From Tenacibaculum pacificus (GTDB lineage Bacteria; Bacteroidota; Bacteroidia; Flavobacteriales; Flavobacteriaceae): a stretch of DNA of 64,000 nucleotides. The translations under genes and the position numbers were made by a program. The notes below the pieces were generated by a model. That model ran no database searches, was not told where the DNA came from, and worked only from the letters and a program-made list of their open reading frames with translations. Below are positions 1 through 64,000 of this stretch, one piece after another. The stretch lies in contig NZ_CP115917.1 of NCBI RefSeq assembly GCF_027941775.1, positions 343,001 through 407,000 on the forward strand, written 5' to 3'. The number at the start of each line of letters is the position of its first letter. Position 1 is the stretch's first letter.

Positions 1-1171
1 CAGTAACAATTAATTTAGAAATCATTGAATCGTAGTTTGGCGGAATCATATAACCAGCATATACGTGCGTATCAATACGAACTCCATGACCTCCTGGCGT
101 ACGGTATGAGGTTATTTTACCTGGTGCAGGTCTAAATCCGTTAAAAGGATCTTCTGCATTAATTCTACATTCAATAGAGTGTAATTTCGGGAAGTAATTT
201 TTACCTGAAATTGGCACACCTGCTGCTACTAAAATTTGCTCACGAATTAAATCGTAATTAACAACTTCTTCAGTAATAGGGTGCTCAACTTGAATACGTG
301 TATTCATCTCCATAAAGAAGAAGTTACGATGTTTATCAACTAAAAACTCAACAGTTCCAGCACCTTCGTACTTAATAAATTCAGCAGCTTTTACAGCAGC
401 ATTACCCATTTTATCACGTAATTCATCCGTCATAAACGGAGAAGGAGTTTCTTCAGTTAATTTTTGATGACGACGTTGTACAGAACAATCTCTTTCAGAT
501 AAATGACATGCTTTTCCGTAAGAATCTCCAATAATTTGAATTTCGATATGACGAGGCTCTTCAATAAGCTTTTCCATATACATATCATCATTACCAAAGG
601 CAGCTTTCGATTCTTGACGAGCAGAATCCCACGCATCTTTTAAATCTTCCGCTTTCCAAACAGCACGCATTCCTTTTCCACCACCACCTGCTGATGCTTT
701 TAACATTACAGGATATCCAGTTTCTTCGGCTGTTACTATACAATCTTCAAAAGTTTCGATAACACCCTCACTTCCAGGTACACAAGGTACACCAGCAGCT
801 ATCATAGTAGATTTAGCGTTTGCTTTATCTCCCATACGGTCAATCATATCAGGTGAAGCACCAATAAATTTTAAATCATGTTCTTCACATAATTTAGAAA
901 ATTTAGCATTTTCTGATAAGAAACCATAACCAGGGTGAATTGCATCTGCATTTGTAATTTCGGCAGCAGCAATAATACGATCCATTTTTAAATAAGATTC
1001 GCTACTTGCGGCTGGTCCAATACAAACTGCTTCATCAGCAAATTTTACATGTAAACTTTCTGCATCTGCTTTAGAGTAAACAGCAACAGTTTTGATGCCC
1101 ATTTCTTTACAGGTTCTAATTACACGTAGTGCAATTTCACCTCTATTGGCAATTAATATCTTTTTAAACAT
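1..1171 (-). CDS. accC: Biotin carboxylase subunit of acetyl-CoA carboxylase (3' end cut by window edge)
   Basis: Carboxylates the biotin on AccB using ATP and bicarbonate, the first half-reaction of malonyl-CoA formation. The reading frame opens at an ATG at 1171 with [16 protein letters not shown], the hallmark N-terminus of biotin carboxylases, and runs open to the left edge, so about 390 codons are visible of roughly 450 expected. A glycine-rich ATP-grasp loop (GGGGKGMR) is encoded near 670-690 and the catalytic NTRIQVEHP segment near 285-305. It lies 71 bp downstream of accB, in the order fabH-accB-accC, so the three are probably co-transcribed. The missing C-terminus is only the window boundary, not a broken gene. 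Confidence 0.96.
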
Positions 1172-1242
1172 ACGTTCTAAAAATTTAAAAACTCCAAATA
1201 AAAGAAGTCAAAAAACTTAATTTATTTAGAGTTATATGTTAA

Positions 1243-1722
1243 TTAAGATGGATCTACTAAAAATAACGGTTGATCAAATTCTACCGGAGTAGCATCATCT
1301 ACTAATACTTTAACGACTTTACCTGAAATTTCAGATTCAATTTCATTAAATAATTTCATTGCTTCAATAACACAAACAGTATCACCTACTTTTACTTCCG
1401 TACCTACTTCAGCAAAATTTGGTTTATCTGGTGATGGTTTTCTGTAAAAAGTTCCAATAATTGGAGATTTGATTGTAATATATTTAGAATCCTCCTCTGT
1501 AGTAGCTGTTTCATTTGATGCTGCTGCTACTGGTACTGCAGGAGCTTGAGTCATCATTTGAGGAGCTACGCCCATAGGTGCAGCCGTTTGAATAAATGTA
1601 GTTTCAGGAGTTTCGCTTCCAGTTTTAATGGTGATTTTAATATCTTCCATTTCTAACTTCACTTCACTTGCACCTGATTTTGCTACAAATTTTATAAGAC
1701 TTTGAATTTCTTTAATATCCAT
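1243..1722 (-). CDS. accB: Biotin carboxyl carrier protein of acetyl-CoA carboxylase
   Basis: Carries carboxybiotin between biotin carboxylase and carboxyltransferase. The C-terminal biotinyl domain has the EAMKLF motif, with the biotinylated lysine at about residue 123 of 159. A flexible Ala/Pro/Thr-rich linker separates it from the N-terminal helix. The frame is open further upstream to 1788, but the start chosen is MDIKEIQSL at 1722: it matches the family N-terminus, and the upstream extension would overlap the fabH stop region at 1749. Lies 26 bp after fabH and before accC. Confidence 0.95.
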   Translation of the reverse strand: MDIKEIQSLIKFVAKSGASEVKLEMEDIKITIKTGSETPETTFIQTAAPMGVAPQMMTQAPAVPVAAASNETATTEEDSKYITIKSPIIGTFYRKPSPDKPNFAEVGTEVKVGDTVCVIEAMKLFNEIESEISGKVVKVLVDDATPVEFDQPLFLVDPS

Positions 1723-1748
1723 ATTCCTAATTTTAGTTGTTTGGTTTT

Positions 1749-2744
1749 TTATGAATTGTATGCCCATTTTAAATAGATAGCTCCCCATGTGAAGCCTCCA
1801 CCAAATGCAGCAAAAATTAAATTATTTCCTTTTTTTAGATCTTTTTCATAATCTGCAAGTAATAAAGGTAAAGTAGCTGAAGTGGTATTTCCATATTTAT
1901 GGATATTTACCATTACTTTTTCAGAATCTAAACCGACTCTATTAGCAGTCGCTTCAATAATACGATTATTTGCTTGGTGTGGTACTAACCAATCTACATC
2001 ATCTTTTGAAAGATTGTTTCTTGTTAGCATTTTTTCAGAAACATCTGCCATGCTAGAAACTGCGTACTTAAATACAGTTCTACCTTCTTGAGTTATAAAA
2101 TGCTCACCATTTTTAATTGTTTCTTCTGATGCTGGAGCAATAGAACCTCCTGCATGAATTTTTAAGAAATTTCTACCAACTCCATCACTTCTTAAGTATT
2201 CATCTTGTAAACCTAATCCTTCTAAGTTTGGTTCAAATAATGCAGCACCAGCTCCATCACCAAAAATAATACAAGTAGCTCTGTCTGTATAATCAATAAC
2301 AGATGACATTTTATCAGCACCTATTAATAATACTTTTTTATAACGACCACTTTCTATGTACCTAGAAGCTGTAGACATTCCGAATAAAAAACTAGAACAA
2401 GCAGCTTGTAAATCGTAAGAAAAAGCATTTACAGCACCTATTTCAGTAGCTGTATAAGCAGCAGTAGAGGCAACTAACATATCTGGAGTTGCAGTAGCTA
2501 CAATTACCATATCAATCTCTTTAGGATCGATATTAGATTTTTTTATTAAATCTTGAGCAGCTTTGATAGCCATATAAGAAGTTCCCTTATCTTTATCTTT
2601 AAGTATTCTTCTTTCTTTTATCCCTGTTCTGCTAGTGATCCATTCATCATTAGTATCAACCATTGTTTCTAGCTCCTTATTAGTTAAGGCGTATTCAGGA
2701 ACAAATTTCCCTACTGCGGAAATAGCTGCAGTTATTTTAGTCAT
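1749..2744 (-). CDS. fabH: Beta-ketoacyl-ACP synthase III
   Basis: Condenses acetyl-CoA (or a branched primer) with malonyl-ACP to start type II fatty acid synthesis. At 331 aa it has the normal family length. The thiolase-fold catalytic triad is visible: Cys116 in AACSSFLFG, His256 in VPHQANNR and Asn286 in YGNTTSA; the C-terminal FAAFGGGFTWG is also characteristic. It is followed at 26 bp by accB and then accC, grouping primer formation with malonyl-CoA supply. A hairpin with a T-run separates it from rpmF, and a TACTTTTG element upstream suggests its own promoter. Confidence 0.97.
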   Translation of the reverse strand: MTKITAAISAVGKFVPEYALTNKELETMVDTNDEWITSRTGIKERRILKDKDKGTSYMAIKAAQDLIKKSNIDPKEIDMVIVATATPDMLVASTAAYTATEIGAVNAFSYDLQAACSSFLFGMSTASRYIESGRYKKVLLIGADKMSSVIDYTDRATCIIFGDGAGAALFEPNLEGLGLQDEYLRSDGVGRNFLKIHAGGSIAPASEETIKNGEHFITQEGRTVFKYAVSSMADVSEKMLTRNNLSKDDVDWLVPHQANNRIIEATANRVGLDSEKVMVNIHKYGNTTSATLPLLLADYEKDLKKGNNLIFAAFGGGFTWGAIYLKWAYNS

Positions 2745-2774
2745 AATTGTTTATTTATAGGTAAAATCAGTTTT

Positions 2775-2782
2775 CAAAAGTA
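2775..2782 (-). promoter_or_regulatory. Candidate -7 element of fabH-accB-accC
   Basis: On the minus strand the site reads TACTTTTG, matching the Bacteroidota TAnnTTTG consensus, about 30 bp upstream of the fabH start. No clear TTG -33 element is seen, so this is a motif match only. Confidence 0.45.
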
Positions 2783-2846
2783 ATGAAAAATATATCAGCT
2801 TTTAAAAGATAAAACATCAATTAAGTCAATTTATAATATAAAACCC

Positions 2847-2876
2847 AAAAAAACCCTCTAAAAGAGGGTTTTTTTA
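2847..2876 (-). terminator. Rho-independent terminator after rpmF
   Basis: Perfect inverted repeat AAACCCTCT / AGAGGGTTT with a 3-nt loop. On the minus strand it is followed by a T-run and lies just after the rpmF stop. It separates the YceD-rpmF unit from fabH, which in many bacteria is co-transcribed with rpmF, so here it may terminate or attenuate. Confidence 0.8.
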
Positions 2877-2894
2877 TTATGTAAAAACTATTTT

Positions 2895-3089
2895 TTAAGC
2901 TTCAACTGCAGCGCTTTCTAATACTACTTGACCTCTGTAGTATAATTTCCCTTCATGCCAGTGAGCTCTGTGGTATAAATGAGCTTCTCCAGTTGTAGGA
3001 TCAACAGCTATTTGAGGTACAGAAGCTTTATAATGAGTTCTTCTTTTATCTCTTCTAGTTTTCGATATTTTTCTCTTTGGATGTGCCAT
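2895..3089 (-). CDS. rpmF: Large ribosomal subunit protein bL32
   Basis: Small basic 64-aa protein starting [17 protein letters not shown], the diagnostic N-terminus of L32, and of normal length. No Cys pairs are present, so it is the zinc-free type. It sits 6 bp downstream of the YceD/DUF177 gene, the widely conserved pairing, and upstream of the fatty-acid initiation genes. Confidence 0.97.
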
Positions 3090-3095
3090 TATATT

Positions 3096-3629
3096 TTATT
3101 TATCTGTTAGTAAATTCTTTAATTTATCCCATCTAGGGTCTGTTGGTATTTCAACAGTTTTTTCTTCGTTTATTCTTAATTTATTTAATCTATCTAAAGC
3201 TTCAGATTTCATCGTGCCATTTAAAACATCTGGATGAACTCTTTTACTTGGAACTGATAAAACAATTAACTCATATATATATTGAGCTACGTTTAATTGA
3301 TACCTTTCGTGTGGAAGTATCAAAATTTCATCATGTTCGTCATTATATTCAGGTCCGAATTGAACAACTAAATTTAAAGTACCATCTATTTTTAAATCAA
3401 ATGGTTCGCCAGTAGTGTCACAAGGTACGTTTACAGTCCCTTTTATGGTAAAATAAAGTTCCAGTAAGGTACTTTTTTTTACAAAATCAATACTAGCTTC
3501 TAAATTTGCATTGTCAAATTCATCAAACTGAAAAGCTTTAAAGAACGTCTTGCCAATTTGATACGTAAACAAATGACGTCCTTCTTTTAAACCTACAAAA
3601 GGTATATCGAATTCTTTTAAGTCTTTCAT
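3096..3629 (-). CDS. YceD/DUF177 family protein
   Basis: A 177-aa protein of the YceD (DUF177) family, which is encoded next to rpmF across bacteria and is linked to 23S rRNA accumulation. The family's CDTTGEPF segment (a C-R-C-type motif with only one Cys here) lies near residue 70. I take the ATG at 3629 (MKDLKEFDIPF) as start; the frame can be extended four codons to a TTG at 3641, which is less likely. The gene pair with rpmF and its tail of short acidic residues fit the family. Molecular function is inferred from family only. Confidence 0.85.
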   Translation of the reverse strand: MKDLKEFDIPFVGLKEGRHLFTYQIGKTFFKAFQFDEFDNANLEASIDFVKKSTLLELYFTIKGTVNVPCDTTGEPFDLKIDGTLNLVVQFGPEYNDEHDEILILPHERYQLNVAQYIYELIVLSVPSKRVHPDVLNGTMKSEALDRLNKLRINEEKTVEIPTDPRWDKLKNLLTDK

Positions 3630-3700
3630 CTGTAATATCAATTTGAGCTTGCAAAGATATGAAAAATGTTTATATTTTTATATTTTACCGAAAAAAAAAA

Positions 3701-4738
3701 CTATTTTACTTTTAAAACATTTTTTGTTAGTTCAGCATACTCTTTTCGGTTCTTAAATATTTGTAATGAGGTGAATAAAGCTTCTTTGAAAGAAGATGGA
3801 TTTGCTTTGTTTTTACCTGCAATATCAAAACCTGTTCCATGATCTGGCGAGGTTCTTACTTTGTTTAATCCTGCAGTAAAGTTTACACCGTTTCCAAATG
3901 ATAACGCTTTAAAAGGTGCTAATCCTTGATCGTGATACATTGCTAAAACACCATCAAATTGATTATATGTTTCAGATCCAAAAAAACCATCGGCAGCATA
4001 AGGACCAAAAACTAACTTTCCTGATTCTTTAATTTCTGCTATTGTTGGACGTATAACCGTATTATCTTCGTTACCTATAAGTCCGTTATCACCACAATGA
4101 GGATTTAATCCTAAAATAGCTATTTTTGGTTTTGTAATACCAAAATCTTGCTTTAATGAAGTATACATAATTTCCACTTTTTCCTTAATTAATTCAGGAG
4201 TAATCCTTTCTGCAACTTTTGAAATAGGAATATGACCTGTAATTAAACCAACTCTTAATTTGTCAGTCATTAAAATCATTAAACTTTTTCCTTCTAAATT
4301 TTCTTCTAAATATTCGGTATGCCCTGGAAAGTTAAATTCTTCTGATTGAATATTTTCTTTACTGATTGGCGCAGTAAGTAAAATATCAACATGATTATTT
4401 TTTAAAGCATCGGTAGCTGCTTCAAGTGATTTATATGCAAATTTACCTCCAGCATCGGTTATTTTACCTAATTCAATTTTAACTTCATCTCTCCAAGAAT
4501 TCATTAAATTGATTTTATCATGTGCAATTTTATCAATCGAATTGATAGCATAAATGTTATTGTTCAATTTTAGGTTTTTCTTATGATAAGAAACCAACCT
4601 ATTAGAAGCAAATAAAACAGGGGTACAAAAATCAAGCGTGCGCTTGTCTTCAAAAGTTTTTAAAATAATTTCAATACCAATTCCGTTTATATCTCCAACT
4701 GAAATTCCAACAATAATTTTTCTTGTATTACTATCCAT
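3701..4738 (-). CDS. pdxA: 4-hydroxythreonine-4-phosphate dehydrogenase
   Basis: NAD-dependent oxidation of 4-phosphooxy-threonine in DXP-dependent pyridoxal phosphate synthesis. 345 aa, normal family length. Starts with the GISVGDINGIGIEI segment typical of PdxA; metal-binding histidines are visible in FPGHTEYL, in NPHCGD and in MYHDQG, and the C-terminal TSPDHGTGFDIAG segment is characteristic. Transcribed divergently from ribE with 61 bp between the starts, which holds back-to-back TAnnTTTG elements. Confidence 0.96.
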   Translation of the reverse strand: MDSNTRKIIVGISVGDINGIGIEIILKTFEDKRTLDFCTPVLFASNRLVSYHKKNLKLNNNIYAINSIDKIAHDKINLMNSWRDEVKIELGKITDAGGKFAYKSLEAATDALKNNHVDILLTAPISKENIQSEEFNFPGHTEYLEENLEGKSLMILMTDKLRVGLITGHIPISKVAERITPELIKEKVEIMYTSLKQDFGITKPKIAILGLNPHCGDNGLIGNEDNTVIRPTIAEIKESGKLVFGPYAADGFFGSETYNQFDGVLAMYHDQGLAPFKALSFGNGVNFTAGLNKVRTSPDHGTGFDIAGKNKANPSSFKEALFTSLQIFKNRKEYAELTKNVLKVK

Positions 4739-4761
4739 AGTTATTTTAGTACGTAAAGTTG

Positions 4762-4784
4762 TATTTTTGAAACAAACAAAAGTA
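4762..4784. promoter_or_regulatory. Divergent -7 elements for pdxA and ribE
   Basis: The 61-bp gap holds TATTTTTG on the plus strand (4762-4769, facing ribE) and TACTTTTG on the minus strand (4777-4784, facing pdxA). Both match TAnnTTTG and are only 7 bp apart, so the two promoters probably compete. No FMN riboswitch can fit in this gap. Confidence 0.5.
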
Positions 4785-4799
4785 ACTAAAATTTAGAGA

Positions 4800-5387
4800 A
4801 TGTTTACAGGAATCATTGAAACTCTTGGAATCGTAAAAAATATAACCAAGGATAAAGAAAATTTACATATTACTATTTTAAGTGATATTACTAAAGAATT
4901 AAAAATTGATCAAAGTGTGGCGCACAATGGTGTTTGTTTAACTGTTGTTGATATAAAAGATGAGGAATATACCGTTACCGCAATTAAAGAAACACTTGAT
5001 AAAACCACTACTGGAGCTTTAGAAGTAGGAAGTCAGGTAAATCTTGAAAGAGCGATGAAATTAGGCGCTCGTTTAGATGGTCATATTGTGCAAGGACATG
5101 TTGACAGAACAGGTGTTTGTAAGGCGATAAAAGAGGAGGGAGGAAGCACTGTTTTTACTTTTTCTTATGATTTTGATGGTGAAAATATTACTATTGAAAA
5201 AGGATCGATTACTATAAATGGCGTAAGTTTAACGGTTGTAAATTCAAAGAAAGATGAATTTAGTGTTGCTATAATTCCATATACATTGGCGCATACGAAT
5301 TTTAAAGACTTTAAAATAGGTAGTAAAATTAATTTAGAATTTGATGTTATTGGTAAATATGTAGCCCGATTAACACAGTTGAAATAA
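4800..5387 (+). CDS. ribE: Riboflavin synthase alpha chain
   Basis: Dismutates two 6,7-dimethyl-8-ribityllumazine molecules to riboflavin. At 195 aa it has the usual length, starting with MFTGIIETLG, the diagnostic N-terminus. It consists of two similar lumazine-binding repeats of about 95 aa; the internal repeat is seen as NGVCLTVV near residue 43 and NGVSLTVV near residue 139, and as MKLGARLDGHIVQGHVD between them. Followed by a hairpin terminator, so it seems monocistronic. Confidence 0.97.
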   Translation: MFTGIIETLGIVKNITKDKENLHITILSDITKELKIDQSVAHNGVCLTVVDIKDEEYTVTAIKETLDKTTTGALEVGSQVNLERAMKLGARLDGHIVQGHVDRTGVCKAIKEEGGSTVFTFSYDFDGENITIEKGSITINGVSLTVVNSKKDEFSVAIIPYTLAHTNFKDFKIGSKINLEFDVIGKYVARLTQLK

Positions 5388-5423
5388 ATAAAATCGTTTT
5401 GAATAGATAGTTATATCGATATA

Positions 5424-5462
5424 AAAATCTGATTATGAGTAATTCGTAGTCAGATTTTTTTT
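5424..5462 (+). terminator. Terminator after ribE
   Basis: Inverted repeat AAATCTGATTATGA / TCGTAGTCAGATTT with two G-T or mismatch positions, followed by eight T. Lies 37 bp after the ribE stop. Confidence 0.8.
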
Positions 5463-5539
5463 ATCAAAATTTTTAGTAAAAATCATTATCTAACTACAAA
5501 AATTTGAGACAAAATACAATAAACTTGTTTTTAAAATAC

Positions 5540-5557
5540 AACTGTTAGCTACCAGTT
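5540..5557. promoter_or_regulatory. Candidate GntR-type operator upstream of the galactose operon
   Basis: Palindrome AACTGTTAG / CTACCAGTT, 8 of 9 base pairs matched. Its core (5541-5556) has half-sites ACTGTTAG and ACTGGTAG, closely like the palindrome at 17333-17348 (half-sites ACTGGTAC and ACTAGTAC) upstream of the GntR regulator gene. It lies about 90 bp before the SDR start. Binding by that regulator is inferred from the shared sequence and the AraR-like domain layout. Confidence 0.55.
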
Positions 5558-5615
5558 TATTTGTTTAATGTTACTATTTTCAAGTAGATTATTTAATTCA
5601 GAAACCTAAATAAAT

Positions 5616-5623
5616 TACATTTG
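5616..5623 (+). promoter_or_regulatory. -7 promoter element of the galactose operon
   Basis: TACATTTG, an exact TAnnTTTG match 25 bp before the SDR start. A proper TTG -33 element is not evident, which would fit a regulated promoter. Confidence 0.55.
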
Positions 5624-5648
5624 AATAATAGTCATTTGAAAAGAGAGT

Positions 5649-6428
5649 ATGGGAAATAGATTAGACAATAAAATTGCTATTGTTACAGGTAGCGCAAGAG
5701 GGATAGGAAAAGCGATTACAAAATTATTTATGCAAGAAGGTGCTATTGTTATAGCAACAGATAAAGATGTAGCAGAATTAGAAAAAACAGCAAAAGAATT
5801 TTCTTTAATAAAAAACGGTAGAATATTAACCTACGAAGTAGATATTACAAATAAAACTCATATTGAATCGGTAGTTAAAAAAACAATTGAACAGTTTAAT
5901 CGTATTGATATTTTAATAAACAATGCAGGTAAAAATGTTTTTGAAGATCCAATGAATATTACGAGTGAACAATGGGAACTTTGTTATAACTTAAATTTAA
6001 AAGGAAGTTGGAATTGTTCACAAACAGTATTACCTTTTTTTATTAAACAACAATATGGTAATGTAGTAAATATCGCTTCGGTACACGGGCATAAAATTAT
6101 AAAAGATTGTTTTCCTTATCCAGTATTTAAACACGGACTTATCGGTTTAACAAATTCTTTAGCAATTCAATATGCTTCACAAAATATTCGTTTTAATTCA
6201 ATTTCTCCAGGGTTAATATTAACGCCTGCGATTGAAGATAGTTTTAATGCATCGTCAAATCCTGAAGCTGAAAAAAAAGCACAAGAAGATATTTTACCTT
6301 GTAAAAGAATTGGTACTCCAGAAGAAGTAGCAAATACAGCATTGTTTTTAGCTAGTGATGAAGCTCGTTTTATTAATGCTACTGATATTTTAATAGATGG
6401 TGGACGTTCTAAAATTTATCATGATTAA
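5649..6428 (+). CDS. SDR-family NAD(P) dehydrogenase, probable D-galactose 1-dehydrogenase
   Basis: Classical short-chain dehydrogenase, 259 aa. The cofactor motif GSARGIGKA (near residue 14), NNAG (near residue 91), a catalytic Ser in NIASVHG and YPVFK (YxxxK) are all present. By family alone the substrate is unknown. It is the first gene of a unit followed by a lactonase, a KDGal kinase, a KDPGal aldolase and a galactonate dehydratase, so oxidation of D-galactose to the lactone is the role that completes the route; L-fucose or D-arabinose oxidation is the main alternative. Codon use is like its neighbours. Confidence 0.8.
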   Translation: MGNRLDNKIAIVTGSARGIGKAITKLFMQEGAIVIATDKDVAELEKTAKEFSLIKNGRILTYEVDITNKTHIESVVKKTIEQFNRIDILINNAGKNVFEDPMNITSEQWELCYNLNLKGSWNCSQTVLPFFIKQQYGNVVNIASVHGHKIIKDCFPYPVFKHGLIGLTNSLAIQYASQNIRFNSISPGLILTPAIEDSFNASSNPEAEKKAQEDILPCKRIGTPEEVANTALFLASDEARFINATDILIDGGRSKIYHD

Positions 6429-6444
6429 TTAAAGCTTCTAAAAA

Positions 6445-7308
6445 ATGATACATAATATTAGTGTGGTTTCTCATTCGCCACAAAATACTTTAGGAGAAAC
6501 ACCTATTTATTGCGATTATCTTCAAAAAGTTATTTGGGTAGATATTTTAGAAAATAGTATTTATACATTAGATATTGCAACATTAAAAATCAATAAAATA
6601 AAACTTCCTTTTTTATGTAGTGCGGCATTGCCAACTACTAAAAAAGGAATTTTGCTTTTAGTTACTGAAAATGGAGTTTTATCTTTTGATTTATTAAAAG
6701 AAACAGTTATTAAAAAATGGATTGATTTTCCTGAAAAAGATACCCGTCCAAATGAAGCGCAAATTTCTCTAAATGGTGATTTGTTTTTTGGAACAATGGA
6801 TTATGACGCAAAATCAAATAAAGGTTCTTGGTATCGTTTTTCATCAAAAGACATCAAACTAACATTATTAGAAAGCAACGTTAGTATTCCTAATACATTA
6901 GCTTTTTTTGATGATGAGGTTATTTTTGGAGATACCGCTACTAATCAGTTTTTTATAGATAAAGTTAATGCACTTCATTGGAATGATAAAAAAAGCTGTA
7001 CTCCTGAAATTGAAGCAGGAGGTATGGATGGTTCTTATTTTTCAGGTGATAATTATTTAATAAATGCACGTTGGGGATTATCAAAAACGACTGTTTTTGA
7101 TGTTCAAAAGAATATGAATATTCATGTTGAATTTGAATTACCAGTAAAGCAACCTACAAGCTGTGTTATTTATCCATCAGAAAATGGAAATAAAATACTT
7201 TTTACTTCTGCAAAAGTAGGGTTAGAAAATCCATCTGAAAATGACGGTAAAATTAGTATAGCAGATACTACTTATAAAACAAGAACTATAAACAGATTTA
7301 AACTTTAA
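6445..7308 (+). CDS. SMP-30/gluconolactonase family lactonase, probable galactonolactonase
   Basis: Hydrolyses the sugar lactone made by the preceding dehydrogenase. A 287-aa six-bladed propeller of the SMP-30/RGN family. Expected metal ligands are visible: Glu in LGETP near residue 18, Asn in PNEA near residue 103, Asn in IPNTL near residue 149 and Asp in GGMDGS near residue 195. It starts 16 bp after the SDR gene and its stop shares one base with the next start (TAATG), implying translational coupling. Specificity for galactonolactone is inferred from context. Confidence 0.85.
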   Translation: MIHNISVVSHSPQNTLGETPIYCDYLQKVIWVDILENSIYTLDIATLKINKIKLPFLCSAALPTTKKGILLLVTENGVLSFDLLKETVIKKWIDFPEKDTRPNEAQISLNGDLFFGTMDYDAKSNKGSWYRFSSKDIKLTLLESNVSIPNTLAFFDDEVIFGDTATNQFFIDKVNALHWNDKKSCTPEIEAGGMDGSYFSGDNYLINARWGLSKTTVFDVQKNMNIHVEFELPVKQPTSCVIYPSENGNKILFTSAKVGLENPSENDGKISIADTTYKTRTINRFKL

Positions 7309-8225
7309 TGAATACATATATAGCGATAGATTGGGGGTCAACAAATTTACGTGGATACTTCATTGAAAATAATACGGTAACAAATACATATTCATCAGAA
7401 AAAGGTGTGAAAAATATTACTGATAAATTAGAATATACCACTATTTTATCAACAATTATTAAAACTTTTTCTGCTTCTGAAAATATGCCAATATTACTAA
7501 GTGGTATGGTTGGAGGAGCTGCTGGTTGGATTGATACTACTTATGTTAATTGTCCTTTTAGTATTAATAATACATCAAAAAATATTATTAATATAGAGCA
7601 GGATGTTATCAATAATCCTATTTATATGTATCCAGGGCTTTGTATTAAAAATAAAGAAGAGGATACCTACGGAGTAATGAGAGGTGAAGAAATTCAGCTA
7701 ATCGGTGCTTTAAAAAAGGAAGCATACGACCTTCTAATTTTACCAGGAACGCATAGTAAATGGGTTCATGTTGAAAATAATGATTCGACATCAATTATTG
7801 ATTCATTTTCAACAGTAATGACAGGTGAATTATATGAAGTTTTATTACATAATTCTCTTTTAGGAATGGTTGAGGATAAGAAAATATTCTCTTTAAAAGG
7901 ATTTCATAAAGGACTTCAAACAGCAAAAGATTCTGATGCGATTATAGCGTCATTATTTTCTACCAGAGCAAAGCTATTGTTAGGTGGTATTGACAAAACA
8001 GAAGTTCCTGCATATCTTTCAGGGATGCTTATCGGAAATGAAGTAAAAAGTCAATTAGCTCAAATTACAGCTGATAAAAAAATAGGTGTAGTTGCTAATA
8101 AACATCTTAGTGAGTTATATCAACTAGCTTTTCAATCATTTAATTTAAACAACGTTAATTTCTTGGACGTTCAAGAAGTTACTATTCAGGGATATAATAC
8201 TATAGCGCATGATTTCATTAGATAA
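7308..8225 (+). CDS. dgoK: 2-dehydro-3-deoxygalactonokinase
   Basis: Phosphorylates 2-keto-3-deoxygalactonate (KDGal) with ATP to KDPGal. 305 aa, close to the usual 290-300. N-terminal IAIDWGSTNLRGYF is the phosphate-1 motif of DgoK-type kinases (ASKHA-like fold); LPGTHSKWVH near residue 145 and DSFSTVMTGELYE shortly after are characteristic of the family. Its ATG overlaps the lactonase stop by one base, and its 3' end overlaps the aldolase gene by 17 nt, so the operon is tightly coupled. Confidence 0.93.
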   Translation: MNTYIAIDWGSTNLRGYFIENNTVTNTYSSEKGVKNITDKLEYTTILSTIIKTFSASENMPILLSGMVGGAAGWIDTTYVNCPFSINNTSKNIINIEQDVINNPIYMYPGLCIKNKEEDTYGVMRGEEIQLIGALKKEAYDLLILPGTHSKWVHVENNDSTSIIDSFSTVMTGELYEVLLHNSLLGMVEDKKIFSLKGFHKGLQTAKDSDAIIASLFSTRAKLLLGGIDKTEVPAYLSGMLIGNEVKSQLAQITADKKIGVVANKHLSELYQLAFQSFNLNNVNFLDVQEVTIQGYNTIAHDFIR

Positions 8226-8847
8226 AATTGAATTGCCATTAATTGCCATTTTAAGAGGGATTAAACCAACAGAAGTACTTGAACATGCGAAAGCATTATT
8301 TGAGGTAGGTTTCCGATTTATTGAAATTCCTACAAATTCGCCTGATTGGGATAAAAGTGTTGATATTTTACAAAAACATTTTGATAATACTGCTTTTATT
8401 GGTGCAGGTACTGTTATTACAGAAGCACATCTTGATACCTTAATTTCGTTAGATGCTAAATTAATGGTAAGCCCAAATGTTAACCTTAATATTTTAGCTA
8501 AAAGTGTTGCTAATAATATGATTAGTTGCGTAGGCGCATTATCACCTACAGAAATAATTGCAGCAAGCCAAGGAGGTGCTAATGTTGTAAAGGTTTTTCC
8601 TGCAGGTACTATGGGACTTAATTATTGTAAAGCAGTAATGGCAATTGCTCCTAAAAATCAACAATATTATTGCGTCGGAGGAATAAATCCAGCAAATTTA
8701 AGCGATTATCTAAAGTTAGGATTTCACGGTGCAGGATTAGGTGGTGATTTATACAAACCGAATCAATCAGTTGAAACAACTAAAGATAAAGCAACACAAT
8801 TTTATAACGCATATATAAATTACAAAAATGAAAATAACAGGAATTAG
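8209..8847 (+). CDS. dgoA: 2-dehydro-3-deoxy-6-phosphogalactonate aldolase
   Basis: Cleaves KDPGal to pyruvate and glyceraldehyde-3-phosphate. Class I aldolase of the KDPG/KHG family, 212 aa. Visible are the general-base Glu in FIEIPTNS, the phosphate loop in GAGTVI, and the Schiff-base lysine in VVKVFPAG near residue 127. The start at 8209 lies inside the end of dgoK (17-nt overlap) and its own 3' end overlaps dgoD by 20 nt. It is distinct from the eda copy at 10092, which belongs to the glucose branch. Confidence 0.92.
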
Positions 8848-9982
8848 ATTATATAAAGTTGCGCCACGCTGGCAGTTTTTAGCCATTGATACTGATGAAG
8901 GTATTACAGGTTGGGGAGAACCAGTTTTAGAAGGTCGTGTTGATACTGTTCAAGCAGCAGTTAAAGAATTGAGCCCTTATTTAATAGGAAAAGACCCAAG
9001 TAGAATAAATGATATTTGGAATGTACTTTATAGAGGTGGATTTTACAGAGGTGGAGGTATTTTAATGTCTGCTATTTCAGGAATTGACCAAGCTTTATGG
9101 GATATTAAAGGTAAAGTGATGAATCAGCCAGTATATGAATTACTAGGTGGTTTGTGTCGTGATAAAATGAAATTATATAACTGGGTTGGAGGAGATAATC
9201 CTTCGGATGAGGTTGCTGACATCAAATTATATAAAGAAAAAGGATTTGACACTTTTAAGTTAAACGGAACAGGGAAATTGAAAATGATTGATTCTAACAG
9301 AGCAATTGATCAAGTAATTTCAAGAATAGATACTATTCGTGCTGCTTTTGGAAATACCATCGATTTTGGATTAGATTTTCACGGAAGAGTAAGTACACCA
9401 ATGGCAAGTGTATTAATTAAAGAGTTAGAACCGTATCGTCCTTTATTTATTGAAGAACCTGTTTTACATGATTATTCTGAAAATTATGCACGTTTAGCGG
9501 CTAAAACAAGCATTCCTATTGCAGCAGGTGAAAGAATGTTTAGCAGATATGATTTTAAAAGAATTTTTGAACAAGGTGGATTAGGTATTGTTCAGCCAGA
9601 TTTATCACATGCAGGAGGTATTACAGAATGTTTAAAAATAGCATCAATGGCAGAAGCTTATGATGTTGCTTTAGCACCTCATTGTCCGTTAGGACCTGTT
9701 GCTTTAGCGGCTTGTTTGGCTATTGATTTTGTATCGCCAAATGCTATTATTCAAGAGCAATCAATGGGGATTCATTATAACAAAGGAACTGCTGAACTTA
9801 TTGATTATGTGAAAAATAAAGAAGATTTTGAATATATTGATGGATACATCAAGCCTTTACCAAAACCAGGTTTAGGTGTTGTTATAGATGAAGAAGCTGT
9901 TATTGAAGCTGATAAGAAATTTGATGTTGATTGGAAAAATCCTATTTGGAGACATGAGGATGGTTCTTTTGCTGAGTGGTAA
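8828..9982 (+). CDS. dgoD: D-galactonate dehydratase
   Basis: Dehydrates D-galactonate to KDGal. 384 aa, mandelate racemase/enolase superfamily. The sequence LDFHGRV near residue 181 carries the Asp metal ligand and the neighbouring His base diagnostic of the galactonate dehydratase group; the other metal ligands are in FIEEP and AGERMF, and the second His is in APHCPLGP. Starts inside dgoA (20-nt overlap), last gene of the operon, followed by a terminator shared with eda. The DFH signature supports galactonate rather than gluconate or arabinonate as substrate. Confidence 0.94.
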
Positions 9983-10005
9983 AATTTTTTTTATCATAAA
10001 AAATA

Positions 10006-10052
10006 AAAAAACCGCTAACATTTATCTAAAAGATATTTGTTTGCGGTTTTTA
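10006..10052. terminator. Shared bidirectional terminator between dgoD and eda
   Basis: Stem AAAACCGCtAACA / TGTTTGCGGTTTT (one mismatch) with A-runs and T-runs on both sides. It can end the plus-strand galactose operon and the minus-strand Entner-Doudoroff operon. Confidence 0.8.
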
Positions 10053-10091
10053 AAATTTTGTCAAGGTGTTTTAATTATATTATAAAAAAAA

Positions 10092-10655
10092 TTACTTCAT
10101 CATCCAAGAACCTCCAACGCTTATAACATTTGATAAGCTTTGATAATCAGTAACAGTTTTTTCATTAACACCTCCTGTAGGACAAAATTTTACTTTTGGG
10201 AAAACATTACAATATGTTTTTAAAGCAGCTGTGCCACCAAATAAATTAGCTGGAAAAAATTTAAAAGTATCCCATCCTAATGCTAAACCTAACATAATTT
10301 CACTAGGTGAAGTTACTCCAGGAATAAAAGGAATATCACTTTCTTCTAAGTCGCTTGCCATTTCTTTAGAAATACCAGGGCTTACTATAAAGTCAACCTT
10401 TAAATCCTTTACTTTTTGTATTTGATTTTTGTGAATAACAGTTCCTACACCAACTTGTAAAACATCTCTATATTCTTTTTTAACTTTAGCAATAGCTTCA
10501 AATGATATTGGTGTTCTTAACGTTATTTCAATACATTTTATTCCTTTACTTAATAATTTTTCAACAGTTTGTGGTATTTCATCTAAACTATTAAAAGTAA
10601 CAACTGGTATTACAGGATTATTTTTAAGAATTTCTCTAATATTATTTTGAATCAT
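10092..10655 (-). CDS. eda: KDPG aldolase, C-terminally short
   Basis: Cleaves 2-keto-3-deoxy-6-phosphogluconate to pyruvate and glyceraldehyde-3-phosphate. The general-base Glu (CIEITLRT), phosphate loop (GVGTVI) and the Schiff-base Lys in FKFFPAN are all present. The protein is 187 aa and stops at VGGSWMMK, where the family usually continues for 20-30 residues of C-terminal helix. The bases after the stop are AT-rich spacer and terminator in all frames, so a simple frameshift does not explain it. Twelve bp after edd; last gene of the Entner-Doudoroff operon. Confidence 0.9.
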   Translation of the reverse strand: MIQNNIREILKNNPVIPVVTFNSLDEIPQTVEKLLSKGIKCIEITLRTPISFEAIAKVKKEYRDVLQVGVGTVIHKNQIQKVKDLKVDFIVSPGISKEMASDLEESDIPFIPGVTSPSEIMLGLALGWDTFKFFPANLFGGTAALKTYCNVFPKVKFCPTGGVNEKTVTDYQSLSNVISVGGSWMMK

Positions 10656-10667
10656 AATTTTCTTTTT

Positions 10668-12470
10668 TTAGAATAAAAAACTAGCGCCATCTTGACTAGA
10701 ACCTACTATATTCCTAATATTTCCGAATAATTCTCTTCCAGAACCTTGATTGTTTTCAATGGTTTTCTTAGCTGATTTTCTTGCTAATACAACGGTTTCA
10801 TTTAATACATTAAGTTGTCCTGTAACGGCATTTAAGCTTAGAATATCGCCTGTTTTTATTTTAGAAATAACACCACCATCTAAAGCTTCTGGCGATAAAT
10901 GTATTGCCGCAGGAACTTTTCCTGAAGCACCCGACATACGACCATCAGTAACTAAGGCAACTTTAAATCCTCTACGTTGTAAAATACTTAACGAAGGTGT
11001 TAGTTTGTGTAATTCAGGCATTCCGTTAGATTTAGGTCCTTGAAAGGGAAGTACTGCAATAAAATCTTTATCTAGTTCTCCTTTTTTAAAAGCATCCATT
11101 AAAGCTTCTTGTGTTAAAAAAACTACAGCAGGAGCTTCTATAATTAAATATTCATCTTTAACAGCTGAGGTTTTTATAACAGATTCTCCAATATTTCCTT
11201 TTAAAACTTTTAGCCCACCATCTTTAGAAAAAGGGGTTTCTACAGTTCTAATTACATTTTCGTTTAATGTTGTTTTAGAACCTTCAACCCAAATGATTTT
11301 ATCATTTTCTATTTTTGGTTCTTTTGTATATTTAGATAATCCTTTACCTAATATAGTATTTACATCTTCATGTAATAACCCGTTTTTTAATAAAGTATTT
11401 ACTATAAAACCAACACCTCCAGCAGCATGAAAATGATTTACATCAGCACTACCATTTGGATATACTCTTGCTAAAAGTGGTATAACTCCTGATAAATCAG
11501 AAAAATCTTGCCAATTAATTATAATACCAGCAGCTTTTGCCATGGCTATTAAATGAATTGTATGATTTGTAGAACCACCCGTGGCTAACAAACCAATAAT
11601 ACCATTAACTACTGTTTTTTCACTATATATCGAAGCTAGTGTATTATCAAAATCTTTTTCTTTACAGTTTTTACTGATGATTTTTACAGCCTCTTCATCA
11701 AGTAATTTTCTAAGTTGTGTATCAGGGTTTACAAAACTAGCCCCAGGTAATTGTAGTCCCATAATTTCCATGAGCATTTGATTACTGTTGGCTGTTCCGA
11801 AAAAAGTACAAGTTCCTGGAGAGTGATAAGAATCAGATTCTCCTTTTAATAATTCATCTCTATCGATTTTTCCTTCCGCAAAATTTTGACGAATTTGAGC
11901 CTTTTCATCATTACTAATTCCTGTTTCCATAGGACCACTAGGCATAAATATTGCAGGTAAATGTCCGAATTTGAGTGAACCAATTATTAATCCAGGGACT
12001 ATTTTATCACAAATACCAAGATTAATAACGCCATCAAACATATTGTGAGAAAGTGCTATTGCAGTAGATAATGCAATAATATCTCTACTAAATAAAGACA
12101 ATTCCATACCGTCTTGTCCTTGAGTTACCCCATCACACATTGCAGGAACTGCTCCAGCAACTTGTGCTGTTGCTGTATGCTTTTCAGCATATTCTCTAAT
12201 CATTTGAGGATAATTCTCATAGGGTTTGTGAGCAGATAACATATCGTTATATGCCGTAACAATTCCTAAATTAGGGGTTATATATTCAGATAATTCATTT
12301 TTAACACGTGTGCTACAAGCAGCAAAACCATGTGCTAAATTCCCGCAACTTAAAGTGTTTCTTGAAACTTCTTTAGAAAAAGCCTTTTGCATTTGTGTTA
12401 AATACAGTTGACGAGAATTTTTACTTCTTTCAATTATTCTATTGGTAACTTCTGAAATTATCTTATTCAT
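10668..12470 (-). CDS. edd: Phosphogluconate dehydratase
   Basis: Dehydrates 6-phosphogluconate to KDPG, the defining step of the Entner-Doudoroff pathway. 600 aa, normal length for the IlvD/Edd family. Iron-sulfur cluster cysteines are seen in MCDGVTQGQ and LGICDKIVPG, with a further Cys in PGTCTFFGTANSNQ, an Edd-type signature. The C-terminal VTDGRMSGASGKVPAAIH segment is characteristic. Encoded between pgl (12 bp upstream) and eda. Confidence 0.96.
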   Translation of the reverse strand: MNKIISEVTNRIIERSKNSRQLYLTQMQKAFSKEVSRNTLSCGNLAHGFAACSTRVKNELSEYITPNLGIVTAYNDMLSAHKPYENYPQMIREYAEKHTATAQVAGAVPAMCDGVTQGQDGMELSLFSRDIIALSTAIALSHNMFDGVINLGICDKIVPGLIIGSLKFGHLPAIFMPSGPMETGISNDEKAQIRQNFAEGKIDRDELLKGESDSYHSPGTCTFFGTANSNQMLMEIMGLQLPGASFVNPDTQLRKLLDEEAVKIISKNCKEKDFDNTLASIYSEKTVVNGIIGLLATGGSTNHTIHLIAMAKAAGIIINWQDFSDLSGVIPLLARVYPNGSADVNHFHAAGGVGFIVNTLLKNGLLHEDVNTILGKGLSKYTKEPKIENDKIIWVEGSKTTLNENVIRTVETPFSKDGGLKVLKGNIGESVIKTSAVKDEYLIIEAPAVVFLTQEALMDAFKKGELDKDFIAVLPFQGPKSNGMPELHKLTPSLSILQRRGFKVALVTDGRMSGASGKVPAAIHLSPEALDGGVISKIKTGDILSLNAVTGQLNVLNETVVLARKSAKKTIENNQGSGRELFGNIRNIVGSSQDGASFLF

Positions 12471-12481
12471 TGTTCTTGAAA

Positions 12482-13156
12482 TTAAATACTATAATACCAC
12501 TCTATATCTTTTTTGTTATCAACAAAACTAAATATCGGAAGTGTTCGTTTATCGTTATTATTTAATACCTCATATTTCTCTTTACCTGTTGTCATCAAGA
12601 GTACTTTATTTGCATTTAATAACATTTGTTTGCTACATGTTATTCTTTGTACAGGTGCTTTAGGTGCTTTGGTATTTATAATAGCTACTTTATTTTGTTG
12701 TAAATTTTCTTCTGATGCAGGGTCAGAAGGGAATAAAGAAGCAGTATGTCCATCTCCTCCCATACCTAATAGCACAACAGTAATATCTTTAAAAACTTCG
12801 TTATACTTTTGATTAATTAAAGTAATATTATCTTTTTCATCATTGATGTTTGCTATCATTCCATAAAAATTAGCTACGGATGCTTTAGCAATTAAAAGAT
12901 GTTCTTTTATCATTTTTTCATTACTATCATTTGAATCTGTAGTAACAAATCGTTCATCAACTAAACCAATATGTACTTTTTCCCAAGGGATGTCTAATTG
13001 TGCTAATTGAGTGTACATTTTTTTAGGAGTACCACCTCCTGAAACAAGTAAATAAGCTACATTATTTAGGGTAATAGCTTTTTTTAAGGAATTTGCTATT
13101 GTAGTAGCTAATTCCTTTTCAAGTTCTTCTGTTTTATCAAAATAAAATTTTTTCAT
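12482..13156 (-). CDS. pgl: 6-phosphogluconolactonase
   Basis: Hydrolyses 6-phosphogluconolactone made by Zwf. 224 aa from the ATG at 13156 (MKKFYFDKTEELEKEL); a longer frame to 13189 would overlap zwf and lacks family similarity. The DevB/NagB-like fold shows LLVSGGGTPKKMY near residue 36 for phosphate binding, GLVDERFV near residue 66 and LLGMGGDGHTASLFP near residue 130, the Pgl signature. It starts 4 bp after the zwf stop. Confidence 0.94.
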   Translation of the reverse strand: MKKFYFDKTEELEKELATTIANSLKKAITLNNVAYLLVSGGGTPKKMYTQLAQLDIPWEKVHIGLVDERFVTTDSNDSNEKMIKEHLLIAKASVANFYGMIANINDEKDNITLINQKYNEVFKDITVVLLGMGGDGHTASLFPSDPASEENLQQNKVAIINTKAPKAPVQRITCSKQMLLNANKVLLMTTGKEKYEVLNNNDKRTLPIFSFVDNKKDIEWYYSI

Positions 13157-13160
13157 AATT

Positions 13161-14624
13161 TTAACTATGTATCTCCCAAGTATCTCCATTAGACATTACT
13201 GAATCTCTAGGTCCTGTTGTTCCTGCTTCGTAAAGGTCTATTGGTTGTTTAATTTTTTTCCAATTATCAGTAATTGATTCAATCCAAGTCCAAGCTGCTC
13301 TTAATTCATCTTCTCGCATAAATAAGGTTTGATTTCCTCTTAAAACATCTATCAAAAGTCGTTCATAAGCTTCAGGTAGTCTTTCATTAAAAGAGTCTAA
13401 ATAATCTAATTTTAATGAAATAGGTTTATATCGATATCCACCAGGACCAGGAATTTTTGTCATCTGAACAATAGATATTCTTTCTTCTGGTTGCAAACGA
13501 ATAATAAGTTTATTATTAGGAACAGTAGTTTCAGGATTAAAAATATTATGTTTAACAGATTTAAAGTTAATTACTATTTCAGAATATCGTTGTTCTAATC
13601 TTTTTCCTGTTCTTAAATAAAAAGGAACTCCTTTCCATCGCCAATTATCTACATAGGCTTTTAAAGCGACAAAAGTTTCTGTATTAGAAGCATACTTATT
13701 AATATCTTCTAAATAGGAACTAACCTTTGTTTTATTTATTTTTCCTCTAGTATATTGCCCTCTAACAGTATCTGTTTTTACAGATTCAGCATTTAACATG
13801 CGTAATGATTGTAATACTTTTAGTTTTTCGTTACGCATTTGGTCGGCTTCTACAGAAATAGGTGGCTCCATGGCAACCAAACATAATAGTTGTAATAAAT
13901 GATTTTGAACCATATCTAAAAGAGCCCCACTTTTATCATAATAACCACCTCTAGTACCAACACCTAAGTTTTCAGCAACAGTAATTTGAACATTATCAAT
14001 ATGTTCACTATCCCAAGAACGTTCAAATAAATGATTAGAAAACCTTAATACCATAAGGTTTTGTACTGTTTCTTTTCCTAAATAATGATCAATTCTATAA
14101 ATTTGTTTTTCTGAAAAAGTTTTGGTTATTTGGGTGTTTATTTCTTCAAAAGAAGCTAAACTATTACCTAAAGGTTTTTCTAAAACAACTTTACTTGTAG
14201 TGTTTACTATAGATGATTCTCTTAACGTATCGCAAATTTCAACAAATACAGATGAAGGAGTCGAAAAATAAAAAACATCTTGATAATTGCTATGCTCTTG
14301 TAAAATATTTTTTAAAGGTTGATACGTCTTTATACTATGATTTTTTATAAGAATAACAGTGATTTTAGAAATAAAATCAGCTACAACTTCCGAATTAAAA
14401 TCAATTTTTTTATCAGCGACAGTAATTTGTTCTTTAATTTTTTCGAGAAGAGGTTCAATAGGCATTTCATCTCTAATAATCACAACAATATTAAAGTCTC
14501 CTCCAATTTGTTGCTCAGCAAATCGACAAAATAATGCTGGATAAATTTTGCGCATAGCTAAATCTCCATCACCACCAAAAATTACAAAATTAAACGCTTC
14601 TAACATTTTATCTTTTTTACTCAT
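13161..14624 (-). CDS. zwf: Glucose-6-phosphate 1-dehydrogenase
   Basis: Oxidises glucose-6-phosphate to the lactone with NAD(P). 487 aa, usual length. The Rossmann motif is FGGDGDLAMRK near residue 17, the active-site signature RIDHYLGKETV near residue 177. Between the SSS symporter (9 bp) and pgl (4 bp), so it feeds edd-eda directly; no gnd is present in this window, which fits Entner-Doudoroff rather than pentose phosphate use. The presence of GGDG where many homologues have GASG is a known variant, not a defect. Confidence 0.96.
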   Translation of the reverse strand: MSKKDKMLEAFNFVIFGGDGDLAMRKIYPALFCRFAEQQIGGDFNIVVIIRDEMPIEPLLEKIKEQITVADKKIDFNSEVVADFISKITVILIKNHSIKTYQPLKNILQEHSNYQDVFYFSTPSSVFVEICDTLRESSIVNTTSKVVLEKPLGNSLASFEEINTQITKTFSEKQIYRIDHYLGKETVQNLMVLRFSNHLFERSWDSEHIDNVQITVAENLGVGTRGGYYDKSGALLDMVQNHLLQLLCLVAMEPPISVEADQMRNEKLKVLQSLRMLNAESVKTDTVRGQYTRGKINKTKVSSYLEDINKYASNTETFVALKAYVDNWRWKGVPFYLRTGKRLEQRYSEIVINFKSVKHNIFNPETTVPNNKLIIRLQPEERISIVQMTKIPGPGGYRYKPISLKLDYLDSFNERLPEAYERLLIDVLRGNQTLFMREDELRAAWTWIESITDNWKKIKQPIDLYEAGTTGPRDSVMSNGDTWEIHS

Positions 14625-14633
14625 TACTTATTG

Positions 14634-16220
14634 TTAAATAAAATAAATATAAATAGATAATACTAAAACACATATAATAATACCTAAAGAGTTGGTAAAT
14701 TTCCAAGGACTAATAGAAACTTCTTTTGTATATACTTGTACATATGCTTCTTTACGAGGTTTTAACTTACCAATTAACAGCATTATTAGTACGTTTAAAA
14801 CAAAAAGAATAGCCATTACATGTAAAAAATGAGGATAATTATCAGCACCTATTACATATGGCTTAATTATAAATTGACTTATAATGTATAAAATAGACCC
14901 TGATATAATTCCAATTTTTGCAGCAATAGCAGGTACATATTTTGTTAAAAAACCAACTACAATAATTGTTAAAATAGGAATACTATAAATACCATTAGCT
15001 TCTTGTAAATAACCAAATAATCCATCTGAAGCATAAATTAATAAAGGAGCAATACACATAGCTATTAAAGCAAGTCCAATACCAAAGGTTTTTCCTGCTT
15101 TTATAACGTTAGTTTCATTAGTTCCTTTTTTGAAATATGACTGATAAATATCAATACTAAATAAGGTAACAGAACTGTTTAAAGCAGAGTTAAAAGAACT
15201 TAAAATAGCCCCAAATAATACTGCAGCAAAAAAACCAAGCCATACTTTAGGAAGTACTTTAGAAACTAACATAGGGTAAGCTTCATCAGGGTTTACTATT
15301 TGGTCACCAAACATATGATAAGCTATAATACCAGGTAATACTACAATTAACGGCCCTAATATTTTAATAAAAGAAGCTAAAAGTAATCCTTTTTGACCTT
15401 CTTTTAAGTTTTTAGCTCCTAATGCACGTTGAATAATAGCTTGATTTGTTCCCCAGTAAAAAAGTTGTACTAACATCATACCTGTAAAAATTGTTTCAAT
15501 TGGAATAGATGATTTTGATCCTCCAATAGATTTGAATTTTTCAGGATGTTCTGTCATTAAAACAGCAATTCCATCAAATACATTTCCATCACCTACTGCC
15601 ATTAAACCAAAAATAGGAATTAACATTCCACCTATAAGTAAACCAACTGCATTTATTGTATCTGAAATTGCAACAGCTTTTAAGCCACCAAAAATGGCAT
15701 AAATACCACCTATTATTCCTATAAGCCATACGGTTATCCATAAGGCTACGCTTTTAGATACTCCAAGTAATTCAGGAACTTCAAACATACTATTAATAGC
15801 TAATGCTCCAGAATATAGTACGATAGGTAATAAAACAATAGCATAACCACTTAAAAATAAAATAGAAGTGATTGCTTTTGTTGTTTTATCATATCGTTTT
15901 TCTAAAAACTGTGGGATTGTTGTAATTCCTCCTTTTAAATATTTAGGTAATAAAAAAACTGCTGTAAGTACCATTGCTATGGCAGCAAGTGTTTCCCAAG
16001 CCATTACTAAAATTCCATCTTTAAAAGCAGCACCATTTAATCCTATTATTTGTTCTGTAGAAAGATTTGTTAATAACAATGATCCAGCTATTACAACACC
16101 TGTTAAACTTCTTCCTCCAAGAAAATAATCATCTGATGTTTTTTCATTTGTTTTCCTGGATTTATAGTAGGATATAACCGCTACTAAAATGGTAAATGCT
16201 AAAAATGTAATTATCTGCAT
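14634..16220 (-). CDS. Sodium:solute symporter (SSS/SLC5), probable hexose transporter
   Basis: Inner-membrane Na+-coupled transporter, 528 aa, with about 13-14 hydrophobic segments and the SSS signature DYFLGGRSLTG near residue 31. The SGLT-like subgroup is suggested by the long internal WGTNQAIIQRALGAKNLKEGQKG segment region near residue 257 (shown only in part), typical of sugar-transporting members. It is encoded between the GntR regulator and zwf, so glucose and/or galactose are the best substrate guesses. The sugar enters unphosphorylated; no hexokinase is in the window. Confidence 0.88.
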   Translation of the reverse strand: MQIITFLAFTILVAVISYYKSRKTNEKTSDDYFLGGRSLTGVVIAGSLLLTNLSTEQIIGLNGAAFKDGILVMAWETLAAIAMVLTAVFLLPKYLKGGITTIPQFLEKRYDKTTKAITSILFLSGYAIVLLPIVLYSGALAINSMFEVPELLGVSKSVALWITVWLIGIIGGIYAIFGGLKAVAISDTINAVGLLIGGMLIPIFGLMAVGDGNVFDGIAVLMTEHPEKFKSIGGSKSSIPIETIFTGMMLVQLFYWGTNQAIIQRALGAKNLKEGQKGLLLASFIKILGPLIVVLPGIIAYHMFGDQIVNPDEAYPMLVSKVLPKVWLGFFAAVLFGAILSSFNSALNSSVTLFSIDIYQSYFKKGTNETNVIKAGKTFGIGLALIAMCIAPLLIYASDGLFGYLQEANGIYSIPILTIIVVGFLTKYVPAIAAKIGIISGSILYIISQFIIKPYVIGADNYPHFLHVMAILFVLNVLIMLLIGKLKPRKEAYVQVYTKEVSISPWKFTNSLGIIICVLVLSIYIYFI

Positions 16221-16297
16221 ATGATTTAAGTTAAAATATATTGTTAAGTTAGTTGATTATTATTTGGTTATTTTAAATATAAATTAGGTGTAAGTTA

Positions 16298-17296
16298 TTA
16301 AATAGAGTTTCTTAAAATTAAGCTATTTGGATTTTCAATTCTTACATTTTCTTGCTTTGTAACCATTTGTGCTAAACGTTTTCCCATAGCGTTAAAATCA
16401 GTTGATATTGTTGTTATTCCTCCTTGAACAACCTCTTTTAATAAAGTGTCGTTGTATGAAATAATTCCAATATCTTTTGCTAATTCAAAGTTTAATGTTT
16501 TTATCATTTTAATGATACGAATTAAATTTCTGTCATCAGGAATTAAATAAAGGTCTCCTTTTGATAAAATTCTATTCTCGAAACTAGCTACAACTTCATT
16601 ATTAAAATGATGTTTTTTACAAAATTTATTAAAGCCTTTTAACATTCCGATTGGTTGATTGTCATCTACAAAGAGTAATATTAATTTTTTGTATGGTTTT
16701 AAATATTTTAATCCTGTTTCAAGAGATTGGAAAATATCTTTTTCGAAATTTTGATAAATAGCGGAGTATTTAAAATGCTCTTTTCCTATTTGATCTAAGA
16801 TATATACGCTGTCTTTAGGTAAAACATCTAAAATTAAATGCGTGTTTTTTAAGTTAGCAGGCATAACAATATAGGTGTTATAAATTCCAATATTATCATG
16901 TATTAATTTACTAAAAACATCTTGATTAAAGTGATGGAAAAAAATATCTACTTTATCGCCTTCGTCTAAATTTGATAAAAAAGAATTATATAAATCTTCT
17001 TTAAAGGCATTTAATTCATCAAATAATAGGAATATTTTTTTAGAAGTACTTATATTCTTGCTTTTTACATAATAGCCTTTTCCAGGAACTGATTGTATAA
17101 TCCCTCTGGATTTAAGTAAGCCATATGCTTGCAGTACGGTATCTCTAGAAATATAAAACTGTAGTTTAACTCTATTAATTGAAGGTAATTTATCTCCTTG
17201 TTTGTAGTGGCCGTTAAGAATACCATCTTCGATAGATTTAACTATCTGCTTATATTTAGGCATTCCATTATTTTCTTCAAGAATCATGAAACTCAT
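16298..17296 (-). CDS. GntR-family regulator with LacI-type sensor domain
   Basis: 332-aa transcription factor. Residues about 12-75 form a GntR winged helix (KYKQIVKSIEDGIL, LPSINRVKLQFYISRDTVLQ read in parts, GIIQSVPGKGYYV). The rest, about 250 aa, resembles a periplasmic-binding/LacI ligand domain, with a C-terminal GGITTISTDFNAMGKR segment. This layout is that of AraR of Bacillus. It heads the operon with the symporter and Entner-Doudoroff genes (77 bp gap), and a palindrome at 17333 lies 37 bp upstream. It probably senses a sugar or sugar phosphate and represses its own operon and the galactose operon. Confidence 0.88.
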   Translation of the reverse strand: MSFMILEENNGMPKYKQIVKSIEDGILNGHYKQGDKLPSINRVKLQFYISRDTVLQAYGLLKSRGIIQSVPGKGYYVKSKNISTSKKIFLLFDELNAFKEDLYNSFLSNLDEGDKVDIFFHHFNQDVFSKLIHDNIGIYNTYIVMPANLKNTHLILDVLPKDSVYILDQIGKEHFKYSAIYQNFEKDIFQSLETGLKYLKPYKKLILLFVDDNQPIGMLKGFNKFCKKHHFNNEVVASFENRILSKGDLYLIPDDRNLIRIIKMIKTLNFELAKDIGIISYNDTLLKEVVQGGITTISTDFNAMGKRLAQMVTKQENVRIENPNSLILRNSI

Positions 17297-17332
17297 AAAC
17301 GCTAAGATATATCATTAAATTATAGTAAACCA

Positions 17333-17348
17333 ACTGGTACGTACTAGT
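17333..17348. promoter_or_regulatory. Candidate AraR-like operator upstream of the GntR regulator
   Basis: ACTGGTAC / GTACTAGT, a 16-bp palindrome with 7 of 8 pairs. The GTACGTAC centre equals the centre of known AraR operators of Bacillus subtilis, whose regulator has the same domain layout. Half-sites match those at 5541-5556. Confidence 0.6.
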
Positions 17349-17403
17349 ATGTTTTGTTTTTTCTTGAGAAAATAATCTTAAATATTTTTAATTTAAAAGC
17401 ATA

Positions 17404-17439
17404 AAAAAACCTCAAAATCAGTTAAGATTATGAGGTTTA
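17404..17439 (-). terminator. Terminator after the tRNA gene
   Basis: AAACCTCA / TGAGGTTT stem with a 16-nt loop; on the minus strand it follows the tRNA 3' end by 4 bp and ends in seven T. Confidence 0.75.
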
Positions 17440-17443
17440 AACG

Positions 17444-17517
17444 TGGTCCCACCAGGACTCGAACCTGGGACCACCTGATTATGAGTCAGGTGCTCTAACC
17501 AACTGAGCTATAAGACC
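17444..17517 (-). tRNA. tRNA with CAU anticodon (elongator Met or Ile2)
   Basis: A 74-nt cloverleaf folds from the minus strand: acceptor GGTCTTA / TGGGACC with two G-T pairs, D-stem GCTC/GAGC, anticodon arm CCTGA-CTCATAA-TCAGG, T-arm with GGTTCGAGTCC, discriminator A. The CCA end is not encoded. CAU reads Met, or Ile(AUA) after lysidine modification by TilS; identity cannot be settled by eye. Confidence 0.95.
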
Positions 17518-17534
17518 GTTTTTGATTAGGACTG

Positions 17535-17542
17535 CAAATATA
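17535..17542 (-). promoter_or_regulatory. -7 element of the tRNA promoter
   Basis: Minus strand TATATTTG, exact TAnnTTTG match, 18 bp before the mature tRNA 5' end. The -33 element is weak. Confidence 0.55.
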
Positions 17543-17570
17543 CAAGTTTTTTTTAATTAGAAAAGTTTTT

Positions 17571-18544
17571 TTAAACTTTTCTGCTCATTAAATTTTCACC
17601 AAACAAACGAAGCCCATTTTTTTGAGCATCACTAATATTTAGGTGTATTAAACTTTTAAAAGACTTATTTGTGTAATATTCAATAAGTTCGTGTGTATAT
17701 TTAGGTATATTATTCTTCGAAAAAATATCAGAAACCGTCTTTATTTTTTCTGAAATATTTTCTTGTTTTTTATTGTAAAGAGTATTTAATTTTTCTTTAT
17801 CAGTATCATTTGCTACTTCAAAAGTTTTTAAATAGAGGTAGGTTTTTTTATTTTCGATAATATCTCCACCAACTTGTTTACCAAAAGTTTCAGGATTTCC
17901 ATAAGTATCTAAATAATCATCTTGTAATTGAAATGCGATACCTAAATTTAATCCGTAGTTATATAAATGTTGTGCTTGTTCATCACTAGCATCAGCAACA
18001 ATAGCGCCCATTTTTAGTGCTGCAGCTACTAAAACAGATGTTTTTAAGGTAATCATTTTAATATATTCAGCAATAGTAACATCATTTCTGGTTTCAAAAT
18101 CGACATCTAATTGTTGTCCGTCGCAAACTTCAAGCGCTGTTTTGCTAAATAATTTGGCTAGTTTTTGAAAAACAATCGGCTCGTAGTTTTCAAAATATTG
18201 ATACGCTAAAATTAACATTGCATCTCCAGAAAGTATTCCTCTGTTAATATCCCATTTTTCAGCTGAACGGTTTTATGTCCTCTTCTTAAAGGAGCATCGT
18301 CCATAATATCATCGTGTACTAGCGTGAAATTATGAAATACTTCAACAGCTAACGCCGCTGGCATTGCTTTTTTATAATCACCAGAAAAAATATCAGCAGC
18401 AATAAGTGTAAGTATTGGGCGAATTCTTTTTCCTCCTATTTGAAGAATGTAATCTATTGGTTCATAAAGGTTTTTAGGTTCTTTTATTGTTTTTTTAGAA
18501 GCTAAGTAAGATAAAAAGTCTGATTGATATTTTAGTATGTCCAA
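17571..18544 (-). pseudogene. Polyprenyl synthetase (GGPP/FPP-type), split by a +2 frameshift
   Basis: Trans-isoprenyl diphosphate synthase needed for quinone and other isoprenoid side chains. The N-terminal part (18212-18544) carries the first Asp-rich motif in VHDDIMDDAPLRRG, and the C-terminal part (17571-18218) the second in LQDDYLD. The frame breaks at 18261-18265: minus-strand GTTCAGCTGAAAAATGG where TVHEKW is expected. Removing GC (18262-18263) gives GTT CAT GAA AAA TGG GAT and then ...RGILSGDAMLIL in frame, a single 323-aa protein of normal length. All other motifs are intact, so a recent mutation or a sequence error is likely. Confidence 0.88.
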
Positions 18545-18619
18545 ATCTTGAATTTTTTGTAAAAATAAGATAAAGAAAAATTCTAATTGTTAGGGAATGT
18601 TAAAAAATCATTAAAACTT

Positions 18620-18649
18620 AGGAAACTTTTATTGTTTTTAAAGTTTCCT
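18620..18649. promoter_or_regulatory. TetR-type operator over the efflux operon promoter
   Basis: Perfect inverted repeat AGGAAACTTT / AAAGTTTCCT with a 10-bp spacer. The -33 TTG (18632-18634) sits in the spacer, so a bound repressor would block the promoter. The adjacent TetR gene is the obvious ligand. Confidence 0.7.
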
Positions 18650-18661
18650 TGTGTACATTTG
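18632..18661 (+). promoter_or_regulatory. Promoter of the TetR-RND operon
   Basis: TTG (18632-18634), 19-nt spacer, TACATTTG (18654-18661): a complete Bacteroidota primary-sigma promoter. The TetR ATG is only 9 bp after the -7 element, so the mRNA leader must be very short. Confidence 0.75.
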
Positions 18662-18670
18662 CAAACGATT

Positions 18671-19276
18671 ATGAGAGATAAAATATTAAATAAAGCAGGA
18701 GAGATGTTTTTAAACTTCGGGTTTAAAAGCGTTACCATGGATGATATTTCAGGAGAACTTGGAATATCGAAAAAAACATTGTATAAGTATTTTTCAAAGA
18801 AAACTGAATTGGTTGATGCGAGTACAGAAGCCGTTCATAATACTATAAATGAAGCAATTACAAATATAAAGTTACAGGAGTATAATGCTATTGAAGAGGA
18901 ATTTGCAGTAAAAGCAATTTTTAAAGAAATGTTTAAAAATGCAAAAACTTCACCAATGTTTCAGTTAAAAAAATATTATCCAGAAACATATACGAAGTTA
19001 ATGAATCGTGAAATATGTATGTTTAGAGATTGTAATATTGATAACTTAACAAAAGGTATTAAAGAGGGTTTTTATCGTGAAAATTTAAAAATAGACTTAG
19101 TTGTAAATTTTTATTTTACATTGATTTTTGGTGTTTTTGAAACAGAAATGTATGGTAGTGAAATGCAAGAATTAATGAAAGTAGAATATGAAATTTTAGA
19201 ATATCATATAAGAGCTATTGCAACTGAAAAAGGATTAGAAGAATTATATAAACAATTAGAAATTATAAATTCATAA
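18671..19276 (+). CDS. TetR/AcrR-family regulator
   Basis: 201-aa one-component repressor. The N-terminal TetR helix-turn-helix is clear: FGFKSVTMDDISGELGISKK, then TLYKYFSKK at about residues 20-45. The ligand-binding C-terminal half is poorly conserved. The frame opens earlier (18587), but the upstream codons cover the operator and promoter, so the ATG at 18671 is chosen. It leads a TolC-MFP-RND operon (13 bp to tolC), so it most likely represses that pump until an inducer binds. Confidence 0.9.
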   Translation: MRDKILNKAGEMFLNFGFKSVTMDDISGELGISKKTLYKYFSKKTELVDASTEAVHNTINEAITNIKLQEYNAIEEEFAVKAIFKEMFKNAKTSPMFQLKKYYPETYTKLMNREICMFRDCNIDNLTKGIKEGFYRENLKIDLVVNFYFTLIFGVFETEMYGSEMQELMKVEYEILEYHIRAIATEKGLEELYKQLEIINS

Positions 19277-19289
19277 ATTACATAAACCA

Positions 19290-20609
19290 ATGAGAAAATA
19301 CATATACAGTGTATTTATATTCTTTTGTACGAGCTTCTTATTTGCTCAGGAAGAACTTAATTTATCAATGCAACAAGCCATTGATTATGCTATAAAAAAC
19401 AGTTACAATAATAAAATAGCTGAAAATGATATTAAAGCAGCCATTAAAAGAAAGTGGGAAACCACTACCATTGGATTACCTCAAATTGATGCTAAAGTTG
19501 ATTATATCAATAATTTAAAACAACAGTTTCCTGGTATAGATTTTAATCAAGATGGTATAGTAGATTTTGGAGCGAAACAATCTGTAACAGGTACAGCAAC
19601 ATTAAGGCAATTGCTTTTTGATGGTTCTTATTTAGTGGGTTTACAGGCAGCAAAAACGTACTTAAAAATTTCAGAACAAGCTAAAGAGAAAACAGGATTA
19701 GCAACAAGAGAAGCAATAATAAATGCATATGGTAATATTCTTGTTTCTGAAAAATTAATTGAAATTCTTCAAAAAAATAGCAATATTTTAGAAAAAAACT
19801 TCAAAGATGCTAAGAAAATTAATGAAAACGGATTAAATGAAGAGGAAGACGTTGAACAGTTAGAAATTACATTAGGTAATATTCAAAATAGTTTGAGAAA
19901 TGCAATTAGATTAAAAGAAATTGCTTATCAAATGTTAAACCTTTCTTTAGGAAATCCGATAAATACAAAATTGATTTTAACAGATAATTTAGATAGTTTG
20001 ATTATGCCAAGTACTGCTTTAGCATTATTATCGAAAACATTTAATTTAGATACACATATCGATTTTAAAATTGCTGAAAATGATAGAGAAAGCAAGCGTT
20101 TATTAATGCGTTTAGAGCAAAGTAAAGGATTGCCTAGTTTGAGTGCTTTTATGAATTATTCTTATATCGCCAATTCAGACGATTTTAGTTTTTTTGATTC
20201 TTCACAAAAATGGATACCAACATCTGTATTTGGAGTTAGTTTAAATATTCCAATATTTAGTAGTTTAGGAAGAAGTGCTAAAACTGCTCAAGCCAGAATT
20301 GAATTAGAATCTGCGGATATTCGTTTGGAAGAAGTTAAACAAAAGTTGAACTTACAAACAGCATCGGCAAAAAGTGAATATCAGTTAAGTATTGAAAATT
20401 ATGAATACGCTATGAAAAACATGAAGTTAGCAGAGCGTATTGAAAAAAAGCAACAAATTAAATTTTTTGAAGGAATTTCATCAAGCTTTGATTTATCGCA
20501 AGCACAAAACCAATTGTACACTCAGCAAAACAATTATGTACAGTCAATGTTAGCTGTTATTACTAAAAAAGCAGCATTAGAAAACGCATTAAATATACCT
20601 TTAAAATAA
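19290..20609 (+). CDS. TolC-family outer-membrane efflux protein
   Basis: 439-aa outer-membrane channel of a tripartite pump. A signal peptide (MRKYIYSVFIFFCTSFLFAQ) is followed by LSMQQAIDYAIKNSY, the usual start of OEP repeats, and two helical hairpin repeats rich in Ala, Gln and Lys. Length is typical. It lies between the TetR gene and the membrane fusion protein gene (8 bp). Confidence 0.93.
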   Translation: MRKYIYSVFIFFCTSFLFAQEELNLSMQQAIDYAIKNSYNNKIAENDIKAAIKRKWETTTIGLPQIDAKVDYINNLKQQFPGIDFNQDGIVDFGAKQSVTGTATLRQLLFDGSYLVGLQAAKTYLKISEQAKEKTGLATREAIINAYGNILVSEKLIEILQKNSNILEKNFKDAKKINENGLNEEEDVEQLEITLGNIQNSLRNAIRLKEIAYQMLNLSLGNPINTKLILTDNLDSLIMPSTALALLSKTFNLDTHIDFKIAENDRESKRLLMRLEQSKGLPSLSAFMNYSYIANSDDFSFFDSSQKWIPTSVFGVSLNIPIFSSLGRSAKTAQARIELESADIRLEEVKQKLNLQTASAKSEYQLSIENYEYAMKNMKLAERIEKKQQIKFFEGISSSFDLSQAQNQLYTQQNNYVQSMLAVITKKAALENALNIPLK

Positions 20610-20616
20610 ATCTATA

Positions 20617-21783
20617 ATGAGAAAAATATATACACTATTAGTAATAACGCTATTTTTAGCTTCCTGCGGAGGTAACAAAAAAAAATCTGTAGACAAAGTT
20701 ATAGCTTCTAATGATTTAGTGAAAATACGAACTAAAAAAACGGAAATAAATACAGAAATACAGGCATTATCAGAAAGTGTTAAGGCGTTAAATGCTAAAA
20801 TTGCAACTTTAGATACGACTAAAAAAGTTCCGTTAATAACTGTTGTATCAGCAAATAAAACAGTGTTTAATCATTATTTAGAATTACAAGGAGATGTAAA
20901 AACAAAACAAAATGTTTTAATTTATCCTGAAATGGCTGGACAGTTGGTTCAAATTTATGTGAAAGAAGGTCAGTTTGTAAATAAAGGACAATCATTAGCT
21001 AGAATAGATGACGGAGGTTTATCTAATCAGTTGGCACAAATAGAAGTTCAAACAGCACTTGCTGAAACTACTTATAATCGTCAGAAAAGATTATGGGAAC
21101 AAAAAATTGGTTCTGAAATACAATTTTTACAAGCTAAAACTACTTATGAAGCTCAAAAAAATGCAGTTTCTCAATTAAGAAAACAAGTTGCAAAATCAGT
21201 AATAAAAGCTCCTTTTTCTGGAGTTATAGATGATGTAATTAAAGAACAAGGCGTAGTTGTTGCTCCTGGTGCTGGAGCAGAAGTTTTTAGAATAGTAAAT
21301 CTTTCTAAAATGTATATTGAAACGGCAGTTCCTGAAAGTTATATTGTAGCTATCAAAAAAGGTAAAAATGTTGAGGTAGAATTTCCTGTATTAGGTAAAA
21401 AAATGAACTCAACAGTACGTCAGGTTGGTAATTTTATCAATCCAGCAAATCGTACTTTTAATGTTGAATTAGCAGTTGATAATAAAGACAAAAGTATAAA
21501 ACCAAATTTAACAGCAAAGTTAAAAATTAACGATTATACTAATAATGAAGCATTATTAATTCCACAAAGTATTATTTCTGAAAACGCAAAAGGAGAACAA
21601 TATGTTTATCTAGTTGTTGATTTGAAAGATAAAATGGGTACGGCAAAACAAGTAATTATTACTACTGGAAAAACTCAAGGAGATGTTGTTGAGGTTTTAA
21701 ATGGTGTTAAAGATGGCGATAAAATTGTTGTTGAAGGTGCTCGTAGTGTTCAAAATGGTCAGCAAGTACAAGTTTTAAACTAA
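20617..21783 (+). CDS. RND efflux membrane fusion protein, lipoprotein
   Basis: 388-aa periplasmic adaptor linking the RND pump to TolC. Lipobox LASC gives an acylated Cys17. A coiled coil at about 25-65 precedes the lipoyl half-motif (GQLVQIYVKEGQFVNKGQ) near 110, a short helical hairpin, the second lipoyl half (VIKAPFSGVIDDV) near 195 and beta-barrel and membrane-proximal domains. Operon neighbours are tolC and the RND gene (22 bp). Confidence 0.94.
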   Translation: MRKIYTLLVITLFLASCGGNKKKSVDKVIASNDLVKIRTKKTEINTEIQALSESVKALNAKIATLDTTKKVPLITVVSANKTVFNHYLELQGDVKTKQNVLIYPEMAGQLVQIYVKEGQFVNKGQSLARIDDGGLSNQLAQIEVQTALAETTYNRQKRLWEQKIGSEIQFLQAKTTYEAQKNAVSQLRKQVAKSVIKAPFSGVIDDVIKEQGVVVAPGAGAEVFRIVNLSKMYIETAVPESYIVAIKKGKNVEVEFPVLGKKMNSTVRQVGNFINPANRTFNVELAVDNKDKSIKPNLTAKLKINDYTNNEALLIPQSIISENAKGEQYVYLVVDLKDKMGTAKQVIITTGKTQGDVVEVLNGVKDGDKIVVEGARSVQNGQQVQVLN

Positions 21784-21804
21784 TTCACCAATAAAATTAT
21801 AAAT

Positions 21805-24800
21805 ATGTCTAAAAAAAACAAACAGGTGGATAAGGAATTTGGCTTATCATCTTGGGCTATAAACAATAAAACAACAATGTATGTTTTAATAGCGCTGATA
21901 CTTTTCTTAGGTACTTCGGCTTACTTCGGTATGGCGAGAGAAAATTTTCCAGAAATAAAAGAAACTAAAATATATATAAGTTCTATTTATCCTGGAAATA
22001 CTGCGGAAGATATAGAAAAACTGATTACCGATCCTATTGAAGATAAATTAAAATCAGTTAGTAATGTTGTAGATATTACATCAACATCTCAAGAAAATTA
22101 CTCTATTGTTGTTGTTGAGTTTGATGAAAAAATAACTGTAGATGCCGCTAAGCAAAAGGTAAAAGATGAGATAGATACGGAAACTTCAGGTGAAGATTGG
22201 CCAACTTTTAATGGTGCTAAAGTTGAACCAAATGTTTTCGATTTAAGTATATCAGAAGAAGTTCCGATTTTAAATATTAATATTTCTGGAGATTATCCCG
22301 TAGGGAAGCTTAAAAAATTTGGAGAATACCTTGAAGATGAAATAGAAAGATTAACCGAAATTAAGCAAGTAGATATTAGAGGTGCTCAAGAAAAAGAAGT
22401 AGAGGTTGCTGTAGATGTTTACAAAATGATGGCTGCTAAGGTAAGTTTTGACGATATTAAAAATAGTATTGGAAAAGAGAACTTAACCATGTCAGCAGGA
22501 AATTTAATTTCTAGTGGGCAAAGACGTACTATCAGAATTATTGGAGAGATTCAAAATCCGAATGAGTTAGAAAATTTTGTTGTAAAAGCAGAAAAAGGAA
22601 ATGCAATTTATTTAAGAGATATAGCAACTGTAAGTTTTAAAGATGAAGATAAAACGACCTACGCCAGGGAATTTGGAAAAGAGGTGGTTATGTTAGATGT
22701 TAAAAAACGTTCAGGTGAAAACATGGTTGCTGCTGCAGAGCAAATACGAGAAATTGTAGAACATGCTAAATTAAACGTATTTCCTACGGATTTAAAAGTA
22801 ACAATTGCTAATGATCAATCTTCAAAAACAGTTGGTCAAGTAGATGATTTAGTAAATAATATCATTTTTGGAATTATATTAGTTGTTACTGTTTTGATGT
22901 TCTTTTTAGGATTTAAAAATGCTTTATTTGTTGGATTTGCCATTCCGATGTCTATGTTTATGTCATTAATGATATTAGATTTATTCGGATATACTTTAAA
23001 TACCATGATTCTTTTTGGATTAATTATGGGGCTCGGTATGCTGGTAGATAACGGAATTGTAGTTGTTGAAAACGTTTACAGATTAATGACTGAAGAAGGT
23101 ATGAGTCGTGTTGAAGCAGCCAAAAAAGGAATTGGTGAAATTGCTTTACCTATTATTATATCAACATTAACTACTGTTGCAGCCTTTGTACCGCTTGGTT
23201 TATGGCCTGGTGTAATGGGACAGTTTATGAAATATTTTCCTATTACGCTTTCTGTTGTATTGGGATCATCATTATTTGTGGCAATATTTTTTAATTCGGT
23301 ATTAGTATCACAATTTATGACTACTGAAGATAAAGATATGCCCTTAAAGCAGATTCTTAAAATATCAGGAATTATTGGAGTTATTGGTTTATTAATTTTA
23401 TTTTTTGGAGGAGCTTATAGAGGTTTAGGTACTTTAATGTTACTAACCGTGATTATGCTTTGGGTTTATCGTTTGTTTTTACGTAGTTGGGCAAACGGAT
23501 TTCAAAATAAAATATTACCACTTTGGGAGCGTGTTTATGAAAAGATTCTTCGATTTTCGTTAAGTGGAAAAAAACCGATATTTATTACTGTTGCTACCGT
23601 TATTTTATTATTTATTGCAGGTTATAGTTTTAGATTATCTATTGAAAGTAAGCGTACTAAAATAGAGTTTTTTCCTGATACAAAAGCAAATCAAATTACG
23701 GCTTATATCGAATATCCTGAAGGTACAGATATTAAAAAAACCAATGAAATTACTAAGGCTATAGAACAGCGAATGTTTAAGGTAATTAATGATAGTGGTT
23801 ATATAAAAGATGGTCAAAACTTTTTAACAGAAAGTGCTGTTTCACAAGTTGGTGAAGGTGCAGGGAATCCGCAAACAGACGGAGGTTCGGCAGCCGAAAT
23901 GCCACATCGTGGAAAAATAACAGCAACTATGCGTGAATTTAAATTCAGGCAAGGTGAGGATAGTAATGAATTATTGAAAAAAATTCAAGAAGATTTAAAA
24001 GATGTGTATCCAGGAGTTTCTATTTCTGTAGAAAAAGATGCAGCAGGTCCACCAGCAGGATATCCTATTAATGTAGAATTAGAAGGTGAAGATTATGCTG
24101 AACTTATTGTTACTGCTGAAAAAATGCGTGATTTTCTTAATACTAAAAATATTCAAGGTATAGATCAATTAAAAATTGATGTTAACAAATCTAAACCAGG
24201 AATAGAAGTAGTAGTAGATAGAAAAAAAGCAGGAGAATTAGGCGTTAGTTCTTCTCAAGTAGGGCAACAATTACGTAATTCTATTTTTGGAGCAAAGGCG
24301 GGTATTTATAAAAAAGATGGAGAAGATTACGATATTTATGTTCGTTTTAATAAAGAAAACAGATATAATACGAGTGCTCTTTTTAATCAGAAAATTATTT
24401 TTAGAGACATGACTTCTGGTCAAGTTAAAGAAGTTCCTATCTCTGCGGTTACCAAACAAAAAACATCTTCTGGTTTTAGTGCCATAAAACATAAAGATGT
24501 TAAACGAGTAGTAACGTTGTACTCTGCATTAGCACCAGGATTTACAGATGCTGGAGCTATTGTTTCAGCAATTCAAAATGAAATGCAAAGTTTCAAGGAT
24601 AAACCAGCTAGCGTAAAAATTGATTATACAGGTCAAATAGAAGAGCAAAAGAAACAAATGTTGTTTTTAATGGGTGCTTTTTTTACAGGTTTAGGGTTAA
24701 TCTTTTTCATATTGATTTTTCAATTTAATTCAATATCAAAACCAGGTATTATAATGCTTGCTATCTTTTTAAGTTTAATCGGTGTTTTTGGAGGTATTGT

Positions 24801-25269
24801 AGCAACAGGAAGTTCTTTTGTTATTATGATGACAATGATGGGAATTATTTCTTTAGCAGGAATTGTTGTAAATAATGGAGTTGTATTACTTGATTATACA
24901 CAATTATTAATAGATAGAAAAAAACTTGAACATAATTTAGGTGATAACGAATATATTGAAGAAAATGAGCTTTTTGAAGCAATTGTAAAAGGTGGAAAAG
25001 CACGTTTACGTCCTGTATTATTAACTGCAATTACTACTATTTTAGGATTAATTCCGTTAGCAACAGGATTCAATATTAACTTTTTTACTTTGTTTAGTGA
25101 ATTTAATCCGAATATATATGTTGGTGGAGATAATGTTATTTTTTGGGGTCCATTAGCTTGGACAGTAATTTATGGACTTTTTATCGCTACTTTTTTAACA
25201 TTGATTGTAGTACCAATTTTATTCTATTTAGTAACAAAGTTTAAAATGTGGTTAAAAAGAAATGTATAA
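21805..25269 (+). CDS. RND multidrug efflux permease (HAE1/AcrB type)
   Basis: 1154-aa proton-driven inner-membrane transporter, slightly longer than AcrB. Two halves each have one leading membrane helix, a large periplasmic loop and five more helices. The proton-relay region GLIMGLGMLVDNGIVVVENV of the first half is near residue 410, and SLAGIVVNNGVVLLDY of the second near 1020. Extra hydrophobic sequence at about 515-550 lies between the halves. The substrate is unknown. The operon ends here, with a terminator 30 bp later. Confidence 0.95.
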   Translation: MSKKNKQVDKEFGLSSWAINNKTTMYVLIALILFLGTSAYFGMARENFPEIKETKIYISSIYPGNTAEDIEKLITDPIEDKLKSVSNVVDITSTSQENYSIVVVEFDEKITVDAAKQKVKDEIDTETSGEDWPTFNGAKVEPNVFDLSISEEVPILNINISGDYPVGKLKKFGEYLEDEIERLTEIKQVDIRGAQEKEVEVAVDVYKMMAAKVSFDDIKNSIGKENLTMSAGNLISSGQRRTIRIIGEIQNPNELENFVVKAEKGNAIYLRDIATVSFKDEDKTTYAREFGKEVVMLDVKKRSGENMVAAAEQIREIVEHAKLNVFPTDLKVTIANDQSSKTVGQVDDLVNNIIFGIILVVTVLMFFLGFKNALFVGFAIPMSMFMSLMILDLFGYTLNTMILFGLIMGLGMLVDNGIVVVENVYRLMTEEGMSRVEAAKKGIGEIALPIIISTLTTVAAFVPLGLWPGVMGQFMKYFPITLSVVLGSSLFVAIFFNSVLVSQFMTTEDKDMPLKQILKISGIIGVIGLLILFFGGAYRGLGTLMLLTVIMLWVYRLFLRSWANGFQNKILPLWERVYEKILRFSLSGKKPIFITVATVILLFIAGYSFRLSIESKRTKIEFFPDTKANQITAYIEYPEGTDIKKTNEITKAIEQRMFKVINDSGYIKDGQNFLTESAVSQVGEGAGNPQTDGGSAAEMPHRGKITATMREFKFRQGEDSNELLKKIQEDLKDVYPGVSISVEKDAAGPPAGYPINVELEGEDYAELIVTAEKMRDFLNTKNIQGIDQLKIDVNKSKPGIEVVVDRKKAGELGVSSSQVGQQLRNSIFGAKAGIYKKDGEDYDIYVRFNKENRYNTSALFNQKIIFRDMTSGQVKEVPISAVTKQKTSSGFSAIKHKDVKRVVTLYSALAPGFTDAGAIVSAIQNEMQSFKDKPASVKIDYTGQIEEQKKQMLFLMGAFFTGLGLIFFILIFQFNSISKPGIIMLAIFLSLIGVFGGIVATGSSFVIMMTMMGIISLAGIVVNNGVVLLDYTQLLIDRKKLEHNLGDNEYIEENELFEAIVKGGKARLRPVLLTAITTILGLIPLATGFNINFFTLFSEFNPNIYVGGDNVIFWGPLAWTVIYGLFIATFLTLIVVPILFYLVTKFKMWLKRNV

Positions 25270-25296
25270 TATTTTATTTTTGATTTTATCTTAGAT

Positions 25297-25337
25297 AAAA
25301 AAGAGTTGGAAATGTAAAAATTTTCAACTCTTTTTTT
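25297..25337 (+). terminator. Terminator of the efflux operon
   Basis: AAAGAGTTGgAAA / TTTtCAACTCTTT stem followed by seven T, 28 bp after the RND stop. Confidence 0.8.
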
Positions 25338-25372
25338 ATTTTAGAAGTTTTTTAGAAGATGTTTTAGATATT

Positions 25373-25849
25373 ATGAATAAAGAGATAAATAAAGGTGTTT
25401 TTACTGTAGATGAAATAAAACGAAAGATGGAACATTATTGTGTCTATCAAGATCGTTGTCATAAAGAAGTAGAAAGTAAATTAAGTTCGTTTAATGTTAT
25501 TCCCCAAGCTAGAGAAATAATTCTGTTAAGTTTAATGGAAGATAATTTTTTAAACGAAGAGCGTTTTTCTAAAAGTTTTGCAAGAGGAAAATTTCGTATT
25601 AAAAAATGGGGAAAAAACAGAATTGTAAGAGAATTAAAATTCAGAAATATATCGGCATATAATATAAAAACAGCGTTAAAAGAAATCAACGAAGAAGATT
25701 ATATTACTACATTATATAGTTTAGTTGCCAAAAAAAATGAGTTAGTAACAGAAACAAACATCTTTAAAAGAAAAAAGAAAATAGTCGATTATTTATTATA
25801 CAGAGGTTTTGAAAGTCATTTAATTTATGAAGCATTAAGTGTTATTTAA
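25373..25849 (+). CDS. recX: Regulatory protein RecX
   Basis: 158-aa modulator of RecA filaments. It is made of three-helix repeats: an N-terminal one (KMEHYCVYQDRCHKEVESKL), a central one (FLNEERFSKSFARGKFRIKKWGKNRIVREL, the most conserved part) and a C-terminal one ending YRGFESHLIYEAL. Length is normal. No recA nearby. Its 3' end overlaps the convergent lipoprotein gene by 8 bp. Confidence 0.9.
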   Translation: MNKEINKGVFTVDEIKRKMEHYCVYQDRCHKEVESKLSSFNVIPQAREIILLSLMEDNFLNEERFSKSFARGKFRIKKWGKNRIVRELKFRNISAYNIKTALKEINEEDYITTLYSLVAKKNELVTETNIFKRKKKIVDYLLYRGFESHLIYEALSVI

Positions 25850-26366
25850 AATTAAATAAACTGTCTAGGTTTATCTCTTTGTCAAATTGTTTTTTAGCGT
25901 AAATAGTGTTTATTTTAGTATTCATACTTCCAAATAATACGAAAACTTTTGATAACTGAGAATTCACTTCTTTAGGTGTAATAGCAGGAATGTTTTCCAT
26001 ATCGTTTAATCGTAATATTTCGTTTTGAAAAACATTCATACGTGCTTTAAACGCAGGTGTTTTAAGTGTCGTAATATTTAAACTATCTTTTAAATGCTTG
26101 GTTAGTTGTTTTAATTCTAACGCATTATTTAAAGCCTCTGCAGGTGTTATTTTTTTTAATTGCTGTAAAAAATTTTCTAGGATAAAATATTCTTTCCATT
26201 TTTCAATTTCTTTTGTCGAAGTTTTATCAAGTTCTGTATATTTAGGATGCTTAACAGCTGTATCCATTCCTGTTTTTTGAATAGGTGTATTTGTTTTGTT
26301 TTCTTCTTTTTTACAAGAAAAAATAAAAAATACTAAAGAAAGTAAAAGAAATAAATAATGTTTCAT
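25842..26366 (-). CDS. Hypothetical lipoprotein
   Basis: 174 aa, family not recognised. MKHYLFLLLSLVFFIFSCKK is a lipoprotein signal with Cys18, so the protein is membrane-anchored in the periplasm or outer membrane. The rest is helical and charged (TPAEALNNALELKQLTKHLKDSLN), with no cysteines or obvious catalytic motif. It converges on recX with an 8-bp overlap. A 12-bp perfect palindrome lies 36 bp upstream of its start. Confidence 0.75.
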   Translation of the reverse strand: MKHYLFLLLSLVFFIFSCKKEENKTNTPIQKTGMDTAVKHPKYTELDKTSTKEIEKWKEYFILENFLQQLKKITPAEALNNALELKQLTKHLKDSLNITTLKTPAFKARMNVFQNEILRLNDMENIPAITPKEVNSQLSKVFVLFGSMNTKINTIYAKKQFDKEINLDSLFNFK

Positions 26367-26401
26367 TTATGAGAAATTAAAGCTGTAAAAATACCTATTT
26401 T

Positions 26402-26442
26402 ATTCGATTTAATAGCAATGATAAAAATAGATTAAATCGAAT
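26402..26442. repeat. 12-bp inverted repeat in a divergent intergenic region
   Basis: ATTCGATTTAAT / ATTAAATCGAAT, perfect arms with a 17-bp spacer, between the divergent lipoprotein and thioredoxin-like genes. No T-run follows, so it looks more like an operator or cruciform than a terminator. Confidence 0.6.
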
Positions 26443-26535
26443 TTATATGTTTTAAAGTATCAAAATTAAAATTGATTGTAAGTTTTTAAGTTAAAGTTCG
26501 TCTACCATATTTTTAGATACATATTGTAACTTATG

Positions 26536-26564
26536 TTGTATTTAAATAAGAAAAAATACATTTG
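26536..26564 (+). promoter_or_regulatory. Promoter of the thioredoxin-like gene
   Basis: TTG (26536-26538), 18-nt spacer, TACATTTG (26557-26564), 21 bp before the start. Confidence 0.6.
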
Positions 26565-26585
26565 TATAAATAAAGAGTCATTAAG

Positions 26586-27176
26586 ATGAAAAAAATTATA
26601 GAAAATAGTTTAGAAAAATCAATTTCATATCCAGCATATAGAACGCTTGTAAAAAATTTGTTAGATGAAGGGAAATCAACAGGACCTAATCAATCAGAAG
26701 ATTTATTAAATTATAGTTTGTTAAATGATAAACGCATGAAGCGTTTAGATAAAACAATAAAAGTTTCAGAAGAAACAGTTGCAAAACTAAAAGAAGTAAA
26801 AGAGCCTCAAACTTGGTTGGTATTAACTGAAGGTTGGTGTGGTGATGCTGCTCAGAATTTACCTGTTATTAATAAAATAGCCGAAGAAAATGATAATATT
26901 CAATTAAAAGTAGTTTTAAGAGATGAAAATTTACCATTAATGGATGCTTTTTTAACAAATGGTGGACGTTCTATTCCTAAATTAATTGCTTTAGATAAAA
27001 ATAATGAAGTAATTAATACTTGGGGTCCAAGACCTGCTACTGCTACTAAAATGGTTGTTGATTATAAAGCAACACACGGAAGTTTAGATGCTGATTTTAA
27101 AAAAGATTTACAAATTTGGTATAATAAAAATAAGGGAATCAATGTTCAAGAAAATATTGTTGCCTTGTTAAAATAA
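26586..27176 (+). CDS. Thioredoxin-fold protein with a single-Cys WCGDA site
   Basis: 196-aa cytosolic protein (no signal peptide) of a thioredoxin-like family common in Bacteroidota. A helical N-terminal third precedes TWLVLTEGWCGDAAQNLPV near residue 75, where thioredoxins have WCGPC: the first Cys is kept and the second is replaced by Ala. The cis-Pro region is GGRSIPKLIALDKN. Without the second Cys it cannot act as an ordinary dithiol reductase; a monothiol or structural role is possible. Flanked by its own promoter and terminator. Confidence 0.82.
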   Translation: MKKIIENSLEKSISYPAYRTLVKNLLDEGKSTGPNQSEDLLNYSLLNDKRMKRLDKTIKVSEETVAKLKEVKEPQTWLVLTEGWCGDAAQNLPVINKIAEENDNIQLKVVLRDENLPLMDAFLTNGGRSIPKLIALDKNNEVINTWGPRPATATKMVVDYKATHGSLDADFKKDLQIWYNKNKGINVQENIVALLK

Positions 27177-27197
27177 AAACAACTTTTTAATATAAAA

Positions 27198-27236
27198 TAA
27201 ATCTCCTTTTTGTTTATCAGAAAGGAGGTTTTGTTT
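27198..27236 (+). terminator. Terminator after the thioredoxin-like gene
   Basis: AAATCTCCTTT / AAAGGAGGTTT (one mismatch), 11-nt loop, then TTGTTTT. Confidence 0.65.
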
Positions 27237-27240
27237 TCTG

Positions 27241-27248
27241 TATCTTTG
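27241..27248 (+). promoter_or_regulatory. -7 element of the 166-aa conserved gene
   Basis: TATCTTTG, 19 bp before the start at 27268. No clear -33 element. Confidence 0.5.
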
Positions 27249-27267
27249 CAACTCAGAAAGAATAATT

Positions 27268-27768
27268 ATGTTAGTAGATTTTAATACATTATCAGAAGAA
27301 TCAAAAGTTTGGATTTATCCATGTAATAGAAAGTTTTATCCAAAGGAAATTGACGGATTAAACGAACAATTAAAAACATTTGTTGAAGGATGGAAGTTAG
27401 ATGATGAAAATTTTCAAGCATCTTTTGAAGTACGATACAATCGTTTTATTATTTTTTCAGCATCAGAAGATGCAGTTTTGTTAAATGTCGATATTGATGC
27501 ACAAGTTGGTTTTATTTTACAATTACAAACTCAATATGAAGTTGAATTGTTAGATAGAATGAATGTGTGTTTTAAGCAAGGTGAATACACACAATACAAA
27601 GAATTGAAAGACTTTAAACAGTTAATTAAAAATAAAGCAGTAACAGAAAAAACTATTGTTTTTGATAATTTAATTGAAACAAAACAAGAGTTAGATAATT
27701 ATTGGGAAGTGCCAATTTCTGAAAGCTGGTATAGCAGATTTTTAAAGAAAAGTAAAACCAAGTCCTAA
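27268..27768 (+). CDS. Conserved Bacteroidota protein of unknown function (often mislabelled ABC transporter ATPase)
   Basis: 166-aa soluble acidic protein starting MLVDFNTLSEESKVWIYPCNRKFY. From memory this family is common in flavobacteria and is often named ABC transporter ATPase, but no Walker A, Walker B or ABC signature is present, so that name is not supported. No membrane segment or signal peptide. The 3' end overlaps the convergent barrel-protein gene by 27 bp. Confidence 0.75.
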   Translation: MLVDFNTLSEESKVWIYPCNRKFYPKEIDGLNEQLKTFVEGWKLDDENFQASFEVRYNRFIIFSASEDAVLLNVDIDAQVGFILQLQTQYEVELLDRMNVCFKQGEYTQYKELKDFKQLIKNKAVTEKTIVFDNLIETKQELDNYWEVPISESWYSRFLKKSKTKS

Positions 27769-28278
27769 AGAAATACTGTCTAGATTTCCGTTTTTAAAGT
27801 TTGTTATTTTTTTTCGATGAAAATCTAAACGAATAACGGTAAGCCATCTACTTGAGTTGCTAATTTGTACGCCCAAACCAAACGCGTAGTATTTACCATC
27901 TTCAAATTTACTTGAAGGTCGCCATATATTACCATAACTAGCTTCAGTAAAAAAGCTATCATCATCATCTTGATCAATGTTATAACGTAAAGTTCCATAG
28001 ATAGGAATTGCATTTAAACTGAACTTAGGATGATGGTCATATCCTAAATTAACAATAGTTGCCCAGCGTTCGGCAAATTTATACCCAAAGCCAGTACGTA
28101 CAAAAATAGCTGAAAATTTTAAAGCATTTTCACCATCATCAGGATTAAATAATACGTAGTTTTCATTAAGTGAAAACGTGAAATTTAAGGAACTTGTAAA
28201 AAAAACTTTCTTTTCTTGGGCTTTTAATGACTGATTTACCGTAAAAATTATTGCAAAAATAAATAGTATTTTTTTCAT
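27742..28278 (-). CDS. Outer-membrane beta-barrel-like protein
   Basis: 178 aa with an N-terminal signal peptide ending near SLKAQ (residue 21), alternating hydrophobic strands with aromatic girdles and a terminal Phe-containing strand (SLGLGFTFL), as expected for a small eight-stranded barrel. Family not firmly recognised. It follows truB in the same direction (36 bp), and a hairpin covers its start codon. It overlaps the previous gene's 3' end. Confidence 0.7.
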   Translation of the reverse strand: MKKILFIFAIIFTVNQSLKAQEKKVFFTSSLNFTFSLNENYVLFNPDDGENALKFSAIFVRTGFGYKFAERWATIVNLGYDHHPKFSLNAIPIYGTLRYNIDQDDDDSFFTEASYGNIWRPSSKFEDGKYYAFGLGVQISNSSRWLTVIRLDFHRKKITNFKNGNLDSISLGLGFTFL

Positions 28279-28305
28279 AGCGCTAAAAAATTATTTAACG
28301 CTATG
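28276..28305 (-). promoter_or_regulatory. Hairpin covering the start codon of the barrel-protein gene
   Basis: Arms CATAGCG and CGCTATG pair perfectly and are extended by TAAA/TTTA after one mismatch. The ATG of the minus-strand gene at 28278 is inside the stem. No T-run follows, so translation control is more likely than termination. Confidence 0.4.
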
Positions 28306-28314
28306 TAACAAAAA

Positions 28315-29010
28315 TTATTCCAATTTTAATGTTTTTATAAATTCGTCAACACTTAAGGCGTTATCAACATGAAAATCACCGATTTTAGTTCTTCTTAATT
28401 TTGATAAATGAGCACCAGAATTTAAAGCAATTCCAAAATCATAAGCTAAAGAACGAATGTATGTTCCTTTACTACAAACAACTCTAAAATCAAGATTATT
28501 ACCATCAATTTTTGTGATTTCAAAAACAGGAATCGTAACTTCTCTTGTTTTTATTTCGGTAGTTTCTCCTTTTCTTGCTAATTCATATAAACGTACACCT
28601 TCTTTTTTTATCGCTGAAAAAATAGGTGGTTTTTGCTGAATTACTCCTGTAAATTGTTTGGTTGTTTCATTAATTAATTCTTCGGTAATATGTTCCGTAG
28701 AAAAAGTTTCATTTATTTCGGTTTCCAAATCATAACTAGGCGTTGTTCCTCCTAAAGTAATTGTTCCCGTGTATTCTTTTATTTGTCCTTGATATTCATC
28801 AATAATTTTGGTTTTTTTACCTGTACAAAGTATCAATAACCCAGTTGCCAAGGGATCTAAAGTTCCAGCATGCCCAACTTTAATTTTTTTGATGTTAAAT
28901 CGTTGTCTTATTTCCCAACGCAATTTGTTAACCACTTGAAAAGAAGTCCATTCTAAGGGTTTATCAATTAATAAAACTTGTCCGTTTTTATAATCTTCTT
29001 CAGTTTTCAT
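28315..29010 (-). CDS. truB: tRNA pseudouridine(55) synthase
   Basis: Makes pseudouridine 55 in the T-loop of tRNAs. 231 aa, somewhat short since the C-terminal PUA-like extension is reduced. Contains DKPLEWTSFQVV near the start, the catalytic Asp motif GHAGTLDPLATGLL near residue 48, KPPIFSAIKKEGVRLYELAR near 127 and VVCSKGTYIRSLA near 177. Starts 3 bp after uppP in a ftsX-DUF3098-uppP-truB string. Confidence 0.95.
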   Translation of the reverse strand: MKTEEDYKNGQVLLIDKPLEWTSFQVVNKLRWEIRQRFNIKKIKVGHAGTLDPLATGLLILCTGKKTKIIDEYQGQIKEYTGTITLGGTTPSYDLETEINETFSTEHITEELINETTKQFTGVIQQKPPIFSAIKKEGVRLYELARKGETTEIKTREVTIPVFEITKIDGNNLDFRVVCSKGTYIRSLAYDFGIALNSGAHLSKLRRTKIGDFHVDNALSVDEFIKTLKLE

Positions 29011-29013
29011 AAT

Positions 29014-29808
29014 TTAATTTAATAAAGAGTATCCTATAGCTATTAATCCTACAACAGCACAGTAAATTGAAAAATAAGATAATTTGCTTTTTTTAACTAA
29101 AGCAATCATCCAGTTACAGGCAACTAAACCTGAAAGAAAAGCAGCAATAAAACCTGCTGATATTGGTATGATTTCTGAAGATTGAAAATTAATATCTCCA
29201 CCTAAAAAATCTTTTGCTATTTTTCCGAAGATAAGAGGAACGACCATTAAAAATGAAAATCGTGCTGCTTTACTACGGTCAATTCCTAATAAAACAGAAG
29301 TAGAAATAGTAGCTCCAGAGCGTGAAATTCCTGGTAACATTGCAATAGCTTGAGAAATTCCAATAATTAATGAATTATTAAAAGAAACTTCTTTGTTAGT
29401 GTTTTTAGCTTTATCAGCAAATAATAATAAACCTGCTGTAATTAATAACATAATTCCTACTAATAATATTTTTCCACCGAAAAAAGATTCTAATTGTTTT
29501 TCAAAAGCTAATCCAATAATTACTGCAGGAAGCATCGAAATTATAATTTTTACTGAAAACTTCATTTCTTCATTCCATTTAAATTGGAACAATCCTTTGA
29601 AAATTTCAGCAACTTCTTTTCTAAAAACAACCAAAGTACTTAATGCGGTTGCAAAATGTAAAACAACGGTAAAAGTTAAACTTTCTTCGGGAACAGAGGT
29701 ATCTCCTAAAATTGCTTTTGCCAATTCTAAATGACCACTAGATGATACAGGTAAAAACTCGGTAAGTCCTTGAATAATTCCAAGGATAATTGCTTCTAAT
29801 AAATTCAC
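29014..29808 (-). CDS. uppP: Undecaprenyl-diphosphatase
   Basis: Recycles undecaprenyl pyrophosphate for wall and polysaccharide synthesis. 264-aa membrane protein of the BacA/UppP family with about eight helices. The Glu-rich motif GLTEFLPVSSSGHL is near residue 15 and the second motif PGISRSGATIS near 158. Operon with DUF3098 (2 bp) and truB (3 bp). Confidence 0.96.
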   Translation of the reverse strand: MNLLEAIILGIIQGLTEFLPVSSSGHLELAKAILGDTSVPEESLTFTVVLHFATALSTLVVFRKEVAEIFKGLFQFKWNEEMKFSVKIIISMLPAVIIGLAFEKQLESFFGGKILLVGIMLLITAGLLLFADKAKNTNKEVSFNNSLIIGISQAIAMLPGISRSGATISTSVLLGIDRSKAARFSFLMVVPLIFGKIAKDFLGGDINFQSSEIIPISAGFIAAFLSGLVACNWMIALVKKSKLSYFSIYCAVVGLIAIGYSLLN

Positions 29809-29810
29809 GC

Positions 29811-30053
29811 TTATTTTTTTGGATTGGCTAAAATAGCATAAATTTCGATTCCTAAACCGATAATAACCAAGGTTGGTGCTAAACGAATTCTGCGCCAGCT
29901 ATAAATTTCTTCATTAAAAATAGTTGGGTCATCGCTTCCGCCACCTGCCATTAAAATAAAGCCTAGTGCAATAACCGCTAAACCTATTAACATAATGATA
30001 TAATTTTGTTTACCAAATAAAAATTCTTGTTTTGAGGTAGTGTCTTTTTTCAT
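29811..30053 (-). CDS. DUF3098 small membrane protein
   Basis: 80 aa with two membrane helices (NYIIMLIGLAVIALGFILMAG, APTLVIIGLGIEIYAIL) around a short polar loop. The family is found in Bacteroidota next to ftsX and uppP, as here, and its function is unknown. Its order suggests a role in cell-envelope work. Confidence 0.85.
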   Translation of the reverse strand: MKKDTTSKQEFLFGKQNYIIMLIGLAVIALGFILMAGGGSDDPTIFNEEIYSWRRIRLAPTLVIIGLGIEIYAILANPKK

Positions 30054-30060
30054 AAAAATT

Positions 30061-30939
30061 TTAGTAATACAAATCGTTTGTTTGTAAGTTTAAAAAACGT
30101 TGTGTTGCAAAAAAGGTACTGATAGCGGTAATAAAAAAAGCTGTAAATAAAACACCTCCAGTTAAATAGGTTATTGAGGTGTAATCAGTTAATAGTTCTA
30201 AAGTAGGAATGTTTTTATCTATATAATAAATTACAATAGCTAATCCACATAAAGAAATAACAGCCCCTAAAAGTCCTAGTTTTATACTTTTCCAAATAAA
30301 AGGTCTACGGATAAAACCTTTAGTTGCACCTACCATTTGCATTGTTTTAATATTAAATCGTTTAGAATAAATAGATAATCTGATTGAACTATTGATTAAT
30401 AGAATAACCATTAATCCGAAGAAGCCACTTAAAACTAATAACCAAAAACTGATTCGTTGAATGTTTTCAGTTAGTAACCTAACTAAAGGTTTATCGTAAT
30501 TTACTTCTGCAACAAAATCGTTTTTATCAAAAGATTTTTTAATAATATCCATTTTTTCAGGAGTTACAAAATCGGCTTTTAAATAAATATCAACACCATT
30601 TTTAAGAGGATTATCTCCTAAGAATTTTAAAAAATCTTCTCCTAAATCTTCTTTATAGGTTTTTGCAGCTTCTGCTTTAGAAATATAAATTGCTTTATTT
30701 GTATAGCTTTCTTTTTCAAGAGATGCTTTAAATTTTTGGCGTTGTGTTTTGGTTACATCATCATTTAAAAATAGCGTCATTACTACTTTTTCTTTAAAAT
30801 GATTAGCAACTTTAGTTGATTTAAGTATAACTAATCCTAAAAATCCCATCATAAAAAGTACCAAAGCAATGCTTATTACTACAGAAATGTAAGAGGATTG
30901 TAGGCGGCGTTTTTGAAAAGAGTCAAAAGATTTAGACAT
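30061..30939 (-). CDS. ftsX: Cell division protein FtsX
   Basis: 292-aa permease-like partner of FtsE that activates wall hydrolases at the septum. One N-terminal helix, an extracytoplasmic domain (about 50-165) and three C-terminal helices fit FtsX; MQMVGATKGFIRRPF near residue 205 is the typical cytoplasmic loop. ftsE is not beside it. First gene of a string with DUF3098, uppP and truB. Confidence 0.93.
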   Translation of the reverse strand: MSKSFDSFQKRRLQSSYISVVISIALVLFMMGFLGLVILKSTKVANHFKEKVVMTLFLNDDVTKTQRQKFKASLEKESYTNKAIYISKAEAAKTYKEDLGEDFLKFLGDNPLKNGVDIYLKADFVTPEKMDIIKKSFDKNDFVAEVNYDKPLVRLLTENIQRISFWLLVLSGFFGLMVILLINSSIRLSIYSKRFNIKTMQMVGATKGFIRRPFIWKSIKLGLLGAVISLCGLAIVIYYIDKNIPTLELLTDYTSITYLTGGVLFTAFFITAISTFFATQRFLNLQTNDLYY

Positions 30940-31001
30940 TATTAAGTAGTAGTTTTAGATACTGCAAGATACAAATATTTACGAAATTCAAAATGAATGT
31001 A

Positions 31002-31403
31002 TTACTCGATTTCTTGGCATAATTCAATTAAAACACCATTTGTTGTTTTAGGATGTAAAAAAGCTACTAATTTATTATCAGCTCCTTTTTTTGGTGTTTT
31101 ATTAAGTACTGTAAAACCTTCTTTTTGTAAGCGTTTTATTTCTGATTTTATATCGGTAACGGCAAAAGCAATATGATGTATACCTTCACCTTTTTTTGCT
31201 ATAAATTTAGCAATAGGACTTTCGGGATTTGTGGCTTCTAAAAGTTCAATTTTATTTTCTCCTGATTTAAAAAAAGAAGTTTTAACGGCTTCACTAGCTA
31301 CTTCTTCCGTTTTATAATGTGGTTTTCCAAAAAGTGAAGCAAATAATTCATTTGATTTTTCTAAATCTTTTACCGCAATTCCAATATGTTCTATGTTGTT
31401 CAT
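31002..31403 (-). CDS. mce: Methylmalonyl-CoA epimerase
   Basis: Interconverts R- and S-methylmalonyl-CoA. 133-aa VOC-fold protein beginning MNNIEHIGIAVKDLEKS; metal ligands are expected at the His of EHIGIAV, His of IHHIAFAV and Glu of LIELCQ near the C-terminus. Standard length. Stands alone, transcribed like ftsX. Confidence 0.93.
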   Translation of the reverse strand: MNNIEHIGIAVKDLEKSNELFASLFGKPHYKTEEVASEAVKTSFFKSGENKIELLEATNPESPIAKFIAKKGEGIHHIAFAVTDIKSEIKRLQKEGFTVLNKTPKKGADNKLVAFLHPKTTNGVLIELCQEIE

Positions 31404-31643
31404 CTGATAAATATAAAAAATATTAAGGAGATTATCCTTTTTAGAATACTGTTTCCTTATTCTGATAAATAAAATAATAAAAAAACTGTTATTCGTTTTT
31501 ATTCAAACATTGAGTATAAAACAAATGTAAATAAGACAGGGTATTCTCTTCGTTGCTAAGGGTGTTTTTCTCTATTTTTTTATTTAAAATATTGATTTAC
31601 TTATATGTTGATAAAAAAAATATTTTTGAAAGAAACAAGAGTG

Positions 31644-31651
31644 TATATTTG
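31644..31651 (+). promoter_or_regulatory. -7 element of the 204-aa unknown gene
   Basis: TATATTTG, 29 bp before the start at 31680. No proper -33 is seen. Confidence 0.45.
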
Positions 31652-31679
31652 ATTATAATTAAACCAAATTTAGCGTATC

Positions 31680-32294
31680 ATGGAAGAAAAAAATATTTCT
31701 GAAAAAATCAGAGAAGAAAAACAAACTGTTTTTTCGTATAAAGACGAAGGAAGAACTAAAGAAATGCTTAATTATACCGAAATTATTGATGTATTAAAGC
31801 TTTATGATGTTACTAGAATATCACCTATTGAAAAAGCTTTAGGTTACGAAGACTCTCGTATTAACACATTCAATTTTGTACAGTTTAAAAAGTATTTAGG
31901 ACGTATTGAAAATTTAAGTAAAAAAGCTGGTATTGAAATTACTGGTATTAGTTTTATTGCTACTGCAAAGCAAATAGATAATACAAACGATAAAGGCTAT
32001 GGATGTTTAATTTATCTTCCGTCAACTACAGTTAATGGAGAACAAGTATTATTTGATCCTGAGCAAAGTGTTAAACAAAGAAAATTAGTAACCTTTAAAG
32101 AAATGTTAGCAAAACATGGCTATAATTGGATTTATGACTCAAAAGAATCTTATAGTAAAGGTAAAAGAAGAGATTACAATTACAAAATAGAGTTAGAACA
32201 GAGTGTATTAAGGAGAGCAGCTCAAGGTGATGAAAGTGGTGCAGGAAATTTAACTCATATTAAACCACCATATTTAGATCAAGGAGAAAAATAG
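31680..32294 (+). CDS. Hypothetical protein
   Basis: 204 aa, no family recognised. No signal peptide or membrane helix. Charged and basic overall, with a stretch of alternating beta-type segments in the middle (AGIEITGISFIATAKQ, YGCLIYLPSTTVNG) and a loose polar C-terminus ending YLDQGEK. Upstream of the sensor gene set by 48 bp but it has its own promoter element, so co-function is not shown. Confidence 0.7.
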   Translation: MEEKNISEKIREEKQTVFSYKDEGRTKEMLNYTEIIDVLKLYDVTRISPIEKALGYEDSRINTFNFVQFKKYLGRIENLSKKAGIEITGISFIATAKQIDNTNDKGYGCLIYLPSTTVNGEQVLFDPEQSVKQRKLVTFKEMLAKHGYNWIYDSKESYSKGKRRDYNYKIELEQSVLRRAAQGDESGAGNLTHIKPPYLDQGEK

Positions 32295-32342
32295 TATTCT
32301 TTTGTTTTTTAGATGTACTTTAATTAAAACAATTATTATATA

Positions 32343-32942
32343 ATGTTCCAACATTTGTCTCTCTTTTTTCAGATTATAACAGCAGTTATTTGTTTGTTTT
32401 TATATGAAAAATATAAAGATCAAGGTTTTTATATTTATCTTTTGATCTTACTTGTTTTTACTGCAATAATTGAGGTGGTTGGAACATATCTTCTTTACAC
32501 AGATATTGGAAGTTATTTTCTATCTTACTTTTTTGTTTTTTTTCAAAATACATTATTAATTCTGATATTTAAGGAGTTATTGAGGAAAAAAAGTGTCGTT
32601 TATCTTTTGTATTTTCTATTTTTAATTTTTTGGGTAATTTATTTTAATGATATGAATGAAGTTTATCTAATTATTATTTTAGGTGCAACAAATAGTGCAA
32701 TATTTCCTTTTATATACCTTAAAGAACTTTTAATGTCAGATGAAATAATAAACTATAAGAAACTATTGCCTTTTTGGGTTTCAGTCGGTTTTTTAATTTT
32801 TTATTTACCTTCGATTCCTTTTTTTAGTATGTTAAATTATATGCATAGTAGAGGGTTATTTTTCATCTTGAATATACTTGTAATATTGATGAATATATTT
32901 ATAATTTACGGTTTACTATGCAGCAAGAAAGAGAAATATTAA
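32343..32942 (+). CDS. Polytopic membrane protein before a histidine kinase
   Basis: 199 aa, almost wholly hydrophobic, with about six membrane helices and a cytoplasmic KKEKY tail. No family recognised. It overlaps the histidine-kinase start by 25 nt, so the two are translationally coupled; the kinase has only one helix and no sensor domain, so this protein is the likely signal-sensing partner (inference). Confidence 0.75.
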   Translation: MFQHLSLFFQIITAVICLFLYEKYKDQGFYIYLLILLVFTAIIEVVGTYLLYTDIGSYFLSYFFVFFQNTLLILIFKELLRKKSVVYLLYFLFLIFWVIYFNDMNEVYLIIILGATNSAIFPFIYLKELLMSDEIINYKKLLPFWVSVGFLIFYLPSIPFFSMLNYMHSRGLFFILNILVILMNIFIIYGLLCSKKEKY

Positions 32943-33685
32943 TAATAACCACTTTAATAATCATCGTAATTGTTGGTTTTTTAGTGATTTTATTTACAGT
33001 GTTTCAGCGTCGTAAAAACAAGTTGTTAGAAGAAAGAGATATTGCTAAAAAATATTTTGAAACGGCAATTACAGAAACACAAATAGAAATAAGAGAAGAA
33101 ACCTTACGTGGTATTAGTTGGGAATTACACGATAATATAGGACAACTTTTAACATTAGCAAAAATACAATTACAATATGCATCGCCTGGTAATATTGATG
33201 ACATAAAAGAAACAATTACTAAAAGTTTAGTAGAAATAAGAGCACTTTCAAAATCAATAAATCCAGAATTTATAAATAGCATTAACTTTACAGTTGCTTT
33301 ACAGTTAGAAATTGACCGTTTTAATAGGTTAAATTATATAACAGCTAGTTTAACTATTATCGGTGAAAAAATAGATTTAGATCAAAAATCAGGAATCATT
33401 ATTTTTAGAATTTTACAAGAATTTTTTTCGAATACAATTAAACATGCAAAAGCTACAAATTTAGATGTAACAATTAAGTATAGTGAAAATGAGGTAGAAA
33501 TTACAGCTAAAGATGATGGTGTAGGTTTTATTTTAGGTGAGGTAAAAATAAATGGTATTGGTCTAGGGAATATAAAAAATAGAGCAAAATTAATAGGTGC
33601 CAAAGCTAATTTAACATCAATACCAACAAAAGGTACTACCTTAGTCATTAATTATTTTTTTAATACAGAAGAACTTATCAACTAA
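32918..33685 (+). CDS. Sensor histidine kinase, NarX/DegS-like (HisKA_3)
   Basis: 255 aa: one membrane helix (about 7-27), a short coiled linker, then a HisKA_3 dimerisation region with the phospho-His in SWELHDNIGQLL near residue 68, followed by a HATPase_c domain with an N box (EFFSNTIKHAKA near 166) and G boxes (DDGVGF near 199, GIGLGNI near 212). Lacks an extracellular sensor domain. Forms a set with the membrane protein upstream and the regulator 25 bp downstream. Confidence 0.92.
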   Translation: MQQEREILIITTLIIIVIVGFLVILFTVFQRRKNKLLEERDIAKKYFETAITETQIEIREETLRGISWELHDNIGQLLTLAKIQLQYASPGNIDDIKETITKSLVEIRALSKSINPEFINSINFTVALQLEIDRFNRLNYITASLTIIGEKIDLDQKSGIIIFRILQEFFSNTIKHAKATNLDVTIKYSENEVEITAKDDGVGFILGEVKINGIGLGNIKNRAKLIGAKANLTSIPTKGTTLVINYFFNTEELIN

Positions 33686-33710
33686 CCTACTAAAAAAAAC
33701 CTTAATAAAT

Positions 33711-34355
33711 ATGACATATTCAGTTGTTGTTGTTGACGACCACACGCTTTTATCTCAAGCCATTGAAGGAATGGTAAATTCATTTGATAAATTTAAAGTA
33801 CTATACACCAGTAAAAATGGACAAGAATTAGTCGATAAATTTAAAATATCAGCTAAAAATGTACCCGATATTGTTTTAATGGATGTTAATATGCCAGTAA
33901 TGAATGGTATTGAAGCTACAGAATGGGTTTCAGAAAATTTTCCAGCAGTAAATGTAATGGCTTTATCAGTTGAAGATGCTGAAAATACCATGTTAAAAAT
34001 GTTGAAAGTGGGTGCTGTTGGTTATTTATTAAAAGATACCGAAAAAAATGTTTTAGAAAAAGCACTACTTGAAGTGATGGATAATGGCTTTTATCATACA
34101 AGAAATGTAACTACATTATTATTAAATTCTATTTCAGGAAAAAACGAAAAAGAAAATGTCAACTTCAAGTGTAATGAAATGATATTCATGAAGTTAGCTT
34201 GTTCTGAATTGACTTATAAAGAAATTGCAGACAAGATGTTTTTAAGCCCTAAAACGATAGATGGTTATCGTGATAGTTTGTTTACAAAGTTAAATGTAAG
34301 AAATAGAGTAGGGTTAGTAATATATGCAGTGAAAAATAAAATTTACACTCCGTAA
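33711..34355 (+). CDS. NarL/LuxR-type response regulator
   Basis: 214 aa. Receiver domain: acidic pair in VVVDDHTLL, phosphoacceptor Asp in VLMDVNMPVMNG near residue 55, Thr/Ser switch replaced by ALS, and Lys in YLLKDT near 107. C-terminal LuxR HTH: LTYKEIADKMFLSPKTIDGYRDS near 165. Partner of the kinase 25 bp upstream; targets unknown. Confidence 0.93.
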   Translation: MTYSVVVVDDHTLLSQAIEGMVNSFDKFKVLYTSKNGQELVDKFKISAKNVPDIVLMDVNMPVMNGIEATEWVSENFPAVNVMALSVEDAENTMLKMLKVGAVGYLLKDTEKNVLEKALLEVMDNGFYHTRNVTTLLLNSISGKNEKENVNFKCNEMIFMKLACSELTYKEIADKMFLSPKTIDGYRDSLFTKLNVRNRVGLVIYAVKNKIYTP

Positions 34356-34376
34356 TTTTATCCTTAAATTTGCAGC

Positions 34377-34772
34377 ATGGAAGAAACTAACAGACAACGA
34401 AAAATTGCAGGAGTATTGCAACTAGATTTGGTAGACGTTTTACAACGTGCTGCACAAGATGGAATGAAGGGAGTAATTATATCGGTATCTAAAGTTTCGG
34501 TTACTGCCGATTTAGGAGTCGCTAAAATATATTTAAGCGTTTTTCCTTCGGATAAAAGAGATGAAATTGTAGAAGGTGTAATTTCTAATACGCCGTTAAT
34601 TCGTCGTGAATTAGCAAAACGTACAAGAAATCAATTAAGAAGAATGCCAGAATTATTGTTTTTTGGAGATGATAGTCTTGATTATATTGAAGATATTGAT
34701 AAGTCTTTAAAAGGTGAAGATGTAGATCCTATTCAAAATCCTGATGTATTGCCACGTCGTCAAAAACGTTAA
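34377..34772 (+). CDS. rbfA: 30S ribosome-binding factor A
   Basis: 131-aa KH-like assembly factor for the 30S subunit. Opens ETNRQRKIAGVLQLDLVDVL and contains VSVTADLGVAKIYLSVFP and RNQLRRMPELLFFGDDSLDY, which are typical of RbfA. It lies 21 bp after the response regulator and 40 bp before the LolC/E-like permease. Confidence 0.95.
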   Translation: MEETNRQRKIAGVLQLDLVDVLQRAAQDGMKGVIISVSKVSVTADLGVAKIYLSVFPSDKRDEIVEGVISNTPLIRRELAKRTRNQLRRMPELLFFGDDSLDYIEDIDKSLKGEDVDPIQNPDVLPRRQKR

Positions 34773-34812
34773 TAAATTTTCTTTACATTGCTAATTAAAA
34801 TTTATTAAAATT

Positions 34813-36015
34813 TTGAAATTTTCTTTATACATCGCTAAAAGATACCTGTTTTCTAAAACAAGCACAAACGCCATAAATATTATTACATTTATTGCGGTTT
34901 TTAGCGTTGTTGTAGGGGCTTTGGCATTATTTGTTATTTTATCGGGTTTTTCAGGATTAAGAACTTTTAGTGATTCTTTATTGAATGCCTCTGATCCTGA
35001 TATCAAAATAACGACAGTAAGAGGAAAATCTTTTGAATATTCTGATGATGTTCATCAGAAATTAATAAAAGATACTGAAATAAAGACAATTTCAAAAGTA
35101 ATAGAAGAACGTGTCTTTTTAAAATATAAAGATAAAACACATATTGCTTATATTAAAGGAGTAGATGCTAGTTATAAAGGTATTATTCCTGTAGATTCAC
35201 TATTAACTGTTGGTACTTGGGTCGATCCTGAGTTTAAAAATACCGCAGTTATTGGCTACGGAATTTCATATAAATTATCGTTAGGAGTTTTAAATTTTGG
35301 CGCACCATTACAAATTATGGTTCCAAAGCCAGGAAAAGGATTTGTAAATGCCAATAATGCTTATGTATCTGTTGATACGCAAGTAATAGGAGCGTATTCA
35401 GGATCTGAAGAATTTCAAAATAAATATGTTTTTACAGAATTATCTTTAGCGCAAGAGTTGTTAAATTATACTGAAAATCAGATTTCAGGAATCGAACTAA
35501 AACTACAACCAACTGTTGATTTAGATGATTTTCAAGAGCAATTACAACAGCGTTTAGGAGCTAATTTTGAAGTTAAAACAAGAGCGCAATTAAATGCGTT
35601 GTACTATAAAGTAATTAATACCGAAAATTTTATTTCTTATTTAATTTTTACATTGATAATAGCGATAGCCTTGTTTAATGTGATAGGTTCTATTATAATG
35701 ATGATTATTGATAAGCGTCAAAACTTAAAAACTTTGTATAATTTAGGTGCTAGTATTGAGGAGATAAAAAAGATATTCATTCTACAAGGATTTTTATTAA
35801 CCATTGTAGGAATGATTGTAGGAATCGTTTTGGGAGTTTTATTAGTGTTAATTCAGCAACGTTATGAGTTATTTATGATAACTCAAAATTTAGCATATCC
35901 AGTAGAATTCAGATGGATAAATTTATTGGTTGTAATTCTTACCATTTCAATACTTGGTTATATTGCCGCTAAAATAGCTAGTTCAAGAATATCGAAAACG
36001 TTTATCGAAAAATAA
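34813..36015 (+). CDS. ABC transporter permease, LolC/LolE family
   Basis: 400-aa FtsX/MacB-type permease of lipoprotein-release transporters. N-terminal helix (ITFIAVFSVVVGALALFVIL), a periplasmic domain and three C-terminal helices with LKTLYNLGASIEEIKKIF in between. The start is a TTG at 34813 reading MKFSLYIAKRYLFSK; no in-frame ATG fits that family N-terminus. The ATPase partner LolD is not in the window. Confidence 0.9.
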   Translation: MKFSLYIAKRYLFSKTSTNAINIITFIAVFSVVVGALALFVILSGFSGLRTFSDSLLNASDPDIKITTVRGKSFEYSDDVHQKLIKDTEIKTISKVIEERVFLKYKDKTHIAYIKGVDASYKGIIPVDSLLTVGTWVDPEFKNTAVIGYGISYKLSLGVLNFGAPLQIMVPKPGKGFVNANNAYVSVDTQVIGAYSGSEEFQNKYVFTELSLAQELLNYTENQISGIELKLQPTVDLDDFQEQLQQRLGANFEVKTRAQLNALYYKVINTENFISYLIFTLIIAIALFNVIGSIIMMIIDKRQNLKTLYNLGASIEEIKKIFILQGFLLTIVGMIVGIVLGVLLVLIQQRYELFMITQNLAYPVEFRWINLLVVILTISILGYIAAKIASSRISKTFIEK

Positions 36016-36079
36016 AATTTTCATAATATTTTAAATTTTAGTTTAGTAAGTTAAGGTTTTTTATTTTCTAAGCGATTTT

Positions 36080-36475
36080 TTAGGTACTATATAGCTTGCT
36101 GAATATTTTAGGTTTTTTTTTAGTTATCTTGAAGTTATTAAACGCTTCTTGATACCATTTTGAATCAGCAGAAAAAGTATCATAAAATTCTACTACAGCA
36201 GGAACATAAAACCCTCCATCAATACAAGGTTGAATTCCTGTTATTCCTACTCCAAGTTTTTTAACTCTGTTTAATACTATTTGAAAATCTGATTCTGAGA
36301 AATAATATATCCATTCAGAGTCAAATCCATCATTTATATTTTCAAGTTCCTTAAACACATTGGTTTTTAAATATTCATCTTCTTTTATTTGGTCTTCTTT
36401 GCTATAATTTTTGAATTTTAGCATTGCCTTTTCTAAGGTTTTTAACTTAGCTTTCTTTTTAGGATTACCAATCAC
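36080..36475 (-). CDS. Hypothetical protein
   Basis: 131 aa, no family recognised. Basic N-terminus, then an acidic/aromatic core (SEWIYYFSESDFQIVLNRV, read in parts) and a Lys-rich tail. The start is a GTG at 36475; an ATG 51 bp further in (MLKFKNYS) is an alternative. No signal peptide or membrane helix. In a pocket of small unknown genes. Confidence 0.55.
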   Translation of the reverse strand: MIGNPKKKAKLKTLEKAMLKFKNYSKEDQIKEDEYLKTNVFKELENINDGFDSEWIYYFSESDFQIVLNRVKKLGVGITGIQPCIDGGFYVPAVVEFYDTFSADSKWYQEAFNNFKITKKKPKIFSKLYST

Positions 36476-36530
36476 AATTTTAATTTTTTAGTTAATATTA
36501 TTTTAATAGTAGATTCGTACTAGTAATTTT

Positions 36531-36743
36531 TTAAGAGTCAGTGAATTCCCAATCAACATCTCCTAAATCTATTTTTTTATGCATTTCGAACTCAAGACTA
36601 GAGATTCCTGCAAAATAATTAGAGACTTTAAAACTTAAACCAGTCAATGTTCCTGCTTCTATATTTAATTTAGAACATCTTTCAATTTCATTTTTAATAT
36701 TTAAATACTGTTCATCACTTAATATTATTTCTATCTTTTTCAT
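36531..36743 (-). CDS. Hypothetical small protein
   Basis: 70 aa, no family recognised. Acidic, soluble, beginning MKKIEIILSDEQYLNIKNEI and ending with an Asp/Trp-rich tail (DLGDVDWEFTDS). ATG start with AT-rich leader. Same strand as, and 55 bp before, the 131-aa gene at 36080. Confidence 0.55.
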   Translation of the reverse strand: MKKIEIILSDEQYLNIKNEIERCSKLNIEAGTLTGLSFKVSNYFAGISSLEFEMHKKIDLGDVDWEFTDS

Positions 36744-36811
36744 TAAAATTTATTTTTAAATGATTATAATTTAGTTTGATTTTTAGGTAGTTAATAAAAA
36801 CATAAATAAAT

Positions 36812-36848
36812 AAAAAATCCTCACATATTTTTGAAATAGGGGAGGATT
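36812..36848 (-). terminator. Terminator after the Lys-rich secreted protein gene
   Basis: AATCCTC / GAGGATT stem, 19-nt loop, T-run on the minus strand; 21 bp after the stop at 36870. Confidence 0.6.
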
Positions 36849-36869
36849 GATAGTTTCTCTTTTTGATTT

Positions 36870-37265
36870 TTATTTTCTGAGTTTTCTCTGCTGTTTTCTT
36901 TCTAATTTTCGTTTTCTTTTAGCAGCTTTTTTTTGTTTTTTTAAATACTGATGATGTGCATTTACGGTCTTATTATTAATACGCCCTGTTACTTGAACAT
37001 CATAGCCAAGAGATTTTAATTTCTCTTGATATTTTTTCATTTTGATTTTATCTTGTTCACATTTTACAAGTTCTTTTTTTGATTTTTCTTGCTTAACTTT
37101 TGAACATTTAACCTCTTTCCATTCAATTTTTTTGTCATACTCAAAACATCGCTCGTAGCATATTCCTGGTTTTGCGTTTCGAGGTAAATTAGAATTTTGA
37201 GCTTTTACTTGCGTATTGAATGCTAAAAAAGCGAGTATTGTAATTATAAATTGCAATTTTTTCAT
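36870..37265 (-). CDS. Secreted Lys-rich protein with a PG_binding_1-like segment
   Basis: 131 aa with a signal peptide ending VKAQ (residue 22). A Cys-containing part (KPGICYERCFEYDKK) is followed by YQEKLKSLGYDVQVTGRINNKT, which resembles the peptidoglycan-binding PG_binding_1 pattern (LxxLGYxxxxxGxxxxxT), and a strongly basic tail of Lys/Arg repeats. The domain match is by eye. The KPGxCYxxC start occurs in longer flavobacterial envelope proteins, so this may be a shortened relative. Confidence 0.65.
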   Translation of the reverse strand: MKKLQFIITILAFLAFNTQVKAQNSNLPRNAKPGICYERCFEYDKKIEWKEVKCSKVKQEKSKKELVKCEQDKIKMKKYQEKLKSLGYDVQVTGRINNKTVNAHHQYLKKQKKAAKRKRKLERKQQRKLRK

Positions 37266-37344
37266 TTTTCTTAAAGATATAAATTTATTCTAAATTAGTA
37301 CATAAAAGCGAAGTAAATACAGAAATTAAGGAAGCTTGTAAAAT

Positions 37345-37407
37345 GTGCAAACACACAGATTCGCCCCTACGATTATTAATGTAGGGGCAGACCTATGTGT
37401 CTGCCCC
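37345..37407. repeat. REP-like palindromic element
   Basis: Two 26-nt arms (37345-37370 and 37381-37406) form an inverted repeat with 20 of 26 matches. Inside are a perfect GCCCCTAC / GTAGGGGC hairpin (37363-37388) and an alternative perfect GGGGCAGAC / GTCTGCCCC hairpin (37384-37407). GC-rich against the AT-rich background. On the plus strand a TTTTT follows. Located between dusB and the Lys-rich gene. Confidence 0.7.
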
Positions 37408-37418
37408 TTTTTGATTTA

Positions 37419-38420
37419 TTACCTAATATCAGGAATAATCATATTTCCAAATTTTGCTTCAACTTCATCAAAAGCTTTGAAAACATCTTCTGGAGCATCC
37501 GAAGTTACCATTTTCATTCTATATTCTTTAAAATGTGGAATTCCTTTAAAATAATTGGTGTAATGTCTTCTTGTTTCAAAAACGCCTAAAACAGGTCCTT
37601 TCCAATCGATAGCCATTTGTAAATGTCTACGAGCCATTTCTACACGTTGTGCAATTGTTGGCTTTGCTAAATATTCACCTGTTTTAAAATAGTGTTTTAT
37701 TTCGTTAAAAAACCAAGGATATCCAATAGAAGCTCTACCAATCATACAGCCGTCTAAACCATATACATCACGCATTCTCATGGCTTTTTCAGGTGTATCA
37801 ACATCACCATTTCCAAAAACAGGAATGTGCATTCTTGGGTTGTTTTTTACTTCTGCAATTGGTGCCCAATTTGCTTCGCCTTTATACATTTGCGCACGTG
37901 TTCTTCCGTGGATAGAAATTGCAGCACAGCCAACATCTTGTAAACGTTCGGCAACTTCTACAATTTTAATAGAATCTTCATCCCAACCTAAACGAGTTTT
38001 AACTGTTACAGGTAAATTCGTATGTTTTACCATTGCTTCGGTTAGTGAAACCATTAAGTCGATATCTTTTAAAATACCTGCACCAGCTCCTTTAGAAACC
38101 ACTTTTTTAACAGGACATCCAAAATTGATATCAATAATATCAGGGTTTGATTTTTCAACAATTTCTACAGATTGTAGCATTGAATCTAAATTTGCTCCAA
38201 ATATTTGAATCCCGACAGGGCGTTCTTTTTCGTAAATATCTAATTTCATTACGCTTTTTGCGGCATCACGAATTAATCCTTCCGAAGAAATAAATTCAGT
38301 ATAAACCACATCGGCACCATTTTCTTTGCATAAAGCTCTAAAAGGTGGGTCACTCACATCTTCCATTGGCGCTAATAATAGCGGAAAATCAGGAAGTTCT
38401 ATATTTCCAATTTTAATCAA
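37419..38420 (-). CDS. dusB: tRNA-dihydrouridine synthase
   Basis: 333-aa FMN enzyme reducing uridine to dihydrouridine in tRNA D-loops. TIM-barrel motifs: LLAPMEDVSDPPFR near residue 15, catalytic Cys in INFGCPVKKV near 101, VTVKTRLGWDE near 139, HGRTRAQMYKG near 171 and GNGDV near 204. DusB-type length; assigned to the Dus family, with subtype less certain. Last gene before the REP-like element. Confidence 0.92.
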   Translation of the reverse strand: MIKIGNIELPDFPLLLAPMEDVSDPPFRALCKENGADVVYTEFISSEGLIRDAAKSVMKLDIYEKERPVGIQIFGANLDSMLQSVEIVEKSNPDIIDINFGCPVKKVVSKGAGAGILKDIDLMVSLTEAMVKHTNLPVTVKTRLGWDEDSIKIVEVAERLQDVGCAAISIHGRTRAQMYKGEANWAPIAEVKNNPRMHIPVFGNGDVDTPEKAMRMRDVYGLDGCMIGRASIGYPWFFNEIKHYFKTGEYLAKPTIAQRVEMARRHLQMAIDWKGPVLGVFETRRHYTNYFKGIPHFKEYRMKMVTSDAPEDVFKAFDEVEAKFGNMIIPDIR

Positions 38421-38467
38421 AATTCTATAATTGTATTTTATGTTCTATTTTATCAAATAAACGATTA

Positions 38468-39118
38468 TTAGTTACCTAATTCGGTTATTTTTTTCTCGTA
38501 TAATTTTTTACTTTCAGTAACTGCAACATTAAGTTCTTGCATTATACCATCAACTCTTTGTTCAATGCTTTTCATTTGTCCGTTAATAGAATCGAATGAA
38601 TTAAGTGCAGCAGCAACTTCTAAAGCTTTTACAATTTCAACAGCATCAGTATGCAAAAGTCTTAATTTTTGTATTGCTTTTGATGTATTATTTAGCGTTG
38701 TATTATAGTTCTTTTTTGCTTTATTAATTGCTGATAAAAGAGTTGTTTTGGTTGCAACATCGCTCAAACTATTGGTTTGAGTTTCCATAGCGGTAAATAA
38801 ATTAGAAGCTTTTGCTTTTAAATCTTCAAATTCTTTATTAAGGTTATTTACTTTTCTATTGACTTTTTCCCAATCGCCATAAACTCGGGCAAATTCTTTA
38901 TCTTCATTTTTGGCATCTTCTAAAGCTAATTTTAATGCTCCTAAAGAATTTAAACCTTTGGTTATTTTTTTGTTAGCGGTTTCTTTTTTGTTTTCGAAAG
39001 TTGAAACTTGAGATTTGAATTTCTCTTTTAAACGGATTAAATCTTCAGGGCTTCTGTCTTTCCAACAAGAAGTTAATAATAAAAGTAATCCAACAAATAG
39101 TACTGTTTTTTTTAACAT
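38468..39118 (-). CDS. Coiled-coil lipoprotein (YkyA-like)
   Basis: 216 aa from the ATG at 39118 (MLKKTVLFVGLLLLLTSC); the frame opens six codons earlier but the lipobox fits best with this start. The mature part is a long Lys/Glu/Asn-rich coiled coil without catalytic motifs, of the type annotated as putative cell-wall-binding lipoprotein in Bacillota. Monocistronic. Confidence 0.75.
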   Translation of the reverse strand: MLKKTVLFVGLLLLLTSCWKDRSPEDLIRLKEKFKSQVSTFENKKETANKKITKGLNSLGALKLALEDAKNEDKEFARVYGDWEKVNRKVNNLNKEFEDLKAKASNLFTAMETQTNSLSDVATKTTLLSAINKAKKNYNTTLNNTSKAIQKLRLLHTDAVEIVKALEVAAALNSFDSINGQMKSIEQRVDGIMQELNVAVTESKKLYEKKITELGN

Positions 39119-39299
39119 ATATGAACTGTTAATCATTTAATTGATGCAAATATACAATGAAGATATAAAAATGTACGGTTTCCTATTTATAAAATGTGCT
39201 AATTCATTTATTCTGTGGTGTTTTAAACAGTAAAAGGTGTTTTATAAACTAAAAATTCTCTTTTTATTGAAATTAATATTTTTTTGAATAAATTTTTAA

Positions 39300-39330
39300 T
39301 TGTACAACGTTTTTCAATAAAGTATCTTTG
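39300..39330 (+). promoter_or_regulatory. Promoter of lepA
   Basis: TTG (39300-39302), 20-nt spacer, TATCTTTG (39323-39330), 29 bp before the start. Confidence 0.7.
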
Positions 39331-39359
39331 TCAGTCATAAGAGGTTAGAAATACGACGA

Positions 39360-41156
39360 ATGAAGAAAATTAGAAATTTTTGCATTATTGCACATATTGA
39401 TCACGGTAAAAGTACACTTGCAGACAGATTATTAGACTACACAGGTGCTGTAACGGAGAGAGAAAAGAAATCACAGTTATTAGATAGCATGGATTTGGAG
39501 CGTGAACGTGGTATTACCATTAAATCACACGCTATTCAAATGGATTATACTTTTGAAGGTGAAGATTATATTCTAAATTTAATTGATACCCCAGGACACG
39601 TAGATTTTTCGTACGAAGTATCTCGTTCAATTGCCGCTTGTGAAGGTGCATTATTAATTGTTGATGCTGCACAAAGTATTCAAGCACAAACGATTTCTAA
39701 TTTATATTTGGCTTTAGATAATGACTTGGAAATTATTCCAGTTTTAAATAAAGTTGATTTACCATCAGCAAATCCTGAAGAAGTAACTGATGATATTGTT
39801 GATTTATTAGGTTGTGAACCTGAAGAGGTAATTCACGCAAGTGGAAAAACAGGTTTTGGAGTAGAAAATATTTTAGAAGCAATTATTAAAAAAGTTCCAG
39901 CGCCAACAGGAAATCCTGATGCGCCTTTAAAAGCTTTAATTTTTGATTCTGTTTATAATTCTTACAGAGGAATTGAAACTTACTTTAGAGTAATTGATGG
40001 TTCTATTAAAAAGAATCAGCGTATTCAATTTATGTCAACAGGTACGGAATATAAAGCCGATGAAGTTGGTACTTTAAAACTAGAACAAGAAGTAAAGCAA
40101 GAAGTAAAAACAGGAGATGTAGGATATTTAATTACAGGAATTAAAGTTGCAAAAGAAGTAAAAGTAGGAGATACAATTACCGACTTTGAAAATCCAACAG
40201 AAAGCCTTATCGATGGTTTTGAAGATGTAAAACCAATGGTTTTTGCAGGTATTTATCCTGTTGATACAGAGGATTACGAAGAATTACGTAATTCAATGGA
40301 AAAATTACAATTAAACGATGCTTCTTTGGTGTTTCAACCAGAAAGTTCAGCAGCATTAGGTTTTGGTTTTCGATGTGGATTCTTAGGAATGTTACACATG
40401 GAAATTATCCAAGAACGTTTAGAACGTGAATTTAATATGACAGTAATTACTACTGTTCCCAACGTTTCTTATCACGCATACACAAAGAAAAATCCTACGG
40501 AAATTGTATTATTAAATAATCCGACAGATTTACCTGATCCATCAAGATTAGAAAAAGTTGAAGAACCTTTTATTAAAGCATCAATAATTACAAAATCTGA
40601 TTTTGTTGGACAAGTAATGTCGCTTTGTATTGAAAAAAGAGGGGAAATTGTAAATCAAACATATTTAACTACCGAAAGAGTTGAATTAACTTTTGATATG
40701 CCTTTAGCAGAAATTGTATTTGATTTTTATGATAGATTAAAAACAGTTTCAAAAGGGTATGCTTCTTTTGATTATTCGCCAATCGGAATGCGTACTTCTA
40801 AATTAGTTCGTGTAGATATTCTATTAAATGGTGATCCTGTTGATGCACTTTCAGCATTATTACATGCAGATAATGCCTATACAATCGGTAAGAAAATTGT
40901 AGAAAAATTAAAACAATTAATACCAAGACAGCAGTTTGATATTCCTATTCAAGCAGCAATTGGAGCTAAAATTATCGCCAGAGAAACAACTAAAGCTTTA
41001 CGTAAAGATGTAACAGCAAAATGTTATGGTGGTGATATTTCTAGAAAACGTAAGTTATTAGAAAAGCAGAAAAAAGGTAAGAAAAGAATGCGTCAAGTTG
41101 GTAATGTAGAAATTCCACAAGAAGCATTTATGGCAGTTTTAAAATTGAATGATTAA
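39360..41156 (+). CDS. lepA: Elongation factor 4 (LepA)
   Basis: 598-aa translational GTPase that back-translocates or remodels ribosomes under stress. G1 [15 protein letters not shown]3 [13 protein letters not shown]4 NKVDLP are intact; the C-terminus has the LepA-specific lysine-rich KKKMRQVG-like tail ([15 protein letters not shown]). Normal length. Own promoter and terminator. Confidence 0.97.
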
Positions 41157-41167
41157 AGAATAAAAAA

Positions 41168-41200
41168 AAAGGGGAAGTTTTTAAAACTTCCCCTTTTTTT
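41168..41200. terminator. Bidirectional terminator between lepA and the small lipoprotein gene
   Basis: AAGGGGAAGTTTT / AAAACTTCCCCTT perfect stem with A- and T-runs outside, serving the two converging genes. Confidence 0.85.
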
Positions 41201-41209
41201 TAATATAAA

Positions 41210-41479
41210 TTATTTACAAGTCACTCCAGCTGTATCCATAGACTCAATATATTTGTCAAAAGTCGTTCCTTCTGGAAGACGACTTATTGATGTCTCTTGT
41301 CCTAAAACGGTCACTGTTATTGTACCGTCTCCATTATCACAATATTTAGTAGTGATAGACCCCATCATTTCACATTCTTTACAAGAGTTAACGCTCTCCT
41401 CAGCATTATTATCATCATCAGAACAAGAAACAAAAGCAACAGAAGCTAACACAGCAATAGATAAAATAAATTTTTTCAT
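41210..41479 (-). CDS. Small Cys-rich lipoprotein
   Basis: 89 aa, no family recognised. Lipobox FVSC gives acylated Cys19, then an Asp/Asn stretch and SCKECEMMGSITTKYC, with three more Cys plus a final one near the C-terminus (VTCK). The short Cys-rich domain may bind metal or form disulfides. Convergent to lepA. Confidence 0.7.
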   Translation of the reverse strand: MKKFILSIAVLASVAFVSCSDDDNNAEESVNSCKECEMMGSITTKYCDNGDGTITVTVLGQETSISRLPEGTTFDKYIESMDTAGVTCK

Positions 41480-41604
41480 AATATAATAATTTTTTTAAAA
41501 ATAATATGGCGATTTAACATAATATTTCGAATTATTAAATGTTTATTTATTTATGAGGTGATTCTTAATTTAGTATAAATAAGATGTAAAAGGAAGCTAC
41601 AATA

Positions 41605-42303
41605 CTAATCTCTACTTCCTAAAATACGTAATCCCCAATATAATAACATTGCTAAAGAACCTAATGCCGCAACTAAATATGTTCTTGCTGCCCATTTTAA
41701 AGCATCTTTAGAACCTGCTAATTCTTCACGAGTTACAATGTGTTTATCTTCTAACCAAGCCAAAGCCCTGTTACTTGCATCATATTCAACAGGTAAAGTA
41801 ACGAAACTAAAAAGTGTACCTACAGCCATAAAAATTAAACCTGCAATAGCAATATAAAAACCAATTCCAGAGTTACCAGAAGCAGCACCAAAAGCAATTC
41901 CACCAATAACCATCCATTGCGAATATTTAGAGGTAATACTTACCATTGGCACTAATTTAGAACGCATTTCTAAATATTGATAAGCTCTTGCACGTTGTAC
42001 AGCATGCCCAACTTCATGAGCTGAAACTGCTGCTGCGGCTGCATTTCTTTGGTTGTAAACACCTTCACTTAAATTAACTGTTTTGTTTTGAGGGTTATAA
42101 TGATCGGTTAACATTCCTGGAGTAGAAATAACTTTTACGTCATTAATACCGTGATCATTTAACATTTTTTCAGCTATTTCAGCGCCACTCATTCCATTTT
42201 TTAAATGAACTTTTGAGTATTTTTTAAATTTTCTTTTAAGCATACTACTTACTAACCAGCTACATAAAGAGATAATACCTATTAAAATATAAAATCCTAT
42301 CAT
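41605..42303 (-). CDS. Zinc metallopeptidase (YugP/HtpX-like)
   Basis: 232-aa membrane protease with HExxH in AVSAHEVGHAVQ near residue 90 and three to four helices, the last pair at 125-165 and 205-230. The family (Zn-dependent protease, membrane-associated) is related in layout to HtpX and is of unknown substrate. The N-terminal anchor is MIGFYILIGIISLCSWLV. Upstream lies a 371-bp gap with a direct repeat. Confidence 0.85.
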   Translation of the reverse strand: MIGFYILIGIISLCSWLVSSMLKRKFKKYSKVHLKNGMSGAEIAEKMLNDHGINDVKVISTPGMLTDHYNPQNKTVNLSEGVYNQRNAAAAAVSAHEVGHAVQRARAYQYLEMRSKLVPMVSITSKYSQWMVIGGIAFGAASGNSGIGFYIAIAGLIFMAVGTLFSFVTLPVEYDASNRALAWLEDKHIVTREELAGSKDALKWAARTYLVAALGSLAMLLYWGLRILGSRD

Positions 42304-42316
42304 AATTTATTTTGTT

Positions 42317-42354
42317 TTAAAAATTTGCATCATTTTTGATTGATAAATTTACAA
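42317..42354 (+). repeat. Imperfect direct repeat, copy 1
   Basis: TTAAAAATTTGCATCATTTT (20 bp identical in both copies), then TGATTGATAAATTTACAA. Copy 2 is at 42595. Found in the 371-bp gap (42304-42674) between the metallopeptidase and the asparaginase gene; nothing else is recognised there. Confidence 0.6.
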
Positions 42355-42594
42355 AATTATTCCATAATTAAATTACGTCTTATAAAATATCATCACGTTA
42401 AATACAACTATGAGTTATTCATCATTTTTTTTTGGGGATAAAAACTAAGAATATCAATAGTATTAATATTTTAGAGCTATTTTTATATTATTCATTCTAT
42501 TTTGATAGAAAATACTAATTATTGCTTATTGTATAAATATAATAAAGAGATTATAGCTATCAATTTATAAAAATCGACTAAAATTAATGGAGTA

Positions 42595-42631
42595 TTAAAA
42601 ATTTGCATCATTTTGTTTGATAGCTTTACAA
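42595..42631 (+). repeat. Imperfect direct repeat, copy 2
   Basis: Same 20-bp start as copy 1, then GTTTGATAGCTTTACAA. Located 43 bp before the asparaginase start; copy 1 lies about the same distance into the leader of the divergent metallopeptidase gene. Likely a duplicated regulatory stretch. Confidence 0.6.
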
Positions 42632-42674
42632 TCTGTTTTTTACAGTTAAATTACTTAATAATAAATTTTTCATA

Positions 42675-43707
42675 ATGTCAAATACCCCTAAAATTTTAAT
42701 AGTATATACAGGAGGAACTATTGGTATGGTTAAAGACTATAAAACAGGTGCTTTAAAAGCTTTTGATTTTAGTCAGATATCTAGTAAAATACCCGAATTA
42801 CAGCAATTAAATTGTGAAATTTCTACTATTTCATTTGATGAAGCTATAGATTCATCAAATATGAATGTGAACTATTATATTGATATCGCCCAAATTATTG
42901 CTGATAATTATGAGCAATTTGATGGTTTTGTAGTACTTACAGGTTCTGATACGATGTCATATACATCATCGGCAATTAGTTTTATGTTTGAAAATTTACA
43001 AAAACCAGTTATTTTTACAGGATCACAATTACCAATTGGTGATTTACGAACAGATGCGAAAGAAAATTTAATTACTTCGATACAAATTGCATCAACTAGC
43101 GAAAATCGAAAACCAGTAATACAAGAGGTCGGTTTATATTTTGAATATAAATTATACAGAGCCAACAGAACTACAAAAATAAATGCAGAACAATTTGAGG
43201 CTTTTGCTTCGATGAATTATCCGCCTTTAGTAGTAAGTGGTGTTCATTTAAATTTTAATCACCCAGTATTATTTAAACATTGAAAAAGAAGAAAATAAAC
43301 TTATCTTCAGAAAAAAATTAGACAATAATGTGGCTATTTTAAAGTTATTTCCAGGGATAACAGCATCGGTTGTTAATAGTTTTATAAATATACCCTATTT
43401 GAAAGGAATTATTTTAGAAACGTATGGTTCTGGAAATGCACCTACCGAAAAATGGTTTATAAATTTATTGGAAAAAGCAGTTGCTAAAGGTATCTATATT
43501 ATTAACGTAACTCAGTGTGCAGGGGGCAGTGTTATTTTAGGACATTATGAAACCAGTTCTGATTTAAAACGCATCGGAATTGTAGACGGAAAAGACATCA
43601 CAACAGAGACTGCTGTTGCTAAAATGATGTACTTGTTAGGCGAAAAGTTATCAAAAGAAGAGTTTAAACATTATTTTGAAACATCGTTAAGAGGTGAAAT
43701 TAATTAA
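42675..43707 (+). pseudogene. ansA: Type I L-asparaginase, split by a +1 frameshift
   Basis: Hydrolyses asparagine to aspartate and ammonia. The first part (42675-43283) has the active-site ILIVYTGGTIGMV and the second site VVLTGSDTMSY near residue 90; the second part (43330-43707) continues with VAILKLFPGI and VTQCAGGSVILGHY. The break is at 43280-43283: CATTGA. Removing one T restores ...FKH EKEENKLIFRKKLDNNVAILKLF in frame as one 343-aa enzyme of normal length. All motifs survive, so recent mutation or sequence error is likely. Confidence 0.88.
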
Positions 43708-43946
43708 AATGCATTGTTTTAACTAAATTAATAGCTATAACTGTCTGAAATAGTTGTTGAAACAAAAATGTATTATAAATAACCTTAATTTTTTTAATGT
43801 ACCAAGATTTTTTTGTTACTTGCCACTCTGAAAATAAAACTTTATTGAAGTACGAGTAAATAATTACTTATTTGTAAAAATTTAAGTTTTTTCTAGTAAA
43901 ATTTGTATTTTTAACCCATTAACTATTTAAAATTAATTATAACAAA

Positions 43947-44660
43947 ATGAAGAAAGTAGTAAATTTCCTAACTGTTGCAGGATTTATGTTTTTAGGGGCT
44001 ATTCAGTCAACTTATGCTCAAGAAGCAGAAAAAACTTTTCACCAAGAGTTAAAACAACGTTTTATTGAAGGAGATCCTCAGTTTATGGGTATCGTATTGG
44101 TAGCTTTAATCTTAGGATTAGCAATCGCAATTGAAAGAATTATTTATTTAAACATGGCTACAACTAATACTAAGAAATTAGTAGCAAGTGTAGATGATGC
44201 TTTAAGTTCTGGTGGTATTGAAGCTGCTAAAGAAGTTTGTAGAAATACAAAAGGACCTGTTGCTTCTATCTTTTTCCAAGGATTAGAAAGAGCTGACGAA
44301 GGTTTAGAAGCTGCTGAAAAAGCTGTAGTAGGTTATGGTGGTGTACAGATGGGGTTATTAGAGAAAAATGTTTCTTGGTTATCTTTATTTATTGCATTAG
44401 CACCGATGTTAGGGTTCATGGGAACTGTAATTGGTATGATTGAGGCTTTTGATAAGATTGCAGTAGCAAATGATATTTCTCCAGCAGTAGTAGCAGGTGG
44501 TATTAAAATTGCACTTTTAACAACTGTATTTGGTCTTGTTGCAGCAATTATTTTACAGATTTTTTATAATTATATCGTTTCTAAAATTGATAGTATTGTA
44601 AATAATATGGAAGATGCTTCAATCTCTTTAATCGACTTATTAGCTAAGTATAAAAAATAA
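43947..44660 (+). CDS. exbB: ExbB/TolQ-type proton channel protein
   Basis: 237-aa proton channel energising TonB. Unlike E. coli ExbB, an N-terminal signal-like helix ends at TYAQ (residue 24); then three membrane helices at about 45-65, 145-170 and 185-210. The channel motif APMLGFMGTVIGMIEAF near residue 152 is the ExbB/MotA signature. First of four genes with a membrane protein and two ExbDs. Confidence 0.94.
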   Translation: MKKVVNFLTVAGFMFLGAIQSTYAQEAEKTFHQELKQRFIEGDPQFMGIVLVALILGLAIAIERIIYLNMATTNTKKLVASVDDALSSGGIEAAKEVCRNTKGPVASIFFQGLERADEGLEAAEKAVVGYGGVQMGLLEKNVSWLSLFIALAPMLGFMGTVIGMIEAFDKIAVANDISPAVVAGGIKIALLTTVFGLVAAIILQIFYNYIVSKIDSIVNNMEDASISLIDLLAKYKK

Positions 44661-44668
44661 TCAATCAT

Positions 44669-45106
44669 ATGAATAATAAAATATTAACATTACTTGTAGC
44701 TGCAATATCACTTATCGGTGTTGCGTTATTTGTAAACGTTGTAATAATAGACAAAGAAAACGTAGAAGCGGTTTCTAACGCTGTTTCTCCTTTAGTAAGT
44801 TATTCATATTATTTACTAATTGTAATTGTAATTGTTGCTGTAGTAATTTCACTATTGAGTATGTTTAAAAACCCTGCTGCCTTAAAGAAAACCTTATTAG
44901 GTGTTTCAGTTTTAGGTGTGCTTTTAGTGGTATCATACATGTTTTCTTCTAATGGTCAAGTATTAGGTCCTGATCAAGGAGTATTAGTTGCAGAAGGAAG
45001 TACTTCTAAATGGGTAGGAACAGGAATTAGTTTTACCATTATTTTAGGTGCAATAGCTGGAGCATTTTTTGTAGTAGATTTATTAAAAGGAATAGTTAAA
45101 TCATAA
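44669..45106 (+). CDS. Small membrane protein between ExbB and ExbD
   Basis: 145 aa with about four hydrophobic helices (residues 5-25, 45-65, 75-92, 122-142), no family recognised by name. It is inserted between exbB (8 bp) and exbD (6 bp), an order common in Bacteroidota, so it is likely a part or assembly factor of the TonB-energising complex (inference). Confidence 0.75.
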   Translation: MNNKILTLLVAAISLIGVALFVNVVIIDKENVEAVSNAVSPLVSYSYYLLIVIVIVAVVISLLSMFKNPAALKKTLLGVSVLGVLLVVSYMFSSNGQVLGPDQGVLVAEGSTSKWVGTGISFTIILGAIAGAFFVVDLLKGIVKS

Positions 45107-45112
45107 GTAAAC

Positions 45113-45739
45113 ATGGCAAGAAGAGAAAACCCAGAAATTAATGCAGGTTCTATGGCAGATATTGCATTCTTGCTACTTATCTTTTTCCTTGTAACAACAA
45201 CAATGGATGTTGATTCAGGTATCCCTAAAAAGTTAGCTGAAAAATCTGATGTTGTACCACCTATTGTAAAAGAGAAAAACATCTTTCAAGTAATTATTAA
45301 CAGAAATAACCAATTATTCGTAGAGGATGAAGGTATGGAGTTAAAAGACTTAAAAGATGCGGCTGTTAAATTTATAGATAACGGTGGTGGTGTTGGTAAT
45401 CCGATGCCAGGGAAAGATGCAGGAGCATCTTGTAACTATTGTAAAGGAGCTAAAGATCCAGCTTCATCAGATCATCCAAATAAAGCTATTATTTCTGTTG
45501 AAAGTGATAGAGGTACTGAGTTTGGTATGTATGTAGCTGTTCAAAATGAACTGTTAAAAGCATATGCTGAATTACGTAATAAATTATGCCAACAAAAATA
45601 CGGTATGAGTTTTACTGAATTAGATAAATCTTTTACAGCTGGAGCAAGAAAAGATGATGCATTAAGAAAAAAAGTAGAAGATATTAAGGCGAGTTACCCT
45701 CAAATTATATCTGATTCTGAACCAACTAATGTTCAATAG
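45113..45739 (+). CDS. exbD: ExbD biopolymer transport protein with a Cys-containing insertion
   Basis: 208 aa. The membrane helix with the proton-carrying Asp (GSMADIAFLLLIFFLVTTTM) is near residue 15-35. The periplasmic domain holds an insert with CNYCKG near residue 105 and SSDHPNKAIISV, not found in the proteobacterial form. It is about 60 residues longer than E. coli ExbD. Operon with exbB and a second exbD. Confidence 0.9.
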   Translation: MARRENPEINAGSMADIAFLLLIFFLVTTTMDVDSGIPKKLAEKSDVVPPIVKEKNIFQVIINRNNQLFVEDEGMELKDLKDAAVKFIDNGGGVGNPMPGKDAGASCNYCKGAKDPASSDHPNKAIISVESDRGTEFGMYVAVQNELLKAYAELRNKLCQQKYGMSFTELDKSFTAGARKDDALRKKVEDIKASYPQIISDSEPTNVQ

Positions 45740-45757
45740 TATTAAAACAATTTAAGT

Positions 45758-46228
45758 ATGTCTAAATTTAAAAATAAGAAAAAAGAGATGCCAGCAGTGA
45801 ATACTTCTTCACTTCCTGATATTGTTTTTATGTTATTATTCTTTTTCATGGTAACAACGGTAATGAGAGAAAGTGATTTAGCGATAGATGCACCTCGTTT
45901 ACCTAGTGCTAGTGAAGTAAAGAAACTTGAACGTAAAAGTTTAGTGAGCACTATTTATGTTGGTAAGGCTAAAGATGCTAAATATGGAACGGGTTATAAT
46001 AGAATCCAGTTAAACGATAAGATTGCTACACCAGATGATGTACCTTCTTTTATTTTCTTAGAAAGAGGAAATGTATCGGAAGCTGAAGTTCCTTTTATGA
46101 CAACTTCTATAAAGATGGATAAAGAATCGAGTGTTGGAACTTTATCTGATATTCGTGAAAAATTAAGAGATGTAAATGCTCTTAAATTAAGTTTATCTAC
46201 TCATAAATCAGCAGATATTAAAAAGTAA
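45758..46228 (+). CDS. exbD: Second ExbD biopolymer transport protein
   Basis: 156 aa. The Asp helix is SSLPDIVFMLLFFFMVTTVM near residue 15-35; the periplasmic part lacks Cys, unlike its neighbour. Two different ExbDs with one ExbB is the usual Bacteroidota set-up. Ends the operon at a strong terminator. Confidence 0.92.
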   Translation: MSKFKNKKKEMPAVNTSSLPDIVFMLLFFFMVTTVMRESDLAIDAPRLPSASEVKKLERKSLVSTIYVGKAKDAKYGTGYNRIQLNDKIATPDDVPSFIFLERGNVSEAEVPFMTTSIKMDKESSVGTLSDIREKLRDVNALKLSLSTHKSADIKK

Positions 46229-46251
46229 TTACTTTTTAAAAAATAAATACT

Positions 46252-46285
46252 AAAAAGAGCAATCATATGATTGCTCTTTTTTTAT
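46252..46285 (+). terminator. Terminator of the exbB-exbD operon
   Basis: Perfect stem AAAAAGAGCAATCAT / ATGATTGCTCTTTTT, T-run after. Confidence 0.9.
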
Positions 46286-46319
46286 GTAAATAAACTATAT
46301 TTAACCATAGTTAATTTTT

Positions 46320-46979
46320 ATGAAACACCTTGTAACTTTATTTTTAGTTTTTTTATCAATATGTAGTTATGCTCAAAAAGATTCTTTACAAATAGGCGAT
46401 CGTTATTGGGAGGATCAATTATATATAAATATTTCATATAATATTTTAAGTAATCAACCAAAAGAATTAAATGTTTCTGGTTTTTCATTCGGTTTTTCAG
46501 GTGGTTATATAAAAGATATTCCGCTTGTCAAAAGTAGTAAAATAGCACTAGGAGTTGGTTTAGGTTATGGTTTTGATTCTTTTAATCATCATTTAAAAGT
46601 AGTAGAAGAGAATCTAGTAACGTTAAAAGTTGCTAATGTTATAACTGTAGATAAGTTAAAATCACATAATATTGAAATGCCTATTCAGTTTCGATTAAGA
46701 ACATCAACTGTAAATAGCTATTCTTTTTGGCGAATTTATACAGGGATTAAGCTAAGTTATAATTTAAATAATAGTTTCAGTTATACCGATTCAGATACGA
46801 TAATTAGTACTTCAAATTTACCAAAATATAATAAGTTTCAAACAGGATTAACACTTTCAGTAGGTTACAGTACTTTTAATTTTCATGTGTATTACGGACT
46901 AACACCTATTTTAAAAAATGGTTCTTCAAATAAGAATACTAATATAATCCGAATAGGGTTGAGTTTTTATCTATTATAA
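46320..46979 (+). CDS. PorT-like outer-membrane beta-barrel protein
   Basis: 219 aa with a signal peptide (ends SYAQ, residue 19) and alternating amphipathic strands typical of small barrels of the porin/PorT family, ending in an aromatic strand (IGLSFYLL). PorT is linked to type IX secretion in some Bacteroidota, but the match is general and this gene is not next to other secretion genes. Overlaps the convergent PAP2-like gene by 6 bp. Confidence 0.7.
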   Translation: MKHLVTLFLVFLSICSYAQKDSLQIGDRYWEDQLYINISYNILSNQPKELNVSGFSFGFSGGYIKDIPLVKSSKIALGVGLGYGFDSFNHHLKVVEENLVTLKVANVITVDKLKSHNIEMPIQFRLRTSTVNSYSFWRIYTGIKLSYNLNNSFSYTDSDTIISTSNLPKYNKFQTGLTLSVGYSTFNFHVYYGLTPILKNGSSNKNTNIIRIGLSFYLL

Positions 46980-47573
46980 AAGGTAAAATGCAAAAAAAGG
47001 ACTTGCTATACCAATAAAAAAACCAAGATACACTTCTTTAACAGTATGTGCTTTTAAGTGAAGTCTTGCACTAGCTAAAACTCCTGAAAGTACTATAAAA
47101 ACTATGATTAATGGCAGTATGTAAATGTTATGTATTTGTTGAAAAAGTAAGAAGTATCCAGTAGCAGCACCCATAGATAATAGGTGTAAACTAGTTTTTG
47201 TATTAACGTTAAAAAGGATGTAGACAAAACCTAATCCAAATACGACTCCAAAAAATAGGTAACTTAAATCTCTAATAACCGCTATCTCTAAGAAAAACCT
47301 ACCTAACATAAATAGTAAAGTCATCATAAAAAATATAGGAACTTTTCGTTCTTCAATTTTAGATACTTGATAGGATTTTATATATCCGATGGCTTTTAAG
47401 AATATTAATAAAAGTATTGGAATTACATAAGTAGTAACAAATACAATACTTAACATCGTATATTGTTGATGACGACTTAAATGAACTGGTGTTAAAATAA
47501 AATATAAAATGATACCAATTGTTGGGATAACAATTGGGTGTAAAATAGTGGATATAAATTTAGACCAGCGCAT
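46974..47573 (-). CDS. PAP2-like membrane protein
   Basis: 199 aa with about six helices. Near the C-terminus are SLHLLSMGAATGYF and ASARLHLKAHTVKEVYLG, which resemble PAP2 phosphatase motifs 2 and 3 (Ser-Arg and His), so it is likely a lipid-phosphatase relative, possibly degenerate. It starts 4 bp after rpoN stops being read in the same direction. Confidence 0.7.
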   Translation of the reverse strand: MRWSKFISTILHPIVIPTIGIILYFILTPVHLSRHQQYTMLSIVFVTTYVIPILLLIFLKAIGYIKSYQVSKIEERKVPIFFMMTLLFMLGRFFLEIAVIRDLSYLFFGVVFGLGFVYILFNVNTKTSLHLLSMGAATGYFLLFQQIHNIYILPLIIVFIVLSGVLASARLHLKAHTVKEVYLGFFIGIASPFFAFYLL

Positions 47574-47577
47574 TATC

Positions 47578-49038
47578 TTATATTTCTTTACGTAACCTTG
47601 CTACCGAAATATCTAATTGCTCACGGTATTTAGCAACAGTTCTTCTTGCAATTGGATAACCTTTTTCTTTTAATATTTTAGATAATTTTTCATCTGTAAG
47701 AGGCTTTCGTTTATCTTCTTCTTGAATAACTGTTTCTAGTATTTTTTTAATTTCACGTGTAGATACATCTTCACCTTGGTCATTTTTCATCGATTCAGAG
47801 AAAAATACTTTAATCAATTTAGTTCCGTAAGGCGTTGTTACATATTTACTATTTGCAACTCTTGAAACAGTAGAGACATCCATGTGTATTTCATCAGCAA
47901 TATCTTTTAAAATCATCGGTTTTAGCTTACGCTCGTCACCTGTTAAAAAATATGCTTCCTGACGTAGCATTATAGCATTCATAGTAATTAACAAGGTTTG
48001 TTGACGTTGTTTTATAGCATCAATAAACCATTTTGCAGCATCTAATTTCTGCTTAATAAACATTACAGCATCTTTTTGACTTTTGCTTTTCTTTTTAGAA
48101 TCGCTATAACCTTTTAACATATTATTGTATTCACGAGAAACATGTAATTCAGGTGCATTACGAGAGTTTAAAGTCAATTCTAAATTTCCATCAATAATTT
48201 GTATTGAAAAATCAGGAACTATTTGTTCTGCTAATTTATTATTTCCTGCATACGAACTACCAGGTTTCGGATTTAATTTTCCGATTTCAGTAATTATTTC
48301 TTTAAGTTGATCTTCTTCAATATTAAATTTTTCAAGAAGTTTTTTGTAATGCTTTTTAACAAAGTGATCGAATGCATTTTCAAGAATATCAATAGCAAAT
48401 GTTCTTGTTTCTTTTACTGATTTTGATTTTAATTGAATAATTAAACACTCTTTTAAATCACGAGCACCAACACCAATAGGATCTAATTTTTGAACTACAT
48501 TAATTAAAATATCTTCTACTTTTTCTTCGGATGTAAAAACATTTTGCGTGAAGGCTAAATCATCTACTAAATCGATAATTTCTCTTCTTATATAACCACT
48601 ATCATCAATACTTCCTACTAAAAAATCAGCAATAGCACGTTCTTCTTCATTAATTCTGTAAGTATTTAATTGATTATTTAATGATTGATGAAAACTTGTT
48701 CCAGCTGCATACGGAATTTGCCTTTCTTCATCATCGGCTGAATAATTGTTTGCTTGTGTTTTATAACTCGGATATTCATCATCGCTTAAATACTCATCAA
48801 TATTGATATCATTAGTATCTATTTTTTCAGTTCCTTCATCAAAATCTTCAGAATCTGTTAAAGTATCTTCAAAGTTTTCTGGTTCTTCTTTACCAGTATC
48901 TAAAGCAGGGTTTTCTTCAATTTCTTGCTTTAAACGTTCTTCAAAAGCTTGTGTAGGCAATTGAATTAACTTCATCAACTGAATTTGTTGAGGCGATAAT
49001 TTTTGAAGTAACTTATAATGTAAACTTTGTTTTAGCAT
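47578..49038 (-). CDS. rpoN: RNA polymerase sigma-54 factor
   Basis: 486 aa. Region I activator-interaction motif SPQQIQLMKLIQLPTQAFEE near residue 15, an acidic linker at about 50-100, core-binding and HTH regions, and the RpoN box ARRTVAKYREQL at the C-terminus, all of normal length. The -7 element TATATTTG (49044-49051) is so close that the mRNA is leaderless or nearly so. No enhancer-binding protein gene is beside it. Confidence 0.96.
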   Translation of the reverse strand: MLKQSLHYKLLQKLSPQQIQLMKLIQLPTQAFEERLKQEIEENPALDTGKEEPENFEDTLTDSEDFDEGTEKIDTNDINIDEYLSDDEYPSYKTQANNYSADDEERQIPYAAGTSFHQSLNNQLNTYRINEEERAIADFLVGSIDDSGYIRREIIDLVDDLAFTQNVFTSEEKVEDILINVVQKLDPIGVGARDLKECLIIQLKSKSVKETRTFAIDILENAFDHFVKKHYKKLLEKFNIEEDQLKEIITEIGKLNPKPGSSYAGNNKLAEQIVPDFSIQIIDGNLELTLNSRNAPELHVSREYNNMLKGYSDSKKKSKSQKDAVMFIKQKLDAAKWFIDAIKQRQQTLLITMNAIMLRQEAYFLTGDERKLKPMILKDIADEIHMDVSTVSRVANSKYVTTPYGTKLIKVFFSESMKNDQGEDVSTREIKKILETVIQEEDKRKPLTDEKLSKILKEKGYPIARRTVAKYREQLDISVARLRKEI

Positions 49039-49043
49039 ACTTA

Positions 49044-49051
49044 CAAATATA
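49044..49051 (-). promoter_or_regulatory. -7 element directly in front of rpoN
   Basis: Minus strand TATATTTG ends 5 bp before the rpoN ATG. The TSS expected 5-7 nt further would fall at the start codon, suggesting leaderless mRNA or an alternative upstream promoter. Confidence 0.45.
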
Positions 49052-49064
49052 GGAAATAAGGATA

Positions 49065-49098
49065 AAAAAAAATCGTCATTCTGTTAGGAATGACGATT
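49065..49098 (-). terminator. Terminator of asnS
   Basis: AATCGTCATTC / GAATGACGATT perfect stem, 6-nt loop, T-run on the minus strand. Confidence 0.85.
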
Positions 49099-49122
49099 GT
49101 ATTTTATAAATTTTATTTTTTT

Positions 49123-50556
49123 TTAAAATTCGGCGTTTTGCGGAGTTCTTGGAAAAGGAATTACATCACGAATATTGCTCATTCCTGTAGTAAATAAAAC
49201 TAAACGTTCAAATCCTAAACCAAAACCAGAGTGTACAGCTGTACCAAATTTACGAGTATCTAAATACCACCATAATTCTTCTTCATCAATGTTTAAATCG
49301 GCCATTTTAGCTTTTAAAACATCTAAACGTTCTTCTCTTTGCGATCCTCCAACCATTTCTCCAATTCCTGGAAATAAAACATCCATAGCACGAACTGTTT
49401 TACCGTCGTCATTTAAACGCATGTAAAAAGCTTTTATCGTTGCAGGATAATCAAATAAAATTACAGGACATTTAAAGTGTTTTTCAACTAAATAACGCTC
49501 ATGTTCTGATTGTAAATCAACACCCCATTCATTAATAGGAAATTGAAATTTCTTCTTTTTGTTAGGCTTACAGTTACGTAAAATATCAAAAGCTTCGGTA
49601 TAAGAAACACGCTTAAAGTTATTATTAGCAACAAAGTTTAATTTTTCAATTAACCCCATTTCACTACGTTCAGCTTGTGGTTTTGTTTTTTCTTCTTGCG
49701 TTAAACGATTGTCTAAAAATGCTAAATCATCTTTACAGTTTTCTAAAACATAGTTTAAAACTGACTTGATAAAATCTTCAGATAAATCCATATTTGCATC
49801 TAAATCATTAAATGCAACCTCAGGTTCAATCATCCAAAACTCTGCTAAATGACGCGTTGTATTTGAGTTTTCAGCTCTAAAAGTAGGACCAAAAGTATAT
49901 ACTTTTCCTAATGCCATTGCATAGGTTTCTGCTTCTAATTGTCCTGAAACGGTTAAATTAGTTTCTTTTCCGAAGAAATCTTGTGTATAATCAATTTCTC
50001 CTTCTTCATTTAAAGGAGCTTTATTTGTTTCAAAATTAGATACATGAAACATTTCACCAGCACCTTCGGCATCAGAACCTGTAATAATAGGTGTGTTTAC
50101 ATAGTTAAATCCGTTTTCTTGAAAATACTTATGTACTCCAAAAGATAAAGCAGAACGAACTCTCATAACAGCACTAAAAGTGTTTGTTCTAATACGTAAG
50201 TGAGCATTTTCTCTTAAAAACTCTAAACTATGTTTTTTAGGTTGAATAGGATATTCATCAGGATTAGAATCTCCTAAAATTTCTAGTTTAGTAACTTTAA
50301 CTTCTACAGTTTGTCCTTTACCTTCACTTTCAACTAAAGTACCTGTAATACTAACAGCAGCACTTGTAGTTATTCTTTTTAAAAGTTCTTCATCTGTATT
50401 TTCGAAATCTACAACACATTGAATATTGTTAATGGTAGATCCATCATTTAAAGCAATAAAACGATTGCTTCTAAAGGTTCTAACCCATCCTTTTACGTGT
50501 ACTTCCTGTAAAAATTTATCCGAATGTAATAATTCGTTAACGCTACTTCTTTTCAT
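49123..50556 (-). CDS. asnS: Asparagine-tRNA ligase
   Basis: 477-aa class II aminoacyl-tRNA synthetase. N-terminal OB-fold anticodon-binding domain ([22 protein letters not shown]), motif 2 [21 protein letters not shown] near 220 and motif 3 [12 protein letters not shown] near 447. Asparaginyl type is supported by the sequence [12 protein letters not shown] region and length. Own promoter and terminator. Confidence 0.95.
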
Positions 50557-50574
50557 CTTTTAAAAATTGAATAG

Positions 50575-50605
50575 CAAAGATACTTTTTTGAAATAAAACA
50601 ATCAA
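50575..50605 (-). promoter_or_regulatory. Promoter of asnS
   Basis: Minus strand TTG (50603-50605), 20-nt spacer, TATCTTTG (50575-50582), 19 bp before the start. Confidence 0.7.
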
Positions 50606-50671
50606 CGTAGATTCTCATTGTTTTTCAGAAGATGTTTCTTTAAAGCTGTATTTTCGCCATTGAATTTTATA

Positions 50672-51715
50672 ATGATGGCTAAAATTAAAAGACGTACAGT
50701 TTTAAATCAGCTTAAAGAAGATTTAATAGGGAAAGATTCACATCGAGGTGTTACCTTAACTTATTCGTGGTTGGCAAATCAATTTGGACATATTGCTTTA
50801 GGTTTTATACCTTCTTTTATTTTACATGATAATATTCAGCATATAAATGGCTACAAAAACCCAGTATATGCTAGTTTTGTTGTTACCTTATTTTGGTTTC
50901 TGTTTGAATTATATAATTTTTTAGGGCCTTTATTAAAGATTAAACCTTCTTCAAAAAAAGAAAAATATACTTTTAATCCGAATTGGTCAAATATCAGTTA
51001 TGATACTATTACGGATGTTGCTTTTTTTGCATTTGGTGCTTTTCTTTATAGTTTTTATAAAAATGGTCTACAAGATACTCCTACAATTGTTGTGTTAACT
51101 CTTCTTTCTCTCTATTTATTAAAGGCTTCTAGTTATTGGTATTTAACAAAAATGTATCAACATTATGCAAATTATCCTTTTCAATTTCGATTAAGTCAGT
51201 GGAATTTTAATATAAATAATGAAGATAAAAAATCAATTTTTAATTTTATTGAAGGAAAAGGTTCAGGAAACCATCTATTAATTTTTGGTTCTCAATTTTG
51301 CGGTAAAACAAGTTTAGGGGTAGGGGTTTTAAATGAATTATCAATTAAACACAAAGTTTGTTTGTATACTAGTGCAATGAAATTATTTAGTTTTTTTTAT
51401 ATTGAGGAAAACACCAAATTAGATCGCCGTAGAATTTGGTCTTGGAAAGAATGTGATTATTTAGTAATTGATGATCTTAATCCAGGAAAGCCCATTGATG
51501 AAGAGTTAATAAACCCTAAAAATATTTTACGATTTTTAGACCCTACAGAAACAGGAGAAATAGATAAAGAAAGTTGTAGTATTATAGCAAATAAAAATAT
51601 TATTTGGGTTTTAGGTAATAAAAACAACACGAGTCAAGAGAATAACTGGTTAAAAATGTTATTAAAAATAGGCGTAAATGAAGCTAAGATTGAAAAAATA
51701 AATTTAATTGATTAG
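50672..51715 (+). CDS. Membrane-anchored P-loop ATPase of unknown role
   Basis: 347 aa from MMAKIKRR at 50672 (an open stretch begins at 50618 but lacks family features). About four membrane helices lie in residues 30-165 (FGHIALGFIPSFIL, VVTLFWFLFELYNFLG, DVAFFAFGAFLYSFY, VVLTLLSLYLLKASSYW), followed by a cytosolic ATPase: Walker A GSQFCGKTS at about 206-214 and Walker B YLVIDDLNPG near 262-270. The core resembles DnaA/IstB-type AAA+ modules. No DNA-binding domain is seen. No family could be named. Confidence 0.75.
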   Translation: MMAKIKRRTVLNQLKEDLIGKDSHRGVTLTYSWLANQFGHIALGFIPSFILHDNIQHINGYKNPVYASFVVTLFWFLFELYNFLGPLLKIKPSSKKEKYTFNPNWSNISYDTITDVAFFAFGAFLYSFYKNGLQDTPTIVVLTLLSLYLLKASSYWYLTKMYQHYANYPFQFRLSQWNFNINNEDKKSIFNFIEGKGSGNHLLIFGSQFCGKTSLGVGVLNELSIKHKVCLYTSAMKLFSFFYIEENTKLDRRRIWSWKECDYLVIDDLNPGKPIDEELINPKNILRFLDPTETGEIDKESCSIIANKNIIWVLGNKNNTSQENNWLKMLLKIGVNEAKIEKINLID

Positions 51716-51725
51716 CTTTAGTTTA

Positions 51726-52466
51726 TTAAAGAATATGATTGGTATGTGCAAAACTAATTAAATGAGGTAAACTTTTTACATCAAATCGTTTATAGAGAGG
51801 TATTAAACGTTTTTCAATAGCCGATTGACTAATACTTAATGCTGCTGCAATTTCTTTAAAAGCCATTCCCTTTGCAGCCATACTAAGTGCTTCTTTTTCT
51901 TTTTTAGAAATAGCAAGATGTTTAAATAATTTTTTATTTAATAATTCTTCAAAATCTGATTTTGCAGGACCATATGCTGCATATTGCATCACATTACTAT
52001 GTTTTAGTGATTTTATAACTTGAGAAAAACCAATAATTTCATCTACTTTACCGTTTGAAGCTTTAAAAACACCTACTCTAGAAAATAAAGGGACAATGCT
52101 ACCATTTTTATGAACTTTTTCAACTTCTAAAGTAAAGCTATATTCTTCTAAATTATCAGTTCTAGTACTCATAATTTTCAAAGCTTTATCGTTAAGTTCG
52201 TTTGAAAATTTAAAATGTCTAGGAGAAGTACAGCTTACAATTTTAAGCATTGTAATTTCATCATTTTTATAACCTAATAACTCTTCCCATCCGTAGGCAT
52301 ATAACATTTTTCCTTCTTTGAAAGAGTAAATGTAGGCTGCTTGCCCAACAAATTTAGGAATCGTTTTTTGATAGAATTGATATGCTTCAGATTCTTTATT
52401 TAGGGGGGTATCAGAAACACTTTCTTGTGTGTTCTTACCAATATTTAATTCTTGTTCTAAACTCAT
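51726..52466 (-). CDS. PAS-LuxR transcriptional regulator
   Basis: 246 aa. PAS-like domain (about 40-150: YIYSFKEGKMLYAYGWEELLGY, KDDEIT region, GKVDEIIGFSQ), then a C-terminal LuxR/GerE HTH (about 190-240: ISKKEKEALSMAAKGMAFKEIAAALSISQSAIEKR read in parts). Lacks a receiver domain, so it probably senses a small ligand or redox state by PAS. Convergent with the P-loop ATPase gene. Confidence 0.85.
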   Translation of the reverse strand: MSLEQELNIGKNTQESVSDTPLNKESEAYQFYQKTIPKFVGQAAYIYSFKEGKMLYAYGWEELLGYKNDEITMLKIVSCTSPRHFKFSNELNDKALKIMSTRTDNLEEYSFTLEVEKVHKNGSIVPLFSRVGVFKASNGKVDEIIGFSQVIKSLKHSNVMQYAAYGPAKSDFEELLNKKLFKHLAISKKEKEALSMAAKGMAFKEIAAALSISQSAIEKRLIPLYKRFDVKSLPHLISFAHTNHIL

Positions 52467-52494
52467 AAGTTATAAAAACTACGGAAAGACGCAG

Positions 52495-52525
52495 TTGTGT
52501 AAAAATTAGATTGAATGTATATTTG
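52495..52525 (+). promoter_or_regulatory. Orphan promoter
   Basis: TTG (52495-52497), 20-nt spacer, TATATTTG (52518-52525). It faces a stretch without a recognised gene and a terminator follows at 52639. Full match to the promoter pattern. Confidence 0.65.
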
Positions 52526-52575
52526 TGGCATACTTTAAGGCAGCTAAAAAAAAATACAGTGTTATAATTGTATCT

Positions 52576-52629
52576 ATGAAAAGGAAAACGTTTAGTTATA
52601 GTCTTATAAAAAATATTAAAGTTTTTTGA
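52576..52629 (+). CDS. Possible 17-aa small protein inside the candidate transcript
   Basis: ATG AAA AGG AAA ACG to TGA. MKRKTFSYSLIKNIKVF: N-terminal basic cluster, then a hydrophobic stretch. No family. Low confidence because such ORFs are common by chance in AT-rich sequence. Confidence 0.25.
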   Translation: MKRKTFSYSLIKNIKVF

Positions 52630-52638
52630 AAAGGGTTT

Positions 52639-52668
52639 AAAAGGGGTAGCTTATGCTATCCCTTTTTT
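52639..52668 (+). terminator. Terminator of the orphan unit
   Basis: AAGGGGTAGC / GCTATCCCTTT stem with TTAT loop (one G-T pair), then six T. Oriented best on the plus strand, where no annotated gene ends. Confidence 0.75.
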
Positions 52669-52765
52669 ATTGCTATAAATATAAGTTAATAATTTTAAAG
52701 AAGTTTTTAAAATTTTAAAAAACAGGAAAAACACTGTTTTTTTTAAGGTGTTTTAAGCCTATTAT

Positions 52766-55127
52766 TTAGTTCTCCTTTGGAGGTAAAATTTTAAAGTTAG
52801 TTTCTTTTAGTACTTTTTTATTCGCAATTCTTTTTTCAAAAGAAAGTAAAAGAGATGGTAATAATAATAAATTAGAAACCATTGCCAATAATAATGTAAC
52901 TGAAACTAACCCCCCTAAAGCTATTGTTCCTCCAAAACTAGAAATTGTAAATACTAGAAAGCCGAAAAATAATACAATAGATGTGTAAAACATACTAACA
53001 CCTGTTTCTTGAAGTGCTGCATAAACAGCTGGTTTAATTTTCCAATTATTGGCAAGTAATTCTTGACGATATTTAGCGAGAAAATGAATAGTGTCATCTA
53101 CAGAAATACCAAAAGCAATACTAAATACTAAAATTGTAGATGGTTTTATAGGGATACCAAAAAAGCCCATTAAACCTGCTGTAATTAACAATGGAAGCAT
53201 ATTTGGTATTAATGATATAAAAATCATTTTATAAGAACGAAACATCCATGCCATAAAAATTGAAATCAATAAAATAGCTAGGGATAATGAAATTACTAAA
53301 TTTTTAATTAAATAATTTGTTCCTTTTAAGAAAACTAAAGCTTTTCCTGTCATAGAAACAGTAAATTTCTTTTTAGGAAATTCTTTTTTTATAACAGCAT
53401 CTAAGCGTCCTTGAATGATATCCATTTTATCAGTACCAACATCCTTCATAAAAGTAGTGATACGTGTATAACGACCAGTGCTATCTACAAAATTATTCAA
53501 CATACCTGAATTGGTATCTGAATTTTTAGTGAAAGCGAAAATATGTACTTTTTCTTGACTAGTTGGTAATTGATAATATTTAGGGTTTCCTTTATAGTAT
53601 GCTTGTTTAGAGTATTTGACCAAATTTGTTATTGAAATAGGTTTCGATAATTCAGGAAAAGTTTCAATAGCTTCATTTAATTTTTCCATTTTCTTTAAAG
53701 TAGAAAGCTTCATAACACCTTTTTCTCTTTTTGTGTCAATCAAAATTTCTAAAGGCATAATTCCTCCAAATTCTGTTTCAAAGAACTTAATATCTTTATA
53801 AAACTGCGCTTCTTTAGGCATATCTTCAATTAAACTACCCGAAACACGAATTTGATAAACGCCAATCATACTTAATATAATTACGATAACAGTAGTAATA
53901 TAAATGGTAATTCGTTGTTCTTTTACCATACGTTCCATCCATTGAAACTACATTTCCCATCCACTTTTTTTCTAAGTGACTTAAATGTTTTTTTTCAGGA
54001 AGTGGCATAAAACTATAAACAATAGGAATTATTAATAGTGCCAAAATAAAAATACTAATAATATTTACTGACGCTAAAATTCCAAATTCTCTTAATAATT
54101 GACTTTTTACAAAAACAAAAGTTGCAAAACCTGATGCTGTTGTAATATTGGTCATTAAAGTTGCATTACCTATTTTTGAAATAACACGTTGTAATGATTT
54201 CGCTTGATTTCCGTGTTTTTTTATTTCTTGTTGATATTTATTGATAAGGAAAACCGCATTTGGTACTCCAATTACAATAATTAATGGTGGTATTAAAGCA
54301 GATAAAACAGTAATTTCATATCGAAATAAACCTATAAATCCGAAAGCCCAAATAACACCAATACCAACAACTAGTAGTGTGATAAAAGTAGCTCTAAATG
54401 AACGGAAAAAGAAAAAGAAAATAACAGCTGTAATACCTAAAGCACCTAATACGAACAGTTGCATTTCATCAATAATATTTTGAGAATTGATAGTTCGGAT
54501 ATAAGGCATTCCAGACATTCGTACATCTATCTGATGCTTTTTTTCAAATTTTTCAACAGTAGGAATTAATACTTTTGTAATAAAGTCTCTACGTGCAGGC
54601 GTATTTACAATTTCTTTATCTATATAAATAGCTGTTTGTAAAGTCCCTTTGTCGTTATATAATAAGTTGTCGTAAAATGGAAGGTTTTCAAATAACTGTT
54701 TCTTAATCTTATTTACTTCTTCATTTGTTGTAGGTGCTTTATCAAATAAAGGTTCTAGTACAAATTTTCTATTTTTTCTATCAGCTTTTAATTCTTTAAC
54801 ATCAGCAATAGAAACTGTAAAATCTACTTGTTTTGCACTATCTAATTCTTTTACAAGGGTATTCCATGCGTTAAATTTTATAGGCGTAAAAATACTAGCA
54901 TTTTTTACACCTAATATAACTAAGTTACCTTCTTCGCCAAAAATTTCCAAAAACTGATCGTATTGGATGTTCGCTTCATGATCTTTAGGAAGCAAGTTTG
55001 CTTCTGTATATGAGAAACGCATGTATTTGATTTGAGTAACTAAAAGCCCTGTAATAATAGCGATAGCGATTAAAACTAGGTATCTGTTTCTCAATATAAA
55101 TCCAGCAATTTTAGTCCAAAAAGTCAT
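52766..55127 (-). pseudogene. RND/MMPL-type exporter, split by a +1 frameshift
   Basis: A two-half RND-superfamily membrane protein without AcrB-type inserts, about 786 aa when joined, as in flavobacterial MMPL-like exporters. The N-terminal part starts at ATG 55127 (MTFWTKIAGFIL); the frame opens further upstream but lacks similarity. It ends out of frame near 53940, and the second part resumes at MERMVKEQRITIYITT (53938). Minus strand GTTTCAATGGATGGAACG; deleting one A (53942 or 53943) gives GNVVSWMERMVKEQ in frame. Each half has a helix, a periplasmic loop and five helices (e.g. SVDDTIHFLAKY in the second). Substrate unknown. Confidence 0.87.
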
Positions 55128-55141
55128 TTGAAATTTTTTTG

Positions 55142-55149
55142 CAAAGTTA
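55142..55149 (-). promoter_or_regulatory. -7 element of the RND/MMPL gene
   Basis: Minus strand TAACTTTG, TAnnTTTG match, 15 bp before the start at 55127. Confidence 0.4.
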
Positions 55150-55174
55150 TGATAAAAGTAACAATTAAACGAAA

Positions 55175-55204
55175 AAAAGAGTGTCATAACAGACACTCTT
55201 TATA
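55175..55204 (-). terminator. Terminator of pyrH-frr
   Basis: AAAGAGTGTC / GACACTCTTT perfect stem, 6-nt loop, followed by T-run on the minus strand. Confidence 0.85.
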
Positions 55205-55219
55205 TATATATGAAAGTAA

Positions 55220-55774
55220 TTAAACAGTCATTATTTCTTTTTCTTTTACGGCTACTTTTTCTTCAATAACTTTACTGAAACTATCGGTTAATTTTTGAAC
55301 ACTTTCTTCTGATATTTTTTTAACATCATCAGAAACATCGGTTTTTTTAATATCGTTATTTGCATCTTTACGTGCATTACGAATACCTACTTTAGCGTGT
55401 TCAGCTTCTGCTTTACATTGTTTAGCTAATTCTTTACGACGCTCTTCAGTTAAAGCAGGAACGTTAATAATAATAACATCACCATTGTTCATTGGGTTGA
55501 ATCCTAAATTAGCGTAAGTAATTGCTTTTTCAACTTCATGAAGCATATTTTTTTCCCAAGGTTGAATGGTAATTGTTCTTGCATCAGGAGTACTTACGTT
55601 TGCTATTTGACCTAAAGGAGTTGCTGAACCATAGTAATCAACTTGTACATTTGCTAACATTGCAGGAGATGCTTTTCCAGCTCTAATAGTACGTAATTCT
55701 TTTTCTAAATGTGCAACTGCATTATTCATTGCCTCTTTGGCAGAATCTAAAATAAAATCAATTTCTTCGTTCAT
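55220..55774 (-). CDS. frr: Ribosome-recycling factor
   Basis: 184 aa, normal length. Splits post-termination ribosomes with EF-G. Family features: LEKELRTIRAGKASPAMLANV near residue 25, IQPWEKNMLHEVEKAI near 75, LTEERRKELAKQCK near 112. Follows pyrH by 48 bp. Confidence 0.97.
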   Translation of the reverse strand: MNEEIDFILDSAKEAMNNAVAHLEKELRTIRAGKASPAMLANVQVDYYGSATPLGQIANVSTPDARTITIQPWEKNMLHEVEKAITYANLGFNPMNNGDVIIINVPALTEERRKELAKQCKAEAEHAKVGIRNARKDANNDIKKTDVSDDVKKISEESVQKLTDSFSKVIEEKVAVKEKEIMTV

Positions 55775-55822
55775 TTTGCTCGTATTTATTGCCCTATAAA
55801 AAATGTGAGGGATTCTTTTGAT

Positions 55823-56533
55823 TTATTGGTTGTCAACTATTGTTCCTATTTGATCTCCAGAAACTAATTTAAGTAAGTTTCCTTTTTTATTCATATCAAA
55901 AACAATAATAGGAAGTTTATTTTCTTCACTTAAAGTAAAGGCAGTCATGTCCATTACTTTTAATCCTTTTCTGATAACATCTTTAAAGCTGATACTTTCG
56001 TATTTGATAGCATTTTTATCCTTTTCAGGATCTACATTATAAATACCATCAACTCTAGTTCCTTTTAAAATGGCATCTGCATTTACTTCAATAGCTCTTA
56101 AAACTGCTGCAGTATCAGTAGTAAAATACGGATTTCCAGTACCTCCTCCAAAAATAACTACACGTCCTTTTTCTAAATGACGATTTGCACGACGTTTAAT
56201 ATAAGGTTCTGCAATTTCTTTAATTTCGATAGCAGTTTGTAAACGAGTATGAATTCCTTCAGCCTCTAAAGCACTTTGCAAAGCTAAACCATTAATACAG
56301 GTTGCTAACATTCCCATGTGGTCACCCTGAACTCTATCCATTCCTTGGCTAGCTCCAGCAACACCTCTAAAAATATTTCCACCACCAATAACAATGGCAA
56401 TTTCAATGTTTTTAGCTATTACTTGTTTAATTTCTTGGGCGTATTCTTTAAGTCTTTTAGGATCAATACCATATTGAAGGTCGCCCATTAATGATTCACC
56501 GCTTAATTTTAAAAGGATTCTTTTATATTGCAT
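55823..56533 (-). CDS. pyrH: UMP kinase
   Basis: 236-aa hexameric bacterial UMP kinase. [14 protein letters not shown] opens it; GGGNIFRG near 53, [26 protein letters not shown] near 143 are the key motifs. The usual order tsf-pyrH-frr is preserved. Confidence 0.97.
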
Positions 56534-56552
56534 AATCTTGTTGAAAGTTTTG

Positions 56553-56560
56553 CAAAACTA
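56553..56560 (-). promoter_or_regulatory. -7 element of pyrH-frr
   Basis: Minus strand TAGTTTTG, 19 bp before the pyrH start. No good -33 element. Confidence 0.4.
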
Positions 56561-56593
56561 CGCAATTTTTTTGAGTTTGAATTTTGATAAAAG

Positions 56594-56625
56594 AAAAAAC
56601 CATCCAAAAAATTGGATGGTTTTTA
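56594..56625 (-). terminator. Terminator of rpsB-tsf
   Basis: AAAACCATCCAA / TTGGATGGTTTT perfect stem, 4-nt loop, T-run on the minus strand. Confidence 0.9.
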
Positions 56626-56647
56626 AATATTTTGTGATGTTTAAGAA

Positions 56648-57616
56648 TTATCCTAAAGTAACTCTTACGAAGTTTTTAACTTCTACGTCACCAAAAGAAG
56701 AAACATATTCTGCAACAGTTTTCTTTTCGTCTTTAATAAACTTTTGATCTAATAAACATTGTTCTTGATCTAAAGTTGTGTTATCTGAAATAAATCTTTC
56801 CATTTTTCCTGGTAAAATTTTATCCCAAATTTTTTCTGGTTTACCTTCTGATTTTAATTGCTCTTTTGCAATTTCTTCAGCACTAGCTAAAGCAGCATCA
56901 GTTAATTGTAATCTAGAAACATACTGAGGAACGTTCTTTAAAGTTTTACCTAAACGAACTAATTCTTCATTATCTTTTACGATAGCAGCAATTCTTGCTT
57001 CAGTTTCAGACTCTACATAAGCAGCATCAAAACCTTTGTAAGATAAAGAAACAGCTCCCATAGAAGCAGCTTGCATTGCTAAATCTTTTGCTAAAACAGC
57101 AGCATTATCTGCAGGAGCAGATAAACCAACCATAGCAGCAATTTTACCAATGTGAGTATAAGAACCTACGTATGGTGCTTCTAATCTTTCAAAAGAAGTA
57201 ATATCGATTTTTTCACCGATAACACCTGTTTGTTCAATTAATTTTTCAGCAACAGTTACTCCACCAAAATCAGCAGCTAAAAATTCTTCTTTACTTTTAG
57301 TACCAAAAGCAATAGCAACAAATTCAGCAGCTAAATCTTTAAAAGAATCATTTTTAGATACGAAATCTGTTTCACATGCTAATACAATAGCAACACCGTA
57401 AGTGTTGTCATCACTAATTTTAGTAATTGCTACACCTTCAGTAGACTCTCTATCGGCTCTTTTAGCAGCGATTTTTTGTCCTTTTTTACGTAAAACGTCA
57501 ACAGCTTTATCAAAGTTACCTTCTGCTTCTACTAATGCATTTTTACAATCCATCATACCAGCTCCGGTACTTTCTCTTAATTTTTTTACGTCTGCAGCGC
57601 TAATTTTTACTGACAT
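56648..57616 (-). CDS. tsf: Elongation factor Ts
   Basis: 322 aa, longer than the E. coli 283, as in other Bacteroidota. EF-Tu nucleotide-exchange factor. UBA-like N-terminus with RESTGAGMMDCKNALVEAEGN, then the TDFVSKN-containing core. Follows rpsB with a hairpin between. Confidence 0.97.
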   Translation of the reverse strand: MSVKISAADVKKLRESTGAGMMDCKNALVEAEGNFDKAVDVLRKKGQKIAAKRADRESTEGVAITKISDDNTYGVAIVLACETDFVSKNDSFKDLAAEFVAIAFGTKSKEEFLAADFGGVTVAEKLIEQTGVIGEKIDITSFERLEAPYVGSYTHIGKIAAMVGLSAPADNAAVLAKDLAMQAASMGAVSLSYKGFDAAYVESETEARIAAIVKDNEELVRLGKTLKNVPQYVSRLQLTDAALASAEEIAKEQLKSEGKPEKIWDKILPGKMERFISDNTTLDQEQCLLDQKFIKDEKKTVAEYVSSFGDVEVKNFVRVTLG

Positions 57617-57660
57617 ATCTATTGTTATTTTTTAGTTGTTTTATACTTGTAAAAATAGTT

Positions 57661-57686
57661 AAAGGTTTCAAATTAATGAAACCTTT
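57661..57686 (-). promoter_or_regulatory. Hairpin between rpsB and tsf
   Basis: AAAGGTTTCA / TGAAACCTTT, perfect 10-bp arms, 6-nt loop. It lacks a strong T-run on the minus strand, so partial termination or RNA processing is possible. Confidence 0.55.
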
Positions 57687-57705
57687 AATCAAAAATAAAT
57701 TAAAA

Positions 57706-58470
57706 TTATTTAGTTTCTTCTGTAGCAGGAGCTTCAGTAGTAACTTTAGCTTCTTCTTTTACAGGAGCAGCTACTTTTTCTTTATCAGCTTTTCTTTCTG
57801 ATAAACCTTCAGTAATTGCGTCAGTAATATAAGATAATACTTTGTCAATAGACTTTGAAGCATCGTCATTTGCAGGAATTACGTAATCTACTGGTCTAGG
57901 ATCAGAGTTAGTATCAACTAATGCAAAAATTGGAATGTTTAATTTTGTAGCTTCAGCAATTGCAATGTGTTCTTTTTTAACATCAATTACAAATACAGCA
58001 GCAGGTAAACGAGTCATATCAGAAATAGAACCTAAATTCTTTTCTAATTTAGCTCTCTGACGGTTAATTTGTAACTTTTCTCTTTTTGATAAAGCATCAA
58101 AAGAACCATCTTGCTTCATTCTATCAATAGTAGCCATTTTTTTAACAGCTTTACGGATAGTTACGAAGTTTGTTAACATACCACCTGGCCAACGCTCAGT
58201 AATGAACGGCATGTTAATGTTTGTTGCTCTTTCAGCTACAATATCTTTCGCTTGCTTTTTAGTTGCAACGAATAATATTTTACGACCAGAGCTAGCTATT
58301 TTTTGTAAAGCTAATGCAGCTTCATCAATTTTAGCAGATGTTTTATACAAATCGATGATGTGAACACCGTTACGTTCTGTATAAATGTATGGAGCCATGT
58401 TTGGGTTCCATTTTCTAGTTAAGTGACCGAAGTGCACTCCGCTTTCTAATAATTCTTGAATATTTGCCAT
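57706..58470 (-). CDS. rpsB: Small ribosomal subunit protein uS2
   Basis: 254 aa. LLESGVHFGHLTRKWNPNM near the start and RWPGGMLTNFVTIRK near 95, LPAAVFVIDVKKEHIAIAEA near 150 are S2 motifs. An acidic C-terminal tail (EEAKVTTEAPATEETK) is typical for Bacteroidota. A hairpin is present in the leader. Confidence 0.97.
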   Translation of the reverse strand: MANIQELLESGVHFGHLTRKWNPNMAPYIYTERNGVHIIDLYKTSAKIDEAALALQKIASSGRKILFVATKKQAKDIVAERATNINMPFITERWPGGMLTNFVTIRKAVKKMATIDRMKQDGSFDALSKREKLQINRQRAKLEKNLGSISDMTRLPAAVFVIDVKKEHIAIAEATKLNIPIFALVDTNSDPRPVDYVIPANDDASKSIDKVLSYITDAITEGLSERKADKEKVAAPVKEEAKVTTEAPATEETK

Positions 58471-58502
58471 TTTAATAAAATGTGTTTACGTTCTGTTTTC
58501 AC

Positions 58503-58536
58503 AATATTTCAGTAGTTGTAATAAGTCTGAAATATT
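58503..58536 (-). promoter_or_regulatory. Leader hairpin of rpsB
   Basis: AATATTTCAG / CTGAAATATT, perfect 10-bp arms with a 14-nt loop, 33 bp before the rpsB start. It could be an S2-binding autoregulatory leader; the S2 leaders known in other groups are the reason to suspect it. Confidence 0.45.
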
Positions 58537-58595
58537 TAGATACTAAACTGTTAAAAATAAATTTATAAATAACAGTCTCTTTTGAAAATAAATAA

Positions 58596-58617
58596 CATTG
58601 CCTTTTGCAAGGCAATG
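58596..58617 (-). terminator. Hairpin after rpsI, possible weak terminator
   Basis: CATTGCCTT / AAGGCAATG, perfect 9-bp arms, 4-nt loop, 11 bp after the rpsI stop. Without a clean T-run it may only attenuate into rpsB. Confidence 0.45.
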
Positions 58618-58627
58618 AAAATATATA

Positions 58628-59014
58628 TTAACGTTTAGAGAACTGGAATTTCTTACGTGCTTTTTTCTGACCGAATTTCTTACGTTCAACCATTCTAGGG
58701 TCACGAGTTAATAAACCTTCTGGTTTTAATACTGCTTTGTGCTCTTCGTTAATTGCTACTAATGCTCTAGTAATTGCTAAACGAATTGCTTCTGCTTGAC
58801 CTGTAATACCACCTCCGTAAACATTAACTTTAATGTCATAAGACTCTAAGTTCTCAGTTAACATTAAAGGTTGTTGAATTTTATATTGTAAAGTTCCTGT
58901 TGTAAAGTAGTTCTTAAAGTCCTTCTTGTTAACAGTAATGTTTCCTTTACCTTCTGAAAGATAAATACGAGCAACTGCTGTTTTTCTTCTACCTATTTTG
59001 TGTACAGTTTCCAT
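58628..59014 (-). CDS. rpsI: Small ribosomal subunit protein uS9
   Basis: 128 aa. Starts METVHKIGRRKTAVARIYL and ends with the conserved GQKKARKKFQFSKR. Start codon overlaps the rplM stop by one base. Confidence 0.98.
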   Translation of the reverse strand: METVHKIGRRKTAVARIYLSEGKGNITVNKKDFKNYFTTGTLQYKIQQPLMLTENLESYDIKVNVYGGGITGQAEAIRLAITRALVAINEEHKAVLKPEGLLTRDPRMVERKKFGQKKARKKFQFSKR

Positions 59015-59469
59015 TATTTAAGATCTTTAAGGTTAATAGCTTTTGGGTTTTGAGCTGTTTGTTGGTGCTCAGTACCTGCATAAGCATACAAGTTTTTGTA
59101 TAAAGCGCTTCCTAATTTATTTTTAGGTAACATTCCTTTTACTGCTTTTTCGATTAATCTTGTAGGATCTTTTTCGAACATTTCTGTAGCAGTTAATGAT
59201 CTTTGTCCACCTGGATAACCTGTGTGACGGATATAAGATTTATCAGTCCACTTTTTACCAGTTAAAACAATTTTTTCTGCGTTGATAACAACCACGTTAT
59301 CTCCACAATCTACGTGAGGAGTATAATTTGGTTTGTACTTACCTCTAATTAGCATTGCTATTTGAGAAGCTAGACGACCCAACGTTTGCCCGTCCGCATC
59401 AACTAAAACCCACTCTTTATTAACAGTGTTTTTGTTCGCTGATACTGTTTTGTAACTTAATGTGTTCAT
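59014..59469 (-). CDS. rplM: Large ribosomal subunit protein uL13
   Basis: 151 aa. VDADGQTLGRLASQIAMLIRGK and NPKAINL at the end, GGQRSLTATEMF near 93: the standard L13 signature. First gene of rplM-rpsI, with an ideal promoter. Confidence 0.98.
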   Translation of the reverse strand: MNTLSYKTVSANKNTVNKEWVLVDADGQTLGRLASQIAMLIRGKYKPNYTPHVDCGDNVVVINAEKIVLTGKKWTDKSYIRHTGYPGGQRSLTATEMFEKDPTRLIEKAVKGMLPKNKLGSALYKNLYAYAGTEHQQTAQNPKAINLKDLK

Positions 59470-59526
59470 AATTACACGATTAGTTTTTGTTTATTAATAT
59501 ATGAATTTCTCCTTAAAAAAGGAATG

Positions 59527-59557
59527 CAAATATACGCCTAATTATTTGATTGACAAA
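59527..59557 (-). promoter_or_regulatory. Promoter of rplM-rpsI
   Basis: Minus strand TTTG (59554-59557), 19-nt spacer, TATATTTG (59527-59534): complete Bacteroidota promoter. Confidence 0.8.
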
Positions 59558-59585
59558 TAGTGAGTTAGTTTAATTTCTTTCAAAT

Positions 59586-59613
59586 AAAAAAAACGTGCAT
59601 TTGCACGTTTTTT
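59586..59613 (-). terminator. Terminator after the OmpA-family gene
   Basis: AAAAACGTGCA / TGCACGTTTTT stem, T-run on the minus strand; 27 bp after the stop at 59640. Confidence 0.8.
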
Positions 59614-59639
59614 ATTAATTTTATCAAAAGAGTTTTAAA

Positions 59640-60489
59640 TTATTCAGCTTTTTGCTCTAATAATTCAAAAAATTGATTTAAACGAGGAAGAATAATAATT
59701 TTTGTTCTTCTGTTTTTTGCTTTGTTTTCAGGAGTGTCATTAGCTACTAAAGGCACATAACTACCTCTACCTGCTGCGATTAATCGATTAGGAGCTACGT
59801 TATATTTATTTTGAAGATCACGTACAATAGCTGTTGAACGTAAAACACTTAATCCCCAGTTATCTTTGATGCTAGATCCTTTTGTAACAGGTGTATCATC
59901 TGTATGACCTTCTATCATAACATCCATTTCTGGCTGAGCATTTATAACCGTAGCTACTTTTCCTAAAACTTTAGAAGCTTCTTCTGAAATAGTATAACTT
60001 CCACTTTTAAATAATAATTTATCAGAAATTGAGATAAAAACAACTGTTTTTTCTACATTAATAACGATATCTTCATCATCAATACCTTGTTGTAATTGTT
60101 TCTTTAAGTGAAAAGCAACGGCTAAATTTAAAGAATCTTTTTTAGAATTAGCAGCTCTAATTCTGTTGATATATTTATCTTTTTTACTTAATTGTGTTAA
60201 AGTTTCTTTGATATTATCATTTGCTCCTTTACTTAAAACGGTTAAATTTTCTACTTGTTTTAATGAGTTTTGCTTGTCTTGTTTTAAATCTCCTACTGAA
60301 GATTTTAATGTAGAAACTCTTTCTTCACAACTTTCTTTTTGAATTAAACATTTAGTAAGATTTGCTTTTACAGCAGATAATTCATTTTTCGTTTTTTCAA
60401 TGTTTTGTTTTTAAAGCATTTAGTTCTTTTGTAGACACACATGATGCTAATAAGAAAGAAGTGGTAAGGAATATAAAAATTTTCTTCAT
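59640..60489 (-). pseudogene. OmpA-family lipoprotein, split by a +1 A frameshift
   Basis: Outer-membrane lipoprotein with an OmpA-like peptidoglycan-binding C-terminus. It starts at ATG 60489 with a lipobox (LLASC, Cys17) and is followed by a coiled coil. The frame breaks at a run of five A (plus-strand T 60408-60412): ...LNALKTKH stop. With four A it reads LNALKQNIEKTKNELSAV and runs on in frame into DVMIEGHTDDTPV and NRRTKIIILP at the C-terminus, 282 aa in all. The C-terminal frame alone is only 95 aa with no start of its own near. Homopolymer slip or sequence error. Confidence 0.87.
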
Positions 60490-60615
60490 TTTATACTTTG
60501 TTTGTGTTATTAATAATCAATAAGGCAAATTTAACAAAACCAATTAGCAAAAAAATAGAATTAACAATCTTTTATGAACCTATAATCAATTATTTTTGTG
60601 CTTAAATTTTAAAAA

Positions 60616-61596
60616 ATGATTAATAAAATAGTTTACATTTTATGTATATCAGTATTTTTAATTTCTTGTAAAAAAGAAGTTAAATCATCAAAAAATAACT
60701 TACAAGGCTTTGTTTTTGGTACAACTTATAATATTACTTATTTTGAAAATGAAAATAAAGCTAATTATCAAAAATCAATAGATAGTTTATTTAGTTTAGT
60801 TAATAATTCATTATCTACGTATTTACCAACTTCGGATATTTCAAAGATAAATAAAGGCGATACTACCGTAGTTGTTGATGATATGTTTATTGAAGTTTTT
60901 GCAAAAGCGAAAAAAATATATAAAGAAACAGATGGTTATTTTGACCCTACAATTGGTAAATTAATTAATGCTTACGGATTTGGGTCGGGTAAGGAGCGTA
61001 AAAATTTATCATCCGAAGAAATTAAAAAATTAATGATTGATGTTGGTTTTGATAAAGTTGTATTGAAAAATAATAAAGTATATCGTCAATCAGATCAGAT
61101 TGAATTTAATGTAAATGCTTTTGCTAAAGGATACGGTGTTGATATTATCGGTCGGTTTTTAGAGGATAAAAAAATCAACAATTATTTAATTGAAATTGGA
61201 GGTGAAATTAGAGCAAGAGGAAAAAAGAATGGTAAATTATGGAAAGTTGCCATAGAAAAACCAAATATTGATGGAACACGCTCACTTCAAAAAATAATTT
61301 CGTTGGATAATGAATCAATGGCTACTTCTGGTAATTATCGAAAATTTAAACTAAATGGAAATGGTAAAAAAATTGTACATACTATTAATGCTAAAACAGG
61401 TTTAGCTAATGAAAGTAATTTATTAAGTGTTTCAGTGCGATTAAAAGGCGATTGTGCCGATGTAGATGCTTATGCAACAGCTTTTTTAGCTATGGGATTA
61501 GAAAAAACTAAAGTGTTTTTACAAAAATATCCTGAGTTAAAAGTAGTTTTATTATATAATGATGAAAATAATGAATTGAAAGAATTTGAAAATTAA
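60616..61596 (+). CDS. apbE: FAD:protein FMN transferase
   Basis: 326-aa lipoprotein (lipobox LISC, Cys18) that covalently attaches FMN to Na+-NQR/RNF-type subunits in the periplasm. Family features: TTYNITYF near 37, SLSTYLPTSDISKIN near 62, INAYGFGSGKER near 119, NVNAFAKGYGVD near 172, GGEIRARGKK near 194. Overlaps the convergent methyltransferase gene by 4 bp. Confidence 0.94.
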   Translation: MINKIVYILCISVFLISCKKEVKSSKNNLQGFVFGTTYNITYFENENKANYQKSIDSLFSLVNNSLSTYLPTSDISKINKGDTTVVVDDMFIEVFAKAKKIYKETDGYFDPTIGKLINAYGFGSGKERKNLSSEEIKKLMIDVGFDKVVLKNNKVYRQSDQIEFNVNAFAKGYGVDIIGRFLEDKKINNYLIEIGGEIRARGKKNGKLWKVAIEKPNIDGTRSLQKIISLDNESMATSGNYRKFKLNGNGKKIVHTINAKTGLANESNLLSVSVRLKGDCADVDAYATAFLAMGLEKTKVFLQKYPELKVVLLYNDENNELKEFEN

Positions 61597-62375
61597 TTCT
61601 TAAAACATACAGGTAAAATTTCGCCTTTCATTAAAGCAAATCGTTCTAGTTTTTCTGGAGCGATTTTTTTTGTGAAATCAACTTCATCAACTTTAAAACC
61701 TATTGAGCGAAGTTTGTCAAAATAATCACGACCATAAACACGTACATGGTCGTATTGTCCGAATATTTTTGTGCGTTCTTTTTCATCGGTAATTGAATCG
61801 TCTTCAAAGGTTTTTTCTCTTGATAAATCTTGCGGAATCTGAAAAACACCAAATCCGCCAACTTTTAAAACTCTGTATAATTCTTGCATTGCTTTGGTAT
61901 CATCCGTAATATGTTCTAAAACATGATTACAAAAAACAACATCAAATTCATTATCTTTAAAAGGTAAATCGCAAATATCAGCTTTTACATCAGCAATTGG
62001 CGATTCTAAATCAGAAGTAATATATTCTAAGTTTTTTTGTTTTCTGAAGATATCTAAAAAGCATTGTTCAGGTGCAATATGAAGTACTTTTAATTTTTTA
62101 TCCGAAGAATTATTTGAAGATAAAAAAGTAGTTTCATTTTGTAAATACAACCATAATAAACGATGTCTTTCTAAAGATAGAGTAGAAGGTGAAAGTGCAT
62201 TTTCTCTTTGAATTCCGTATCCGTAAGGCAAAAATTTTCTGAATGATTTTCCGTCAATAGGATCGGTAAAAACATCACCTTTTAACCACCATGCAATTAT
62301 TGGACTAACCAAATAACTAGCTTTAATTAATAAAGGTCGTGGAATGGTATTTAATATGGATTTGAATATTTTCAA
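61593..62375 (-). CDS. Class I SAM-dependent methyltransferase
   Basis: 260 aa. An unusual N-terminal membrane-associated segment (about 1-35) precedes a Rossmann methyltransferase core: motif I LKVLHIAPEQ near 95, ADICDLPFKDNEFDVVFCNHVLEHITD near 130-155 and VLKVGGFGVFQIPQ. UbiE/Coq5-like in general form; substrate unknown. Downstream of map behind a terminator. Confidence 0.85.
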   Translation of the reverse strand: MKIFKSILNTIPRPLLIKASYLVSPIIAWWLKGDVFTDPIDGKSFRKFLPYGYGIQRENALSPSTLSLERHRLLWLYLQNETTFLSSNNSSDKKLKVLHIAPEQCFLDIFRKQKNLEYITSDLESPIADVKADICDLPFKDNEFDVVFCNHVLEHITDDTKAMQELYRVLKVGGFGVFQIPQDLSREKTFEDDSITDEKERTKIFGQYDHVRVYGRDYFDKLRSIGFKVDEVDFTKKIAPEKLERFALMKGEILPVCFKN

Positions 62376-62388
62376 CTAGTAATAAATT

Positions 62389-62425
62389 AAAAAATCAGCC
62401 TTTAAAATAAGTAAAGGCTGATTTA
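62389..62425 (-). terminator. Terminator of map
   Basis: AAATCAGCCTTT / AAAGGCTGATTT perfect stem, T-run on the minus strand, 7 bp after the map stop. Confidence 0.85.
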
Positions 62426-62431
62426 TATTTT

Positions 62432-63235
62432 TTATGCTCTAAATTCGTCTTCTTCGTTAGTTTCAATACCTAACGCTTCGTGCACATATTTAAAGGTAGA
62501 AAGTAATTCTGGTTTTCCATTAACAATAGCAACATCATGTTCAAAATGAGCAGAAGGCTTGTTGTCTAAAGTTGTAATTGTCCAACCGTCATCATGTTGT
62601 AAAATCTTGTGAGTTCCTAAGTTTGTCATCGGTTCAATGGCAACAACCATTCCTTCAATAAACTTTTTACCACGACCTCTTTGACCGTAATTAGGCATTT
62701 CTGGGTCTTCGTGCATTACACGTCCTAAACCATGACCAACTAATTCACGAACTACTCCGTAACCATGTTTTTCAGTAAAGTTTTGAATAGCAAAACCAAC
62801 ATCACCAACACGATTTCCTACTTTTAATTCACGAATACCAACGTATAAACTTTCTCTAGTTACGTCTAATAATTTTTGAGTTTCAGCAGCAATTTCACCA
62901 ACAGCAAAAGTGTAGGCATGATCTCCGTAAAAACCATTTTTAAGAGCTCCACAATCAATCGAAATAATATCGCCTTCAATTAAAGGAGTTTTGTTAGGGA
63001 TTCCGTGTACTACTTGCGAGTTTGGACTCATACAAAGTGTATTTGGAAAATCATATAATCCTAAAAAACCAGGAATTGCTCCTTCTGCGCGGATAAAATC
63101 TTCAGCAAGTTTATCTAAGTATAAAGTAGAAACTCCAGGTTTTACCTCTTTAGCTAACATTCCTAAAGTTTTTGATACTATTAATGCACTTTCACGCATT
63201 ATTTCTATTTCTTCTCTAGTTTTTGGTTTGATCAT
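62432..63235 (-). CDS. map: Methionine aminopeptidase
   Basis: 267 aa from the ATG at 63235 (MIKPKTREEIEIMRES); a longer frame to 63256 is unlikely. Type I enzyme removing N-terminal Met. Metal ligands: Asp in ISIDCGAL, Asp in YGDHAYTF, His in GHGLGRVMHE, Glu in AIEPM and HFEHD near the C-terminus. Terminated before the methyltransferase gene. Confidence 0.96.
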   Translation of the reverse strand: MIKPKTREEIEIMRESALIVSKTLGMLAKEVKPGVSTLYLDKLAEDFIRAEGAIPGFLGLYDFPNTLCMSPNSQVVHGIPNKTPLIEGDIISIDCGALKNGFYGDHAYTFAVGEIAAETQKLLDVTRESLYVGIRELKVGNRVGDVGFAIQNFTEKHGYGVVRELVGHGLGRVMHEDPEMPNYGQRGRGKKFIEGMVVAIEPMTNLGTHKILQHDDGWTITTLDNKPSAHFEHDVAIVNGKPELLSTFKYVHEALGIETNEEDEFRA

Positions 63236-63300
63236 TTTAAAAATATTGAAAGGCAAATTTACGGTTATTTTTGATTTTAAAATTCGAAATACTTAAATCT

Positions 63301-64000
63301 TTAAATTAACGAATTTTGTGTCATTTCTTTAGGTTGAGGTACATTCATTAAATGTAAAATAGTTGGTGCAATATCACCTAAAACACCGCTTTTTATATTT
63401 TTTAATTCTTTATCAACCAAAACCATTGGTACAGGGTTTGTGGTGTGAGCTGTATTTGGTGAACCATCAGGATTCATCATTGTTTCACAATTCCCATGAT
63501 CGGCAATTACAATAGTTGTATAATCGTTTTCTAAAGCCGTTGTAATTACATCTTTTACGCAATTATCAACCGTTTCACAAGCTTTTACAGCTGCTTCAAA
63601 AACACCTGTATGACCAACCATATCGCCATTTGCAAAGTTTAAACATACAAAATCAACAGCGCCTTCTTTTAATTCAGGAATAATTGCATCACGAATTTCG
63701 TAAGCGCTCATTTCTGGTTGTAAATCGTACGTTGCTACTTTTGGCGATGGACATAATAAACGTTTTTCACCTTTAAATTCTTGTTCTCTTCCTCCAGAAA
63801 AGAAAAATGTTACGTGTGGATATTTTTCAGTTTCAGCAATTCTAATTTGAGTTTTTCCTGCACTTTCTAAAACTTCACCTAAAGTATTTTCAATATTATT
63901 ACTATTGTAAATTACTTTAATATCTTTAAAAGTTTCATCATAGTTTGTCATGGTAACAAAGTATAATGGTAATTTTTTGGTATTAAGTTCAGGGAAATCT
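63301..64000 (-). CDS. gpmI: 2,3-bisphosphoglycerate-independent phosphoglycerate mutase (5' end cut by window edge)
   Basis: Interconverts 3- and 2-phosphoglycerate. The C-terminal about 233 aa is visible; the frame stays open to the right edge (…PLYFVTMTNYDETF). The metal-site motif FVCLNFANGDMVGHTGVFEAAVKACE (read in parts) and IADHGNCETM, TAHTTNPVPMVLVD are diagnostic. Beginning lies outside the window; not a broken gene. Confidence 0.94.
   Translation of the reverse strand, partial: DFPELNTKKLPLYFVTMTNYDETFKDIKVIYNSNNIENTLGEVLESAGKTQIRIAETEKYPHVTFFFSGGREQEFKGEKRLLCPSPKVATYDLQPEMSAYEIRDAIIPELKEGAVDFVCLNFANGDMVGHTGVFEAAVKACETVDNCVKDVITTALENDYTTIVIADHGNCETMMNPDGSPNTAHTTNPVPMVLVDKELKNIKSGVLGDIAPTILHLMNVPQPKEMTQNSLI

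Follow-up and report, generated by a model that had tools for sequence, protein, structure and literature searches.

Between ribE and a tRNA-Met gene, the window (the whole stretch of 64,000 nucleotides analysed) carries two convergent operons for sugar oxidation, and the phosphofructokinase gene pfkA of the same genome is reduced to a scar. We consider it likely that this locus is an acquired oxidative-sugar island under one GntR switch that serves as the main hexose route, Embden-Meyerhof (EMP) glycolysis having been broken by the pfkA deletion.

All 11 of the 11 frames between 5649 and 17296 are open, and they are arranged as a (+) operon (SDR-lactonase-dgoK-dgoA-dgoD) facing a (-) operon (gntR-SSS-zwf-pgl-edd-eda), with gaps of -29 to +77 bp between operon genes (Table 1). 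Identities were taken from NCBIfam profiles with curated cut-offs and from Pfam matches over cut-off, and they bear out the convergent operons and gene names that a preliminary description had proposed for positions 5540-17348. These two limits coincide with palindromes (5541-5556 and 17333-17348), on which that description was silent.

Table 1 Features of the island and its borders (window coordinates; profile scores in bits, with cut-offs after "over").
Feature	Position	Strand	Evidence or remark
ribE	4800-5387	+	
Island	5388..17442	.	limits approximate; between ribE and tRNA-Met
12-bp copy of tRNA-Met anticodon arm	5429..5440	+	second copy 17475-17486
Palindrome ACTGTTAGCTACCAGT, presumed operator 1	5541..5556	.	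92 bp before SDR start codon
TACATTTG, a TANNTTTG box	5616..5623	+	
SDR dehydrogenase, probable aldose (galactose) 1-dehydrogenase	5649..6428	+	PRK07063, 355.6 over 306
SMP-30/gluconolactonase-family lactonase	6445..7308	+	PF08450; 2ghs 1.9e-18
dgoK, 2-keto-3-deoxygalactonokinase	7308..8225	+	PF05035, 232.7
dgoA, KDPGal aldolase	8209..8847	+	NF006600, 228.2 over 207
dgoD, galactonate dehydratase	8828..9982	+	NF010624, 630.9 over 311; 3rr1 1.2e-187
Hairpin with T runs on both strands, probable two-way terminator	10005..10051	.	between dgoD and eda; read by eye, absent from terminator scan's list
eda, KDPG aldolase	10092..10655	-	TIGR01182, 201.5 over 156
edd, 6-phosphogluconate dehydratase	10668..12470	-	TIGR01196, 958.4 over 708
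pgl, 6-phosphogluconolactonase	12482..13189	-	TIGR01198, 166.3 over 124
zwf, glucose-6-phosphate dehydrogenase	13161..14624	-	TIGR00871, 532.5 over 401
SSS sodium/sugar symporter, SGLT-like	14634..16220	-	NF007790, 776.2 over 401; 2xq2 5.9e-63
GntR regulator with periplasmic-binding-protein-like domain	16298..17296	-	GntR PF00392 and Peripla_BP_3 PF13377
Palindrome ACTGGTACGTACTAGT, presumed operator 2	17333..17348	.	36 bp before gntR start codon
tRNA-Met (CAT), probable integration site	17443..17517	-	

The distance from ribE to the polyprenyl synthase gene, around the tRNA-Met gene, is 12,189 bp here and only 171 bp and 173 bp in the nearest relatives G290 and G265, respectively, where the site is nearly empty as for a genomic island. 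The interval is variable and collects inserts across the genus. The stretch from ribE to tRNA-Met would thus be a horizontally acquired sugar-oxidation island, which may have been transferred as a single unit. The 12-mer near its left edge sits within a hairpin, and 6 of 20000 shuffles of that edge had some 12-mer in common with the tRNA; it is suggestive, at most, of a possible attachment trace. No integrase was recognized among the island frames by family matches, and the flanking repeat is limited to 12 bp. Foreign base composition was rejected as a mark of the island, as its GC content shows no difference.

On the galactose side, DgoD, DgoK and DgoA of the DeLey-Doudoroff pathway are all present. 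DgoD has D183, H185, E209, E235 and H285 in place, whose roles we take from E. coli DgoD, and the SDR carries the motifs S144, Y157 and K161. Neither the lactonase nor DgoK had an NCBIfam match at E 1e-5. Because galactonate enzymes lie downstream, and because two related loci carry aldose 1-epimerase and a sugar porter, D-galactose is the predicted substrate of the SDR, and galactose would be converted by the SDR, lactonase, DgoD, DgoK and DgoA to pyruvate and glyceraldehyde-3-phosphate.

On the glucose side, Edd and Eda of the Entner-Doudoroff (ED) pathway occur together with Zwf and Pgl to feed them; zwf is the sole G6PD_N match of the genome, in which Gnd has no match. The preliminary description had claimed two complete routes from sugar to pyruvate and glyceraldehyde-3-phosphate, which family assignment supports with one exception: Zwf depends on a preceding glucokinase step, and no glucokinase-type kinase is encoded among the island's frames. 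The SGLT-like symporter would import glucose, perhaps also galactose, and a kinase encoded elsewhere would phosphorylate the glucose, which Zwf, Pgl, Edd and Eda would then convert to pyruvate and glyceraldehyde-3-phosphate. Relative to the sugar contacts of the Vibrio transporter, which we take to be Q69, E88, S91, N260, K294 and Q428, four of six are kept (Q, E, K, Q), S91 is replaced by A and N260 by Q, and the gate residue Y263 is retained. Position 294 of this contact set is A in 2xq2 itself and K in 3dh4. An SSS gene of 66% identity adjoins dgoD in a relative (G163, locus L039).

Since the outermost gene of each operon is preceded by a similar 16-bp palindrome, one GntR regulator probably governs both operons, which it would switch by binding the two operators. 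The palindromes are identical at 12 of 16 letters; among 73 palindromic 16-mers, the next best agrees at 10 of 16. With 3 mismatches allowed, seven matches occur in the window against 2.5 expected, four of the seven being the two sites read on both strands. Sites within 2 mismatches of ACTGKTASSTACYAGT were found neither in the 40 kb around the genome's own pfkA locus nor in five other loci (L069, L098, L127, L149 and L150), and the regulator had no NCBIfam match over cut-off. TANNTTTG is presumably the Bacteroidetes promoter consensus; scans for promoter-like and terminator-like signals performed no better than shuffles.

Across 97 sampled genus genomes, edd exceeds its cut-off in the present genome only, and dgoK occurs in four, the other three matches being weak (32-34%). 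The former count does not bear out the statement that ED genes occur in all the Flavobacterium genomes of one study (PMC10655711), if the genus is Flavobacterium; in that case the statement merits re-examination. We searched for both routes within about 10 kb of dgoD by tblastn (E 1e-8), using the proteins of the window as queries, in the best 80 of 191 proteobacterial loci and 13 loci of the own family, several of which end at contig ends. No zwf or pgl was found near dgoD in these loci, and edd and eda gave weak matches only (edd 25% in L078; eda 28% in L147 and 22% in L036). The pairing, already called unusual in the preliminary description, which had also proposed comparing gene order in other flavobacteria, is therefore found in 0 of 93 comparison loci, the 13 family loci included.

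Phosphofructokinase (PF00365) has no match anywhere in the genome. Its locus is syntenic, with gapA and a neighbouring SSS gene retained, and what remains of pfkA in the scar is 15 nt at its start and 74 nt at its end, about 0.9 kb being missing between breakpoints that are identical relative to two loci from relatives (L159 and L161). The gene is thus lost in the carrier of the island and kept in its kin, the pattern of a replaced glycolysis. Because pfkA is deleted, the evidence points to a replacement of EMP by ED on the glucose side rather than mere added capacity: the internal deletion would have cost the host its phosphofructokinase and thereby broken Embden-Meyerhof glycolysis, so that the island, with its Entner-Doudoroff and DeLey-Doudoroff routes, would have become the main hexose route. 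The preliminary description had seen the island as added capacity. Galactokinase also has no match in the genome, but the idea that its loss belongs to the switch was rejected: the enzyme has a scattered distribution across the genus (58 of 97 genomes with a match, 51 of 97 over cut-off) and is missing also in G265, G290 and G216. Since the nearest relatives lack it too, the galactose arm would represent a gain, not a replacement.

It is unlikely that the island only adds capacity, which would require that an EMP-like flow be kept up by other means (a PfkB-type kinase, or a detour via transaldolase and transketolase) and that pfkA was lost by unrelated drift. Consistent with such drift, gapA and the SSS gene still stand at the pfkA locus, and phosphofructokinase was judged absent by the single family PF00365; however, all 68 other good-quality genus genomes have PF00365, the present one being the sole exception among 69, and this sole loser is also the sole genome of 97 with edd over cut-off. 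An assembly artefact behind the missing pfkA is extremely improbable. Several genes are broken into two frames (ispB, two more genes of the window and the SSS gene next to the scar), and genome completeness is 95.5%, but a loss of about 0.9 kb is more than a small indel, its diverged ends align with two relatives at identical points, and PF00365 is not matched anywhere else in the genome. An assembly gap was likewise rejected, as the locus is syntenic and both gene ends are present. We also give little credence to the SDR and lactonase acting on another sugar, which would make the (+) operon no galactose route. These first two steps were assigned by SDR and SGL family matches (the best-matching SDR family names no substrate, and the lactonase match is to general SGL), whereas DgoD and DgoA exceed galactonate cut-offs and DgoK belongs to the KDGal kinase family. 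A kinase acting on C6 rules out 6-deoxy sugars and pentoses, so that only D-galactose, galactonate or D-talose are left as candidates, and the aldose 1-epimerase and sugar porter in the two loci of identical gene order again favour galactose.

The origin of the two operons can be considered separately. Our dgoD tree took in 27 of 80 proteobacterial loci, which were picked by similarity to the window and are therefore not a fair sample. In it, the window gene groups with L069, L098 and L127 (support 99/95, bootstrap not fully settled). Enterobacteriaceae bacterium B14 (L098) and Providencia burhodogranariea (L127) share the five-gene order of the (+) operon, but differ in an adjoining ROK protein, MFS sugar porter and aldose 1-epimerase and have no ED genes nearby; no donor of dgoD was found, lactonase and DgoK being only 32-36% identical to theirs. 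Within the family, dgoD exceeds cut-off in 14 of 199 genomes, the present one included; 12 strong others are 55-60% identical to the window gene and form their own clade (97/100), and the fourteenth (G110, 37%) was left out of the tree. Vertical descent of dgoD in the family was rejected, as the proteobacterial rows are closer (67-76%) and the family rows form a separate clade. It is conceivable, if rather less than probable, that the operons came from different donors at different times, pfkA being lost first and the ED operon then rescuing glucose use in a Campylobacter-like manner. The interval gathers inserts in the genus, no locus carries both operons (80 best of 191 proteobacterial, 13 family), and dgoD points to Proteobacteria while the ED half has no assigned source; against this, the palindromes at both ends, the convergent arrangement and the presence of one regulator suggest that the locus now works as one regulatory unit.

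Among known systems, a close likeness is the Campylobacter glc locus, which is described in PMC5118423 as an ED island (glcP, pgi2, glk, pgl, zwf, edd, eda) carried by a minority of the isolates, adjacent to RNA genes, in hosts lacking PfkA. Those hosts lack PfkA as a group, whereas in the present case the relatives possess pfkA and this genome retains a scar of it; their locus serves glucose only, contains glk and pgi and lies between 16S and 23S genes, whereas a galactose operon is joined to the present island. Mat bacteria combine a DgoL-type lactonase with DgoK/DgoA/DgoD, and three alphaproteobacteria among them have ED without Pfk, but the available text (PMC5507952) describes neither an island that joins galactose and glucose routes nor a member of the Bacteroidetes in which ED replaces Pfk. 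Freshwater and marine SAR11 are likewise related lineages differing in EMP versus ED, although the contrast is opposite, with EMP in the freshwater group, and no second-sugar island is described in the part available (PMC6018831). The Zobellia carrageenan pathway (dauA-dauD) also passes, in a flavobacterium, through a KDGal kinase and a KDPGal aldolase but starts from 3,6-anhydro-D-galactose with another dehydrogenase and a cycloisomerase, galactose being expected to enter via the Leloir pathway (PMC5698469, as far as available). The enzymes themselves are known; their joint combination was not found in a limited literature search.

Judging from the genomes compared, the chances are about even that one acquired locus with a single regulator and two parallel oxidative routes, together with the loss of phosphofructokinase, gives this organism a glycolysis unique among the sampled members of its genus. 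Relatives in which the site is nearly empty and pfkA intact, set against one genome with island and scar, would offer a natural before-and-after case, in which the swap of one glycolysis for another, and what is gained by it, becomes directly testable.

Ordinary Embden-Meyerhof (EMP) glycolysis is, on gene content, broken in the Tenacibaculum pacificus genome, a single contig of 2.79 Mb (completeness 95.5%) of which the window is positions 343001-407000. No match to phosphofructokinase (PF00365) was found in this genome, while 88 of 97 genus genomes have one. In the good-quality subset (at least 90% complete, at most 5% contaminated, n = 69), PF00365 is present in 68 genomes and T. pacificus is the sole exception; for the other eight genus genomes without PF00365, completeness is 53-84%. 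The gene order in relatives is SSS gene, pfkA, gapA. Using a neighbour protein, we located the corresponding place in T. pacificus, where synteny extends over gapA, the SSS gene, a TPR gene, sdaA and further genes. Against the pfkA loci of two relatives (L159 and L161), the SSS-gapA stretch aligns up to nucleotide 15 of pfkA and resumes at the final 74 nt of the gene; ~0.9 kb in between is missing relative to both, leaving a scar. At the pfkA locus of G290, another Tenacibaculum, two gapA-like genes (named by eye from N-terminus and neighbour likeness) follow pfkA in tandem, and the genes on its other side differ from those of L159 and L161. Neither 6-phosphogluconate dehydrogenase (PF00393) nor galactokinase (TIGR00131) was found in the T. 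pacificus genome, and its only G6PD_N match is the Zwf of the sugar-gene stretch between ribE and tRNA-Met.

This stretch is, judged from gene order, an island. In the two nearest relatives, chosen by ribE identity (G290, 87%; G265, 85%), convergent ribE and polyprenyl synthase genes flank a tRNA-Met at a distance from each other of 171 and 173 bp; the distance in T. pacificus is 12,189 bp. The 97 genus genomes were sampled from a larger group, and 86 have a ribE match. Our site survey, from which weak hits to paralogues and fragment hits were excluded, covered 86 positions for ribE and 87 for the synthase; both genes occur in 81 genomes and on one contig in 62, T. pacificus among them. Of the 62 single-contig genomes, 27 have the two genes convergent and no more than 3 kb apart, 20 of them no more than 1 kb. 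The ribE-tRNA-Met-ispB interval ranges from 171 bp up to tens of kb across species of the genus; since it is longer in other genomes too, the site is variable, suggesting a hotspot for inserted genes. Island GC is similar to that of the flanks, and its genes include no recognisable integrase. A 12-bp repeat of the tRNA-Met anticodon arm may be an attachment trace (6 of 20,000 shuffled left edges shared a 12-mer with the tRNA), and is only suggestive because it was spotted after comparing both edges and sits in a hairpin.

The preliminary description had listed two convergent operons, one with SDR, lactonase, dgoK, dgoA and dgoD, the other with a regulator (gntR), SSS symporter, zwf, pgl, edd and eda. 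The first lies on the forward strand and the second on the reverse, and every named gene proved to be an open frame matching its named family. NCBIfam cut-offs are exceeded by 8 of the 11 genes and Pfam cut-offs by the lactonase, DgoK and the regulator; the top-scoring family of the SDR carries no named substrate. Intergenic gaps inside both operons run from -29 to +77 bp, and the 110-bp dgoD-eda spacer contains a hairpin, read by eye and absent from the list of the terminator scan, that is a probable two-way terminator. DgoD has D183, H185, E209, E235 and H285, the residues that serve catalysis in the E. coli enzyme, and its closest solved structure is 3rr1, a putative galactonate dehydratase. 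None of the island genes is split, unlike several genes elsewhere in the genome, including the SSS gene adjoining the pfkA scar. The polyprenyl synthase gene beside the island is also divided, being one frame of ~324 aa or more in relatives; either an assembly error or a real break could account for this.

Coordinates of features in the window and at compared loci
Feature	Sequence	Coordinates	Remark
Island	Window	~5388-17442	
12-bp tRNA-Met repeat	Window	5429	
TANNTTTG box	Window	5616	
Polyprenyl synthase gene	Window	17571-18544	Two overlapping frames, 215 + 110 aa
Asparaginase-like and RND-like genes	Window	42675-43707 and 52766-55196	Two frames each; names by eye
SSS gene beside pfkA scar	L166 (T. 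pacificus)	17746-19474	Two frames
Tandem gapA-like genes	L160 (G290)	7403-9559	
SSS gene adjoining dgoD	L039 (G163)	7381-9015	66% identical to island symporter

The dgoD tree groups T. pacificus with three proteobacterial loci (L069, L098 and L127; 99/95), and 12 sequences of its own family form a separate clade (97/100). The five-gene order of the forward operon recurs at L098 (Enterobacteriaceae bacterium B14) and at L127 (Providencia burhodogranariea). Alongside stand genes for an aldose 1-epimerase, a ROK protein and a sugar porter, evidence in favour of an aldose substrate; L069 has none of the other window genes. Identities to L098 and L127 are 70-71% for DgoD, 56% for the SDR, 48% for DgoA and 32-36% for lactonase and DgoK, so the donor is not among these loci. 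For plasmid-borne Edd (863 matching records), the best among the matches listed is from Agrobacterium, at 60.6%. Among the 97 genus genomes, Edd exceeds the cut-off in T. pacificus only; 91 genomes have some match, all others being weak, as expected from the related dihydroxy-acid dehydratases. DgoK matches occur in four of the 97, three of them weak (32-34% identity), and each weak homologue (G277:C11, G269:C1, G258:C221) lies <1 kb from a galactokinase-family gene, in what would be a sugar cluster. Galactokinase itself is patchy (match in 58/97, above cut-off in 51/97) and missing from the congeners G265, G290 and G216, so the galactose arm looks, from gene distribution, like a gain.

Both sugars may enter through the island symporter, which matches 2xq2 (sodium/glucose cotransporter-like; E = 5.9 × 10−63, 148 of 431 aligned residues identical). 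It keeps the gate tyrosine and four of six positions that we take to be the sugar contacts of the Vibrio sodium/sugar symporter. In G163, from another genus of the family, the gene of a similar symporter adjoins dgoD, a hint that transporters of this type accompany the use of galactonate or galactose. Both routes, DeLey-Doudoroff for galactose and Entner-Doudoroff (ED) for glucose, would yield pyruvate and glyceraldehyde-3-phosphate, each through its own aldolase, and gapA, required by both, is retained. With phosphofructokinase gone, glucose would be burnt by ED only, within the scope of the searches made.

Each operon is preceded by an imperfect 16-bp palindrome, one 92 bp ahead of the SDR start codon and the other 36 bp ahead of the gntR start codon; the two are identical at 12 of 16 letters. 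They are the only zero-mismatch matches to ACTGKTASSTACYAGT or ACTGNTANNTANNAGT in the window, a uniqueness partly by construction because the patterns were derived from both sites; a fairer comparison is with the window's 73 palindromic 16-mers (those with 7 or more of 8 pairs), of which the next best shares 10 of 16 letters with site 2. The GntR regulator, with a sugar-binding-like domain, is located at the island end, and we infer that it would govern both operons via these predicted operators. The TANNTTTG box is presumably of the Bacteroidetes promoter type.

In the open literature, most subscription journals lying outside this scope, we found no account of the galactose/glucose pairing, nor of any member of the Flavobacteriia that combines an acquired ED island with the loss of pfkA. 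The nearest precedent is the Campylobacter glc locus (PMC5118423). PMC5507952 describes DeLey-Doudoroff loci and three alphaproteobacteria having ED without Pfk, and PMC10655711 reports ED genes in all Flavobacterium genomes of that study; in the genus sampled here, one of 97 genomes has Edd above the cut-off. The island is a new arrangement of known enzymes, and there are strong genomic signs that these enzymes have replaced ordinary glycolysis in one species.
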